The notes beneath the pieces were generated by a model. It worked only from the letters and a program-made list of their open reading frames with translations. It was not told the origin of the DNA and did no database searches. This document shows positions 1 to 64,000 of a stretch of 64,000 nucleotides of DNA, one piece after another (the first letter of the stretch is position 1; each line of letters starts with the position of its first letter). The position numbers were made by a program, and so were the translations under genes. Origin of the DNA: Diacronema lutheri (Eukaryota; Haptophyta; Pavlovophyceae; Pavlovales; Pavlovaceae); contig JAGTXO010000004.1 of NCBI GenBank assembly GCA_019448385.1, positions 1,550,001 through 1,614,000 of the forward strand. The letters are read 5' to 3'.

Positions 1-3000
1 ACAGGCCGGCCGAGCGCGCGCGCAGCCATCGTCGCGCAGCTGCCGCCTCGGCGAGGAGCTGCAGGTCCTCAAACGTGCGCAGAGCCTCGAGCACGTGCCG
101 CACGCCGCTCGTGCCGTCGCCGACGCCGAGCGCGCGGCCGAGGCGGAAGAGCGCGAACGCGCGCAGCAGCTGCAGCGCGTGCGGCTCGTCCACGCCGCCC
201 ACGAGCTCGACGGCGCGGCGCAGCTCGCGCGCGGCGCGCGCGCGCTGCCCGCGGATCCGCGCGAGCTCGCCCGCGACGAGGTGGCTGAGCGGCGCGGCCG
301 CGTGCCACGAGTGCGCAAGTTGCGCCGCGCGCGCGCACGCGGCCTCGGCGCGCGCGCGCGCATCGTCTGCGAGCTCGCGCTGCGCCGCGTCGTCGGGGCT
401 CGCGGCGGCCGCAGCGGCGCGGCGCGCGGTGAGTGTAAGCGCAGCCTCGCAGCGGAAGAAGAGCACGAGCACATCCCGCCAGCCTGCCGCCGGACTCACC
501 GGACGCACCGGACGCCCCTCGAGCGCAGAGAGCGGCTTGCCGAGCGCGCGCAGGTCGGCCGCACCGGCCGCTTCGGTGCGCGCCGCCTCCGCCTCCTCGG
601 CGACGAGAAGCGCGGTCGCAGCGTCGAGTGCGCGCGACTCGCGCGCCATGACGGCGCGCGGCGCAGCGGCCGTCCCGTCGCCGTCACCGTCGTCGTCGTC
701 GTCGTCGCTGTCGCTACCGCTCGACGCGTCGGCGTCGGCGTCGGCGTGCGCGTCGGACATCTGCAGGTGGAGCCACGCGCTCACCGCGCGCACGCCCGCG
801 CCGTCCGCAAGCTCCTTGGCGCGCGCGAGCCGCGCGCCGCGCACGCCGGGCGCGCCGCGCGCGAGGAGCGCCGCGGCGAGCGCGACGAGCGCGCGCATGT
901 GCCGCTCTTCGCCCTCGTCGTTGGCGTCGGCTGCGAGGCCGCGGCAGAACTGCAGCAGGTGGCCCGCCTCGACGAGCTCGCCCTGCAAGAAGAGGAGCGT
1001 GCCGAGCGCCTGGCACGCCGCCCTGCACACGAGCATCGACTTTGCGAGGATCGCCTCCTGCACCGCGGCCTCGGCGTAGGCACGCGCGCCGCCCACGTCC
1101 GCCGCGCGCAGGCAGCCGAAGCAGAAGAGCTGCAGCGAGCACGCGCGCGCTATGCGCAGGTAGGCGCCCGCGAGCGCGCCGGCGATCTCCTCGTAGCTCG
1201 CGCCTTCCGCCGCCGCGGCCGCGCGGCCGCCAATGCGCGGCGACAGCGCACCGCGTGCCGTCGCGTCGCGCGCTGCGCTCCACGCACGCCAGCCGCCGCG
1301 CGGCCGCGCGCGCGAACGCGGCCGCGCGGCGGCACCCACCGCGCCCGCGCCGTCCGCGCCGCGCCGCAGCCGCGCGGCGGCGGCCGCCGCGCGCGCCGCC
1401 TCATCGTCCGCCGTGGCGTCGTGCAGCGGGCGCGCGAGCAGCTCGTACCGCGGGAGCAGCCGCGTGCCGAGCGCAGGCCACAGCCCGGCGTGCGGCACGA
1501 GGCACGCGGCGAGCGGCACGAGCGCCGCCGCGCAGCCCGCGCCGCGCGACCGCGCGCGCCGCGCGCTCGCGAGGCCACGGTCGAGCGCGCGGAAGAGCGC
1601 GCGCGCACGCGCTGCGAGCTCAGCTTCAGCGAGCGCGGTCGCGCGCGGCGCGTGGCCGAGCGTCGCGGTCGCGCAGAGGAGGAGCGCGAGGAGGCCACGT
1701 GTCAAGTTTGCGTGCGGGTCGAAGCAGAGCTGCGCGAGCTGCATGTCGTGCGCGCGGCTGCCCACCGGCGTGGCGCGCGTCGCGGCGCGCAGCGCGGCGG
1801 AGACGGAGGCGGCGGCGGCGAGCGGCGGCGCGGCGAGCGCGCGCAGCTGCGAGCCGGCGGGCGCGTACGCGACGAGCGCGCCGCCGGCGTGCAGCGCTTG
1901 GCCGCCGCTGCCGTCGTCGTCGTCGGGCGCGGCCACCGCCGTGGCGCGGCTGCCCTCGCTCGCAAAGGCGCGCGCGCGCGATGCGCGCCGCTCGTTCACC
2001 GAGCCGCGCCGCGCGGGCGCCGATCGCGAGCGCCGCTCGTCGCGGCTGCTGCCGACGCTGTTGCGGCCGTGGGGCGTGGGCGTGAGCGCGCGATTGTTGC
2101 GCAGGCCACCCGCGGCGCCATAAGGTAGCGAGGTGCGCACGGACAGCCACGATGGCCGGCGCTGCGCGGTCGAGGCGCACGCACCGCCGCCACCGCCACC
2201 GGCGCCGCCGCTCGCGCCCACGGGCGACGCGTCGTCCGCTCCGGCGTCGTCGTGCTCGTCGACGGTGGCGGATGGATCGGCCATCAACTCGCGTTGCGTC
2301 GACCCGCCGCGCATCGCGCCGAGGCGCGATGCGGCACGGCCGGCGATGCGCGCGATGGACCAGTCCTCGTCGCCACTGAGCGATGCGTACTTGCTGCCCG
2401 ACACGGAGCCGCCATCGTTTTCTCCGCTCGCCGCCTCGTCAAGCGCATCGCCCGCGGAGATGCGGAACGCGCGCCCAAACGGGCCGCGGCCGGCAAGGCG
2501 CAGCGCGATCGCCCCCATGCTGCCTGCACGCCGCTCGCCCGTCGAGCGCGGCTCACCGGTGGTGCGCGTCGCGGACGTGGCCTCCGACGCGCCCACGCCC
2601 TGCCGCCGTCGGCTGCCCGCGTCGAGCGCACTCAACGCCTTGCTGCCGACGGAGTCGCCCTCCTCGGGCACGGCCGACGACGCGGCGTTCGAGGTGCGCG
2701 TCGTCACGATGAGCGGCGCGGTGGGGCGGGGCGCGTGTGACGAGAGCGCGCCGAGCTGCCGGCCCGGCCGAGCGCGGCGCGGGATGCAGGTGAGGCGAGC
2801 GAGGCCCGGTTGGTGGTCGTCCACAGCCTCGACGCCGTCGTCGCCGCCGCCGCCACCGGCACCGCCGCCGCCGCCGCCGCCGTCCGCCGCGCGTACAGCG
2901 CGCGCGCGCGACGAGGCGCGCGAGCCCGCGGCGGGCGCGCGCGCGCCCGCCGCGCCCGCGCGCGGCGACACATCAACGTCCTCCACCCAGCGGTCGGGCT

Positions 3001-6000
3001 GCGTGAATTCGACGAGTGTCGCGAGCGCCTCGGCGCCAAACCCAATCTGGTGCAGCGCGATGCCGAGCAGCAGCCAGAGCGAGTCGGACAGCCACGCGCC
3101 CGCGCTCGCCGCGTCCGCGGCGCGCGCCTCGGCGCGCGCGCGCACGTCCGCCGCGGCCGCCTCGTCGACGGCGTGCAGCTGCTCGAGGAGCGCGCTCTGC
3201 TGCGCGTCGCTGTCGCGCATGCGCCCAGTGTGCGTCACGCTGCTGCGCCCAGTGTGCGTCACGCTGCTTCGCTCAGTGTGCGTCAGGCTGCTTCGCGCGG
3301 ACGAGCCGGGCTGCGGCCCCTTGCCGTCCACGTCGCCGAACGCGCGCGGCGGGCGCGTGACGGGCGACGACGCGCGTGACGAGCGGCTGCGCGCGCGGTC
3401 GGCGCTGCCGCCAACGGTCGAGCCGAGCGCGGTCGCGCGCGCCGCCGCGTCGAGCCCCGGCGCGACGAGCGCATAGGCCTCCTCAAAGTCGAGGCAGAAG
3501 AGCGATGAGCACGCGGCGGCGTGCCACGCGGCCGCGGCGGAGAGCGGCTGCTGCGCGCGGTCGCAGTGCTTCGCGAGGCGGATCTGCTCGACGCGGCTGA
3601 AGCCGCCACCCGCCGCGCCGCCGGCGTCGGCGATCTCGTCGGCGATCTCGTCGGCGCCGTCGGCGAGCGCGCCGAGCCGCTCGGCCGCGCGCGCCGCCGC
3701 CTGATCGCGCCGCGCGCGCAGCCATTGCGCCGCGAGGGAGTGGAGCTGGAAGGCTTGTTGCTCCGTCATCGAGCGGATCACCTCTTCGCGCACGGCGGAG
3801 CGGCCAAAGGCAAAGTGCAGCGCGCCCGCGTCGGAGAGGGAGAGCATCTCGCGACCCTCGAGGGCGAGCAACGTCAGGTAGACGCCAAACGTTTCCGCCG
3901 CCGCCGCCGCCGCCGCGGTGGCCGCCGCCGTGCCGTCGCCCGAACCGCTGCGCGCGGGCGCGGCTGCGGCTGCGGCCGCCGCCGCGGCCGCGCCGCCGCC
4001 GCCCGCGCCCGCGGCGCCCGCGGCGGCGGCGGCGGCGAGCACCTCGGCGCGCGAGACGAAGCCGACGCCAATGGCGAGGGCCTGCAGCTCGGCCACGTCG
4101 ACGAGGGAGAAGCTCTCGCCGATGATCGAGCACATCTTGAGCATGCGCTGCTCGGGCGCGGGCAGCCTGTCAATCTGCGCGCGCAGCACGCGGTGCTCGA
4201 CGGTGGGCAGCTCGCGGAAGTCAACGGACGCGACGGCGGGCGAGAGCACGCGCGCGCCGTCCGAGCCGTCGGCGCCGGCGGCGGCGCCGCCGCCCGCGCC
4301 CGTGCCGCCCGCGGGCAGCACGAGCCCGAGGTCGGCGAGGTAGCGCGCCATCTCGCAGATCGCGAACGGCGAGCCCTGCGCGCGCAGCAGCAGCGCGGAC
4401 TCGACCGCGGGCGGCAGCGCGTGGCTGATGGACAGACGCGCCTTGAAGAGGCGAATCGCGTCGGCGCGCGGCAGCAGCGGTGTGGCAAAGCGGCGCAGCC
4501 GGCCCGTCGCGTCGAGCCGCGCGAGCCACTTGTGCTGCTGCGCCGAGATGGCGCGCTGCGCGCCGACGAGCGAGAGGGGCAACGCCGCGCCATACGCGCA
4601 TGCATGCGCGAGCAGCCGCCACGAGAAGAGATCGACGCGCGTCGCGTTGTCGACGAAGATGAGCAGCTGCTCGATGCGGCCGGATGTGCCGAGCTCGCCG
4701 CTCGGCGCGGCGGCTCGGTTGAGCGCGCCGCCGCTGCCGGCGGCGGTACCCTCGGCCGTCGCCTCGACCAGCGCAACAGCACCGCCGAGCGCGAGCGCGC
4801 CGCCCTCGCCGCCGGCGGCCGCCGGGCTGCCGCGCCGCGCGCTGCGCTCGGCGTGCGAGTCGCGCTCCGGCAGGCCGGCCGCGCCGCCACCCTCGCGCGC
4901 GTGCGCGCCGCGCGGCGGCCCGGTGGCCACCGGCGCGTCGCCCCGTCCGATTGCCGCGAGGAGTCCGGAGAGGAGGAGGCACGTGGCGTCGGCGAAACGG
5001 TCGAAGGACGGCTCGAGGGCGCCAAGGGCGCCGAGCGGCGGCAGCTGCACGCCCGTGCGCGCGAGGAGCGGGTTGAGCAAAGGCAGTGCGGCGAGCAGCT
5101 CGGGCGTCTCGCGCAGCAGCGCCGACTCGAAGCGGAGCGGCTCAACGGCGACGAAACCGCCGCCATTGCCACCGCCATTGCCATTGCCACCGCCGCCGCC
5201 CGCTTCGTCAAAGGCGCCGCCGGTGCGCATGGACGCGCGCACGGTTGCGCCAAGCGGGCCTTGCGGTCCCTCGTCGTCCGAGCCGTCGGCCGCGTCCGAG
5301 CCGACCGCCGCGGCCGCCGTGTGCAGCCGCGCACGCAGTCGAACCGAGAGGCGTGCGGGGCGCGGCGACCGGCGCGGCGTCACGTCGCCAGTCGCCGAAG
5401 GCCTGCGACTGTTGGCCTGTGACGTGTTCGCGCCGCCGGCGCCGACGACGACGATGGGTCCGCCGCCAAACCCAAAGAGGCCGCGCCGGCGGCGCACATC
5501 GGGCGAGGCGAGCGCAGGCGCGAAACTGCCGGCCGTTACGCCGCGCGCGCGCTGTATGTGCGACGTCGGCACGGGAGTCACGCCCGCGCGCGCGCGGGGC
5601 GCGCCGGTTGGCTCGCCTTCGCGCGGCGCGTCGGGCAGGAAGACGGTCGTGCTGCCTCGGGCGCGCGTGACGCCTCCGCCGCCGCCACCGCCGCCGCCGC
5701 CGCTGCCGCGCGACGGCGATGATGGCGGCCGGCCGCCGTCTACGCCGCCGTCGCGGCCCCACAGGCCGAGCATGCCGCGACGGGCGGGCGAGTCTGGCAA
5801 TGGCGAGCCCGACGGCACGAAGCGCGTGCCGCCATGGCTGGCGGGCGACAAGGTTGGCGGCGGGGCGAGCCGCTGGGCGCCCACGTTGCGACCAAAGCGC
5901 GAGCGCATCGCAGACGCCGCCGGCGACGCGGGAGCGAGCTGGACCCGAGCGGCGTTGAGCGACGAGCCATCGGCGCCGAAGTACGGAGCCGGACTCGCGC

Positions 6001-9000
6001 GCTGCTCGGCGCGCCGCCGGCTGAGCGGCGCGCCGCCGTTGGGCGGTTCGAGCGCGCTCGTCTTCGCGCGCGCGCGACACAGCCCGCGGCTGCTGCTCTC
6101 GCCGAGCACGCCGCCCTCCCAGCCGTTCGCCTGCTCGTCGGCCGCGCCGGTCGCGCGGCAGGCGCTGGCCGCGCTGCTCAAGCCGCCGCCCGACGCACCG
6201 CCGCGCCGCTTGGTGGGCGAGGCGAGGAACGAGGCGATCCCGCTCGGCATCGGCGCGTGCGACGGCGCGAACACGTGCGCGCCCAACCCCTTGGCGCGCA
6301 TCGAGGTGCGGTGCGCGCTCGCCTTGTCGGCGGCGGATAACGGCGGACGTGCCGCGGGCGGTGGCTGCGACGCGACAGTGGGCGCGCACAAGTGCTCGAT
6401 CGCGCTGAGCAACCGCCCTGCGTCGCCCTCGCCCTCGCCCTTATCCTCGCCCTCGCCCTCGCCCTCGCGCGCGCTGCTCAAGCTCCCGCTCGCGCTGCCG
6501 CCGTCCAAGCCGCCGGTGCCCAGCTCCTCCACGACGAGCGACGAGTTGCCGTCGTCGCCCAGCTCGAGCGGGAGCAGCAGCGGCCGGACTGGCCGGACTG
6601 GCCGCGCCTTGCGGCCGTGCGGCGCGGCGCCGTCCGCACGCGCGCCGTGCGGGCCCGGCGCATCGTCGGCGTGATCGGACGTCCCGGACGGCGGCGCGGT
6701 GGCGGCGGCGGGCTGGCGCTGAGCGTGGGCGATCTCGGCCGCGTGGCCGCCGCCGCCGCCGCCATCGTCGACATGTCGCGCGCGCCCCGCCACGGCGCGA
6801 GCGCCAACGGCCGCGCACTGCCCGCCCGGGTCGTCGCTCGGCTCGCCAGGCGGTGTGCTCGGCACCGGTGGCGTTGCGCTGCGCGGAGCGATTTGAGGAT
6901 GCGGCCCGTCGGCCGGTGCAGAGTTGTGCGGGCTCGCGCAGCGCGCGGCGGGGCGCAGAGCGCCCGCCGCGGCCGCACGCAGCGAGGCGAGCAGCGTGGG
7001 CGAGTGGTCTGGAGCCGTGCCGCGCCGCAGCCTGCCCGTTGCTGATGCACCCGCGCGCGCAAAGTCGTTGGCGGCGCTCGTGGCGACCGCGATCGGGTAG
7101 AGGGGCGAGCTGCTGCGACGGCTGCTGCGGTGCGAGTGGCTGGCGAGCGGCACGGCGCTCAGCTCGAGGCTGGCGACGCGGCTCGGCATGGGCGCCCAGC
7201 TGCACGTGCTGCGAATACCGGCGTCGCTCCTGCCGCAGCTCGCGCTCGCCGCTTCGCGGCAACACGCGCCGTCGCCCGTCGCGCCGCTCGGCGCGCGCAC
7301 GCGCGCGTGCGCGCCGCCGCCGCCGTTGCGCCGCGCGCCTCCACCGCCCGCCTCGTCCCCGCGCGCGTCGTCGCCGTCGCCGTCGCCCACCGCATCCGTG
7401 CCGTCCGCTCCAGTGCCCGCGCGCGGCGCGATGCCGATCGAGCGCGGCGCGCCTGCTGAGGGCACATCCACGCGCTCGACAAGCGGCTCAGCTGCGCCAC
7501 GCTCCCGGCCGGTGCGCGCGTCCTCCTCGTGTGTCGCGAGGTGGCTGGAGGCGTCGGGCGTCGCCGATGCCGTCGGCGAGCGTTGGCTTACAGCGCCGCA
7601 CGTCGCGCCACCACCGCCCGCGCCGGCACCGCCGCCTGCGCCGGCGCACGCGCTGCCGCCTCCGCCGCCTCCGCCGCCCATCCCGATCGTGCGCAGCACC
7701 GCGTCCGAGATGCCGCCCGTGGCAGCGGCGAGCAGCCCCGAGGCGCGGCCGCGCGCGGCGCCGCTCGCGCCCGCTCCGACGCGCACGCTCTGCGCGGTGC
7801 TGCTGCTGCCCCGCCGCTCGCCGCCGCCGGCCGCGCCGCCAGCGTCGTTGGGCGCGCCGGGCAGCATCGGTCGCGAGCTGCGCCTGCGCGTGTGGGCGGC
7901 GGGAGCCTCGGCGTGGCCCGCCGAGGCCGCGCTGGCGCCCACGACGAAGGAGCTGCTGCCGTGCGTGTGCTTGCGCCACGGCGAGGCGGGCGGCTTGCGG
8001 AACGACGAGCTCGCAGAGCCGTGCCGCCCGCCGCCCGCGCCGACGGCGTCCGTGCGCGCGTGGTCCGCCGCGCGCGCGTGGTCGAGCAGCGCGTCGCCGT
8101 CGGTCGAGCGGAGGGACACCCGCCCGGTGCTGGCGTGCTTGCGCGAGATGCCGCCGCCGCCGCTCTCCCTGCCGCTCTCGCGCATGCTGTACTGGCCAGC
8201 CTCGACGGTTGCAAGCAGCCGCTCAACGTTGCGCGGGTCTGCGATCGCGCGCAGGTCGCGGCGAAGCGGCGCGCACGCGGGGACGTCGAGGAGCCGCGCA
8301 ACGACGATCTGCCAGAGCGCGAGGGGCGAGGCGGCGGCGGTCGGGTCGAGCGCGATGAAGAGCGTCCTGCGCGTCGCCGCCTGGCAGCGCTTGCACGCCT
8401 CGCGCAACACGGCCGACTTGCCGACGCCCTGCGGTCCCGTGAGCAGCGCGACGTTGCCGCGCACCGCCGCGTGCGCCAGGATGCCGTCGAGGAGCGCGGC
8501 CTGCCCGATGAGCGACATCGGCTGCTCGGCGACGAGCGAGCGCTCGACGCCTTCGCGCACGGACGGCACGAAGGTGACCACCGGCCGATCGATGCCCTTG
8601 AGCGCCAGCCCCGGCTGCGGCGCGAAATGGAGGACGGCGGATTCGCCCACCTGCTTGCGCGTCTCCTCGTCGCACAGCAGGCGGCCCGACTCGGCGGCGC
8701 GCTTCGACGCGGCGGACATGAGCCGCGCGGCCGTGTTCACGTGCGCACCCGTGCTCGTGTACTCGCACCGCGAGTCGGCGCCCACGTCGCCTGCGCGAGA
8801 AGCATGGCGTCAGCCGGCGCGCGTCAGCCGGCGCGCGGGCAGCGCGCCGGCGGCGCGCGCGCGCGTCGGGCCGCGCGGCGCGGCGGACCGCGGCGGCGGA
8901 CGGGCGCGCGGCGCGCGCGGCCGTCGCCGCACCAAGGAAGGTGTAGCCCGAGGTGACGCCGATCGCCGTCGAGATCTTGCCCGCCGAGAGCTGCGCAAGG

Positions 9001-12000
9001 TGCGCCTGCAGCTGGCACGCCATCGTGACCGCGCGTGCCGCGTCGTCGACGTGCGAGGTGAGGCCAAAGGCGATCTTGAAGCGCGTACCCTTGTCGTCGA
9101 CGATGAGGCGGAGCACGTGGCCCTCGAAGCGCGAGACGAACATCTGCACTGCCCACACCACGCGCTGCAGCTCGTTGGCCACGGCTGCGATGCGGGCACG
9201 TGCGAGGCGCGAGACGCGCGGCGGTGGCGCGGGCACACGCGCGCCTGAGCGCCTCGCCCCGCCTCGCCGCGCCGCGCGCGCGTGCGCGCGCGCGCGCGCA
9301 CGCGCAGCGGCGCTGCGGAGCAGCGGCGCTGCGGCGCGCGCGCGGCGCGGGCGCGCGGCTCGTCTCACCGCGCGCCTCGTCCGCAAAGTCGAGCCCGTCG
9401 ATCTTGACAAACATCATCGTGCCCATCCTGAACTCGGACATCCATGCGCTCGACTGGCCGGACGTGACGCGGCGAGTGACGAATGGCAGGATGAAGGAGC
9501 AGAGCGGGCCCTCGAGCTGCTCCGAGAGGACGAGGCCCTTGTCGATCATTGGCAGCCAGTATGGCTGCCACTCCGCCGGGCGGGTCCACTCAGCGACGAG
9601 ATAGGACGCACCGCCCGGCTTGCCACCCGCGCGCGCGCTCTCCGACGGCCGGCCGCGCACGAGCCGACCGGGGCAGCGCTCGTCGAGCAGCTCGGCCGCG
9701 TTCGCGTCGAGGAAGAGCTCGCCGCTCTTGGCCTCGTTCGCCGCGTCGCTCATCAGGTCGATCGGCTCGCCCGCCACGACATACTCCCACGCCTCGTTGT
9801 ACCCACCGACGAAGAAGGAGAGAAGCGGGCCCGCCGCGAGGCCGCAGTGCAGCTGCAGCGTGTGCGCGAGCAGCTCGGCACGCACCTCGCGGCTGCGCTG
9901 CGCCGCCTCCTCGGCGGTGGCAGCCGCCGCGCCAACGCCGCCGCTCGCCGCGCCCGCGTCGGCGGCGGCGGCGGCGGTGGCGGCGCCCGCCGCGGCTGCC
10001 ACCGCCACGCCGGAGGCGGCGCCGGCGCCCGCCGCGGCCGCGCCCGCCTGCGCGGGCGGCGCGTGCGCGGCAAAGCCGGCGGCGGCGAGCTCGATCTCAA
10101 CGTCGGTGCCGTGGTTGTTGAATGTGCGCACGAGCGAGAGGCAGCACTCGACCGCGTCCGACACGAGCTCGGCCAGCCCCTTCTGCCTGCGCGCCCTCGC
10201 GCCGCCAGCCTCAAACTCGCAGCCCGCCCAGCCGAGCTGCTGGTTGCCGCCCCGCCCCACACGACAAGAATCGCATCGCCCGCAAACTTGATCGTGTCGC
10301 CGCCCGACACCTGAATCGCCGCGAGGATGGGTGACATGTAGTCGTTGACGATCCGGTTGAGCGCCTCCGCGCCGCGCCGCTGCCCGAGCGCCTCCCTCAG
10401 CAGCATCGACAGCTTGGTGAAGCCCGAGATGTCGACGAAGCCGACGCACGCATCAAAGCGCGACGCCTCGTGCGCGCGGAGCGGCGGCGGGCGCGAGAGG
10501 CGCTGGAGGACAACGGACGGGACGAAGCGCGCGAGCAGCCGCGCCGTGCGACCACGCGCCGCCTCGCCTGACCCCTGCCGCTCCGCCGCGTGCCTGAGCC
10601 GCCCCTTGAAGCGCGGCCACTGGTCGGCGATTTGCGCAAAGTCGGTCGCGCGCAGCGAATAGACTTCGCAGGGCGAGCGCGCGACGAGCGAGCACGGCGG
10701 CAGCCGCGCGGCGTCCGCTCCGTCGAGCAAGTCGCGCTCCTTGAGCAAGTACGGCGCGCTCACCTCGTCCACCACCTCGACGCACTCGTCGGCGGCGCAC
10801 GCGCCGTCCGCGGCCGCACCGCAAGCCGTCGCGCCCTCGGCCGCATCGCCGCGCACGCCGCCGTCGGATCCGGCGGTGCTGGCGGCCGTGCGCTCGTCGT
10901 CGGCCGCGCGCTCGCCATCCACGGCGCTGCACCGGCTCACCCTGCCGATGTTCCCACCCTCGCCGCCGCCGCCGCCCGCGCGCACGAGCCGCGTGCGCGT
11001 CACGACGCCCCTCGCGAGGAAGTGTAACGTCCCACCCTCCTCGCACAGCTCGGCGGGGGCGTCGTCGCCGTCGCCATCGTCCGATCCGGAGCCCAAGCCG
11101 GAGGCGTCGCCCGTCGGCACGCCCGCGCGCTCGTCGGCGAAGTCGACGACGCGCCCGACCGAGACGCGCGCCCCCCCCGCGCGCGCGGCGCGCCCCGCGC
11201 CGACCGCCGAGCGCCGCGCCGCGCGCAGGGCCGCGCGCTCCGCGCGCGCGCTCGCGGCGCCGGCGACGAGGCGCGCGCGCGCGGCGGCATGGCCGTCGGC
11301 GTGCTGCCCGCCGCGCGGCGCGTCCACCGCGAGCAGCGTGCCCGGCGCCGCCGCCTGCACGCGTAGCGCCGCCCACAAGATGTCCGAGAGCGACGCGGAG
11401 CCGCCATCGCGCTCGTACGCCACATCCGACAGGTCGCAGATCGAGCGGAAAAGGTCGGAGACGAAGACCTTCTGCGCGCGCCGCCGCCACGCCGCGAGCG
11501 CGTCCGCGTCCGCGCACACCGCCGCGAGCACCGCGTCGACCGGCACCACGTACAGCGAGCAGCCGCTCTTCGCGCGCACGTCGGCGGTCGAGACGGCCGC
11601 GGCCGACGGCAGGCGCGCGCGCACCTCGGCCTCGCGCGCGGCAGCGGCGACGGCGGCGCTCGGCGGGAACGCGCTCGGCGCACACGCGCCGGCGCCGCCG
11701 TCGCCGCCGCCGCCGCCGCCGTTGGGCGGCGCGCCTGGCGGCGCGCCCTCGCTCGCCTGCGCTTGCGAGAGCCGCCCGCTCGACGCGATCTCGCGCAGCG
11801 CGGTCTCGCCGATCAGGCAGGGCGCAGATATGGTGTTGACCACACGGCCCTCGACGAGCACCTCCGCCGTCCCCGCGCCGACGAACCGCACCGCGCGGAT
11901 CGGCGCGCCCGCGCGCACGATGAAGGCGCCCGGCTCGTGCTCCTCGGGCTGCGCGGTGCGCGAGAGCCGGCGCGCGAGATCTTCGACCGCCGCATCGGCA

Positions 12001-12068
12001 AGGTCCTTGCCAAACTCGCGCTCGAGCACCGAGAGCAGCTGCGCATGCGCGATCAGCTGCATCGCCAT
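1..12068 (-). CDS. Soluble-adenylyl-cyclase-like multidomain protein (partial, continues past left edge)
   Basis: Predicted class III nucleotide cyclase fused to a regulatory ATPase, resembling ADCY10/sAC. Exon 1 (12068-9369) encodes a cyclic-nucleotide-binding-like domain (EPGAFIVRAG, LIGETAL), a second weaker one, and cyclase domain C1 (FVDISGFTKLS, KFAGDAILVVW). Exon 2 (9184-8933) begins C2 (IVDDKGTRFKIAFGL). Exon 3 runs from 8790 to the window edge in one open frame. It completes C2 (CEYTSTGAHVNTAARLM) and holds a Walker A GPQGVGKS near 8414-8438. After about 1,250 low-complexity residues comes a Walker B-like LLIFVDNA near 4660, then STAND-type sequence (LPAPEQRMLKMCSIIGESF) and TPR-like helices. 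Introns are 9368-9185 and 8932-8791. A one-base frame change near 10,245 sits in a G-rich run within C1. ATG 12068 is preferred because the DNA beyond it turns AT-rich; ATG 12155 is also in frame. The family call is firm; the exact model around the frameshift is not. Confidence 0.8.
3221..3292. repeat. Three tandem 24-bp units
   Basis: Three head-to-tail 24-bp copies (tgcgcccagtgtgcgtcacg core) lie in a low-complexity linker of the cyclase-like gene. In that gene's frame they encode an eight-residue repeat of the type SVTHTGRS. The period is a multiple of three, so unit number can change without breaking the frame. Confidence 0.8.
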
Positions 12069-12373
12069 CGCGCGCCGCCCGAGCCGGCAAGGCCCCGCCT
12101 CACGGGGCGAACAACTGGAACAGCTGTTTTCAAAAGTCGTTACGAGTATGTTCATAGGGGAGAAGGAGAATACTCAATACATTATAGGAGGCGGGAGGGA
12201 GGGGAGGGATGGCAACGGTCACATGCCCGGTGAGAAGAAGACACGCGTTGGGCTGGCGGGGTACGCTTGCCCTGCTCGCCGCCGCGCTCCTCTCCGTACC
12301 GCTGTTTGGCATCGAATCGACCGACTTGGCCGCCGCGCTCGGCTGCGCGCTCGCGCACCTGCTCGCGCTCGTC

Positions 12374-12380
12374 TATATAA
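12374..12380 (+). promoter_or_regulatory. TATA-like box
   Basis: TATATAA stands out in GC-rich DNA about 40 bp before an 18-bp palindrome. The core is nearly symmetrical, so it could serve the minus-strand cyclase-like gene (start codon about 300 bp away) or an unrecognised plus-strand transcript. No plus-strand gene follows that I can identify. Confidence 0.3.
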
Positions 12381-12419
12381 GGCGCGGTCCGGGCTGGTCC
12401 GACCAGTGTAAGGCTGAGA

Positions 12420-12437
12420 GTACGACCCGGGTCGTAC
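12420..12437. repeat. Perfect 18-bp palindrome
   Basis: GTACGACCCGGGTCGTAC reads identically on both strands. Its position downstream of a TATA-like box fits a dimeric regulator site or part of a mobile-element end. Neither role can be shown from sequence alone. Confidence 0.6.
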
Positions 12438-12949
12438 AATCAAGGGTTAAAAGCCAGGCAATGAGCGCTCGAGGGGTCGGAGCGAGGCTTAGGACGAGCC
12501 TAGGACCGAGACCCCCCTCCTGACCGGCCGATTTTGAGTAGAATTCGGGGTCGAGCGGGCGCGGCGGACGGAGGGCCCGAGCCGGGCCGACGGAGGGTCC
12601 GACCCCGGAATGCGGGCGACCGGAAGGGCTTGGGTGATTGACGCCCAGTAGAATAGAATGGCGGATTCCGGGGGGGATCGCAACTGGCATCGCGCAAGCT
12701 GAGGCCCTCTGACTGACCGGACCGCGCCGTGTGCGCGTGCACCCCGTGGAGGGCGCGGCCAGTCGGACACCCTTCGCGACTGAGCTAGCCGCGGCATACC
12801 GTGCGCTGCGCCGGCGCGCTACTTGCCCTTGGCCGAGCTGCGGGTGTTGCACACGGCCGTGTTGCGCAGCCAGCGCCTCGATGCGCCGGTGGCCGGAACC
12901 AGCGCCTCGACAGCATGTTGGCTCACTTGGGCTCGGTGCGCGGCTCTGC

Positions 12950-13817
12950 CGGCGCGAGCGCGAGCGCGGGCGCGGGCGCGACGATTCGGACTCGCTGCCC
13001 GGCTCTGCCTGTGCGGGCGCGATGCACTCGGACTCGATGCCCGGCTCTGCCTTCGTGGGCGCGATTGCGGGCACGGGCGCGCCCTCGACCCCGTCGCGGT
13101 TGAAGACATCGAACTCGACGCACACGCCGTGGTCCTCGAAGTCGGTGGCCTCGCTGTCGTTCGCGTAAGCCTCGAGCGAACTCGCAACGAGCGACGACAT
13201 CTCGGCGTGGAGCCAGCACATCTCATGCTGCACCGCGTGATCAGGTTCTTGAGCGCTCCGTTGAAAGAGTCACTCCCACAGAGGCGCTCGCTGCACCACA
13301 CCAGATAGCCATCGAGCTTGTGAGGCGTGCTCGTGCGCCCGTGCGAGGTCCTTGGAGAGCGCGTCGGCGCGCGCGCACATGCCGTCGCATGATTTGGCCG
13401 TTGTCATGCTGTGCTTCCAAGGCCTGGTGCTCGGCGTTGAGCGTGTCGTGATCCACGCGAACGAGCTGCAACCAGCTGCAGCAGCCGCGCGACGCCGCTG
13501 TCGCCGACGATGCGCTGGAGCATGTGGCCCATGAGGTGCGCGCGGCACGTGGCGAGCGCGACATTCTTGCGCAGCAGCGCGAGGATCCGGGCGCCGCGGA
13601 CGAGCCGGCCCATGCACTTGAGCGCGTAGATTCGGCCGCACATGCACGCGCCGACGACCGAGTCGGCGGGCCCGCCGTCGAGCCAAAAGTTGGCCTCGGC
13701 CGCATCGCGGCGGCGGGCGACGCGCCGCAGGATGCGCACGCGGTAGTGCCGGTCGACGAGCAGCTCGTCGCCGAAGATCTCGTCGGGCAGCAGCTCGGAG
13801 ACGTTCTGGGGGTACAT
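12950..13817 (-). pseudogene. Unknown gene with disrupted reading frame
   Basis: I do not recognise a family. From ATG 13817 a normal-looking protein starts (MYPQNVSELLPDEIFGDELL, later FWLDGGPADSVVGACMCGRI) and continues to about 13476. There a near-duplicate of ten bases (tgcagctggt/tgcagctcgt) puts the frame out. Protein-like sequence resumes in other frames: a coiled-coil-like stretch with DHDTLNAEHQALEAQ, then LDGYLVWCSERLCGSDSFNG near 13310, then an acidic tail with repeated AEPG(I/S)ESE motifs ending near 12,980. No good splice sites join these pieces, so a decayed gene is the simplest reading. Assembly indels or unusual introns remain possible. It lies beside the inverted repeat elements, and upstream sequence to 14.1 kb shows nothing clear. 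Confidence 0.4.
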
Positions 13818-14241
13818 GTTGTGCGAGCGTGCACGCGACGAGATCTCGTCGGGCGTGCCGTCCGTTCGTTCAGAGCAGAGCGCGTCGGACCGGCAGACAG
13901 ACGATGTAGCGCGCGAAGGCACCTGCAGCGCGCGGCGTGGCCTCGCGTGCCGTCACGAAGCCGCCTGCGCGCACTGCGGAGGCGGCGAGCGCGACGAGGG
14001 CGGGCGCGGACGAGGTGCTGAGCGGCGTCACGTACGCGCCCTCGCCCGCCGAGCTCGACGCCACGGCGCTGACGATGCGCGCGGCGTACCACACCGACCG
14101 CCCCTGAGACGATGCGCGGCGCCTGCGGAGGACTGGTCCGTTGGCGCGCAAACCGTGGGCGAAAGGGCGCGAAGCCAACGGCCGTCCGCGCACGTTCAAA
14201 CGCGCGCATACCCCCCATACGGGTGGCTTCCTCCCACCTTC

Positions 14242-14577
14242 GGCGCCGCTTTTCAAAAGGGTGTAGGGTGTAGGGTGTAGGATGCAAAACAAGCCCTCCC
14301 TACATATTGTGGGGGTAATTTTGGGCCCGACGTCATTCCTTCTTCGAAGCCGTGACGTTACTCACATACGAGTACTTTTACTTAGTGTAGGATGTATCTA
14401 TTCTCTAAGCATTTACATAGTGTAGGCTGTAGGATAAGTACGGTTATGAAAGTCCCATAGGGGGAGAAGGAATGACGCTGTGACGAAAGAAGGAATGACG
14501 TCGGGCCCAAATGTGGGGAGGGCTTGTTTTGCATCCTACACCCTACACCCTACACCCTTTTAGAAAGCGGCGGCGCC
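14242..14577. mobile_element. MITE-like element, copy A
   Basis: A 336-bp unit whose two ends are inverted copies. From the edge inward each end reads roughly GGCGCCG...CTTT..AAAAGGG, then three TGTAGGG-like repeats, then GGATGCAAAACAAGCCCTCC. The interior is AT-rich compared with the host DNA and has no coding potential. A nearly identical inverted copy lies 243 bp away. Short length, terminal inverted repeats, no ORF and two copies fit a non-autonomous DNA element. A target-site duplication is not obvious. Confidence 0.65.
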
Positions 14578-14820
14578 CCGGAGCATGGCGGCTCGACAGC
14601 ATGGCGCCTCGACAGCATGGCGCCTCGACAGCATGGCGTCGTCCAGCGTCACGCCGCGTCGTGGTCCTGCCGCTCCTCCGTGGCGCACGGATGGCGCTCC
14701 TCCGTGACGCAGCCGAACGACGTCGCGGCGTCACGGCCCGGGCGCAGTCGCCATCCTGGACGCCACGCTGGACGGCGCCATGCTGTCGAGGCGCCATGCT
14801 GTCGAGCCGCCATGCTCCGA
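14578..14820. repeat. Spacer with inverted arms between the two elements
   Basis: Both ends carry inverted copies of a GAGCATGGCGGCTCGACAGC-type sequence, with internal tandem repeats of ctcgacagcatggcgc. The large palindrome formed by the two flanking elements therefore continues into the spacer, leaving only about 100 bp around 14,700 unpaired. The same gagcatggcg motif appears again just right of copy B. No gene is seen. Confidence 0.7.
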
Positions 14821-15158
14821 GGCGCCGCCGCTTTCTAAAGGGTGTAGGGTGTAGGGTGTAGGATGCAAAACAAGCCCTCCCCACATTTGGGCCCGACGTC
14901 ATTCCTTCTTTCGTCACAGCGTCATTCCTTCTCCCCCTATGGGACTTTCATAACCGTACTTATCCTACAGCCTACACTATGTAAATATGTAAATGCTTAG
15001 AGAATAGATACTAGATACATCCTACACTAAGTAAAAGTACTCGTATGTGAGTAACGTCACGGCTTCGAAGAAGGAATGACGTCGGGCCCAAATGTGGGGA
15101 GGGCTTGTTTTGCATCCTACACCCTACACCCTACACCCTTTTAGAAAGCGGCGGCGCC
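14821..15158. mobile_element. MITE-like element, copy B (inverted)
   Basis: A 338-bp unit that is the reverse complement of the copy at 14242-14577. A few small indels separate them: an extra tagtatct, an extra atttacat, and a different stretch next to one terminal repeat. The telomere-like TGTAGGG triplets and the GCAAAACAAGCCCTCC motif are intact at both ends. High similarity between copies implies recent duplication or gene conversion. Confidence 0.65.
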
Positions 15159-15252
15159 TCAGAGCATGGCGCCCGCCCGCTCGAGCCGGACCTCCGCGCA
15201 GCCGGACTCGCCCCGCCCCGGGCTGCTCTAGCTGGGCGACGTCGTGCGCGCC

Positions 15253-15537
15253 TCAGAACGCCGCGCTCGCCACGCGCACGTAGCCCTCGTCCGGGTCCGG
15301 CTCGGGCGCCGCGTCGCGCACCGAGCGCGACGCGGCCTCGACGCCCGGCGTTTCGGCACGCGAGGCGACGGATGCCTCGTCCGGCCGGCCCCACGGCAGC
15401 TGCAGCTCGAGCTGGCGCTGGATGATGCGCGGCGTCGCCACGCGCCCGTGCTGCACCTCGCGACGTCGCGCGCGCACGTAGAGCACGATCGCCACCGAGC
15501 CGCTGAGGCCCATCATCGCGCCGAGCAGCACCGACAT
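15253..15537 (-). CDS. Small single-pass membrane protein
   Basis: Predicted 94-residue protein, family not recognised. The first 25 residues (MSVLLGAMMGLSGSVAIVLY) form one hydrophobic segment followed by a basic cluster (VRARRREVQ), giving an N-out/C-in style anchor. The remainder is a soluble acidic tail ending VRVASAAF. ATG 15537 was chosen because the in-frame codon further upstream at 15618 is GTG. It diverges from the broken helicase gene at 15732, leaving 194 bp that could be a shared promoter. Composition matches host genes. A chance ORF cannot be excluded. Confidence 0.45.
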   Translation of the reverse strand: MSVLLGAMMGLSGSVAIVLYVRARRREVQHGRVATPRIIQRQLELQLPWGRPDEASVASRAETPGVEAASRSVRDAAPEPDPDEGYVRVASAAF

Positions 15538-15731
15538 TGTGGTCTCCTTGTCTGCTTGGGCGCGAACGGAAAACGCGCGAAGGGTGGCGACGAAGATCGT
15601 TGGGTTGGGTTGGGCCACCGGCTCCCGAGGGTTGCTTGTGGCGCTCGACTGACCGTTGGCCCAGCTTTTTTTTTTCTCTAACCTACTGTGGAGCCGCCTG
15701 CAGCGTGATCTATCTCCCGCGCAAAACGACC

Positions 15732-18100
15732 ATGGCCGCCATCGACCTGCGCGCCTTCGACGCGGCGCTCGTCAACTGCGAGATCGTGAGCACGCGGCCG
15801 GTCAAGCCGAGCGAGAAGGCGCGCACGGTCGTCAAGGCTGAGCCACGGGCCGTCGCGCCGCGCGCTCGCCTTCGTCACGCCGCCCTGCGTCGTCGACTGG
15901 CCCGAGCTCTCGGGCGACGGCAACTTTGGCACCACGGACGGGCCGACGGACGTCGACAAGGCGGCGTACACGGCCGGCGTGACCGACAAGGAGCTGCCGA
16001 TCGCCGGCGCACCGCTTGTGCAGATGGACGCCTACTTTGGCGCCCTGCGCGCTATCGACGATCAGCGCGTCGAGACGGTGCACGCGCGCCAGAAGGAGCT
16101 GCTCGACACGCGCGGCCTCTCGAAGGAGGAGGTGCGCGGCAAGCTCTCGCCCACCGTCAAGCCCAAATATCAAGGACGGCACGCTCGCGTACACGCGGCT
16201 GAACATGTCGACGCGCACGTTCACGTGGGCGGGCTCCGAGCGCGTCGTGCCGCTCGTCGACGCGCGGCGCGAACCGGTCGACGAGATCCGGCACGAGGAC
16301 GTCTGCGCCATCGCCACGCAGCTCGACTGCGTCTACACGGGGCTCACGGGCTCGATGTTTGGCACCAAGTGGAACGTGTGCGGGGTCATGCTCCTCAGGC
16401 GCGCCGAGCAGCGCCCGCAGCCCGGCTCGGACGCCTTCGCCTCGTACGGCGTGCCCGCCTGGGCCGACACGTTCGACTCCACGGGGCTGTACGTGCCCGA
16501 CGAGCGCGAGCGCGCGGCGGCGCTCGCGGCGGTGGCCGGTCTGCGAACGGCGCGCGCGCCGGCCGGGCCGGGCGGGCGCGAGCTCGCGCGCGCGCAGGGC
16601 TACCATCGCGCCGAGCAGGCTGCGAGCGCGGCGGCGGCGCGCGCGGCGATGGCCGAGACCGGCCAGCAGCGCGCGCTCCACGGCGCGGTCGTCGACTCGG
16701 CGCTGCGCGGCGTGGGCGACCGGCTGCACTTTTGCGACGCGCCGGGCGGCACGGGCAAGACGTTCGTCGAGCGCGCCATCATCGCCGCCGTGCGCGCGGA
16801 TGGGCACGCGGTCGTCGTGTGCGCGTCCTCGGGCGTCGCCGCCACGCTGCTGCCCGACGGCCGCACCTTCCACTCGACCTTCAAGGTGCCCGTCGGCGCC
16901 GACTCGGACGGGCAAGCCCTTTTATGTCGTGCCGCGCTCCGAGCGCGGGCGCTCCGTGGCCGCCGCGGCGAATGATCAGAAGCGGGGCCGCCTCGACTCG
17001 CTCGATCGGTGTTTGCGCGACGTGACGGGCGTCGACGAGCGCTTCGGCAGCAAGACGTTGCTGCTCGCCGGCGACTTTTGCCAGTGCTTGCCGGTGGTGC
17101 GGCGCGGCTCGCGCGCGCAGATCGTGCGCTCCTGCCTCAAGTACTCGGCGCCGTGGCAGCACGATCGGCCGCACGCCTTGGTCGAGAACGTTCGCGCCTC
17201 GAACGCGGCGCGCGACACGGGCGACGCGCTCGGCGCGGGCGAGTGGGCGAAGCTGCCGCGCAGCCTCGGCGACGGCGCCTTTCCCGCGGCGGTGCCGCCT
17301 GCGGGGGCCATGCCCGGCGCATTCCCGCTCGATCCCGTGCAGCTGCCCGAGGCCGTCGGCGGCGTCCCCATCCGCGTGGGCTCGGCCTACCCGACGGAGC
17401 TCGTGACGACTTTGTCCACGGCGCGACGTGTTGGACCGACGACGGCTCGCTGTGCGACCGCGCGGTGCTCTGCGCCAAGCAGACGGACGTGGCGCGGATC
17501 AACTGGCTGGCGATCGGCCGCTTCCCGGGCGCGGCGGCGAGGTGCGCGTCGGCGGACGAGCTGGCGCGACGACGGGGCGGGCGGGCAGATTGCGCTGGCG
17601 TCGGTCGAATTCCTCGACTCGCTCGAGCACGCGCAGATGCCGCACCGCGTCCTCGACCTGAAGCCCGGGATGGTGGTGATGCTGCTGCGCAACCTCTCGC
17701 CCGGCGAGGGGCTGTGCGGCGGCACGCGGCTGATCGTGCGCGGCGTGCGCGCCGGCGGCCGGCTGCTCGAGTGCGCACGCCCCGGCGCGGCCGCCGGGCG
17801 CGACAGCACCGTGCTCGTCGCGCGTGTCGACCACCACTCGCCCGACGACGGCACGTTCGCGCTTGTGCGGATGCGCCGCCAGTTCCCCGGTGCGGCCGGC
17901 GTAACGAGGCGCAGGGGCAAGCGCTCGGGTGCGCGGGCGTGTGGCTCGCCGAGCCGTGCTTCACGCACGGCCAGCTCCACGTGGCCGCTTCGCGCGTCGG
18001 GCACACGTCGCGCGTCCGCTTTGCGCTCGGCCCGGACCTCGTGACGCGCAGCGTCGTCTTCAAAGAGGTGCTCCGCGCGGTCAGCGGTGGCGAGGCGGCG
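15732..18100 (+). pseudogene. PIF1-family helicase with extra N-terminal domain, frame disrupted
   Basis: The start is good (AAAACGACCATGGCC at 15732). The N-terminal region has a pattern I associate with a family found in algal large DNA viruses and some algae, possibly single-strand-DNA binding: VTPPCVVDWPELSGDGNF, then QMDAYFGALRAIDDQ, then GLTGSMFGTKWNV. This resemblance is from memory and tentative. It is followed in one continuous frame (about 16175-16915) by PIF1 motifs CDAPGGTGKTF and CASSGVAATLL. Later motifs are LLLAGDFCQCLPVVRRGSR, NLSPGEGLCGGTRLIV and NEAQGQALGCAGVWL with FTHGQLHVAASRV. To read these motifs the frame must change near 15,860, 16,165, 16,915, 17,405, 17,575 and 17,910 without splice sites. 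Six indels in 2.4 kb indicate a dead copy, or a poorly assembled stretch. Confidence 0.7.
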
Positions 18101-19603
18101 GCGGCGGCGCTCGCCGCGGCCGCCGTCGCCGCCGCGCGCGAATGCGCGGCGGCGGCGCGCGGTGGCGGCGGGCGCGGACGGCGCGCGCGGCGCCGGCGGC
18201 GGGCGGCGCGCTGGCGGCGGGCGCGCCGCCGGCGCGCGGTGCTGGCCAGCACCCGCCGGCGCGACGCCCGCCGCGCCGCTCGCGCCGACGCGCAGCCGTC
18301 GGGTGCTCGCCAGCACCGCGCGCCGCGCGACCGGCCCGCGTACCTGCGCGCCCTTCTAGGGCGCGCAGGGCGGCGCCAATGCGGCCGGCGCGCAGGGGCC
18401 TCAAGCCGGCGCGCTGCCCGCCGCCGCGTGGGTCGCCGCTGCGCGCGTGCCGTCGGCGCTGCCGCCGTCCGGCGTCGCGCTCGCGCCGCAGCCGCAGCCG
18501 CCGCCGTCGCCGCCGCCTGCCGCCTGCCGGCAAGCTGGGCAAGTGCGCAGCGGCGGCGACGGCGGTGCGCGACCCGGCGAGCAAGCGGCGCGCCGCCGAG
18601 CCGGGGGCGGGCTCCGCGGGCGACGAGGCTCGCCAGCCACTCGCACCACTCGCGCGCCAAGCGCGCACAACGCCCCCCCCCCCCCCCTCCCCCCCCCCCG
18701 ATGAATTTAATGCTCATACCATGGCGTCGCGCCACGGCAGTACGCCCGTGGCCCCGGCGGCCAGCCTCGCGCCGCTACGCCGTGTCGTCGCGGCCGGCGC
18801 ACACAGCGAACTGTGTGTCCGCGGCACATGACCGGCTGCTCGCGCGCGCCGAGCTTGCCGAACTGCCCGCGCTGGAATGGCGCGTTGCGGGCGTGCCCGC
18901 GCACCGCGCGTGTGCCATGAGCGTTCCGGGAGCGCCGCGCCGCGCGCCGAAGCGGCGCGCGGCGGAAGTGCGGCCTCGAGCCGAAGAGGGGCCGGCGCGA
19001 CCGGCCGCGAGGCGGGCGCAGACGCTCGGCGTGCCGGTCGATGCGTCGTCCAAATCCGCGTCGGGCGGGTGCGCGCCTGGGCCGGCGCTGCGTGCAGTCG
19101 GCGGGGCCCGGCCACGCGCTCGGGCGTAACGTTCGCGCCTGTTCGGCCGAGGCGCACTCGCCGTCCCCTCGCGCCGGCAACGTGCGTGCGGGCCAGCACG
19201 CAGGCAGCGTACGATGCCACGGCAGCGGCGAGCGCGTCCCCGCCGGTGTGCCGCTCGGCGCCCCGTCACGCGCAACGTGCGCGCCGCCCGCTGCATGCGC
19301 ACGCATACGCGCGCTGGTAGCGTGCGCACAATTGCCTGGGCAAGATCGTCACGCGCTCGCGCCGCCGACGCATCATTCCATGTGTCCGTTTCGGCATCTG
19401 CCACCATCCACCAGTCCTCGAAAGCCGGCTTGCGCGTGGGCGCCCGTCCGGTGCGAGAAGCGGCTCGCGTCCTCGCGCGGGGCGCCTCCGCGCCAGGCGC
19501 CCGGCGCGCGCTCGTCTTGCCGCGCCACCACGCTGATCTGCGCCCAACCCTCGCTCGCCAATTCCCCCGTCGTCCCTGCTGCGCAGCCCGCAACAGCGCG
19601 CGC
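18100..19603. other. Low-complexity stretch without an assignable gene
   Basis: Alanine/arginine-coding GC-rich DNA with two copies of a gtgct(g/c)gccagcacc motif (about 18238 and 18310) and a poly-C run at 18671-18699. In this genome such runs mark introns, so a plus-strand exon could begin just after it; the DNA there reads TPVAPAASLAPLRRVV in one frame and stops at 18831. A minus-strand frame containing KPAFEDWWMVADAETDTWND (near 19.4 kb) is equally possible. Neither is supported well enough to call. Confidence 0.4.
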
Positions 19604-21030
19604 ATGGCGCGTGCACGGCGCAGCGCCTTGAGCAAGTTTTACGTCGTCGGTCGGCAGCCTGTGGAAGACGCGTTTGACGGCCCGATGTGGCCGGTGAGAG
19701 TGCCCGGCGTGCCGCGTGGTGAGCGCCTGCACGGCTTGCCGGGCTCGGCGCGCGCCCAGCCAGCCTCCCTCCACCCCGCCGTAAACCGTGCGCGCGCTCC
19801 CCGCACACCCGGCGCTGCGCGGCGCGGCGCAGGCGCCAAAAACGAGGGCAACGCGTGCTACACGACCGTCCTTATGCAATCGCTCTTCGCCCTGAACGTG
19901 CTCCGTGCGATGCTTCGCTCCGCTTCGCGCCGTGCCAACAGTGTCATGAGGGCGCGTTTTCGGGACTTTGGCACGCTGATCGAGGACACCAAGGCGCCGA
20001 CACGGCTGTGTCTTGTGTCCGTCATTGACGTCATCTCGGGCCGTGGCGCGCGAAGGACGCCGCAGGATGCCGCTGAGTTCTTCCGGTTGCTGCTCGGCCG
20101 AGTGCCCGGGCTCGCTGCGGCCTTCGGAGCCGACACACGCGTCGGGCCAGTGCTCGAGCAGATCGCCGTGCCTTCAGAGTCCGGCGAGGGCGTCGCCGTA
20201 CTCGTCAGCGTCGGCGGCGATGCGGCGCGCGCGCTTGCACACGCTCTGGGGGGCGCCGCTGGGCCGCCGCGGGATGGCCACACGAACGCGGGCCACTCGG
20301 GCGTGCTCACGCCAGCCAGCATCGCTGTCGAGGCGCCGCGCACGACGCGCGGCAATGGCCCGCAGTGCAAGAACAACCGCGCGCTCGTGTGCGCGCCGCG
20401 GCTGCTACTCGGCGGGCGCGACCACCTCCTCGTCGCCGGCGTGGTGCACGTGGGCGAGGGGCCGATGAGCGGGCACCTTGTCGCCATCGTGCTCCGCAAC
20501 GAGGCTTGGCTTCCGTGCGACGACTACAACGTGCGGCGGCGCGCACGGTCGCTCGGTGCCGCGACCGGCGGTCGAGCGCAGCCGCAACCGCCCCGTCCTC
20601 CCGCGCGGCACGCGCGCGTGGCCTGAAAGCTCGCGCGCGCGCCTGCCGCACGCACGCGCGTTGCCCGCGCAGATCTACAACGTGCCAGAGTCCGACGCGC
20701 TGGCGTGGGCAAGTGGTGCGAGCATGCTCGTTCACAGCCGGCTCGACGTGGAGCCGTTGGACCCGGCGCTGGGCTCAGCGTCACCGCCGTCGGCCGCATC
20801 GCCTGCGTGGCCGAGCTCGGAGCCCGACGCGCCGACCTTGCCGGCAGCCTGGCCGCGGGTGCGGCAGATGGCAGCGGTGCCAACAGATGCGACGATCGGC
20901 ATCGCGGAGACGGCTGCAGACATCTCTACGGCGGCGATCGGCCCAGCTGCGCGCGAGGCCCGCCAAGTTGTCTCCGTGACGCGCGCATTGCCAACAGCGG
21001 TGAGTGCGTCCTCGTCTCCGGCGGCCGCTG

Positions 21031-21073
<43 letters not shown>

Positions 21074-21288
21074 ACACACACACCACTCTCCCTACCTCCT
21101 TCCTCCTTTCGCACCTCGCACGCGCACGCCGTCCGCTGCCCGCTGCCCGCGGCCCAAATTGCCTTGCGGAAGCCGAGCAGGCAGAGCCCTGCTTGGATGG
21201 CTCCAGCGCGCATCTTGTGGATGGCGACGCTGTGGGCGAGCACGGACGCTTAAATGTGACCAGTGGCGCGCACGTGCACGTGCGCTAA
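19604..21288 (+). CDS. USP-family ubiquitin carboxyl-terminal hydrolase
   Basis: Cysteine deubiquitinase of the USP (C19) type, predicted 453 residues from exons 19604-20530, 20673-20999 and 21181-21288. The Cys box is KNEGNACYTTVLMQSLF with C85 as nucleophile. A TPQDAAEFFRLLLGRVP segment matches the usual D-x-x-E-F helix. The His box is GPMSGHLVAIVL (H291), followed by W-LPCDDYN (D306/D307). Splicing at ACAAC|gtgcgg and cgcgcag|ATC joins this to IYNVPESD and ASGASMLVHSRL, which matches the family's final AYMLxY strand, so the intron is well supported. The second intron (21000-21180) contains 39 consecutive C. An in-frame ATG at 19214 is possible. The domain is short for a USP and lies within an element-like island, so it may be mobile-element or virus-derived. 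Confidence 0.72.
21035..21073. repeat. Poly-C tract (39 C) in intron
   Basis: Thirty-nine C followed by ACACACACACC, inside the second intron of the USP gene. It occupies the place of a polypyrimidine tract. Confidence 0.85.
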
Positions 21289-21624
21289 CTGGACGTCGAG
21301 CGTGTGCGCCTTGTCCGCACGTGTGCACTCACGTGCGTCTGCGGCGATCTGCCCGGCGCGGTAGTCCGCGCGCGCGAGAGCCGCGTCGGCAGTAGGAGCA
21401 GGACATCGTACTTGCGCCCGACGAGGACGGCGAGAAGTGCGACTTTTCGCTCGGGGCCTACCATGCCGCCGAGGTTGGCGCTGGCGAGCGTGAGGCAGTC
21501 GGAGCGCGCTGGGCCCGGGTTGGAGGCCTCACCCCGGGGGACGGGAGGATTCAAGGCGTCGAGCCGCTGCGGGTGCGGCGGGAGGCCCCGGGCGGGTGTG
21601 CTAATGCGGCTCGATGGCCGCCTG

Positions 21625-21656
<32 letters not shown>

Positions 21657-23962
21657 CGTTGGGCCGCCCGCGGAAACTGAGGTGAGCGTGTGGGAGCGGC
21701 GCGCGTCGGCGCGCGCGGCTGGCGTGCAGCATGGATGGGTCTTATGTGGACTTCGCGGGGCGGAACCCGGTGCAGGGATTGCCGACGTAGGCCGCGAGCG
21801 CGAGCAGGGCGGGGATGAAGACGGATGATGGGGTTGGGGCCAAGGCCGCCGCACCCGCAGCTATCACGGTGGCAGCGACCGCCACGGTCAGTGCGAGGCT
21901 CGCGTGGCCCGCTGCCCGCCAGGTCCAGGAGGGCCGGCCTGCGGCCTCAGTGCCCAGCGTTGGGCATGTCAGCGTCTGCGTCTGCGGGCCCGCCACTGCG
22001 ATGGCGCTTTGAGCCTGGCGCACCAAAACGCAATCGGCCCGCCGATCGGGGGTGCGAGGCGTGCGCGGGGGCTTGGGGTGGGCTCCGGGTGCCGGCGCTG
22101 TGCCAGCGGCGGGCTTGGTTGACGCCGTCTTGCCGGGGCCCTTGCGCCTTGCGGCGCGAGCGTCGCGGAGGGGCGTCGGCTGCGCTGGCTCCGCGTCGGC
22201 GGTGGCGTGGGGCAGGCTCTTGTGGAGGGCGGAGCGCTCGCGCACGAGTCGGTTGCCAAGGCGGGCTGTCTGCGTGCCGTTGGGCTGCGCTTGGGCAGGT
22301 AGGACCTGCGGCCTCGAGGGCGTGCGGGTTTTCGTGTTGGGCCAGGCGGCAGCGCGCACCGGCCGTGTTCGTGGCCGGCAGGCGGACGTCCGCAGCGGGG
22401 CGGAGAATGCGGGTGAAGCGCTTGCATGGGCGCGGTTCGCACCTGGCGGCCAGGCGATCACGAACCGTTGGGTCGCCCGGCTGTTTGGTGGAGCTGAGGG
22501 CAGCAGGGATAGCGAGCTTGGCCGCCTCATCGGTGACGAGCGGCACTGTTGCCCAGCTCTGTACCTCGAAGCCCTGGATGTGCAGGCGTCGGGGAAGTTC
22601 CCGGCAGCGTCGCCTGCGTCCGTCGAGAGGTGGACCGAACTCGCGCCCGTGCCCCCGTTGGCGACACCGAGCTCTCGCTCGTTCACACCGGCCCGCCGAC
22701 GCGGGCGCGTGGTGCGCGCGCGTTGGGTGCGTGTCTGCCTCGAGCAGCGTGCCCAGTCGCAGTGTGGGCGCGTGTCCGTCTGCCTCAAAACGCCACGTGG
22801 AGGGGAAGGTGCGGGGCGGGCTCGCCGAGGAGGTGCTGCCGCTCGCTGCCACCCGGCGCGGGCTCGGTGCAGCCGTCTTCGGGTGCCGCGCTCTTCGCGC
22901 CATGCACGAACGTTCCGCCGCGCTCGCAGCGCGCGAGCGCACACACAGAGCGCGCGGCGACCCCGGCGGGGGCAGTGCGTCCCGGTGGCACTCGCGGGCG
23001 CGCGCCTGGCCTGGGCGCAGCTGGGCGCGTTGCCGCCCGCGCAGCGAGCCGCCCGCGCGCCTCGCCGCGCGCGCGCTTCGTCGCACGCGTGCGCCCTGCA
23101 TGCACGCGCACAGCGCGCGGCGGCTCGGCGCAGTGCAAGGCAGAGCGTGCTGCAACGGTTGCGAGGGCGCGCACGCGCGGCGCGGCGCGCCCCTGTGTGG
23201 TCGCCTGCGCGCGGCGCGTGGTCCGGACGCAGCTCGGTGGCGTGATGCCGTTCGTGCAACGCAGTGCGCGTGAGAGCCGCACGTGCACACCCGCAGTGCA
23301 ACGCGGCATTGCGCGCGTTGCGTGGGCGGAGCGCGGCTGGATGTGCTTGAGGTCGCGCAGCATGCCGCGCGCCGCGCGCTGTGCGGCGCAGCGAGTCGGC
23401 CATGCCCCTGGTCCTCGTCTCCGGGGGGGGGATGGGGGGGGGGGGGGGGGTGGCAACCAGGATCCGCCAGCGCGTGGTGGGCGCCGTCCAACTCCCAACC
23501 AGGATGCGCCCCGTTCTTCCCCGACGCTCTCCGTCCAAACCCGCCGCCCAGCCTGCCGCCGCACCCGCCGCCAACGCCGCCGCGCACCCATCCGCCGAGC
23601 TCACCGCGCGCGCGCTCGCGCTCACGTTGCGCGACGAGGCTGCGCAGGCCGGCGCGCGGCCGTGCAGAGCAGCGCAGGCCGGCGCGCGGCCGCGCGCGCG
23701 CGCTCACGTTGCGGCCGCGCAGCGAGCTTTCGCCGCGTCGCAGCCCCTCCGAGCAGCCACGATGCACGCCCCCGGAGGACGTCGGCCGCGCTCGGAGGCC
23801 GCGCTCGGGCGCGCAACGAGAGGCGGCGCGGGCAAACGAGTAGGCTCGGCGCGCGGGCGGGTCCGGTTGTGGGAGAGCGGGGCATTCTCCAGGGCATCAT
23901 GTAAATTCTCCCAAGTATCATCCGGGCCGCCATCCGGACACTGACGTGTCCACAGTCTGCAG
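21289..23962. other. Unresolved region, probably minus-strand element remnants
   Basis: No gene can be assigned with confidence. Two G runs (21627-21656, 30 G; 23423-23450, interrupted) would be poly-C intron tracts on the minus strand, so minus-strand exons are likely. One minus-strand frame ends at 21742 with two hydrophobic stretches (LALTVAVAATVIAAGAAAL and VFIPALLALAAYVG). Another minus-strand frame near 22.5 kb reads LHIQGFEVQSWATVPLVTDE but changes character on both sides. Long plus-strand frames across 21.8-23.3 kb look like mirror images of these. The last 80 bp before 23963 should hold the promoter of the next gene. Confidence 0.4.
21370..21545 (-). mobile_element. Possible non-LTR retrotransposon fragment (2A-like motif plus start of endonuclease)
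   Basis: A minus-strand frame reads RGEASNPGPARSD, matching the NPGP core of 2A-like peptides that often precede ORF2 of non-LTR retrotransposons. It is followed by LTLASANLGGMVGPERK and KYDVLLLLPTRLSRAR. That order resembles the first strands of an exonuclease-endonuclease-phosphatase domain (S-x-N-x-x-G, then YDVLLLQETRL). The expected catalytic glutamate is replaced (LPT instead of QET), and the frame ends soon after, so any element here is dead and truncated. The match is short and judged by eye. Confidence 0.35.
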
Positions 23963-26900
23963 ATGGAGGACTCCGTGAAGGACGCTTTGCGCGGCGGGCT
24001 GGGCAGCTCGGACAGTTTCTCGCTGGCCCTCAGCACCACCGTGGCGAACGGTGTGCGCCACCCCCACGTGGTCCCACCCGAGTGCGTCCTCGCCCTGCTG
24101 CGTGGCGAGAGTCTCGGCCCGAGCGTGGTCAAGGTGGAGTACAAGGCGTGCTCGAAGCATGCGCTCAAGGTGGCGCTGCACAAACTGGGCCAAGCATGCG
24201 CGGGTGCGCACAACGATGGGCGGGTGCTCGCGATCGTGCTGCCGCTCTTCCTCAAGGCGCCGGGCAGCGTCGGGCACTGCACGGCGGCGTACCTGCTCCT
24301 CGCGCCGCCCGCGCAGCGCGGCGCGCCGCACGGCGCCGCGCTCGCCCTGCACGCCGATTCGCTCAGCTTGGGCAATGGCGAGTCGGCGCACGCCACGGCG
24401 GCCGGCAAGCTCATCAAGACGCTCGCCCAGCGCATCGGCATCCCAGCGCCGCCCATCGATGCCTTGAAGGCGCCCCCGCAGAGTGGGAACGAGTGTTGCT
24501 TCGCCGCGGCAACACTCGCGGCCGAGGTCGCGGCGAGCGCAGCGACGACGGCGGGCCGCCGCGCGAATGTCCTTGTCGGGATCAAGAAGGCTTTGGACGC
24601 GCGCCTCACGCGTCTCACGACGGCCGCGTACGAGGAGACCCGCGCGCGCACGCTCCACGCCGCCGTCGGCGCTCTGCTCGATGACCGCGCCAGGCGCTGC
24701 GGCGCGCTCACCGACGAGGCCGCGCGGCTCGCCGAGGCCGCGCGGCTCGCCGAGGCGTGCGGTGCCAGTGTCGGCGGATCCGCGCCCGACGGGCTGCTGC
24801 GGGCCGTCGAGGCGGCGCTGCGCGCGCCCGCCAACCGCATCGCACGCACGGCCGCGCTCGACGCGCTCACGGGCGCTGCAGGCCCCGCGCTAACGACGGC
24901 GGCCAGGCCGCGCGGCGCGGCGGCGCCACGGCCGCCGTCGCGAGCGCCACCGCCGCGTGCGCCGCAGCGGCGCGCCGCCTCGGCGTGGGGGCACCGAGCA
25001 TTCAGCAGCCTCGGCGGGGGCGAGGGCGACGGGGGCGATGGCGACGCCACCACCGCCGACGACGGGGAGGACGCGGAGGACGGGGACGACGACCTCTCCA
25101 ACGACGATGCGGGTCACGACACCGACGACGATTCCGCCGACGGCGGCGACGGCGACGGCGGCGGCGGCGGCGACGGAGGCGACGGCGGCGGCCGCGGCGG
25201 CGGCCAAGGCTCGCCGTCGGCAGCCCCAGAGGACTTCGCGCTGGCCAGCCCCGAGGCGGTGCTCGAGCTGCTCGCGGCCGCCGCGACTTTGCGCGAGCAG
25301 CTGGCGCTCGCCTTTGCGCCGTCCGGCGGCGCGCGCGGCGACGCGCTGGACGCGAAGCGCGCGCCCTTTGAGGTGCTGCGCTCGCTGCTGGTGCGCGTCG
25401 CGCGGCTGTCGGACGTGCGCGCGCGGCTGCGCCTCCGCCAGCTGCTGCTCGCGCTGCGCGATCCGCGTTGCGCTGCCAAGCGCTCGCGGCGGCGCACGGA
25501 CGAGCTGCGCGACGCGCGCCGCGTCGCCGAGCGGCTCGTCGCCGAGCTGCCCGTGGCCCTGCCCGACTGGCAGCTCTTCTCCGGCGTCTGCGCCGGCGAA
25601 GACGGCTCGGCCGACGCGCCGTTCACGATGCTGCGCGTCGCGCCGCGGCCGAAGCAGCGCGGCGCGCCGGGCGTGCGCGACGTCGCCCAGCTGCTCAGCG
25701 GAGTGCGGCTCTCGAGCGCGCCGCGTGCGCTGCTGGTCGCGATCGACCGCCCGTCGGCCGACAAGGAGCCGGTCGAGCTCGGCGGGCCGGGCGGCGGCGG
25801 TGGCGGCGCGCTCGTGCTCGGCACCGTCGGCGGCCCCGACGCGACGTTCGCGCTGGCGAGCGTGCTCGTCCAGCGCCGCGGCCGCAAGCGCGACGCCTGC
25901 GCCGTGCTCGCGCCCGCGCCCGACGGCGGCTGGTGGCGCGTCGACGGCGGCGGCAAGCAGCGAGACAACGCTGGCAGCGCGGCGGACGAGGCGCGCGAGC
26001 TCGCCGTGGTCGCGCTGTACGAGCGCGTCGAGCCGCACGCGCCGGCGCGCCGAGTGGTCGGCGCGGCCGACGAGGCGCGCCTGTGCGCCGTCGCGCGCGC
26101 GCTCGACGCGCACGGCGAGCAGGTGTGGCGGTGGGCGACGGACACGGCGCCGCCGCTCCGCGACGCGCTCGACGTGCTGCGCGTCGGGGCGGACGCGCCG
26201 TCGGCGTGCGCCGCGCTCGCGGCCGCCGAGCTCGCGCCGCTCTTCGCGCGCGCGCACGTCGACGGCGCGTGGGCGGCGCGCGACGGCGACGTTGTGCTCG
26301 CGGAGGCGCGCAGCGCGGCCGACGCCGACGGCTTCCGCAAACGCACGCGCCGGTCGACGCCGTCACTCCGCCCCAGGCTCGTCGTCGCGCTGCGCGATGG
26401 CACAGGCGGACGGGTCGTGGCGCTGCTCGTCGTGCTGCCGCCGCGCGCGGCGGGCGCCCCCGCGAGGCCGCTGCTCGTCGCGCCGCGCGTCGGCGGCGAC
26501 GACGACTGGCGCATCGCGCGCGCGCACGTCGGCGAGCTGCGCAGCGCGGAGCTGCTCAGCACGGAGCCGACGCACGTCGCGATCGGCGGCGTCGCGCGCG
26601 CGAAGCCGCCCGTCCTTGCGCTCGAGCTCGCGCTGCTCGCGCGTGCGGTCGTGTGCCACGACCTCGGCGACGCGTGGGCGCGCTGCACGAGCGCAGACGA
26701 GATGTGCCGCAGTGCGAACGCGCACATCGCCGGCCTGCCCGACGCGCGCGACGGTGTCGAGCGCGCGGCCGTGGCCGTTGCGGCGCGTCGCTGGCGGAGG
26801 GGCGTGCCGCTCGCGGCGCGCTTCGCCGCCGCGTCCCCGGCCGCGGCGCTAACCCCGCCGGCGGCGGCGGGCGGCGGTGGCTCGGCGCCGCTCGGCGCGC

Positions 26901-29900
26901 CGGTGGCGCACGTGGCGGCGAACGCGGCGGCGGGCGCGCTCGTCGTGGCGGCGGCGGCGGCCGTCGCGGCACCGGGGGCGCCGTGCGCGCCACGCGCGGG
27001 CGCGGCGGCTGCGGCAGTGGTGGTGACGGGCGCGGCGGCGACGAGCGCGGTGGCGGCGGGCGCGGCGCCAACCTCGCCGGCGGCGGCGGACGGCGGTGGC
27101 TCGGCGCCGCTCGAACTCCGCTTCGTCTACACTGCGATTGGACAGGGCGACGCGGACGCGCGCGTGTACGACGCCAAGGACCCCGAGAAGCTAAAAGCGG
27201 GCAGGGCGCGGCTTGAGGCGAACAGCGGGCGCGCGCCCGCCGTGGTCGGCACGCTCGACGCGCACGCGACGGGCACGATCGTCACGCAGCAGCGCCCGGA
27301 GGTCATGACCGGCGCGGAGATGCACCGCCTCGCCGCCCCGACGCAGGGCGCGGGGTACGGTAACGTCGTGCTGGCCAAGCTGGGCAAGCCCGGCTTCGCG
27401 GGGACGACATGGCACATGACGTCGGGCGTGGAGAACCAGTTGCGCGCGGTACGAGCGGCCGCGCGCGGGCTCGCGCTCGACGGCTGGGGCGGCGTGTACA
27501 ATGCGCACGAGGACTTTGCCGCCTTCGAGGGCTTGCCGCGGCTCGCCGCGCCCGAACCGCTCGCGGCCATCGCCGGCGGGTCGGCGGACGCGGTGTTCTG
27601 CTGGCGGTCCGGCCGGTCCGTCATCGGCGAGGTGAAGACGGTTCACTTCGATGGCGACCGCGCCGCTGCCATCGAACACGCGTGGGCGCTGCGCGTCAAG
27701 CCCGATTGGCGCTCGCAGCCCAGGATCTACGAGGCGGCGTGCGGCGCGCAGGGCACGGTGCTGCTCGTGTGGGTCGTGCCCGACCGTCACACGAACCCGC
27801 GGCTGGACTGGGCGCCGATTCTCGTCGTGATCCACCTGCCCGCCGACCCCGACTGGCTCGCGCGCGCCACGCCGGCGATCGAGGAGGCGTGGCGCGAGGT
27901 CGAGGACGGACGCGCGCTCGCGGAGGCGCGCGGCGTGCCGCAGCACCTCGCCTACACGCTAAGCCCACGCTTCCGAGGCACCGCGCCGCACGGCGCCGCG
28001 CGCGTGCCGCCGCGCCTCGGCGCGAGCGACGCGCACGAGGCGCGCGCGCTCGCGGCGCTCGTGTCGGCGCTCATGTTCGTGCCGGCCTGGCGGCGCGCGG
28101 TGCGCGCGGCGAGCCGCGCCCCCGACAGTGGCGCCGCGGCCGTCGCGCGCGCGCTCGCGCGCCTGCACAACGCGCTCGAGCCCGATGACGAGAGCGCGCC
28201 CGAGTCGGCGCGCGTCGCGCCGCTCGCCGCCGCGCTCGAGCAGTCGGCGGGCTGGCCGGCGGGCACGGCGCGCGGCTTGTCGGCCGACGGCGCGCTGCGC
28301 GCGCTGCTCGACGTGCTGCGCGCGTGCGGCGCGAGCGACGAGCTCGAGCGCGCGCTGCGCGGCGGCGAGCCGCCGGCGCCGGGCGCGCCCTCGGCGCGCG
28401 GCGCGTCAGCCGCGTGGCCGCTCGTCGCGCTGCGCGCCGCCGACGCGCGCGGCGCGAGCGCCAGCGCCGCCGTGTCGCGCGCGCTCGGCGCGCACGGGGT
28501 GCGCAACCCGCCGCGGCTCGTCGTCGTGCACGTCGCGGACGCGACCGAGTCGCTGCTCGAGATGCCCGAGCGGCTCGCGCTGCGCGTCGCGCGCGGCGCC
28601 GAGCCGGCCGAGCCGACCGCGGACGCCGCCGGGGCCGACGCCGACGCCGAGCCCGCCGCCGTGCTCAGGCTGGTCGCCGTCGTGCTGCGCGACGCGTGCG
28701 ACGACAAGGAGCGGCTCGTCGCCTGCGCTGCCCTCGCGCCCGGCGATCGCGACTGGATGCGCGTTGCCGCCGCGAGCAGGCGCGCGTGCACCGCGAGGGT
28801 CGCGCTCGAGGGCCGCGCGCTGCTGCTCGTGTACGCGGCCGAGCCGGACGGCGCGCGCGCGCGCGGCGGCGGCGCGAGCGCGCGCGCGGCGGGCGCGCCG
28901 GCCGGCGCGCCCGGCGCGCCGAGCGCGGAGCCGGCCGGCGAGTCGCGCGGCCGCCGCGTCGCGCCGCACCTGCCGCCGCTGCCGCGCAAGCGCAAGCGTG
29001 ATGCCGAGGCGCGCGCGCGGCTCGCGGCCGACACCGCGCGCGTCGACGCGGCGGCGCGATTCGGCGGTCCGCCGCTCACGTACATGTGTGGCGGGCGGCC
29101 GCTGTCGACGCACGACGTGCGCGCGCTCCAGGGCAAGTACACCGAGGTGCCTTCGATCGTCGTCGAGGCCGAGCTCGGCGCGATCAACCGCGCCGCGGAC
29201 AAAGCCGGCCGGCCGTGGAGGACGGCCGGTCCGGCCGTCGCGCGCGCGCTGCTCGCCGCCGTCGCCGACGGCGGCGGCGAGCCCTATCGCGCACAGGCCG
29301 CGCTGGACGAGCACGGCCTCGGCGAGTGCACGCACCTCGCGCTGCTCTTCGCCAGCACCAATCGGCGGGTCGGCGCGGCCGTCGTGGTCGTCGTGCGCGA
29401 CGGCGAGGGCGGCTGGGTGCAGCACTACAACCCGACCGCCGCGCCGGAGCGCGCCACGGGGGCCAAGCCGATCGCCGTGCGCGAGCGCGCCAAGGAGATC
29501 GAGCGCCAGGCGGAGCAGCTCGTCCGCGGGCTCGCGCGCGCGCTCCGCCTGCGCGCGCTTCCGCCCGTCGACGGCGCTGCGCCGGCGACCGCGCGGTCGG
29601 CGCAGCCGACGGCGCACGGGCGCGCGGTCGGCGGCCGCTGGCGCGTCGAGCGCAAGGCGGATTCGCGCGCCGCCTGCGTCGTGGTCATGTCCTGGCTCGC
29701 GCTCGGCGCGCGTGACGCCGCCGCCGACGTCGGCGGCGGCGGCGGCGGCGGCGGCGATGGCGGCGGCGACCAGAGCGCGCTCGCTGCCGCGGCGAGCGTG
29801 CTTGCGCTCAACGTGCACGCGACGGCGCAGCTCGCTGAGTACCGCGCGGCGGTGTTTGCGCTCATCCTGCGCGAGACGGCCGCGCAGCTGCGAGCGCGCG

Positions 29901-31877
29901 ACGCGGCGGTGACGCAGCAGCCGGTCGCGTCCGCGCCGGCGTCGGCGGCGCCGACGCCGGGGGAGAAGCCTCACGCGCGGTGCCTGGACGAGCTCAAGGC
30001 ATCGGGCGGCAAGCATGCGGTCGTGACGCCCGCCGCCATTGACGGCGTGCTCGCCCAGGTGCGCGACCCGGCGCGCGGGTTCCGCGCCTTCTTCGGCCCG
30101 GGCGAGACGCGCGCGCTGCTCGACGCGCGCGACGCACGGCACGAGGCCGTGCGAGAGCGGCTGCGCGAGCGTCTCGACGGTACCGACTGCGACGCGCTGC
30201 TGCTCGTCCACTCGCCGAGCGACGGCGCCGACCCGCAGCTCCTCCTCCTGCTCGCCGCCGACGAGCACCGCGCAGGTCCGAGCGGCCGCTGGCGCCGGTT
30301 CCTCCTGCTCGAGCGCGCGCCGCGCGATGGCGCGGCGGGCGCGGCGGCGACAAGCTGGGCGGGCGGGCTCGTCGCGCGTTTGTTCGGCGGCGACGCGACG
30401 CTCGAGCAGCTGCGCCGGTCGGAGCGCTCGCGTGCGTACGTGCCGCCCGCCGGCCGCGCGGGCGTGTGGGCGCTCGCGCTCGCGCTGTGCGTGCTGCGCG
30501 TGGAGCGCGGCGGCCTGCTGGGCAACGCCGGGCGCGTGTGGCCGCGCGAGCGCGACGCGCAGGCGGCCGGCTGGATGCTCGAGGCGTGGCTGCGCGCGGA
30601 GGCCAAGCGCGAGGCCGCTCTCCTCACGTCGCCGGTGAGCACCGCGCCGGCGTCCGGGCGCGGCGCGGCGGCGGCGCGGCCGCGCGCGGGCGGCGCGGTC
30701 GGCGGGGGCATGCTCGCGTGCGGCGAGTGCGCGGAGCCGGCCGCGACGCCGCGCCGCGCCGCGCGGACGGCCGCGCCGGCGGCCGGCGCGGCCAACGCGT
30801 CCGCCTGCGCGTGCTGCGCGAGCGCCGAGCCGCCGGCCGAGCCGCCGGACGCGACGGGCGAGCGCATCGCTTGCCTGCAGAAGCCGAAGGGCTGGCACAA
30901 GGAGTACCGGACCCTGGAGCTCAGCGACGGCGCCTTTCGCGGGCGGGCAAAGTACGGCGTCAAGCTGATGCGCGTCGTGGACGAGGCGAACGCCAGCACG
31001 CGCATGACGTACAACGTGCTCAACGACCGCGCGCACACATCGCTGCCGAACGCCGGGCAGTGCTCGCCCGGCGACGAGCTGCAGCGCCCAGACGACGAGC
31101 TGAAGGGCTACCCCAAGGGCGAGGACGACGTGGAGAACCTGATCCGCCAGATCGAGCTGCCGCCCGACCAGAAGCGCGGCCATCCGCTCGGCGAGGCCAA
31201 CGCGGCGCAGCGGGCGCGCAACCAGCGGCACATTGACCGGCTGTCGCAGGGCGACGCGCCGACGGCGCGCTCGCACCCTTCGCTAAAAGGCTGCGTCGAC
31301 GCCGAGGCGCAGAACATCTTCACCGCGTACAAGATGCACCCGCGCCGCGTCGCGTACAAGCTGCTGCGCAAGCTGCTGCGCGCGGCGATCGACGCGGGCG
31401 AGGCCGCCAAGCCGCGCGGCGCGCGCGCGTCGAATGAGCAGCGCGACGCGGACGTCGCGACGCTGCTCAAGCTGCTGTGGTCCGGCGACACGGCCGGCGC
31501 GGCGCCGCGGCTGCCGCCCGCGCTCGCGCAGCACGCCGACTGGCTCGTGCTCCCATGCGACTACAGCACGCCTGACCCCAAGGTCAGGCACACGACCAAC
31601 TACTTCCTGACGGTGCGCGCGCGCGCGCGCGCGCGCGCGCGCCGCGCGGCGCGCGCGGGGACGGAGGGGGCTACGCACGGGCCGGCCGCGCGACGGTGGC
31701 CGCGCCGTCCGCGCGGCGCGCGCGCATGCCGCGGCGCGCCCCGCGCGCGCGCGCTCCGCGGCGCGGCGCCGCGGCCGGGCATGGACGGGCGCGCGCCGCG
31801 CGGACGACGTGCCGCGCGCGCGCGCAGCAGGGCCACGGCGCGCGGAGCGCCCGACGGCGCTGATGGCGTGCTCCCCG

Positions 31878-31909
<32 letters not shown>

Positions 31910-33591
31910 TTCCTTCCCTTGCGTGCGCCGCGCAGCCGGATAAGGCGGCGATGGGCGCGTCGCTGCTCGCGCGCCTCGCGATGCTCTACACGCACGTCAC
32001 CGGCGAGCCGCCGCCGTACGCGCTCTGCCCCCGGCGCGGGAGCATGCAGAGGCGCTTTGTCGACCTGTCCGCGCAGGACCTGTACCTCCTGCTCGACGAG
32101 GACGACACGGCGTTCGTCCGCGAGTGGGTGCGCAAGCTGCAGACGGCCGACGGCGTGCCGCACGGCGACCCGCACAACGCGACCAGCGACCCGCGCGTCA
32201 GGGACATGATCTTCTCCCACTTCGTCAGCCTCGACGAGCGGGCGATGCGGTGGACAGGCCAGCAGCTGCCCGGCAGCGACGTGACGGCGGAGCAGCGGCC
32301 CACGTATGTCGGCACCGCCGTCCCACCCGCGACCGCGTCCGCCGGACCGCAGCCGGCGGTGTACATGCGCCACAACGGCCACGCCTGGCAGGTGGTCGTG
32401 CCGGTGTTCAAGCCGCCGCCGCCCGGCGGCAGCAAGTCCTTCCTCGACGATTGGCGCGATCCCAACGGCACGTTCGACGAGGCGACGCCCGAGCAGCTGG
32501 CCGAGGCGATCGAGGTGCACGGCCTCAAGACGGCCACGGTGGACCCCGGCTCCGACGGCTTCGTGACGTACGCGCCGAACGGACGCGGGCTCGAGCCCAC
32601 CTCGGTTCGCCTCACGCAGCGCGAGCGCGCCGCGCGCGCGGGGCACGCGCGCGAGCGCAGCAAGCTCGAGGGCGCGCGGCAACGGCCGCTCGTCGAGCCG
32701 GGCGCGCGCGCCGGCCCGTCGGGGCCGGGCGGCGCGCGGCCGCGCGCGCCGCGTGCTCCGCCGACGGCGGCCGCGCTCGAGGCGGAGCTCGGCGCGGCGC
32801 ACGGCGGGCGCACCGCGCTCGGCGCGAACGACCAGGCCGCCTACGCGCGCGCGCACGAGCGCGTGCGACGGGCTACGCTGCCCGTGTACGGCGCGCGCGC
32901 GCGGCTGCGCGCGCGCAAGCGGCGCGGCGGCGCGAGCTGGCGCGAGTGCGCGCGCGCGGCGGCGCGGATCGTGCGCGCGCACGCGACCGACCGAGGGCTG
33001 CGGCCAGACCAGCTGCTCGTGCTCTTCGGCGATTGGCTCCACCGGTCGCGCGGCGGCGGCTGCGTGCGCGGCAAGGCGCCGGCGCTCGGCGTCGGCGTGC
33101 TGTGCGCGCTGCGCCGGCGCGGCGTCGCGGCGACGCTCGTGCCCGAGCCGCTCAGCTCCAAGTGCTGCTCGCAGCTGCGCGAGGTGCCGGGCGCGCCCGC
33201 TGCGAGCGCGGCGCCGGCCGCCGACGCCGGCGCAGGCGCTCCCGCCGACGACGGCGCGCCGACGACGGCGGACGAGGCGGCGGGGCAGCTGCCGCCGCTG
33301 CAGCGATGCGGAGGCACGCGGCACCCGTACGCGCGCAGCTCGCCGAGCGGCCGCGGCGCGTGGCGGGCGACGCGGTGCGACGCGTGCGGCATCATCTACC
33401 ACCGCGACTGGACGGCGGCGCGCTGCATCTACCACGATGTGCTCGACATGGTCGCCGACCACCTCGGCAGGCGTGAGCGCATCACGTCCGAGCCCGGTCG
33501 CTTCAAGCGCGTCAAGGCCTTTTGGCAGCGCGCCCTCGGTCGCGAGAGAGAGCACGACGAGGGCGTGCTGCAGGTGGACGAAGACGAGGCG

Positions 33592-33624
<33 letters not shown>

Positions 33625-33661
33625 TCCGGCGGCGGCGGTGGCGGCGGCGGTGCCGGCAGCC

Positions 33662-33702
<41 letters not shown>

Positions 33703-33775
33703 TCCGGCGGCGGCGGTGGCGGCGGCGGTGCCGGCAGCCGCGGCGGCGGCGCCGGCGGCGGCGGTGCCGGCAGCC

Positions 33776-33816
<41 letters not shown>

Positions 33817-33974
33817 GGCGTCAGCGGCAGCGGCGTTGGCGTCCCCGGCGGCGGCCGCGGCGGCGGACGCGGCGGCGGACGCAGCGGCGGCCGCGGCCGC
33901 GGCCGCGGCTGCGGCCGCAGCGGCAGTGCTGGTGCTGCCGGCGCCGCCGACGGTGCCGCAGCCGCTGCCGCACA

Positions 33975-34016
<42 letters not shown>

Positions 34017-34422
34017 TGCCGCTGCCGGCACCGGCACGACCGGCGGCAACGCGCGAGGTTCGCTCGCGTCCGCACGCGACGCGGCGCCGGAGGCGAAGCG
34101 CCAGCGTCGCGTCAGCACGGCAGCCGCGAACGGCGCAGCCCCTCGCCGGTCGGCGGCGACCTTGCGGCGGGGCGGCTCGGCCAGCCCGAGCACGCGCGCC
34201 ACGCCCCCGGGCCCGAAGCGGGCACGGGCGAGCCGCAGTGGCGCACGGGACGCGGCCGCCGCCGTGCGCGCGCGCGCGCACGCGGCGCCGCGCGTGGCGG
34301 CGCCGCGCGGCGGCGCAGCCGGTGGCGCGACGAAGCGCGCCTGCCACACCCTGCTGAGAACAACGCTTCATGGCGATCTTCAGCCTCAGCACGAGCCGCT
34401 TGCGGCTTCGCACGCCCCGTAA
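23963..34422 (+). CDS. Giant Ulp1-like protease / PD-(D/E)XK nuclease / Fanzor-like nuclease fusion
   Basis: Predicted 3,378 residues from exons 23963-31612 and 31936-34422; both splice phases are zero and the intron carries 31 C before its AG. Residues 60-190 look like a C48 (Ulp1) peptidase: H105, D132, Q173 and C178/C179, with Q-to-C spacing as in the family. Residues about 420-700 and 1340-1630 resemble USP folds without the Cys box. Residues 1050-1330 hold a PD-(D/E)XK nuclease core (D1209, E1223-V-K1225). Two further Ulp1-like segments (about 1710-1920 and 2010-2200) lack full catalytic sets. Residues about 2300-3070 resemble TnpB/Fanzor: VDPG (D2753), LFGDWLH, PEPLSSKCC (E2954), a CDAC knuckle and YHRDWTAAR (D3041). 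A glycine/alanine tail follows. Whether one protein or several unrecognised exons and genes are encoded needs RNA evidence. Confidence 0.6.
31613..31935 (+). other. Intron with 31-base poly-C tract
   Basis: The intron opens gtgcgcgcgc and ends cgccgcgcag. Its only long homopolymer is the C run at 31879-31909. Splicing joins NYFLT to PDKAAMG in phase zero and moves the frame from one that soon loses similarity to the one carrying the nuclease motifs. Confidence 0.75.
33593..34030. repeat. Glycine/alanine-coding GGC and GCC microsatellite
   Basis: Imperfect GGC repeats with two copies of a GSGGGGGGGGAGSRGG-type block, turning into GCC repeats near 33980. They encode the disordered tail of the giant nuclease fusion. 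Length is probably polymorphic. Confidence 0.8.
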
Positions 34423-34931
34423 GGGTCGTATATACGCCATGTGCTTCTTGCGCTGCTCGCCTGGCCGGACGCAGGCCGCGCCGCGCTCGCCGCGCTCGCC
34501 ACGCTCGCCGCGCTCGCACACCTCGTCGCGCTCGGCCTTTTTGCCGCCGACGCCGGGCGCTGGCGCGCCGACGCTCGCGCCGACGGCTGCGTCGGTGCTG
34601 TCGGCGACGGCGCTGGCACGCCGCGCGTCGCATCGGCGCGCGCGCTCGCGGCCGTGCTGTGCCGCGCGAGCCGGCGGCTGCGCCGTTGGCGCGAGTTGAG
34701 CCGCGCCACGTCAGCCATGCTCTTTCATGCCGTCTGCTGCACCGTCGACGCGCTGCTCGCGTGCGCGCTCCTGCTCGGCGGCGCGCTGCGCGCGGTATCG
34801 GGCGCGATGCGCGCGCGAACAGCTTGGCGGCGGCAGCAGCGCGCTCGCGTGCGCGCCGTGTAGCGCGCGCGCGGCCGCGCTTGTCGCACCCACCGTTGAA
34901 AAGGGTCATGACCACGGAGACTGTCTAGAAT
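34423..34931. other. Intergenic stretch, possible small membrane ORF
   Basis: Lies between the giant nuclease gene and cyclin H (both end here). A GTATATAC motif is at 34428-34435. A plus-strand frame from 34441 to 34863 is strongly hydrophobic (LALLAWPDAGRAALAALATL; later CTVDALLACALLLGGALR) but has no ATG at its start; its first in-frame ATG is 34717, leaving 48 residues. I do not call it a gene. This is also where a guide RNA of a Fanzor-type nuclease would be expected. Confidence 0.35.
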
Positions 34932-36032
34932 TCAAACTGAACTGCGCCGCACTTTCGCGAGCGGCGCCGATGCGTCGTCCACGTCCGCCGGCGCCGGGCG
35001 TGCCTCGACCGCGTCGAGCCTCCGCTTGGCGCCGGCCGCCGCGCGCTCCGCGGCGAGCGCGGCGCTCGCGGCTTTGGCGCGCTGGTGGCAAATCTTGAGC
35101 CGGTGATACAGCGCGTCGGCGCGCGCCGCCTCGGCCTCCTCGTCGACGCCGTGCGCGGCGGCCGCATCGCGCATCGCCGCGCGGACGGGCGCGAGCCGCT
35201 CGTCCGCGCCGGCGCCCTCCACGAGCAGGCCGGGCAGCCGGCGGGAGAGGAAGGGCGCGACGCCAAGGGCGGTGCCGTCGGGTGTGTGCGCGCACGCGCC
35301 AAACGCCGCGAGCGCGAGCTGCTGCGGCGAGTAGCGTAGAAGCCCGTCCGCGCGCGCGCCGGCGCCGAGCGCGAGGCCGACGCAAGCGGCACGCAGCCGC
35401 GCATGCGCGTGCGCGCGTTGCACGCTGGCCGTCTCGGCGGGCGGCGCGCCAGGCTCGGCCTTCACGTACTGCACACCACCGCCGTCCTCGGCCAGCGCGT
35501 GCAGCAGCCCGTCGAGCGCGCCGATCGGGCTGTGCGCGCAGAGGTCGTGATCGAGCGCAGCGAGCACGTCGGGCTCGACGGCGAGGATCAGCGCGCGAGA
35601 GACCTGCGACGCAGCCTCGAGCGCCGCGGCGTCAACCTCCTTCGCCTCCTCGACCTTGGCTGCAACGAGCACACATGTGCACAGCACCACGCGCGGGTCG
35701 AGCACGCCGCCGCCGCACACCTCCATCATCGAGCGCGCGGCGTACACGCGCACGAGGAAGACGCACGCGAGCGCGCGAATGCGCTCGCGCGCGCGCGCCG
35801 AGGCGCGCACGCGCTCGGCCGCGCAGATAAGCGGCAGGTCGTGCGTCGCAAACTTGCGCAGCAGCGCCAGCTCCTCCTCTGGCGAGAGCGGCTCGACGGG
35901 CTCACCCTCGAGCTGCGGCCCGGCCGACACGTGCGCGGCGCCGCGCGCGTTGCTCGCGCGCCGCAGCTCGTCAAGGTTGTCGGGCGCGTATGTCCACTTG
36001 CGCCCGTGCGACGTCTGCGCGAAGCCGAGCAT
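34932..36032 (-). CDS. Cyclin H (TFIIH / CDK-activating kinase subunit)
   Basis: Regulatory partner of CDK7 in the CDK-activating kinase and TFIIH, acting in the nucleus on RNA polymerase II and cell-cycle kinases. Predicted 366 residues. The N-terminus MLGFAQTSHGRKWTYAPDNL matches the cyclin H start, where a basic K-x-W motif is followed by an R..(A/S)N helix. The first cyclin box spans about 55-150 (ALACVFLVRVYAARSMME, LCTCVLVAAKVEE). The second spans roughly 160-290 and includes YSPQQLALAAFGACA. The basic C-terminus (GAKRRLDAV) is also typical. ATG 36032 was chosen since the upstream in-frame codon is GTG. No introns. It is head to head with the G8-domain gene (183 bp). Confidence 0.8.
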   Translation of the reverse strand: MLGFAQTSHGRKWTYAPDNLDELRRASNARGAAHVSAGPQLEGEPVEPLSPEEELALLRKFATHDLPLICAAERVRASARARERIRALACVFLVRVYAARSMMEVCGGGVLDPRVVLCTCVLVAAKVEEAKEVDAAALEAASQVSRALILAVEPDVLAALDHDLCAHSPIGALDGLLHALAEDGGGVQYVKAEPGAPPAETASVQRAHAHARLRAACVGLALGAGARADGLLRYSPQQLALAAFGACAHTPDGTALGVAPFLSRRLPGLLVEGAGADERLAPVRAAMRDAAAAHGVDEEAEAARADALYHRLKICHQRAKAASAALAAERAAAGAKRRLDAVEARPAPADVDDASAPLAKVRRSSV

Positions 36033-36215
36033 TGGCCTCGCACGGGCCCGTCGTCGGCGTGCCCACCCGACTTGGTCCGCGCTGCCCCACGCCGGCACCC
36101 GGCTTGAGGTGAGGCGTCAACCAAGGCAGAGCGCTCCTTTTCAAATGTGGGCGCGAAAACGACTTCGAGGAGAGGAACACGGCATCCCCCAAAAACCAGT
36201 CGCTTCTCACCTGAC

Positions 36216-39200
36216 ATGCTCGCGCTCGCGCTCGCGCTCGCGTCGGTCACGCTCGCGCTCGCTGACAACGCGCCGCGCGTGATCGAGACGAGTCCTTTGC
36301 GCATCGGCACCCTCGGCGGCGCGCACATCCGCATCCGCGCCGAAGGCCTGTCGCACGTCGCCCACGCGCGCGTACGCGCGCGGATTGGCGCGACGGACGT
36401 CGACTTTGTGCACATGAAGTCGGATGTCGAGCATGGCCTCATCGTCGTCGTGGCGCCGCCGATGACCGCAGGCACGTACGCCGTGTCGCTCCTCCTTCTC
36501 TCCGACGACCTTGCCGCGGGTGCGGAGAGCGTCGCGCTGAGCTGCGCGCGCTGTACGATCACGTTTGACGAGGCCCTCGTCGCGCGCGCGAGCGCGGCCT
36601 TTGCGTCGCCGGCCGCTCAGCACGTGGGCGTGGAGGGCGAGACGGTGCTGCTAACGCTCAGCAACGTGCCGCTTCTTCACCATCCCCCGACTCAAGTGCG
36701 CGCGCTCGTCGGCTCCGTGCGCGTGCGCCCCGACGAGCAAGTGGCGCGCTGCGCGCGCGAGGAGACGCGCCTGCTTCCGGCGGCGAATGCGCGAGCGCCC
36801 GCGGCGCGCTGGCATTTGCACGTGCGGCTGCCGCAGCTCGTCGCCGGCATGCACCCGATCAGCGTTGCAATCGAGCGCGCCACGCCCGACGAGGATGCCG
36901 CGCACGGCGCGGTCGCGCTCGGCACATCCGACGACGGCGCCAACTCGCAGCTGAAGGTGCTGATCCTGCCCAAGGTGACACACGTTTCGCAGACGCGCGC
37001 CGGAGCGCTGGGTGGCGCACTCATTCAGATCCACGGATCGGGCTTCTCGCCGCGCCTCGAAGAGAACGATGTCACGCTCGGCGGCCACAGCTGCGAGCCG
37101 GTGCACGCGGACGTTGGCGTGCTGACGTGCGAGCTGCGCGCATCGCGCGCGCACGCCGAGCGGCGAGGCGCGGCGACGAGCGTTGCCGCCGCGGCGGGCA
37201 AGACGCCGCTCGCGGGCGGCAACAGCACTGCGCGGGGCGCGTGGCTTCTCGTCAAGAAGCTCGGCGATGCCGCGGCGGAGTGCGTGCGCGCGTGGGCGGC
37301 ATCCGCGACGCCGGCCGCTCGGCTCAATGAGCTGGCCGGCGCGTGCGGCGTCGCGCTGCCCGTCGGCGCTCGTGCCGACGGCGCACACGGCGGCGGGTCG
37401 ACGCTGGTGCCGGGCGGCGACGCAATCAAGACGACTACGGCGCTCGGCGCCGACGACGATGAGACGGACGTTGAGCTCGTCTCGGGCGAGCTCGCATGGC
37501 CGGCGGCGCACCCGACGGCGCTCGGCACGCGCGCCGTCACGATGCGCGTCGGCGCGCTGGTGGCAAGCGGCGAGGCAACGCTGCGCGTGCCGCGCGATGG
37601 GTGGTACACGTTTGGCGTGGATTGTGCGCATGCGGGCGCGAGCGCCGCTCGCAGCGCGCTGTGCTCGCTCGAGATCGTCGCGCCGGCTGACGCCGCCGCA
37701 GACGGCGCGGCGCGAGCAGAGCGGCTTCTCATGAGCACTCGAGGCCGCGTGCGCCTCGCAGCGGCGAACGAGTACGTGCTGCGCCTCGCGTTCGTCCACC
37801 TCGAGCACGGCCACACCGTCGCCGTCCGGGTCGCCTTCGAGGAGGAGGACCGCGCCGCTGACGACCTGCCCGTGCGCGCGGGCGAGCGCGTGTCCCCGCC
37901 GCCCGCCGCTGGCGCGCGCGCCGGCGCGCGCTTTGAGGGCACGCTGCCCGCGGCGTGGCTGTCGCCACCGCGGGTGCGCGGGCTTGCGGCCGGCAGCTGC
38001 GAGGGCGTGCGCGTGCTCGTGCGCGGCCTCGAGGCCGTCCACCACGCGAGCTCGGGCTGCCTATTCGAGCCACCGTCGCATGCGCACACGGCCGCCGTGC
38101 GCCGCTGCTCGCTCGACGGCGTGCAAGTGTCCGCCGACCCGGACCGTGCGCCCGCGCTGCGCGTGGGCTCTCGGCTCGAGTGCGAGGGCGAGGCCCTCGA
38201 CCTGAGTGCGCGCCATGCCGACCCGCGCGCCGCCGCTGTGCGCGCGCGCGAGGGCGCTGCGAACGGCGCAGAGGTGCGCCTTGTCTTCGACGGCGACGAC
38301 GGCGACGACGGCGGTGGCAGGCGTGGCAGCGTGGCGCGCGCGATTCGTGTCTGCTCGGCCGCGCATGCGGCGGATCAAGCGACCAAGCTGGCGTGCACGA
38401 TGCGGCACTTGGACGCGGACGCGCTCGCAAGCGCGCCGCGGGTCGCCGAGCTGCGCGTGTGGACAAGCGGCGGCGGCTGGGCGCGCATGCCGACGCCTGC
38501 GCTGCGCGTGCGGCTCGATCGCGCGGACGGCGGCCATGGCAGCGCGGGGCGCCGGCTGCAGCTCGCGATCGTCGCGCCCGCTCTAGCGCCCGTCGACGGC
38601 ATGCGGCCGTGGTCGGCGCTCCTCGCGTCGCCCTCGCCCGCCGCCGTTGCGCAAGCCGCGTGCTTTACGGGCGGCGACTGCGTCGTGCCGGCGGGCGAGC
38701 GCTGGCTGCTCGATGCCGACATGTCGGTGCGCACGCTCACCGTCCTCGGCGAGCTGAGCTGGGATACACGCGTCGATGGCCTCACGTTGCGCGCTGGCTT
38801 TGTGCTCGTCGGCGGCGGCGGCCGCTTGCGGATCGGCAGCGCGAGCGCGCCGATGGCGCTGCGCGCGACGGTGTACATTGAAGCAAACGGCGCGACGCAT
38901 CACGAGCTGGGCGAGCGCTTCCTTGGCGCGCACGCGACGGAGCCCGGCCTCGTGCCAAGCCTCGAGATCTACGGCAGGCCGCTCGGCCGCACGTGGTCGC
39001 TTCTCGCCGCCGACGTCGCACCGGGCGAGAGCGTCCTCCGGCTGCAGCACGCGCCTGTCGAGATGGGGTGGCGCGTGGGCGACCGCGTCGGCATCGCGAG
39101 CACCCTCTTCAGGGTGGGGCAGCGTTCGACCACGCACCAGGTCGTCGCGCTCGGCGCCCGGACGATCGAGGTCGACCCGCCGCTCGCCTTCCACACGGCG

Positions 39201-42200
39201 GGCGGCCGGCGGCTTGTCGCCGGCCAGTGGGTCGAGATGTCGGCGGAGGTGGTCAACCTGGCACGCAGCGTGACAATCACGGGCTCGCTCTCGGGCTTCT
39301 TCGATGCGCACGTCGGGCTACACACCATCATCTCGCGCGCTCGCGCGACGATCGAGCACGCGAGGCTCGAGCGGTGCGGCCAGCGCGGCCGGATGGGGCG
39401 GTACTGCATGCACCTGCACATGTGCCGGCAGTGCCCGACGTGTCGCTTCGCGGGCAACGCGATCGAGGAGTCGCAGCAAGGCGGCATCACCGTCCACGGC
39501 ACGCACTCGGCCACCGTCGAGCGCAACGTGCTCTGGTGCGCCGCGCCGACGCCGCCGCCGCGTTGTCCTACGCGCGCGCGCGCGCTCGGCGCCTTGACCG
39601 CTGCTCCCTCCCGTGCGCCCTCCGACCCGCCGCGGGCGGGCCGCGCGCCAGGAACACGCGCGGCGTCGGGCTGTACGTGGAGGACGGCAACGAGATGAAC
39701 AACACGCTCCGGGAGAACGTGGTCATCTGCAGCACCTACGAGGAATGCCAGGTGGCGACCGCCTTCTCCGACGCCGTCTTTGCGAGCGGCATCTACATGC
39801 TCGGCGTGTCCAACCACCTGATCGACAACCGCGTCGCGCACTGGCAGAACACAATCTTCACACCTGGCTCCTTCGACCCGAGGGGCAAGGGCGCTGCGTG
39901 GGGGCGCGTGTGCACCGTGCACCACGCATTTGGCACGTTCCGCGGGCAGGTGTCGCACGGCGGCGGCCGCTTTGGGCTCTACCTCGACAACCAGTACCCG
40001 CGCCGGCTTGCGCGCGACGCGGACGGCTATCTGGCGAGCGGCGAGACGTGCGCCGAGTTTGCGCCCGACGGGAGCGACAACGGGCAGCTCGCCGTCATCG
40101 ACGGCTCGATCGAGTACCACTCGCTCTTCGTCGGGCACTACACGCTCGGCGACGTGCAATTCCGCAACCTGAGCTCCTTCTACAACCTGCACGGCATGTA
40201 CTGGAAGGTGTCGAAGAACTTTGCGCAGCGCGACACGCCGCACGTGCTCGACTCGCTCTTCGCGAGCGACGGCGCGGCGCCCTTCGCGCCTCCCGGTGCG
40301 ACCCTCCGATTCTTTGGCCCCGCCGGCCCGTTCACCTTCTTCCTCGACAACATCGTCCTCGCGGGCGGCTACGTGAGCGACGGCGCGCTCTGCGCCGGCC
40401 AGCACTGCGGCCTCGACCAGACCGCACAGGGAACGCAGTCGATGTGCAACGTGCAGTACGTGCTGCGGCGCGTGCGCTTCGTCGACCTGCGCGCGGGCAA
40501 CGAGCAGCCGCGGCGCATCCGCTTTGGCGTGTCGGGCGGCAACCCCGTCGTGCCCATCTTTATCGCGCTCGACGACTCGCTCGGTGGCCACCGCTCGATC
40601 GTCTCGCGAGAGCTGCGCGGCTTTGCCGCGCTGCCGGGCTGCGCGCAGCTCGGGCGAGAGTTTGACTACGGCATCGGCTGCAGCTCGCCCATGCGCCGCC
40701 TGACGATCTGGTCCGCGCAGGCGCAAGGCACGCTGCGGCTGCGTGGCCCCGGGTACGACGGCGTGCCGCCGCGCTGGGCGGCGCCCACCTTTGGCCTCGA
40801 CGGCGGCTACCTCGTGCGCGACCGGATCTGGGGCCACTCAGGCGGCTATCCGGCCGTCGTGCTCGCGGCCGGCAGCGGCGGCAGCGGCGGCGGCTACGTG
40901 CTGGAGCGGGAGGACGGCAGCGCGCTGTCGATGAGCGGCACCGCGCTCGCCTTCTCCGACCCGCTTCTCGGCAGGCTGCTCGGGGCGCCTGACGCGCTCG
41001 AGCTGACGGTGCGTGGGGGAGGGCGGTGCACGCTCTCGTCTCAACACGATCGCACGTTCTCGGGCGCCAACGGTCCCTCGCCGGGCAGAGCCGTGCCGTG
41101 GTGCCCGGCGTCGAGAAACCTTCCGCCGTCGCCGCCGCATCCGAGCAGCCCTCCGCCCTCGCCGCCTGCACCGCCCCTCTGCGCAGCGGCCGTCGAGGCG
41201 CCAGTGGCGCACACGTGCACAACGCCCGCCGGCCCAGAGCTGCTCGCAAACGCCGAGCTCGCGGCGCAGCCACTCAGCGGCGCATCGCAGATGTGGCGCG
41301 CGTACGAGCTTGCGCCCGGCTCCATGACCGTCAACTTTCCAAGCGCCGGCGGTGCGGCCGTGTCGCTGCCAGCCGCGCCACGCGGCGCCGCGTGGCACGA
41401 GCAGCTGCTGCAGGACGTGCAGCTCGCGCGCGGCCGCTCGTACGAGCTGTGCGCGCGGCTGAGCGCGTCGCCATCCTCCGCTCTGCTTGGCCTGCCCACG
41501 TCGCGCGTGCAGCTGAGCGTCGACGCGGGCGCGCCGACGTACGCGGTCGCCGGCGGCGGCGAGCGGCTGTCGGTCGAGCTGCCGGCGGACGGCTCGGCGG
41601 TCGGCGCATGCTTTGGCTTCGCGCTGGACGGCGACGCGACCAGCGCATACGTCGGCCGCGTGGTGCTCGAGCTCGGCTTTGCGAGCGGCGAGCTCGCGCT
41701 CTGCACGCTCTCGCTGCGCGCGTGCGCGCCGCCGCCGAGCGCGCCGCCGCGCGCGCCGCCGTCCCAGCAGCCGCCGTCGCCCAGCCCTGCGCCGCCGCGC
41801 GCGCCGCCTACGCCGTCCGTCGCCGAGTGCACGGCCGAGGGCTCGGACCCCTGGTCCAGCGGCGCGCTTGTGCCGTGCTGCGCACCGTTGTCGCAGTGCT
41901 TGGCCGAGTGGGACGGCGACGGCCGCTGGTTCTATCGCTGCGCCCGCTCGTGCGGCGGCGACGACGCAGGCGCGCCAGCCGCTTCGCCTCGGCCGCCGCC
42001 CCCGCGCGCACCGCGCAGCCCAGCGCCGCCAAGCCCAGCGCCGCTGCCATCGTCACCGTCGCCTGCCCCGCCGCCCTCTTCACCACCGTCGCCACCGCCA
42101 ACGCGACCGCCGCCCAGCCCGCCGCCCAGCCCGCGCGTGCCGCCGCCGTGGGCGGCGTCGTGCGCGCAGCCGGCACCCACGTTCGCGCGCACGTGCACCA

Positions 42201-44125
42201 CGTCCGCCGGCCCGGAGCTGCTCGCAAACGCCGAGCTCGCGGCGCAGCCACTCAGCGGCGCATCGCAGATGTGGCGCGCGTACGAGCTTGCGCCCGGCTC
42301 GATGACCGTCACCTTCCCAAGCGCCGGCGGTGCGGCCGTGTCGCTGCCAGCCGCGCCACGCGGCGCCGCGTGGCATGAGCAGCTGCTGCAGGACGTGCAA
42401 CTCGCGCGCGGCCGCTCGTACGAGCTGTGCGCGCGGCTGAGCGCGTCGCCATCCTCCGCTCTGCTTGGCCTGCCCACGTCGCGCGTGCAGCTGAGCGTCG
42501 ACGCGGGCGCGCCGACGTACGCGGTCGCCGGCGGCGGCGAGCAGCTGTCGGTCGAGCTGCCGGCGGACGGCTCGGCGGTCGGCGCATGCTTTGGCTTCGC
42601 GCTGGACGGCGACGCGACCGGCGCATACGTCGGCCGCGTGGTGCTCGAGCTCGGCTTTGCAAGCGGCGAGCTCGCGCTCTGCACGCTCTCGCTGCGCGCG
42701 TGCGCGCCGCCGCCGAGCGCGCCACCGCGCGCGCCGCCGTCCCAGCAGTCACCGTCGCCCAGCCCTGCGCCGCCGCGCGCGCCGCCCACGCCGTCCGTCG
42801 CCGAGTGCACGGCCGAGGGCTCGGACCCCTGGTCCAGCGGCGCGCTGGTGCCGTGCTGCGCACCGTTGTCGCAGTGCTTGGCCGAGTGGGACGGCGACGG
42901 CCGCTGGTTCTATCGCTGCGCCCGCTCGTGCGGCGCAGCCGCTTCGCCTCGGCCGCCGCCGGCGCGCGCACCGCGCAGCCCAGCGCCGCCAAGCCCAGCG
43001 CCGCTGCCATCGTCACCGTCGCCTGCCCCGCCGCCCTCTTCACCACCGTCGCCACCGCCAACGCGACCGCCGCCCAGCCCACCGCCCAGCCCGCGCGTGC
43101 CGCCGCCGTGGGCGGCGTCGTGCGCGCAGCCGGCACCCACGTTCGCACACACGTGCACCACGCTCGCCGGCCCGGAGCTGCTCGCAAACGCCGAGCTCGC
43201 GGCGCAGCCACTCAGCGGCGCATCGCAGATGTGGCGCGCGTTCGAGCTTGCGCCCGGCTCCATGACCGTCAGCTTTCCAAGCGCCGGCGGCGCGGCCGTG
43301 TCTCTGCCGGCCGCGCCACGCGGCGCCGCGTGGCACGAGCAGCTGCTGCAGGACGTGCAGCTCGCGCGCGGCCGCTCGTACGAGCTGTGCGCGTGGCTGA
43401 GCGCGTCGCCATCCTCCGCTCTGCTTGGCCTGCCCACGTCGCGCGTGCAGCTGAGCGTCGACGCGGGCGCGCCGACGTACGCGGTCGCCGGCGGCGGCGA
43501 GCAGCTGTCGGTCGAGCTGCCGGCGGACGGCTCGGCGGTCGGCGCATGCTTTGGCTTCGCGCTGGACGGCGACGCGACCGGCGCATACGTCGGCCGCGTG
43601 GTGCTCGAGCTCGGCTTTGCGAGCGGCGAGCTCGCGCTCTGCACGCTCTCGCTGCGCGCGTGCGCGCCGCCGCCGAGCGCGCCGCCTGCGCCTGCGCCAG
43701 TCAGTGGCGCCGTCGTCATCACAACCACTGCTGCTGCGCTCGAGCCCGCGCACACGCTGCTCGCCCTGGCGGACGGCTCGCCGCAGCCAACGTCCTGCTC
43801 TGCAACGCAGCCGCTCCCGCCGCTCGCCCTGCGCCTCGACGCGAACGCGCTGCCAACGCTCGGCGTGGCTGCGTCCAACGTTCGCAAGGTGGCTTTCTAC
43901 ACGCGCCGCGCGGGCCAGGCCAATTTTGCACGGGCGGGCGAGGACGACGGCACCGCGAGCGGCGGCGCGCGGTACGCCGTCGCGCTCGCGGGCGTGCGCC
44001 CCGACGGCACTCCCCTCGAGCACTATGCGCTGATCACCACGTTTGCGCCCAACGCATCGGGCAACCGCGAGGTGAACACGCGCTTCCAGCGCGCCGCCAG
44101 CGCCGTCTCTTGTGCGCGCGCGTGA
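36216..44125 (+). CDS. Secreted IPT/TIG, G8 and beta-helix protein (TMEM2/PKHD1L1-like) with CBM-like repeats
   Basis: Predicted 2,597-residue secreted or surface protein; exons 36216-39535 and 39652-44125. A signal peptide (MLALALALASVTLALA) precedes IPT/TIG-like Ig domains at about 20-115 and 245-300. A PA14-like region around 455-545 follows (GWYTFGVDCAHAG). The G8 domain is about 800-930 (ACFTGGDCVVPAGERWLLD, LTVLGELSWD). A right-handed beta-helix region follows (GNAIEESQQGGITVHGT, NVLW|NTRGVGLYVEDGNEMN), with the splice falling inside the conserved W-N. From about 1,620 come three nearly identical 175-residue beta-sandwich, carbohydrate-binding-like modules, the first two followed by Cys-rich and proline-rich linkers, then a final domain ending at 2,597. 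No GPI signal or transmembrane anchor is obvious. Binding or cleavage of extracellular polysaccharide is plausible but inferred. Confidence 0.8.
41205..43690. repeat. Three near-identical ~0.97-kb tandem repeats inside the G8 gene
   Basis: Corresponding sites in the modules (gagctgctcgcaaacgccga) lie at 41237, 42215 and 43175, giving periods of 978 and 960 bp. Differences are few and the two long spacers differ by 18 bp, so the frame is kept. The third unit lacks the spacer part. Confidence 0.9.
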
Positions 44126-44288
44126 GCCTGGCCGACTGAGCCAGTCAGCGCGGACATGTCCTCGCCACTCGCAACGGCGAGGAAAAGTGCTTTGAGGCGC
44201 GAAATAGCACCGCGGGTCCCTTCCAAACCGTGCACCTTGCGTTGGCATCCCGCCTCGGAGTCGGGGGCACGACGCACCGGGCCCAGCG

Positions 44289-47200
44289 ATGAGCGAGCGC
44301 CGCTGGACCGCCGACGGGGGCGCGCGTGCGATCAACGAAGTCGAGCGCATTGGCATTGCCTGCGACGACGCGGCGTGGCCCACGATCGCCTCGCGCATAC
44401 CGGCGGGCTGCTCTGGCGCGAAGTGCCGCGCGCGCTGGGAGTCGGCGCTCGGCTCCGCGACGGCAAGCTTGGGCGGCGTGCACGTGGGCGCGCGAGCAGC
44501 GAGCGAGAAGGCAGAGGGCGAGGGGCGCGCATTGGAGTTGGACAAGGTGCGCGCATTTGCGCGCACGTCGCGCGCCAGGCATGCCGCTTGGTTGTAGGGC
44601 TGGGCGCCCCTCGAGCGCGAAGCTCCCTGCGCTCACGCTCTCGGCTCCGCGCCCGCCGCGAACGCTCGCCACGCCGCCCAACCTTCGACAGCCCGCGCGC
44701 ATCGACATCGTGGAGCGCCCAACGAGCCGCGCCGACAACGCCGAAAAGCAGCGCTGCCAGCCGCACACCGCCAAGCTGGCCCACTTGCACAGTGCGCCGC
44801 CGCCGCCGACTACGCGGCACGCGGCGGCGGCGGCGGCGGCCGCACGCGTGCCGCAGTCGAGGACAGTTGCTGATGGCCCCCTCGTCTTTTCGCAGGCGCG
44901 CGCCAGCGAGGCAGCCTGTCTCGAGCGCGCGCAGCGCTGTTCGTCGCCGAGCCGCCCGCAGGCCGCGATTTCCTCAATGCCGAGCGCCGACGAGCTGGAC
45001 GCGGACGGTGCAGAGGATGACGCCAAGTCTGCAAACGCGCATTCGCCGCCCAAGCTGCGCACGCCTCTCGCGGACTTTCGTCGGGACGGATGCGCCGAGA
45101 ATGCACCAACGAAAGGCGATGCGGCTGACGTGCGGCCGGCGGCGGCGCCTGCACGCAGAGCCAGCATCCCGTCACCGGCCACGTTGGCCGGGCTGCGCAC
45201 GACGGCGTCGCGCTCGCATCCGCTTACGCTCTCGTCGTCCGCGGCGCCCGCCGTCGTCAAGATTGAGGAGCAGCCGGCCGTGCGATCAATGGAGGAGGGT
45301 GGTGATGAGGAGGAGAAGGACCGTGCGCCCGTTCTGTCGGCTGACCAGCCCGCCCCCCACCCACGCGCGGGCAGTCCACCTCAGCTCGATGGCGCAGGCG
45401 GCGACACGCAGCTGCACGGGGTGTTCGCGCCGACGGGCGCACGCGCGCTCAAGCTGCGCGCGACTAAGAAGCGCAAGGCGGAGGAGGATAGCGCGGTGCC
45501 ACCATTGCAGCACGGCACGGCCACTGCGGGCACGAGCGGCGGCCTCGTCCAAGGCTCGGCGCCGCCGGCATTGCCGACGCTCAGTGCGCACGCGCTACAC
45601 CGCGCGCAGCAGCTGATAAAGATCAAGGAGTTCGCCAACAGGCAGAGGCTGCGCAACGCGCTCGCGGCGGCAGCGGCGGCTGCAACGAGCAAGCCGGTGG
45701 GTAGCGCGGGCAGCGGCTCCGACATTATCCTCATGCCGATGGCGCCGTGCCGCGCGCACGCAGCAGGCGGGCGCGAGGAGGGCGGCGCGTACGGTGGCGG
45801 CATCGGCCTCTTCCTCTCGGTGGCGACGGGTGGTGGCAGGCTCGAGCTGTCGCACGAGCGAGGCGCGTGCAGGTTCGACGAAAAGCGCGTTTTTGGCCTG
45901 TCGTCAGAGGGACCTTCGACGCCGCAGCACAGCCCGCAGCGCTCCCAGCCGCCGGACGCGCGTTGCTCGGACGAGTCATGGGAGCGGCTGCCGATGGCGC
46001 CGCGCGGGGCCTCGCGCGCCGCTGGCGCGGTCCCGGGGCAGCTGCTGTCGCACGCGATGAGCCCGTTGCCAAAGTCCGGCTCGGCCGTGAAGATGGGCGT
46101 GCTCCTTCCGCAGCCGCCGCCGCCGAGCTTTGATTCCGCGCCGCAGACACCTGCAGGGTACGGCGACGGCGGCCGCGGCGGCTGCGGCTTTGGCATCGAC
46201 GGCCGCGACGACAGCGGCGGCGGCGGTGGCACTGACGGCGGCACTGCCGGCGCCGGCGGCGACTGTCCCGAGGCAGAGCCGCATTACGCTGCGCCGTCGC
46301 ACCGCGTCGAGCAGCTGCTACGCCATCTCGGCGCCGGGGGCGCGTATAGCCCCGGCGGCGGCGGCGGCGGGCACGACAGCCTCGCGCTCTGTGGCTCAGC
46401 CGGAGGCGCGCACTCTCGGGCCGGCAATGCGGGCGGCGGCTCGTGCGCGGCGGGCGCGCTCGCACCGCTCTTTTCCGCGCTGCCGAGCGCACTCAACGCG
46501 GCCGCGCCGCTGGCTACCTCGAGCGCGCTGGGCATCGCGACGGCATCGGAGCAGCGCGAGCGCATCCGTCGCTCCATCGCATTCGGACGCTCCCCATTTC
46601 CCGACGATGGCGGTTCGCCAGCCGACGAGAATGCCACCTCGACGGCGTGCGAGCTGCCCGCGCATCAGCTCGAGGATCTCGTGAGCTCGCCCGCGCGCGA
46701 CCGCATCGTGCAGCTTGCGCAGGAGCTCGTGCTTGCGGCGGGCGCCACCGGGCCGACCCCCGAGCGCGAGAGTGCGCTCAACACACTCATCGGCGCGCTG
46801 CGCGCGCTGCCGCCGGTGGACGGGCAGCACGGCGGCCATGCGCGCGCGGCGCACGCGCGCAGCGATGGGTCGCTGACGGTCGGCGCGGCCAGCTACGCTG
46901 CCTTCCTTGCGCGCCCCCGCGCGGGCGCTCCCCTCGCGGCGCCGCTCGCCGCGTCGCTCGGCGGCGCGGCGCGCGCGTCCGACGGCTCGGCCCTCGGCGC
47001 CGGACCGTCCGCGCTCGGGGGCGCGCACTGGCTGCACGCGGCCGCCGCGCTGCACCAGCAGCAGCAGTGGCTGTGGGCCAGCCTCGGCCTCTCGCACGCA
47101 CGTGCGCCGCTCGGCGAGGCGTGGCAGCACGCGGCCGCGGCCGCAGCCACCGGCAGCCTTCCGAGGCTCGAGCGGTTTGCGACATGCGAGGATGAGGCGC

Positions 47201-48060
47201 TGAGCGAGCTTGTCGGGGGTGGCGACGGCAGCTGCGCGCCGCCCGCGAGCGCGACGCACGCGGCGCCGTCCGCAAAGAGACGCGGTCGCCCTCCCAAGGC
47301 GCACATGCTGCAGCGCGCGGCGGAGGCGGCCGCGGCCGCATCGGCGCGCGCGCTGCTGCCCGCCGTCGTACAGCCGACCGCCAAGAAGCGCGGCCGGCCG
47401 CTGTCGTCGGGCGGCGGCGGCAGGCTCGTCGCCGTCGCCGAGAGCGGCGCAGCGCTCGCCAAGAAGCCGCGCGCGCGCGCATCGCCGCAGCAGAAGCCCA
47501 CCGTCGCCGCGTCCGCGCTGCGTGGCAAGGTCGCGACGGCGCGCCAGGCGGCGGCCGGCGCGCAGCTCGCCGCGCAGCTGCACGACGGCGCGGCGTTTTT
47601 CCAGCCGCCGCACCTTGACGCCGTGCGCTACCTGGACGAGTACGACCAACTCGAGCTGCTTGGCCTCGGCGGCATGGCCACACACGCCGAGCGCCGCGGC
47701 GGCGATGGTGGCCACGCACACGGCGAGCTGACCGCGTGGGCCACGGCGCACGAAGCGCGTGGCTCGGCGGCAACGGCGGCGGCGGCGGCGGTGCGCGCCG
47801 GCCACGAGCAGCCTGGCTGCGCGGTGCAGCGGCTGCAGCCGGAGCAGCTCGACGCCAACTCGTTCACCTACCCCGCGCCCTCGACGGCAACCCCCGACTC
47901 GACCGACGGCTTGGAGCCGCGCGTCGACTGCGTGACCGCTGTCGAGAACCTCGGACGCGCGTTTGCGGATGACTGGGCGGACGCGCTCGTCGGCGAGTCG
48001 GCCGAAGCCCTTGATAGCGACGTGCTCGACGACATCCTCGGCTCGATCAGCGCCATTTGA
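44289..48060 (+). CDS. Myb/SANT and AT-hook nuclear protein
   Basis: Likely transcription or chromatin factor. Exon 1 (44289-44546) encodes one Myb/SANT repeat: RRWTADGGARAINEVERIG, then AWPTIASRIPAGCSGAKCRARW. Donor AAG|gtgcgcgc and acceptor cccctcgtcttttcgcag (ending 44895) are in phase zero and join it to exon 2 (44896-48060), for 1,140 residues. Exon 2 is largely disordered and low-complexity but has a basic NLS-like KLRATKKRKAEE and two AT-hooks (AKRRGRPPKAH, KKRGRPLSSG). It ends in an acidic tail (DVLDDILGSISAI) like an activation domain. If exon 1 were separate, exon 2 could start at ATG 44977. The Myb call is by eye but has the expected tryptophans and CRARW helix. Confidence 0.6.
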
Positions 48061-48302
48061 GCTGCCGTGCCCATCATGCATGCCAACTTTCACACGCATC
48101 GCTGCGTCCGTCACGTGCATCGCGCAGGCGCGCATGCCGCATCGCGCGCGTCGCTGCCGCCGCTTCAAATCTGCGACGACGGCCGTAGACAGCCCCACCA
48201 TGACCATGCACATAAGGCAGGTATAGAGTCAACGGCGGCGTCTGCCTACAGGGCGGGTCTGTCGACTGCAGGCAGCGCGATGTCCGCAAGGCGCCGCTCG
48301 CT
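48061..48302. other. Intergenic gap between convergent genes
   Basis: The ends of the Myb/AT-hook gene and UMP1 face each other with 242 bp between. I see only presumed 3' untranslated sequence. Confidence 0.5.
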
Positions 48303-48891
48303 CTACGCGTCAAGCACCGCGGCGCGGTGTGCGCGGAGCGAGCCGTCGGTGCTGAGCTGCACGGCACGGATGGGCTTGCCCAACGGCCGGTCGAGGCCCA
48401 ACCGCTTCTCCATCGCCATGTGCACGTCGATCTGATCGGCCGCAAATGCAGGGTCGGCGAGAAAGTCGTCGAACTCGAGGTCCTCGTGCTTGTTGAGCAG
48501 GATCTCGAGGCCGAGGTTGGAGGACGGCAAGCCGGGCAGGCGCTGCACGGCCGAGACAATTCGCATGTCCATGCGCTTGCGCATTGGCACGTGCGCGCCG
48601 TACACGCTGCCGAGCATGTTGAGCTTGGAATCGAGCTCGCGCTGGCGCCACTGCTCGGCGCGACGCGCGCGTTCGGCGGGCGAGCGCAAGGCACGCGTGC
48701 AGGGCGTGCGGGGGTGAGCGAGACGGCACGCGCGAGCCACACTGGCGCCGCGCGGCGCGGCGCGCCCGGGCCGCTTCCCGCACCGAGCGCTCGATTGCCT
48801 CGACCGGGTGACCCGGGCCATCCTTGAGCGCGGAGACGCTCGCGCGCATCTGCGCCGCCGAATGCGCCGCGGAGGTGGCCGAAGTTTGCAT
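48303..48891 (-). CDS. Proteasome maturation factor UMP1/POMP
   Basis: Short-lived chaperone for assembly of the 20S proteasome, trapped in the particle and degraded on maturation. Predicted 151 residues from exons 48891-48784 and 48650-48303. Exon 1 carries SALKDGPGHPVEAIERS. Splicing at TCG|gtgcgg and gccgagcag|TGG (133-bp intron, phase zero) links it to WRQRELDSKLNMLGSVYGAH. The diagnostic UMP1 block follows: VPMRKRMDMRIVSAVQRLPG, then LPSSNLGLEILLNKHEDLEF, then DDFLADP. Family length is about 140-150. The first Met (MQTSATSAAH) is the only sensible start. It lies head to head with XRCC2, 151 bp between ATGs. Confidence 0.85.
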
Positions 48892-49042
48892 CTGGGCTCA
48901 CAACACGGCGCAAGGAGGGCGGGCGGCACGCACCGGCGCCGAGGCGCGCGTCAGCGGCTGCGCGCGCTCTGCCTGCGCGCCGCGGCCTGCCGCCTCACCC
49001 TTCGTGCGCGCTCACTCGCCCTCACAAGGGACCCGGACTTCG

Positions 49043-49972
49043 ATGGCGCTCTTCCAGCCGGACGAGTCGGCGCTCGAGCTGTTCGCGCGGCTGCGCAGCC
49101 GTCCGGTCGCGTTGGGCGTCCGCGCCATCGACGCGGCCGCGCCGGGCGGGTTCGTCGCGGGCGACGTTGTCGAGGTCTCAGGACCGAGTGGCTCGGGCAA
49201 GACGATGCTCCTGGTCGCGATCGCGGCGCGGCTGGCGACGGAGGAGGCGCGCGGCGGCGCGCGCGTCGACGTGCTCTACCTCGACATGGACGGGCGTGCG
49301 CCGCTGCACAGGCTCGCAACGTGCGTCGAGCGCGAGCTTGCGAACGCGGCGGGTGGCACGCTGCCCGACGAGGCGCTCGTGCTGCTGCACCTGTCGCGCG
49401 TGCGGATCGGCTACTGCGCGAGCGCGCTGCAGCTCGTCGCGGCCGTCGCGGCGGTGCGGTCCGTGCTGCCCGAGCGCGAGGCGGGCGCGCAGCTCGTGCT
49501 GCTCATCGATGGGCTGGGCGCCTCTTTCTGGCTCGACAAGCTCGAGTTCTCGCAGGCGAAGCGGAGCGGCCACCCGTACGACCGGCTTGCGCAGCCGATC
49601 CTCGACATCGCGCGCGCGCGCAAGGCGCTGGTTGTCGTCGCGACGACCGAGCTCTTTGACGTGCGCAAGGAGGGCGTCGCGCCAGCCCTCAGCCGCAGGG
49701 CACGCGTGCGCGCGCAGGTGCGCCCAGCGAGGTGCGGGCGGGGCATCGAGCTGGCCGCGACCGCCGCCGCGCCGAGGCCGCCGCCGCACGGCGCGGCGAG
49801 GCCGCCGGCGGCCGCTGCGGCCGGCGCGCCGGGCGCGGCCGTGGCCAGCGCGGCGTGGGCGCGCCTTGAGTTTAGCGCCGACGGCGGCATGTCTGGTCCA
49901 GCGGCGGTGCCTGGCCATGGCCACCGGCCCGCGCCTCCGAACCCGCCGCCCGTGCCCGCTGCATTGGCGTGA
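49043..49972 (+). CDS. XRCC2-like RAD51 paralogue
   Basis: RecA-fold ATPase that in other eukaryotes works with RAD51 paralogues in homologous recombination repair. Predicted 309 residues. The start MALFQPDESALELFARLRSR resembles the XRCC2 N-terminus (E-S-x-x-x-L-x-R-L). Walker A GPSGSGKT is at 47-54, VDVLYLDMDGRAPLHRL matches the second conserved block, and VLLIDGLGASFWLDK (about 152-166) matches the XRCC2-specific Walker B region (LD-S-L-x-x-F-W-x-D). The C-terminal 80 residues are alanine/proline-rich and specific to this lineage. ATG 49043 was chosen over an upstream in-frame ATG (48824), which lies inside the divergent UMP1 exon. No introns. Confidence 0.78.
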   Translation: MALFQPDESALELFARLRSRPVALGVRAIDAAAPGGFVAGDVVEVSGPSGSGKTMLLVAIAARLATEEARGGARVDVLYLDMDGRAPLHRLATCVERELANAAGGTLPDEALVLLHLSRVRIGYCASALQLVAAVAAVRSVLPEREAGAQLVLLIDGLGASFWLDKLEFSQAKRSGHPYDRLAQPILDIARARKALVVVATTELFDVRKEGVAPALSRRARVRAQVRPARCGRGIELAATAAAPRPPPHGAARPPAAAAAGAPGAAVASAAWARLEFSADGGMSGPAAVPGHGHRPAPPNPPPVPAALA

Positions 49973-50046
49973 CAAGAGGGCACGCGCGACATGCGCGGCG
50001 CCTGGCGGCGGGCGCCTGAGCACAGCGCACTTTGTGTTCAACAACT

Positions 50047-51732
50047 CTATTCTCCCGGTCGGCTCATGCGCGCCTCAACGCCTCCGTAGACCGGCGCACC
50101 GAGCGCGACGCGCAGCGCGCAGAAGTAGTGCAGCGGGAGAAAGAGGTTGTCGATCTGATCGGTCACGGCCTCGAGCACGCACGTCGCAATCGTCGCGCCG
50201 AGCACGCCCAGCGCCGCGCTCGCGTCGTCGCCGCGATCCCCGCGCGCGGGCGCGACCGCGGCGGACGCGGCGCAGAGCGCGCCCGCGCCGACGACGATGG
50301 CTCCCACGGCGGCGGCGGTGCCCTCGACGGTCTTGGCCGTGCCGGGCCAGCGTGTGCGGCCGAAGCGCACGCCGACGTACGAGGCCATCGAGTCGCCCAC
50401 GCCGAGCGCGAGGATGCCCGCCATCGGCGGCAGCACCACCGCCGGCTGCGCAGTTTGGCCGATCGACGGCGCGGCGCTCGGTGTCGCGAGGACGGGCAGC
50501 GCGCAGCCGAGGAGCAGGTAGATGTGCGTCGTGATCAGCGGGCCCGCGTCGCGCGCATCGGTGTACCGGCGGAGGAACGCCGAGAGCGGCCGCGCGAGTG
50601 GCGGCGCGCGCGCCACGCGCACGTACTCGAGGGCGAGGAGCAGCGCGATGGCGACGGCGAAGGCGAGGCGCATCAGCTGCAGCTCGACGAGCATCGCGGG
50701 CAGGAAGAGGAGCACAGCGAGCGCGTGGTAGAGCTTGCGCACGAGGATGAGCGGCATCCGCGTGCGCACCGCGCTGATGAGCGCCGTGCCCGCCGCCGCG
50801 AGCGCCAGCCAGTAGCCAAGCAGCGCGAGGCGTACCGGCCGTGCGAGCAAGAATGAGCACAGCCAGTCGACGGGCGGCGCGCCGAGCGCGACGCGCAGCG
50901 CGGGGTAGAGGACAAGGACGAGGAACGCGCCGAGCGCCGCGTACACCACCGCGCCGCCCTCCTCATCTCCGCCGACGCCGCGCGTGCGCGCGCGCCCGCC
51001 GCGCGCCGCGTGCGCGTCCGCCGCCGCGAGCGCCGCCGCGAGCCACGGGCCGAGCAGCAGCGCGCACGCGAGGCCCACCTCGGCGACGACGAGGACGACA
51101 TCGTGCCGCGCGCAGAGCGCGCCGCCATCCAGCGCGCCGCCGCGGCAGCCGAGCAGTAACCCCACGTCCACCGCGAGCAGCGCGGCCGCCTGCGCGACTG
51201 TCGCGGCCTCGCCGAGCGAGAAGGAGCCGCGCAGCCGCGATAGCAGCAGCCGGACGACGGGCTCGGTGGCGACGCTCGCGCCGAGCACGAGCGGCGTCGG
51301 CGTGGCCGGGAACACGAGTGCCGCCAGCGCGCTCGCCACGAGCGCCACGCGCGCCTGCGCGAACGGCGCCGCGCGCACGTTAAGCGAGCCGCGCGCGAGC
51401 GCGTAGAGCACCGCGCTCGACGACGCGAGGGACGCGTGCAACAGGGCGCGGACGAGGCGCGCGTCCTCCGCGGAGCCGTGCGGCGCAGAGAGCAGCACCG
51501 CGACCAGCGTGCACGGCACCGTCGTCAGCCCGAGCGACAGGCCGCTCCCTGCGCCCTTGCGGAAGCCGAACGCGCTGTTTTGCGCGCCGCCGCGCCGCAC
51601 GTCGAGCAGCGCGGCGCACACGGCGACGGCAACGAGAGCGGCCGCGTCTACCGAGAGGGCCGGGAGGCGCTCGCGCATCGCCGCGGCGACCGCCATCGCC
51701 GAGAGCAGGACCACCACCGGCTCACCGCGCAT
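50047..51732 (-). CDS. Dolichol kinase
   Basis: CTP-dependent kinase making dolichyl phosphate for N-glycosylation and GPI anchors in the ER membrane. Predicted 561 residues, one exon, with about a dozen hydrophobic segments. The C-terminal third contains the conserved kinase region: VRKLYHALAVLLFLPAMLVE, YTDARDAGPLITTHIYLLLG, the CTP-binding-site block LALGVGDSMASYVGVRFGRT with WPGTAKTVEGT, and the ending VTDQIDNLFLPLHYF. ATG 51732 gives a hydrophobic N-terminus consistent with the family. It converges with XRCC2 (74 bp between stops). Confidence 0.88.
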   Translation of the reverse strand: MRGEPVVVLLSAMAVAAAMRERLPALSVDAAALVAVAVCAALLDVRRGGAQNSAFGFRKGAGSGLSLGLTTVPCTLVAVLLSAPHGSAEDARLVRALLHASLASSSAVLYALARGSLNVRAAPFAQARVALVASALAALVFPATPTPLVLGASVATEPVVRLLLSRLRGSFSLGEAATVAQAAALLAVDVGLLLGCRGGALDGGALCARHDVVLVVAEVGLACALLLGPWLAAALAAADAHAARGGRARTRGVGGDEEGGAVVYAALGAFLVLVLYPALRVALGAPPVDWLCSFLLARPVRLALLGYWLALAAAGTALISAVRTRMPLILVRKLYHALAVLLFLPAMLVELQLMRLAFAVAIALLLALEYVRVARAPPLARPLSAFLRRYTDARDAGPLITTHIYLLLGCALPVLATPSAAPSIGQTAQPAVVLPPMAGILALGVGDSMASYVGVRFGRTRWPGTAKTVEGTAAAVGAIVVGAGALCAASAAVAPARGDRGDDASAALGVLGATIATCVLEAVTDQIDNLFLPLHYFCALRVALGAPVYGGVEARMSRPGE

Positions 51733-51867
51733 GGCCCGCGGTTGATCGCGAGGCGCGATCGAGATCGCGCCGCCGCGGCAAGGACTGTCTGCGGGCCCTA
51801 CCTAGCATAGACTGACTGACTCGCGACTGCGACGCCCGTGGCTGGCAGCAGTCGCTTGTCGGGCGGC

Positions 51868-52731
51868 TCAGCACGAGATGCGCGTGGAGTCACGCTCTGG
51901 TGAGGGCGCCTCGCCATGGCGGCGCCCGCAGCCGAGCGTCGACGAGATTTCAGCCATCGACGGGCGGGGCGCAGCGTACGGCACTCTCGCGCGCGGCGTC
52001 GGCGACGGCGCCGCGTACAGTGGTTGGTGGTCACACACGTGGGGTTCGGCTTCATGCGTGAGCACACCCGCCAAGCCGCCACGCGTGCTCGGCGAGATGC
52101 TCTGCATGCAAGTCGCGCGTGACAGACGCAGGGACGCGCGCCGCGTGCCCGGCCACGAGTCGAAGAGCGCGTCCATGGGCGTCGAGGCGACGGGCGGATC
52201 GTCAAACGCATCGTCGAGCGACGGCGAGCGCGAGCCGGACGACTGGTGCGGCACGAAGCAGCTCATCGGTAGCGCGATGGCGGTCGCAGCCCAGGGCGCC
52301 GGCCGGTACGAGCCCGATTTGTTGGACCAGCGCACCAGCCCGCCATCGTCATCCACGTCAATCTCGCCCGCGTAGAGGACGGGGGCGCCCTGCGAGAGCA
52401 CGAGGTGGCCAGCTGCGGAGCCAAAGGCGGCGCATGCGGTGCTCGCGCGCAGCCAGGTCTCGCCCGGCAGGCGCACGTACGCGTGCGAGCCCTTGCGTAG
52501 CCGCGCGGGCTTCAGCTCGGCGGATGCGTCCATGCGGAAAACGCGCGGCGACCGGTGGCCGCGCTCGAGCGACGCCGGGTCGACGGCGAGTGTGAGCGGG
52601 GACATCGGTTCGCGAGGGCAGCAAAGCGCGTCCGCGCGATCGTCCAGCCAGGCTGTTGTCGCGTCGACGACCTCGCCGATGCCCACGCATCGCTCGTACG
52701 AACCAGGCGGGAGCGCGTGCCACACGATCAT
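51868..52731 (-). CDS. Hypothetical protein with SGxYxP-type motif
   Basis: Predicted 287 residues, one exon from ATG 52731. I do not recognise a named family. The middle (residues about 85-165) looks like a compact beta-rich domain: LRKGSHAYVRLPGETWLRAS, then LVLSQGAPVLYAGEIDVDDD, then GGLVRWSNKSGSYRPAPWAA. The A-G-E-I ... N-x-S-G-x-Y-x-P arrangement occurs in uncharacterised proteins of bacteria and protists, as far as I recall. The C-terminal 120 residues are serine/proline-rich and probably disordered. No signal peptide or membrane segment. It starts 136 bp upstream of dolichol kinase on the same strand. Confidence 0.55.
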   Translation of the reverse strand: MIVWHALPPGSYERCVGIGEVVDATTAWLDDRADALCCPREPMSPLTLAVDPASLERGHRSPRVFRMDASAELKPARLRKGSHAYVRLPGETWLRASTACAAFGSAAGHLVLSQGAPVLYAGEIDVDDDGGLVRWSNKSGSYRPAPWAATAIALPMSCFVPHQSSGSRSPSLDDAFDDPPVASTPMDALFDSWPGTRRASLRLSRATCMQSISPSTRGGLAGVLTHEAEPHVCDHQPLYAAPSPTPRARVPYAAPRPSMAEISSTLGCGRRHGEAPSPERDSTRISC

Positions 52732-53029
52732 TCGCGATGATGAACTCTCTCACTCGCACCCGATCGAGTCCGCCAACGCCCGCGCACACGACGCTTGAAC
52801 TCCGTCGCCCTTGTCTCTCTTTTGGCGTTGAAATCGACGATTCTGAGTAGACATTCAGCGGTTGGAGCACATCCGCTAATTGGGAGCAGCGTTCAATCAA
52901 CGTCGTAGTTTCGACTTACGACGGGTCGCGGACTCGCGCTCGTGACTCATCGAGCACGCGGTGAGAGGCGCCGCACGGACGGCGCGCCGTCGCCGCCGCC
53001 ACGCCGTCGGGCCTTACGCACACGCGCCG

Positions 53030-53520
53030 TCACGATCGCGACCTCTCGTCGTCCGTGTCGAGCCGCCCGTGCGCCGCGGCGAGGCGCGCCGTAGTGGAGC
53101 CGATCGCCGCCTTGTTGCCCGTCTCCACGCGCCACGAGCTCACCACGCGCTCGCACCCGAGCGCGTGCGCGCTCTCGTGGCACTCGCGTACGGCGCGCAC
53201 CACCGCGTCCCATTCCCCTGCAAGTGCGATGCGCGCCGCGCGTGGCGGGCGCACGGCGTACGTCGGAGTGCGGGCGCGCGGCAGCGGCGAGCGCGCGCGG
53301 CCGCCCTGCATGGGGCCGCACCCTCGACGTTGGTGCCCCACGAGTGCACGTGCGTCTCGAGGCCGTGCCGCGCAAAGATCTCGGTCGACGCTGCGACAAA
53401 GCGTGAGATGCCGCGCTCGCCCGGCGGCGGATACGGCAACAGCGCAATGTCAGCGAGCGTCTGTAGCGCGCGACTGGCCGCGTGCGGCCAGGCGACGGAT
53501 CGCGCGCGTGTCAGCAGCAT
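53030..53520 (-). CDS. MTH1187/YkoF-family thiamine-binding-like protein
   Basis: Small ferredoxin-like-fold protein whose relatives bind thiamine or its precursors. Predicted 128 residues from exons 53520-53322 and 53217-53030. Exon 1 has LQTLADIALLPYPPPGERGI followed by FVAASTEIFARHGLETHVHS and the hallmark WGTNVEG. Donor GAGG|gtgcgg and acceptor cacttgcag|GG (104-bp intron, phase 1) continue into EWDAVVRAVRECHESAHALG and RVVSSWRVETGNK, matching the second half of the family. The N-terminal about 20 residues are basic (MLLTRARSVAWPHAASRALQ), perhaps an organelle presequence. Two hairpins lie in the presumed 5' leader. Confidence 0.72.
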
Positions 53521-53541
53521 ATCGATCGGCCTCTCCCGGGC

Positions 53542-53564
53542 CCTCGCGCAAAATCTGCGCGAGG
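53542..53564. promoter_or_regulatory. Hairpin in leader of thiamine-binding-like gene
   Basis: Perfect 9-bp stem (cctcgcgca / tgcgcgagg) with a 5-base loop, 22 bases upstream of ATG 53520. It could affect translation or be a protein site. Confidence 0.4.
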
Positions 53565-53604
53565 CCGAATCAAAGCTCGGGGTCTGGGAAAAGTTCAAAA
53601 CAAC

Positions 53605-53643
53605 TTGAGTGCCCAAGTTGGTTGATCATGAGTGGGCACTCAA
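53605..53643. repeat. 10-bp inverted repeat upstream of thiamine-binding-like gene
   Basis: ttgagtgccc and gggcactcaa are perfect inverted copies separated by 19 bases, 85-123 bases upstream of ATG 53520. They may be a regulator site or an mRNA stem. Confidence 0.5.
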
Positions 53644-53808
53644 CCAGATGGCGTCCCGGCGAACTCAATTCGGCGGTGCGGGGCTCCGCCCTTCAGCCCG
53701 CCATCGCACCGCACCAGGGTTGGCCCAGCTCGCAAGTCCGGACTCAAGCCGGGAAGCTCGACGCGCCCGTGCGGGCGGCGCCGTGCGCGCGCGCGGCACG
53801 GCGCGGGC

Positions 53809-54618
53809 TCACCCTGCGCACAGGCGCGCCGCGGTCTCTTCGATCAGCTCGGCCCACGCGCCTAGGCCCGGCCGCTCGGGGAAGACGACGCGCGAAAAGC
53901 CGAGCTCGGCCGCGCGGCTGCCCGATGTGCCGCCGATGCACACGGCGATTGCGGCAGTGCCCGCGCGCTCTGCCCACGTGTCGACGGCCGAAGGCGAAGC
54001 GAACGTGGCGAGCTCCGCGCCGCGCGCGAGCGCGAGCATCTCCTCGGTCCACACGGGCGCCTCCGTCGTGTACGCGTCGACGCGCCGGACGGCAAAGCCG
54101 CGCGCGCCAAGCCCGTGCGCGACGGTGTCGGGCGCGCGCGCGGAGGCAGGGTAGAGGATGGGCGAGGATGAGGGCGGGCTCGTGACGGGCAGCTCGGCCG
54201 CGAGCGCCTTGCCCGTTGCCTTGGACGGCTCGAACTCGACGGCGAGCCCGCGCGGCGAGAGCACCTTGCTCGTGCCCGGACCGACAGTAGCGACGCGGAT
54301 GGCCGGGCGCTCGGCGGCGTCCCATGCGTCGGCGAGGAGGGCGGCGGCCTCGGGCGATGTCACGAGCACCCACTGCCATCGCTCGCGCGCGAGCAGCCCG
54401 CGCAGCTCCGCCGCGCCCGCGAGGAGCCTGTGGTCGACGCACGGGAGCTCGGCGCAGCGCAGGCCTCGCGCCTCGAGCTCGGCGCGAAGCGGACCGTTCT
54501 TCTCGAGCTCACGCGTCAGGACTACGGCCGGGCGCCCGCGCGGTACGGCCGTGCTCGCGAGCGCGCGCGCGCTGCCGACGACCGCGAGGGCCAGGAGCGC
54601 GCAATAACGAGCGCCCAT
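53809..54618 (-). CDS. hemD: Uroporphyrinogen-III synthase, plastid-targeted
   Basis: Cyclises hydroxymethylbilane to uroporphyrinogen III in tetrapyrrole (haem and chlorophyll) synthesis. Predicted 269 residues. The first 22 residues (MGARYCALLALAVVGSARAL) form a signal-peptide-like segment followed by a short basic stretch, as expected for a secondary plastid protein. The mature part starts PAVVLTRELEKNGPLRAELE and continues with RWQWVLVTSPEAAALLADAW, then VGPGTSKVLSPRGLAVEF, then LGARGFAVRRVDAYTTEAP. The last block is TFASPSAVDTWAERAG with CIGGTSGSRAAELGF, covering the two lobes of HemD. No introns. It diverges from the ENTH-like gene. Confidence 0.82.
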   Translation of the reverse strand: MGARYCALLALAVVGSARALASTAVPRGRPAVVLTRELEKNGPLRAELEARGLRCAELPCVDHRLLAGAAELRGLLARERWQWVLVTSPEAAALLADAWDAAERPAIRVATVGPGTSKVLSPRGLAVEFEPSKATGKALAAELPVTSPPSSSPILYPASARAPDTVAHGLGARGFAVRRVDAYTTEAPVWTEEMLALARGAELATFASPSAVDTWAERAGTAAIAVCIGGTSGSRAAELGFSRVVFPERPGLGAWAELIEETAARLCAG

Positions 54619-55042
54619 CGTGCGTCCGTGCCGCCACGGCCGTTTGGCTGCAACGATGGCAGCGATTCGCTCGCTCGCGGCGTCGGCCGTCGAGAAACCG
54701 GAGGGGCCGGGCGCCGCGTTCGTGAAGCCGCGGCCGAAGAGCGCGGCGCGCTCGCAGGACTATGCCGCTTTCATCTCGTGCGCGCGCGTGCGCGCGCGGA
54801 GCGGGATGCCGCGCGCGCGCACCGCGCGGCCTCGCACGCCGTGCGTGTCGCCCCGGCGCGCTCATTCAGCGGAAGAAGGGCCAGCCTCCGCGCACACGAG
54901 GCGTGCGCGCGCCATTGAGCGCCTCTGCCGGTGCTGTCGCGCTCGTGCGCGCTGCTCGACTGTGCGCAGGCGGATTGGCGCCGGCGGTGCGCCCGCGGCT
55001 GGTGGACACGCGGTTGGTCTGCCAGCGGCGCGGCACAGCGCC

Positions 55043-56962
55043 ATGAGCCGCGCCGCGGGGGCCGCCCGGGATGGCGGGGAGAGTGACGACAGCGCGGATG
55101 TGCTCGACGTGCACGAGGTGGACGAGGCCACGGAGGCGCAGCGGCGCGCGCTCGCGGAGGCGCACGAGTATGCAGCGCGCGCCGCGCGCGGGCGGCCAGC
55201 GCCGTGCGACGGCGACGGCGAGAAGGAGGGCGAGGGCGTCTTCCGCTTCGCGCAGGACGACGAGCCGATCGCGCTCACCGTCGAGGACGATGCCGAGACC
55301 GCAGCGCACAGCTGGGACCGCCTCGGCGCGGGCGAGCCGCCGGCCACGCCCGCGGTGGCCAGTGGGTCGGACGCCTCCGCGCGGTATGCCCTCTCCTCCG
55401 AGCCGGCGCCGTCGCGGCCGGTCGCGCCTAGCGCCACGCGCGGCGGTGGCGGCGGCGACGGCGCGGCGGCGGCGCGCGCGCCGCCGCGCGCCGAGCCGCG
55501 CGCGAGCGATGGCGGGCGCCATGCGCAGCTGGCAGACGTGGCGTCGCTTTCGCTGCCACCCGCCAGTCTGCTGCCTGCGAGCGCGCGCCCAGCCGTGCCG
55601 CAGCTCTCGCCGACGGCGCCGCTCTCCCGAAGCGCCGCCCATCCAAGCTCATCTGAGCTCATCCCGCAGTTGGGCGCTCAGGATGGCGCGCAGGGCCGAC
55701 GGCCTCTCTCCGCGCGGCGCATCGGTCAGTCGGCGCAGCGCGCGCTCAGCAACCGCCTGCACAAGCGAGACGACCTCGAGGCGCGCGCACGCCTCGCCAC
55801 GTGTAACAGCAAGCAGCCAGCTCCGCACGACCTCGTCGAGCAGCTCGCGCGCGCGTGCGAGCAGCAGCCCGCGCGCGAGCGCGTCCTCGCGGTGGTGCGC
55901 GCGCGGCTGCGCGATCGCGCCCGGCCCAAGCACGTGCTCAAGGCGTTGCAGCTCCTCCTCCGCCTCACCGACGCGGAGCTGCAACGGCCAACGGCCGACG
56001 GCGTGCGCGCGGCTCGCGCGCCGCCGCCGTCCGGCGCGCTGCCGCTGCGCGAGCTGCGTGCCGACCAGCCGGAGCTCGCGCAACTCGCGGCGCGCAGCGG
56101 CGGTTGGGCGGTTGGAGGGAAGCATGGCGGTTGGGCGGTTGGAGGGAAGCATGGCGCCGAGGTCGCGCGCCTTGCCATCGCCCTGCACGCGCGCTGCCTC
56201 GCGGACGCAGGCGGCGGCGCGCGTGGCACGCCGTCGCCTCCGAGTGCGCGCGCGTGCGCCGGCGGCCGCAGCGCCGCGCTGCTACCGACGAGCGCGCGCG
56301 GCGATGCCGTCGCCGCGCCTGGAGCGGGCGCAGCGGCCGCCCCTTCCGCCGCCCCTTCCGCCGCCCCTTCCGCCGTTCGGGCACACCCGTTCTGCGCGCC
56401 CGGCGGCGCGCCCGGCGGCGACGGCGGCGCACGTGCCGGTGGCAGCAGCGCGCCCCCGGCAGCAGAGATGGGAGCAGAGATGGGAGCAGAGATGGGAGCA
56501 GAGATGGGAGCAGAGATGGGAGCAGAGATGGGAGCAGATATGGCGGTGCCAAGCGATGCCGGTGCCGTGCGCCACGTGCAGGGCGGCATGCAGGTGCGTA
56601 CGTGTGTCGCGCGCTGCCTCCCGCCACTTGCGCGACTGTGCGGCCGTTGGCAGGCGCTGAGAGCACCGTGGCGCCGCTGCATCTCCCATTCCTCCACCCC
56701 TTGCCCCTTCCCACAACCACCCCACCCCCCTTCCCCCCCCCCCCCACACACACTCGCCTGCCCTCCACCAACCCAACGTGCTGTGCCCTCAACCCGCCGC
56801 CGCGCGCGTCTGCAGCCGTCGAGCGACGACGACGACGACGACGATGGCCCCACGGCTGCCGCCGACGACGGCGCATCGTCGGGATCAGTCGATGGCGACG
56901 GCGGCGGCTCGGACACGAGTGCAGACTCAATGGGCGCAGTCGAGCGGTTTGCGCCAGCCTGA
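55043..56962 (+). CDS. ENTH/VHS-like domain protein
   Basis: Possible vesicle-trafficking adaptor (epsin/tepsin-like). Predicted 565 residues from exons 55043-56593 and 56816-56962. The N-terminus is acidic (SDDSADVLDVHEVDEATEAQ). Around residues 230-315 a helical segment resembles the ENTH/VHS solenoid: LEARARLATCNSKQPAPHDL, then ERVLAVVRARLRDR, then RPKHVLKALQLLLRLTDAEL. The C-terminus is disordered, with two short tandem repeats and a polyaspartate tail. The 222-bp intron has donor CAG|gtgcgtac, a C-rich tract and acceptor cgtctgcag; its length is a multiple of three, so retention would not shift the frame. ATG 54656 is in frame upstream but would leave only 37 bp from the divergent HemD start, so 55043 is preferred. 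Confidence 0.5.
   Translation: MSRAAGAARDGGESDDSADVLDVHEVDEATEAQRRALAEAHEYAARAARGRPAPCDGDGEKEGEGVFRFAQDDEPIALTVEDDAETAAHSWDRLGAGEPPATPAVASGSDASARYALSSEPAPSRPVAPSATRGGGGGDGAAAARAPPRAEPRASDGGRHAQLADVASLSLPPASLLPASARPAVPQLSPTAPLSRSAAHPSSSELIPQLGAQDGAQGRRPLSARRIGQSAQRALSNRLHKRDDLEARARLATCNSKQPAPHDLVEQLARACEQQPARERVLAVVRARLRDRARPKHVLKALQLLLRLTDAELQRPTADGVRAARAPPPSGALPLRELRADQPELAQLAARSGGWAVGGKHGGWAVGGKHGAEVARLAIALHARCLADAGGGARGTPSPPSARACAGGRSAALLPTSARGDAVAAPGAGAAAAPSAAPSAAPSAVRAHPFCAPGGAPGGDGGARAGGSSAPPAAEMGAEMGAEMGAEMGAEMGAEMGADMAVPSDAGAVRHVQGGMQVRTCVARCLPPLARLCGRWQALRAPWRRCISHSSTPCPFPQPPHPPSPPPPHTLACPPPTQRAVPSTRRRARLQPSSDDDDDDDGPTAAADDGASSGSVDGDGGGSDTSADSMGAVERFAPA
56101..56154. repeat. Two 27-bp direct repeats
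   Basis: Perfect tandem duplication in the ENTH-like gene, encoding GGWAVGGKH twice. It keeps the frame. Confidence 0.9.
56462..56541. repeat. 12-bp tandem repeat (six units)
   Basis: Units of gagatgggagca encode a run of E-M-G-A in the ENTH-like protein. Purity suggests recent slippage. Confidence 0.9.
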
Positions 56963-57102
56963 CCGTGCCACTTGTGCTCGCCTCATCCGCGCTTGGCTCT
57001 GCTCTCGTGGGGCGGCCATGGCCAGGCAGGCCAGCCCATGCCCGTCAGTGTGGCCCAGACGCCCGCTCAGTGTGCAGTGGTCTCCTCTGTGGCGGTGTCT
57101 GC

Positions 57103-58092
57103 TCACTCGAGCACAATCGCTTGCGCGCGCAGCGCAGCGTCTCGCTCCGCCCACGTGACCGTCTGTGTGTACACGACCTCGTCGTCGCTCTCGGCGGCGT
57201 GGCCGCTCGCCGCCGCGCCGCTGCTGCCGGCCGCGGCGCCCGCCGCCGCCGGCGGCTGCGCGGCCGGGAGCCTCTGGCGCGCGCGCTCCGCCTTGCGCTG
57301 CTTCTTGGACATGCGCGGCGGCGCGGGCTGGACCAAGTAGAGGCCGGCGCCGCGGAGGAACGCGGCGAGCTTGGCCTGCTGCCCCTCCTGCCCGAAGAAG
57401 GAGACGCGCAGCGGGAACGTGTACGTCTCGTCGCCGCGGCTGTTCACCTGCCCGACCAGCTTGAGCCGCAGCTGGTCGCACGCCGGCGCGACGAGCTTGG
57501 CGTGCACGGCGGGGATGTGACCCACCTGCGCTGACGGCGCGCCGATCGTGTACACTCCGACGGCATTCCGGTCGTACGGGTTGTGCGGCTCGCGCCTGAG
57601 GTGGAGCATCTCGTGCTGGCTCCGGCGCCCATTGTTGCGGTAGTGCTGAATGCCGACGCAGCTTGAGATCACGTAGCCGAGGAGCACGCCGTCGGGCAAG
57701 ACGCTGGACGGCGCCGGTGCGGCGGGCGGCGGCGCGGCGGGTGGTTGCGCCGGCCGAACCGGCGGCGCGGCGGGCGGCGGCGCCGGCCGACCCGGCGGCG
57801 CCGGCCGAACCGGCGGCGCGGCGGGCGGCGACGCCTTGCGGTAGGGCTGGGACGGCTGCGCGGCGGCGGAGGCCTGCGTGCGTGCCTTGGGCTTGCTTGG
57901 CTCGGGCTTGACGACTGGTGGCTTCGTGGCGGTGGCGCGTGCCGCCTTGGGCATCACCGCGGCCGCCGACGCCTTGCGCTTGCGCGGTTTGGCCTGCGAG
58001 GAGGCCTCGGGCGAGGCCGCCCGCTTGAGAGGAGCTGCCTCCGCGGCTTCTCCCGCCTTTGCAACCAGCCTGGGCGACTTCCGCGTCTCCAT
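57103..58092 (-). CDS. HIRAN-domain protein
   Basis: The HIRAN domain binds 3' ends of single-stranded DNA in HLTF/Rad5 fork-remodelling enzymes. Predicted 329 residues. Residues 1-130 are basic and proline-rich (METRKSPRLVAKAG, KPRKRKAS), with repeated PPAAPPVRPA. Residues about 140-230 match HIRAN: VISSCVGIQHYRNNGR, REPHNPYDRNAVGVYT, APSAQVGHIPAVHAKLVAPA. The tail has an NLS-like KKQRKAERARQR and an acidic patch. No SNF2 helicase or RING follows, so the domain stands alone. ATG 58092 was taken because the upstream in-frame codon at 58116 is GTG. It converges with the ENTH-like gene. Confidence 0.72.
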   Translation of the reverse strand: METRKSPRLVAKAGEAAEAAPLKRAASPEASSQAKPRKRKASAAAVMPKAARATATKPPVVKPEPSKPKARTQASAAAQPSQPYRKASPPAAPPVRPAPPGRPAPPPAAPPVRPAQPPAAPPPAAPAPSSVLPDGVLLGYVISSCVGIQHYRNNGRRSQHEMLHLRREPHNPYDRNAVGVYTIGAPSAQVGHIPAVHAKLVAPACDQLRLKLVGQVNSRGDETYTFPLRVSFFGQEGQQAKLAAFLRGAGLYLVQPAPPRMSKKQRKAERARQRLPAAQPPAAAGAAAGSSGAAASGHAAESDDEVVYTQTVTWAERDAALRAQAIVLE

Positions 58093-58309
58093 CACGCGCT
58101 CGAGCGCTGCGCGCACGGCAGCCGGTCGCTCGGTGTGCCCCGAGCCGCCCCGGCCAGCCGGTCGGGGTGATCGAGATTGAAATGTCCCGAGGGCCCTGAT
58201 CGATCAACCACGGTCAGTACGAGGGCGAGCGCCGAGCCCGCGTACGAGATGCACAAGGAGAGCGCGAGCTCGGCGTACAAGTCGCTGTCGGGTTGACAGA
58301 CTCTAGGGA

Positions 58310-61300
58310 CTAGGGCGCGTAGGAGAAGTAGGAGAAGACCGAGTTGTACGCAGCCACCTTGAGCATGCGCGCGTACAAGTCGCTCGCCTCCTCGCGAAAC
58401 TCGATGAGCGGGTCGCGGTTGCCGATCGAGCGCAGGCCGACCATGTCCTGCACGTTGCGCACGTCGGACAGGTGCTTCTTCCACAGCGCGTCGAGCTGCA
58501 CGAGCAGCAGGTAACGCGCGGTCGCAGCGGCCAGGTCGGCGCGCTTGCCCTCGAGCGCCTTGGCCTTGGCCGCGAGCGCCGCGCGCGCCGCGGCCTTTGC
58601 CGCGTCAACCGAGAGCATGCCGCGCTCGCCGTCCAGGTCGGCGGGCGTGAGGGCGAAAACGGACGGGCCGCCAAAGAACTGCGCGAGCTTGGCCGTCGCC
58701 GCGGCAGCGTCGGGCTTGCCGGCCGCCTTGTTCGCCTCGGCGATGATGCCCTCCGCCGTCACGTCGCACTGCTGCGCGAGCAGCTCGAGCGCAGCGGCCG
58801 CGTCCGCCTCGAGCACCTGTCTGCGCAGCTTGTACAGCTGCTTGCGCTGCGCGGCGGAGACCATGTCGTAGTTGAAGAGCTGCGAGCGGATGTACCTGTA
58901 GTAGCCCTCCACGCGCTTCTGCACGCCGTCCAGCGTCTCCGTCACCTGCCGCGTGCGCGCCACGGGGCGTGGCGGCAGGGTGCGACGGCGGGCGGGTGGC
59001 GGCGCGTGTGAGGGCGCGCAAATTGACGATGGCATACGCGGCATCACACGAGGGCGCGCAGATGGTCACCGATGGCGTCGCGCGCGCGCAGCGATGCGGC
59101 GCGGCGGTGGGCGCGCGGTGCGCGCGCGCGACGCACCTGCTTCGACTCGATCGGCGTGTCCTCCGACAGGCGCATCGTCGAGAAGATGGCCTTGACACGC
59201 TCGCCGCCAAAGATGCGGAAGACATCGTCATCGACGGAGAGGATGAAGCGAGACGAGCCCGGGTCTCCCTGCCGGCCAGCGCGGCCGCGGAGCTGCGCGT
59301 CGATGCGCCGACTCTCGTGCCGTTGCGTGCCGACCACGTGCAGCCCGCCCAGACGCACCACCTCTTCGCGCTCGGCGACAAGCGCGAGCGCAAACTCGGA
59401 GCGCACCGCCTCCAGCGCCTCGCGCATCGCGGCCTCCGCGCTGCCCGGCGCAAGCGGCACGTCGCTCGCGGCGCGCGCGAGCTTCAGGTCGAGCTCGCTT
59501 GCCGCCGAGGCGCCCGCTGCCGCTGCCGGCGCGGCCGCGCGCTCCGCCGCCGCCGCGGCGGCCGCGGCGGCGGCGAGCGCGGTGGCGCGCTCGCTCGGCT
59601 GCGCGGGCAGCGCAACGCCACCGAGCTGCTCGTCGAGCGAGGCGGCCGCGTCGGGCGCGAGCTGCGCGCGCAGCCAGACGCGCGCAAGCGCGCCAGCGTT
59701 CCCGCCAAGCAGGATGTCAGTGCCACGCCCCGCCATGTTGGTCGCAATCGTGACCGCGCCGAGTCGGCCCGCCTGTGCGACGACGAGGGACTCGCGCGTT
59801 GCCTTGTCCGCGCGCGCGTTCAGCACCTCGTGCGGGATGGCAGCGGCGGCGAGGGCGGCGGAGAGGGCCTCCGAGTCGGCGATGCTCGCCGTGCCCACGA
59901 GCACCGGCCTGCCCGTCTTGTGCATCCGCGCCACCTCATCGACAAAGGCCCTCACCTTGCCCTCCTTGTTGACAAAGATCACGTCGGCGTAATCGCGCCG
60001 AGCAATGGGCGCGGCAGTTGGCACCTGCACAACCTTTGTGCCATAAATGCTCTCAAATTCTGCGCTCTCCTGCGTCGCCGTGCCCGACATCCCCGCCATC
60101 CGCGCGTACAGCTTGAAGAGCGACTGGTAGGTGACGGTTGCAACGACTTGTGACACGTTGCTTGTGGGCAGCCCCTCCTTCGCCTCGACCGCCTGCTGCA
60201 GGCCATCGCCCCAGCGGCGGCCGTCGAGCACGCGGCCGGTGAACTCGTCAACGATCTGCACCGAGCTGCCCTGCAGCACGTACGACACGTCCTTCTTGTA
60301 GAGCTCCTGCGCGGCGCGAGAGGGATGGGGGTTGGGGGGAGGGGAGGGGAGGGGAGGGGGGGGAGGGTGGGAATGGCTGCGCGTGAGACCCGAGCGGCGC
60401 GTGCATGCGCCGCGCGCCCGGCGCGCGACACGGTGCGCCGCACCTTGGCCTTGAGCGCGTTGACAATGTAGGGCGCCCAAGGCGTGGCCGCGCTGAAGAT
60501 GCTGTCCACGCCGAGCAGCTTGCCTGCGACGGTCGTCCCGTCCGCGGTGAGCGTGACGAGCTTCTCCTTGTCGTCGACCTCGTAGTGCACCGTGCGCTGT
60601 AGCGCGCGCGCGATCTGAGCGGCGCTGCCGACCTTGGCCGTGTCGGCGGAGGTGGAGTCAGCGATGATGATCGGCGTGCGCGCCTCGTCGATCAGGATCG
60701 AATCGGCCTCGTCCACGACGCAAAAGTTGAGCTCGCGCAGTACGGTGCGGCCAAGGTCCGTCGCGAGGTTGTCGCGCAGATAGTCAAAGCCCAGCTCAGA
60801 GTTGGTCACGTAGGTGATGTCGCAGCGGTACGCGGCGCGCTTGGCCTCGACGGATTCGCCAATCCCAACGATCCCCACCGAGAGCCCGAGCAGCGCGTAC
60901 ACCTGCCCCATGATCTCCGCGTCGCGCCGCGCGAGGTATTCGGAGCAGGTGACGACGTGCGCGCCCTTGCCCGTCAGCGCGTGCAGCGTGATGGGCAACG
61001 TGGCGACGAGCGTCTTGCCCTCGCCCGTCGCCATCTCGGCGAGCCGCCCGTCCGCGAGCGCCATCCCGCCGACCATCTGCACGTCGTAGTGCCGCAGCCC
61101 GAGCGCGCGCCATGCCGCCTCGCGCACGAGCGCAAAGGTCTCGTCCTGCACGCCGTCGAGCGTCACCTCGCCCGATTGGACGCGGCGGCGGAGCGCGTCG
61201 ACGCGCGCGCGCATGCCGTTCGCGTCGAGCGCCTCGATCTCCGGCTCGAGCGCGTTTACCCGCGCTACGCGCGCAAGGTACCGCTCGATCTCGGCCGCGT

Positions 61301-61499
61301 TGCGCTCGACGGAGAACTCAGAGCGCTCGCCGCCGAGCGGCTGGCTCACCTTCTCGGCGAGGGTCTCGAGGAGGCCCATCGACGCGCATACGCGCGCTGG
61401 CGCCGGCGCGCGCGAAGCGCTAAGCGCCGACGAACGCACGAGCGCGCTGCGCGAAGCGCCGTGCACGTGGAACGCGCAGGCGAGCACGATTGCCATCAT
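58310..61499 (-). CDS. secA: Preprotein translocase SecA, nuclear gene with plastid presequence
   Basis: ATPase motor driving proteins across the thylakoid (Sec pathway). Predicted 953 residues from exons 61499-60444, 60306-59137 and 58945-58310, all phase zero. The start MMAIVLACAFHVHGASRSAL reads as a signal peptide, followed by a serine/alanine-rich transit-like stretch to about residue 41 (CASMGLLETL). Walker A is MATGEGKT (156-163), DEAD is in VVDEADSILIDEARTP (263-266), and VDEFTGRVLDGRRW opens exon 2. Further motifs are GMSGTA, ATNMAGRGTDILLGG and QLRGRAGRQGDPGSSRF. The C-terminus ends YSYAP without the bacterial zinc-binding tail. An alanine-rich insert lies after LDEQLGGVAL. It is head to head with the lipocalin gene. 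Confidence 0.9.
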
Positions 61500-61598
61500 T
61501 TGCGCGCACGTCTCCAGAAGCTTCGTCGTGAGATTTTCGCGCCACCGGGGTGAAAGGGAAAGACTCGGAGGATACCAGCCCGTCCGCGCCAATCAGTC

Positions 61599-62684
61599 AT
61601 GCGCGGCTGCGCTTGGCTCGCGCTCGCTGCCGTTCGAACAGTCGCCGCTGCTCGTCGCGGATCCGCACATGCGCTTGGCACTGCGACGGGCTGCCCGCCC
61701 GCCGGCTTTGACTCGGTCGCAAACTTCAGCCTCGCGCGCTACATCGCCGCGTCGCCGTGGTATGTGATCGCGCAGTTGCCCATCAGCTTCCAACCCGTCT
61801 CCGAGCTCTACTGCGTGCGCGCGACTTACGTGCAGGCTAACGAGACCATCTACGTGTTCAACGAGGCGCGCAGGGGCGCAGTCGACGGCGAGCCCATCGC
61901 AGAGGCGGACCTTGTCGCGCACCAGGATGACTTGCCCGAGGCGTCGGCAAACGCACGAACGGCGGACTCAAAGCTTCGTGTCGGCCTGCGCTACTACGCC
62001 TTTGTGTACCAAAACTCGAGCGCGCCGCACGCGCAGCGCGCCGTAGCTTCGAATTTGGTCAGCCAGATGGCGGATGACGAGGAGCGCCTCGGCCCCGATG
62101 CCAAGCGGCGCGAGCTGCTCGACTTCCTCAAGCGCTACCTTTTCGGGCCGGTGCGAGCGCGCGGGCGCGTGCCGCTAAGCGCTTTGCGTGTGTGGATGGT
62201 AATGGCACGTGCAAACTCCTCCCCCCCCCCCCCCCCTCCCCCCCCCCTCCCCCGGGTGCGCGCACAGTACTGGGTGGTGGACGTGTCCGACGTCTACGAT
62301 TGGGCCATTGTCACAGGTGGCCCCCCCAGCGTGCCGACAAGCAACGGGCTGTGCACCACGCTCACCGCCGGCTTCAACGACATTGGCGTCTGGCTCCTCC
62401 ATCGCAATCCGCAGCCACCCGCTGACGTAGTGCGCAAAATGCATTCAAGGGCGCGCGAGCTCGGGCTGGACACGAGCGCGCTGCAAGACGTCGCGCAGGA
62501 TGGCTGCGAGTACACCGCGCCGTGCGCGCGCGCCGCCGTGCGTGCGCCCTGGTGCAAGGAGTCTTTGAGGGCGAGCGACGGCGGCGCCGCCGCGGGCAGG
62601 ACGCGCAGCCACGCCGCACGCAGCGCCAAGGCGGCCGCCTCGTCGCGCCTAGAGACGTGGGCGCGCGTCGACGCGCGCACGTGA
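61599..62684 (+). CDS. Lipocalin-family protein
   Basis: Predicted 322 residues from exons 61599-62150 and 62268-62684; the 117-bp intron (gtgcgag...gcgcacag) is C-rich and phase zero. A hydrophobic N-terminus (MRGCAWLALAAVRTVAAARR) could be a signal peptide. The lipocalin pattern is seen in LARYIAASPWYVIAQLP (the W of strand A), then YCVRATYVQANETIYVFNEA. After the intron come YWVVDVSDVYDWAIVTGG and GVWLLHRNPQPPADVVRKM. The DVAQDGCEY near the end could form the conserved disulphide with an earlier Cys. Such proteins bind small hydrophobic ligands, and in plastids some protect lipids or resemble violaxanthin de-epoxidase folds; the ligand here is unknown. The basic last 60 residues are lineage-specific. 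Confidence 0.65.
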   Translation: MRGCAWLALAAVRTVAAARRGSAHALGTATGCPPAGFDSVANFSLARYIAASPWYVIAQLPISFQPVSELYCVRATYVQANETIYVFNEARRGAVDGEPIAEADLVAHQDDLPEASANARTADSKLRVGLRYYAFVYQNSSAPHAQRAVASNLVSQMADDEERLGPDAKRRELLDFLKRYLFGPVRARGRVPLSALRVWMVMARANSSPPPPPPPPLPRVRAQYWVVDVSDVYDWAIVTGGPPSVPTSNGLCTTLTAGFNDIGVWLLHRNPQPPADVVRKMHSRARELGLDTSALQDVAQDGCEYTAPCARAAVRAPWCKESLRASDGGAAAGRTRSHAARSAKAAASSRLETWARVDART

Positions 62685-62736
62685 TGCGCACGCACGCGCC
62701 GTCCAGCTGCCGTGACGTGCATCTGAACCCACGCGA

Positions 62737-62853
62737 TCACATGAGCCCCGCACCACTGTCGCCGCGCTCGCGCAAGGCGACGATGAGCGTCGTCGTGAGC
62801 GCGGCGAAGAGCGCGGCCGCGCAGCACAGTGCACTCACCATCACAGCAACCAT
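62737..62853 (-). CDS. Tentative 38-residue membrane peptide
   Basis: ORF from ATG 62853: MVAVMVSALCCAAALFAALT followed by TTLIVALRERGDSGAGLM. One clear transmembrane helix with a charged tail. It resembles the size and form of small subunits of membrane complexes, but I cannot name a family and it may be chance. Confidence 0.25.
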   Translation of the reverse strand: MVAVMVSALCCAAALFAALTTTLIVALRERGDSGAGLM

Positions 62854-63073
62854 GCCCCGAGCGCTTCAAGCGCGCGCGCACCAAGCCTCACGCCCGTCGG
62901 CCCGGCGGTCGCGCTCGGGCTCGGGTCGCGGGGTCGGGCGTGCCGAGTGTTTCGGCCGCGCTCAAGTCGTGTGGCGCACGCCCACGGGCACTATCGCCGG
63001 CATCCTGCCCTCGGCATTTTTGTGCTGAAATTTCGAGAGCCGCCACGTACGCGGCGAGAACCGAGCTGTTCGT

Positions 63074-63304
63074 TCACGCCAAGCTCGAGGCGTAGCCGTT
63101 GCCGCGCCGCACGGCGGCAACTGTGGCCACCAGTCCACCGCCGACAACCGCGCGGTAGGCGGCGACCGCGGCGACGGCGGCGGCGGCGCAGGCGGCGGCG
63201 ACGGGCGAGGCGGGCGAGGCGGCGGTGGCGGACGCGGCGAAGGCGGCGGATGCGGTGGCGGCGGCGCGGGCGACGGCGTGGGCGGTGGCAGAGCGGGCCG
63301 TCAT
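63074..63304 (-). CDS. Tentative 76-residue alanine-rich membrane protein
   Basis: ORF from ATG 63304, starting MTARSATAHAVARAAATASA. The first half is alanine/serine/arginine-rich like an organelle presequence. The second half has a hydrophobic stretch ending AYRAVVGGGLVATVAAVRRG. It sits in GC-repeat DNA, where such frames arise easily. Confidence 0.25.
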   Translation of the reverse strand: MTARSATAHAVARAAATASAAFAASATAASPASPVAAACAAAAVAAVAAYRAVVGGGLVATVAAVRRGNGYASSLA

Positions 63305-63926
63305 GGCGCGCTCTCGTATCTGGAGGCGGGCGCGGGGGCGGCGACAGGTGCGACGGCGGTGCGGCCGGCGGCGGGCCGGGCGAGGTTGGTGGCTGAGGCA
63401 GCGGCGGTGGCCGCGGCAGCGTGGGCGGCGGCGGCGGCGAGCGCGAGGGCGGCGGCGGCGCGGATGGGCGCGAGCGCGGCGGCGGCGGGCGCGGCAGCGG
63501 CGGCGGCGCGGGCGAGGGGGGGGAGGGTGGGTGCTGCATAGCACGCTGTGCGCGCCGCGGCCGCTCGACCGGCACTGCTATGGCCTTGGGCGACATCGTA
63601 GCGTCCTTGGCGCTGCGACGGCCTTGTCGCCCAGGACGCCGTGCGTGCCATCCATCGTGGCGCCAGTCTGCGCGGCCGCGCCGCTTGTCACGCAAGACGC
63701 GCGCTAGCGATGCTGCTTAAGGCGCGCGCCCGCCGCGCCCAGCGCGGCGCCTCGTCCAGCCGCTCGCAGCAGCGGCGCGAGGCGGTACGCGTCAGCCACC
63801 ATGCCGTCGATGGCGATGAGCGACGCCAGCTTAGGCGCGGAGAGGAAAGATTTCTGCCGTGAGCAGAGCGCGCGAGCTGGTACGCCCACACCTTGCTATG
63901 GGTATGTGCAGCCAGGCACCGTCGTG

Positions 63927-64000
63927 CTACGCCACAAAGTTGGCTAGGCCACGCGCCTCGTCGAGCGCCGATGCAAAGAGCGCCCGGTGTATGCCTTTCC
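63927..64000 (-). CDS. C-terminal end of a gene continuing past the right edge
   Basis: A minus-strand frame open from the window edge reads IHRALFASALDEARGLANFV and stops with TAG at 63929-63927. Its composition is normal for a protein C-terminus, but only 24 codons are visible, so no function can be given. Confidence 0.35.
   Translation of the reverse strand, partial: KGIHRALFASALDEARGLANFVA

Follow-up and report, generated by a model that had tools for sequence, protein, structure and literature searches.

Fanzors are known to travel with many kinds of transposon. According to the pattern given in PMC3627910, a Fanzor protein reads D-X(125,275)-[TS][TS]-X-X-C4-X(5,50)-RD, and for the MCi-5 elements the same source gives ATTTAT as the putative 6-bp duplication, a significant terminal inverted repeat (TIR) being absent (Bao and Jurka 2013). 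The fingerprint in PMC10711439 consists of a DPG in RuvC1 and a glutamate six residues ahead of the zinc finger, and the guide RNA of an insect-virus Fanzor1 is reported there to cross the target-site duplication (TSD) and to reach ~15 nt into the flank. Ubiquitin- and SUMO-type proteases are likewise described from transposons: Ginger1, Mutator and Crypton elements occur with Ulp1 or OTU protease domains, and a C19 domain lies beside a protist transposase (PMC2836005, PMC3212892).

Boundaries, target site and copies of the element

The window analysed here, a stretch of 64,000 nucleotides of the haptophyte Diacronema lutheri, almost certainly harbours a large inserted DNA transposon of this species, one that has spread recently. 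The element has exact boundaries and a 6-bp target-site duplication. Its homology edges enclose 22,049 bp on the plus strand (12380-34428), the first base (12380) differing among copies. The left TATATA is located at 12374-12379, with the left homology edge at ~12373, and the right TATATA at 34429-34434, directly beyond the last base; TATATA occurs twice in the 64-kb window, exactly in these two flanks. Sister copies read CTATATA-N-GGCGCGG at the left edge, the insertion target being CTATATA and the duplicated part TATATA. In one sister copy (C4), joining the flanks by a single TATATA restores the HRDLKPEN loop of a host kinase (HPPAI|YHRDLKPENIMF), and the duplication is therefore 6 bp long. 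The earlier note, made from the letters of the DNA, had suggested a mobile element; this is strongly supported, and the element exceeds the range of the note, which took in neither the left end nor the PIF1 helicase and ubiquitin-specific protease.

The conserved left terminus N-GGCGCGGTCCGG (12380-12392, plus strand) recurs in exact copies genome-wide: CTATATANGGCGCGGTCCGG is present 179 times in the D. lutheri genome, its reversed control not once. These left ends come from three or more related families. Copies of the most frequent one measure ~31 kb (e.g. positions 1-31,041 of contig C26), as against 22.05 kb for the element in the window. A subterminal palindrome, TGAGAGTACGACCC/GGGTCGTACAATCA (12415-12442), has CGACCC/GGGTCG in common with a hairpin at the right end (34413-34428, plus strand), which could form the 3' stem of a scaffold for a guide RNA. 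The window copy of this hairpin has one mismatch, whereas C12 and C36b have it without mismatch (CGACCC-GTAA-GGGTCG). The last 60 bases of the element lack terminal inverted repeats. A large internal inverted repeat with TGTAGGG/CCCTACA runs (14241-15156) matches its reverse complement at 85% identity, and a probable minus-strand coding exon near the left end (13404-13922) displays codon-position bias and no Pfam match.

Ten sister copies are 94-99% identical to the window across long aligned pieces, which argues for recent spread. Exon 2 of the giant gene described below has 24 genome matches at 94-100% identity, window included, and its copies in the genome extend down to 44%. Among the matches listed, the N-terminal module of the giant gene is present in at least 18 copies at 79-100% identity (window included) and, as a second group, in more than 100 copies at 71-74%; open frames among them reach 6136 aa, in copies of the larger families. 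Among the best 150 of 414 PIF1 candidates, at least 120 score exactly 89.7 bits. A subtelomeric repeat, an idea taken from contigs ending near elements, was rejected. Contigs C1, C26 and C29 begin with one common sequence over 70 bases, a few outermost bases excepted, in which telomere repeats are absent, and breaks of the assembly at repeat edges were judged a good enough explanation for contigs ending near elements.

Helicase, ubiquitin protease and the giant two-exon gene

Two predicted proteins of the 5' half are identified by profile. The PIF1-type helicase (16016-18044, plus strand) is distributed here over two frames, of which 16016-16975 holds Walker A and 16359-18044 the remainder plus the 2B domain (PF05970, 68.8 and 61.2 bits; PF21530, 54.5 bits). 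The ubiquitin-specific protease (USP, peptidase C19; 19214-20626, plus strand) matches PF00443 with 39 bits (cut-off 23.9) and possesses all boxes in frame, i.e. Cys box NACY, QDAAEF and His box SGHL...DDYNV. Of 11 copies, six have these boxes in a single frame and two have them cut short; in the remaining three, the 5' part retrieved lacks them.

The giant gene follows on the plus strand. Exon 1 (23963-31612) comprises 2550 codons and ends in phase 0, the intron (31613-31935) has GT at 31613, a C/T tract and AG at 31934-31935, and exon 2 (31936-34422) encodes 828 aa plus a stop codon that ends 6 bp short of the element's last base. The predicted spliced protein counts 3378 aa (2550 + 828), its exon joint being known from gene models and not from a full transcript: NYFLT|PDKAAMGAS is also found in the public models KFE25_007303 and KFE25_011735, which represent other copies; KFE25_007303 in addition links a USP exon to exon 1. 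The genome paper names BRAKER2 with RNA-seq as the source of its gene models. A long open frame joined in phase to a second exon through clear splice ends had been proposed before, and its coordinates and joint are borne out, as is the presence of every motif letter then named (H105, D132, Q173, C179, D1209, E1223, K1225, VDPG, PEPLSSKCC, CDAC and RDWTAAR). The frame from the ATG at 23963 stays open to 32209 (2748 aa); because another, minus-strand frame at 2-8785 of the same window is also open, for 2928 aa, openness by itself is weak evidence at this GC. The predicted coding status rests on codon-position composition, which supports it: GC at positions 1/2/3 is 0.71-0.86 / 0.55-0.66 / 0.89-0.98 in 600-bp windows starting from 23963 to 31163, compared to 0.77/0.71/0.79 just upstream of 23963, and the bias shifts into the exon-2 frame past the intron. 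All 11 copies examined have an open exon 2 (705-872 aa); exon 1 runs uninterrupted to the donor in five of them and is interrupted in six. The frame is preserved across internal indels, which measure 18 and 24 bases in copy L024 and 18 and 27 bases in copy L026. Between the window and L026, aa 1-100 of the N-terminal module differ by 22/18/8 substitutions at codon positions 1/2/3; these are not concentrated at third positions, and the usual sign of purifying selection is thus missing in this module.

The catalytic quartet of peptidase C48 (Ulp1) is H(W)-D-Q-C. The N-terminal module (aa 1-350; 23963-25012, plus strand), common to the copies of 71-74% identity, contains a corresponding quartet H105-D132-Q173-C179. 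All eight aligned copies keep it unchanged, six of them with HW and two, the window and L012, with HC. In 20,000 shuffles the HW/HC form of the pattern arises 38 times and the plain H-D-Q-C form 932 times. PF02902 (Ulp1) has nine matches genome-wide, none of them on contig C75, and none in the Pfam scan of the element piece, so the module is named Ulp1-like only; of the Ulp1-like N-terminus proposed earlier the invariant quartet stands, and a profile match does not accompany it. The central PD-(D/E)XK nuclease of the same proposal is not supported. Its letters D1209/E1223/K1225 are present (27587-27637, plus strand), but the loose pattern has nine matches in exon 1 compared to a shuffle mean of 4.5, and letters so common in shuffles identify nothing by themselves; the stretch has no Pfam or PDB match, and a single-sequence model over D1209-K1225 gives strand-strand-helix, but at a pLDDT of 39, too poor to support the identity.

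The C-terminal part of the giant protein is probably a Fanzor-family nuclease, as judged from its motifs. In exon-2 numbering the landmarks are D203-P-G, G365, E404, C411, C458, C481, C484 and D491. The pattern of PMC3627910 is found as D203, S407-S408, C411/C458/C481/C484 and R490-D491, with an irregular C4, and the fingerprint of PMC10711439 as D203-P-G and E404 with six residues before C411. The second zinc pair (C481/C484) is intact, and the first (C411...C458) is split by a low-complexity insert. Exon 2 also contains a GGC/GCC-rich low-complexity stretch (33592-34027) that forms a long inverted repeat. With the published spacings widened to fit exon 2, the Fanzor pattern occurs in none of 20,000 exon-2 shuffles, once in 20,000 with DPG relaxed to DxG, and nowhere else in the six frames of the 64-kb window. 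PF07282 (TNB) matches exon 2 with 23.3 bits (E 7e-5), under its gathering score of 26.3, and PADLOC, the screen that covered the defence-type role named in the earlier note, returns only weak matches, to Cas12f and Cas12u4 (13-14 bits, E 0.006-0.007). TDG, the WED motif of Fanzor1, is absent from the entire 3378-aa protein, and the nuclease is for this reason not filed under Fanzor1. The giant protein has no match in the NCBIfam scan and no credible match in the PDB sequence search. Exon 2 yielded no outside homologues in protein searches and a viral scan. The protein searches, each scoring only the ~8000 candidates with most words in common, returned two Diacronema fragments and nothing else, and low-complexity words may have hidden relatives. 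Scans of viral contigs gave 5, 6 and 8 pattern matches, 0 of them confirmed. A single-sequence structure model of exon 2 (pLDDT 36.8) is too poor for a fold search, so that of the proposed Fanzor/TnpB-like C-terminus the fingerprint and the sub-threshold PF07282 match stand, and a fold match was not obtained.

Proposed movement of the element and rival explanations

Taken together, the locus is probably best explained as a TATATA-targeting transposon with a helicase, a USP and a giant two-exon Ulp1-like/Fanzor-like protein. No transposase is present in the Pfam-scanned ORFs of the window copy, and none was found by genome searches with Helitron_like_N and Phage_integrase. As its most likely role, the Fanzor-like part may cut the empty TATATA site under RNA guidance, the element then being copied back, a model to which we give slightly less than an even chance. 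Transcription of a guide RNA would run through the exon-2 3' end, over the right TATATA and into the flank; with TATATA as adjacent motif, the nuclease would cut the sister or homologous chromosome at its empty target, and the element would be copied back as the break is repaired. PIF1 may aid the copying of so long an element. The proteases may process the giant protein, or may free repair or silencing factors of SUMO or ubiquitin. The proposed right-end RNA anatomy is that of the insect-virus Fanzor1 guide RNAs, which speaks for this explanation; the folding of the candidate guide-RNA region does not exceed that of shuffles (z -0.54), and no Rfam family reaches its gathering score there.

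A degenerate tail, in which exon 2 is kept as a structural or DNA-binding end and cutting is lost, is rather unlikely. The split first zinc pair with its low-complexity insert, the sub-threshold Pfam match and the missing structured-RNA signal would suit it, but exon 2 retains DPG together with the displaced glutamate, one CxxC and its last D, and it is open in 11/11 copies, exon 1 only in 5/11. An ordinary giant host gene lying in a repeat by chance would account for codon bias and splice joint, but is practically out of the question and is refuted by the common ends, the 6-bp duplication and the 179 left ends.

The remaining alternatives concern the kind of transposon. A 6-bp TATATA duplication is not known as a Helitron feature. 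Read as a Helitron-type rolling-circle element, the locus would have in PIF1 the helicase half of RepHel and in its hairpins the terminal ones; the PIF1 match, a hairpin or palindrome close to both ends and the Fanzor1 genes found within Helitrons (PMC3627910) are compatible with this. However, Helitron_like_N has a single match genome-wide, on contig C63 outside these elements, and no HUH-Y pattern occurs in any uninterrupted frame of the element, where an intron could mask one; with no Rep (HUH) domain found and TATATA duplicated, Helitron identity was rejected as very improbable. A Crypton- or Starship-like element moved by a tyrosine recombinase, for which TATATA would be the core of crossing over and the adjoining variable base a remnant of the previous site, is unlikely to a lesser degree: it would explain the 6-bp direct repeats at the ends without a TIR in the last 60 bases and the variable N at the left edge, and Cryptons with 4- or 6-bp terminal repeats, some with C48 peptidases, are on record (PMC3212892), but the Phage_integrase profile has 16 matches genome-wide, far below copy number and none on contig C75, and the ORFs scanned contain no Pfam recombinase. 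It was rejected, tyrosine recombinases having been covered genome-wide by the Phage_integrase profile only. For an element derived from a Polinton/Maverick or a virus that has lost its capsid and polymerase genes, which we regard as improbable, 6-bp duplications are a hallmark and the proteases belong to the same clan as the Ulp1-like protease. Size, duplication and Ulp1-like protease agree with such a descent, and Tlr1, which is related to Polintons, has a PIF1-like helicase (PMC4642659); against it, the scanned ORFs of the window copy have no Pfam match to integrase, polymerase B or capsid, the last 60 bases show no terminal inverted repeats, and viral scans gave no relatives.

Comparison with described transposons

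We tentatively propose, at somewhat less than an even chance, that these giant elements of 22-31 kb, specific for TATATA, represent a superfamily of eukaryotic DNA transposons of their own. It would have no known transposase, an RNA-guided Fanzor-like end on a protein of 3.4 kaa (possibly >6 kaa in some copies of the larger families), a SUMO-type protease, a USP and PIF1, and the nameless middle of the giant protein may hold a new recombinase. In open-licence PMC literature, judged by titles and abstract starts, no description of this protein set was found. A Fanzor-like nuclease in a large, recently spread, high-copy element with exact ends and a fixed target would offer a direct test system: the ~180 left ends at different sites would amount to many natural guides, and the copy-back model could be tested genome-wide. 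Two deconjugating proteases together with PIF1 suggest host-repair control in the moving of large DNA.

With the TnpB-family Fanzor1 and Fanzor2 proteins, the predicted nuclease has in common D-P-G, the displaced glutamate, one CxxC, RD and a position at the 3' end of a transposon, whereas it differs in its split first zinc pair, in lacking TDG and in forming the tail of a ~3.4-kaa protein. Its D-to-SS distance of 203 residues lies inside the range given in PMC3627910, its DPG-to-E distance of 198 residues above the 120-160 of the PMC10711439 search pattern. Helitrons resemble the element in a PIF1-type helicase and near-end hairpins, but the element of the window has no detected Rep domain and duplicates TATATA. 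The Fanzor1-bearing transposons, as far as PMC3627910 describes them in the sections at hand, share the Fanzor gene, the lack of a clear TIR and a short duplication; a length of 22-31 kb, a helicase and two deconjugating proteases, a set absent from those sections, distinguish the present elements. Ginger1, Mutator and Crypton, as far as their published descriptions go, share a transposon-borne ubiquitin/SUMO-type protease; here, in contrast, no DDE or Y-recombinase was found, and a USP and a Ulp1-like protease occur together with a Fanzor-like nuclease.

Ends, target site and insertion sites of the element

The window contains a mobile element of 22,049 bp (12380-34428) that is large, has spread recently and ends in a Fanzor-like nuclease. 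It is flanked by TATATA at 12374-12379 and 34429-34434, and this hexamer occurs nowhere else in the window. A mobile element or a defence-type factor had been inferred in the earlier note; common ends, a 6-bp duplication and 179 left ends bear out the former. In the alignment of the window to ten of the closest copies, similarity ends at 34435-34437 in all ten; the 5' edge differs among them, the copies C46b, C34 and C75b being related only from within. In the DNA search the left edge lies at about 12373 in most copies listed. Left ends read CTATATA-N-GGCGCG in eight of the nine fetched (CTATACA-N-GGCGCG in L057), right ends TATATAC in the window and in nine of ten fetched copies (CATATAC in C1). 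The CTATATANGGCGCGGTCCGG pattern has 179 matches genome-wide, its reversed control 0. The base following the left TATATA (12380) varies between copies (A, C, G, T) in an otherwise invariant end; this base is A in the window, and G (14), C (10) or T (1) among 25 matches listed. It may reflect the chemistry by which the ends are joined. Comparison of the terminal 60 bases at the two ends shows no conspicuous inverted repeat (best 10/15).

The flanks of six copies were joined with one TATATA. The element of copy C4 (L050, L040) interrupts a host protein kinase in its HRDLKPEN loop, and joining its flanks restores HPPAI followed by YHRDLKPENIMFADEGRTCAKLIDFGYAQ, the kinase catalytic loop; the duplication is therefore exactly 6 bp. 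The other five joints give open frames. The joined window flanks (12200-12379 and 34435-34840) encode a 206-aa frame with hydrophobic runs, matching only RexB in Pfam, below threshold (15.8 bits against 27); here the insertion apparently interrupts a host reading frame that encodes a hydrophobic protein. Further host ORFs lie downstream (36147-39698; TIG, G8 and CEMIP beta-helix domains) and, on the minus strand, to the left (9753-12155 and 2-8785; cyclic-nucleotide-binding domain and a weak AAA match).

Gene content and related families

From left to right, the element carries a probable minus-strand exon without assigned function (13404-13922), a large inverted repeat containing runs of the telomere-like 7-mers TGTAGGG/CCCTACA (14241-15156), a PIF1 helicase (16016-18044) and a ubiquitin-specific protease whose catalytic boxes are all present (19214-20626), both identified with Pfam, and the giant gene. 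PIF1 occupies two frames in the window copy, changing frame at 16915-16983, between Walker A and the remainder; most PIF1 copies listed match just part of the profile, possibly reflecting introns or decay.

For the N-terminal 216 aa of the giant protein, the 43.5-Mb genome yields 150 matches or more; 18 of those listed, the window included, show 79-100% identity and more than 100 show 71-74%. Family A, that of the window, comprises 18 N-terminal and 24 exon-2 matches. Family B is commoner, with 120 PIF1 matches of an identical 89.7 bits (150 listed of 414 candidates). Its size of about 31 kb follows from left ends found 31.01-31.07 kb into contigs C5, C10, C26 and C29, from one common sequence, a few outermost bases excepted, at the starts of C1, C26 and C29 (L058-L060), and from the 17.7 kb between its N-terminal and nuclease parts. 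The 120 copies would amount to up to 3.7 Mb, roughly 8.6% of the assembly, a rough upper figure because copies at contig ends are incomplete. As C1, C26 and C29 all start at one common edge of the 31-kb family, the element is probably a cause of contig breaks. A third family has at least 21 copies among the matches listed and 96% DNA identity to the window over 13001-14767 and 16269-17353. Two copies of the 71-74% group (L027, L028) have the protein module in common with family A as far as about residue 350; beyond it they are unrelated to that family up to residue 716, where the compared piece stops. Nuclease parts, by contrast, match exon 2 of family A at about 44%.

The giant gene and its N-terminal module

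The open frame and intron described earlier hold: the frame starts at ATG 23963 and stays open to 32209, its coding part (exon 1, 23963-31612, 2550 codons) stops at the GT donor 31613, and after AG at 31934-31935 exon 2 (31936-34422, 828 codons and stop) continues in phase. Because the window has 75% GC, open-frame length is weak coding evidence, and the opposite strand holds a 2928-aa open frame; codon-position composition and gene models were relied on instead. Codon-position composition is strongly biased in the giant gene and switches frame at the intron, and the exon joint is identical in two public gene models of other copies (KFE25_007303, KFE25_011735). The Diacronema lutheri genome was annotated, according to its paper, using BRAKER2 with RNA-seq. 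KFE25_007303 continues beyond the transposon into a host kinase, a fusion that is probably an annotation artefact. Searches of Pfam, NCBIfam and PHROG with the whole of exon 1 found nothing at E up to 1; pieces of the exon score only weakly and below threshold (Ribosomal_L11_N, 13.6 bits; PADLOC MTase_II, 14.2 bits). Exon-2 length varies between copies; GGC and GCC tracts (33592-34027) form a long inverted repeat in this exon.

The Ulp1 pattern consists of HW, DS and Q-x5-C. Of the Ulp1-like N-terminus proposed earlier, the quartet H105, D132, Q173 and C179 stands, being invariant in 8/8 aligned copies, one from the 71-74% group, but profile support was found neither in the genome profile search nor in the Pfam scan. 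HW is present in 6/8 copies; the window has HC. Across residues 1-100 (23963-24262), changes at codon positions 1/2/3 number 22/18/8 (L026), 20/22/12 (L028) and 16/14/11 (L024), a distribution opposite to that of purifying selection. The protease of the transposon may be under diversifying selection; the pattern could instead be a product of extreme third-position GC. Internal indels are all multiples of three against L024 (18 and 24) and L026 (18 and 27), further gaps of 42 and 45 being sums of these, end effects of fixed-length pieces; against L028 there are many small gaps that are not multiples of three.

The Fanzor-like C-terminus and known Fanzor systems

The Fanzor fingerprint, DPG and a glutamate six residues ahead of the zinc finger, is carried by under 1% of TnpB-family proteins (PMC10711439). 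Exon 2 contains D203-P-G, E404, six residues, C411, and then C458, C481, C484 and D491 (exon-2 numbering). The Fanzor/TnpB-like C-terminus suggested earlier is thus upheld in its DPG and displaced glutamate but not by profile, PF07282 scoring 23.3 bits, under its 26.3 cut-off. The DPG pattern appears nowhere else in the window, in 0/20,000 shuffles of exon 2 (560 aa shuffled) and in 0/3,000 of the full protein, a test of rarity rather than a prior prediction, because published spacings were widened to fit this protein (D to E 120-230, zinc Cys 1-2 2-60, Cys 2-3 12-30). Relaxed to DxG, it appears in 1/20,000 exon-2 shuffles. Many of the roughly 44% matches have a gap at the low-complexity insert (query 214-250).

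The stop codon ends 6 bp short of the element's final base. A hairpin occupies the terminal 16 bases; it is free of mismatches in C12 and C36b. In insect-virus Fanzor1, the guide RNA reaches from the 3' end across the TSD to about 15 nt within the flanking DNA (PMC10711439). By analogy, the right flank would serve as guide in the element's RNA, and TATATA in the left flank would be the motif needed by the putative nuclease; with guide and motif so placed, a copy of that site lacking the element would be cleaved, and repair would then copy the element in. A folding test of the candidate guide-RNA region gave no support (z -0.54 against shuffles).

In the annotated copy, that of the window, no known transposase was found, for which reason a new superfamily is possible. 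TDG, a trait of Fanzor1, is absent from the giant protein, which differs from Fanzor1 in this respect. Fanzor-bearing DNA transposons are an already known kind, and the element of the window is a variant of that kind.
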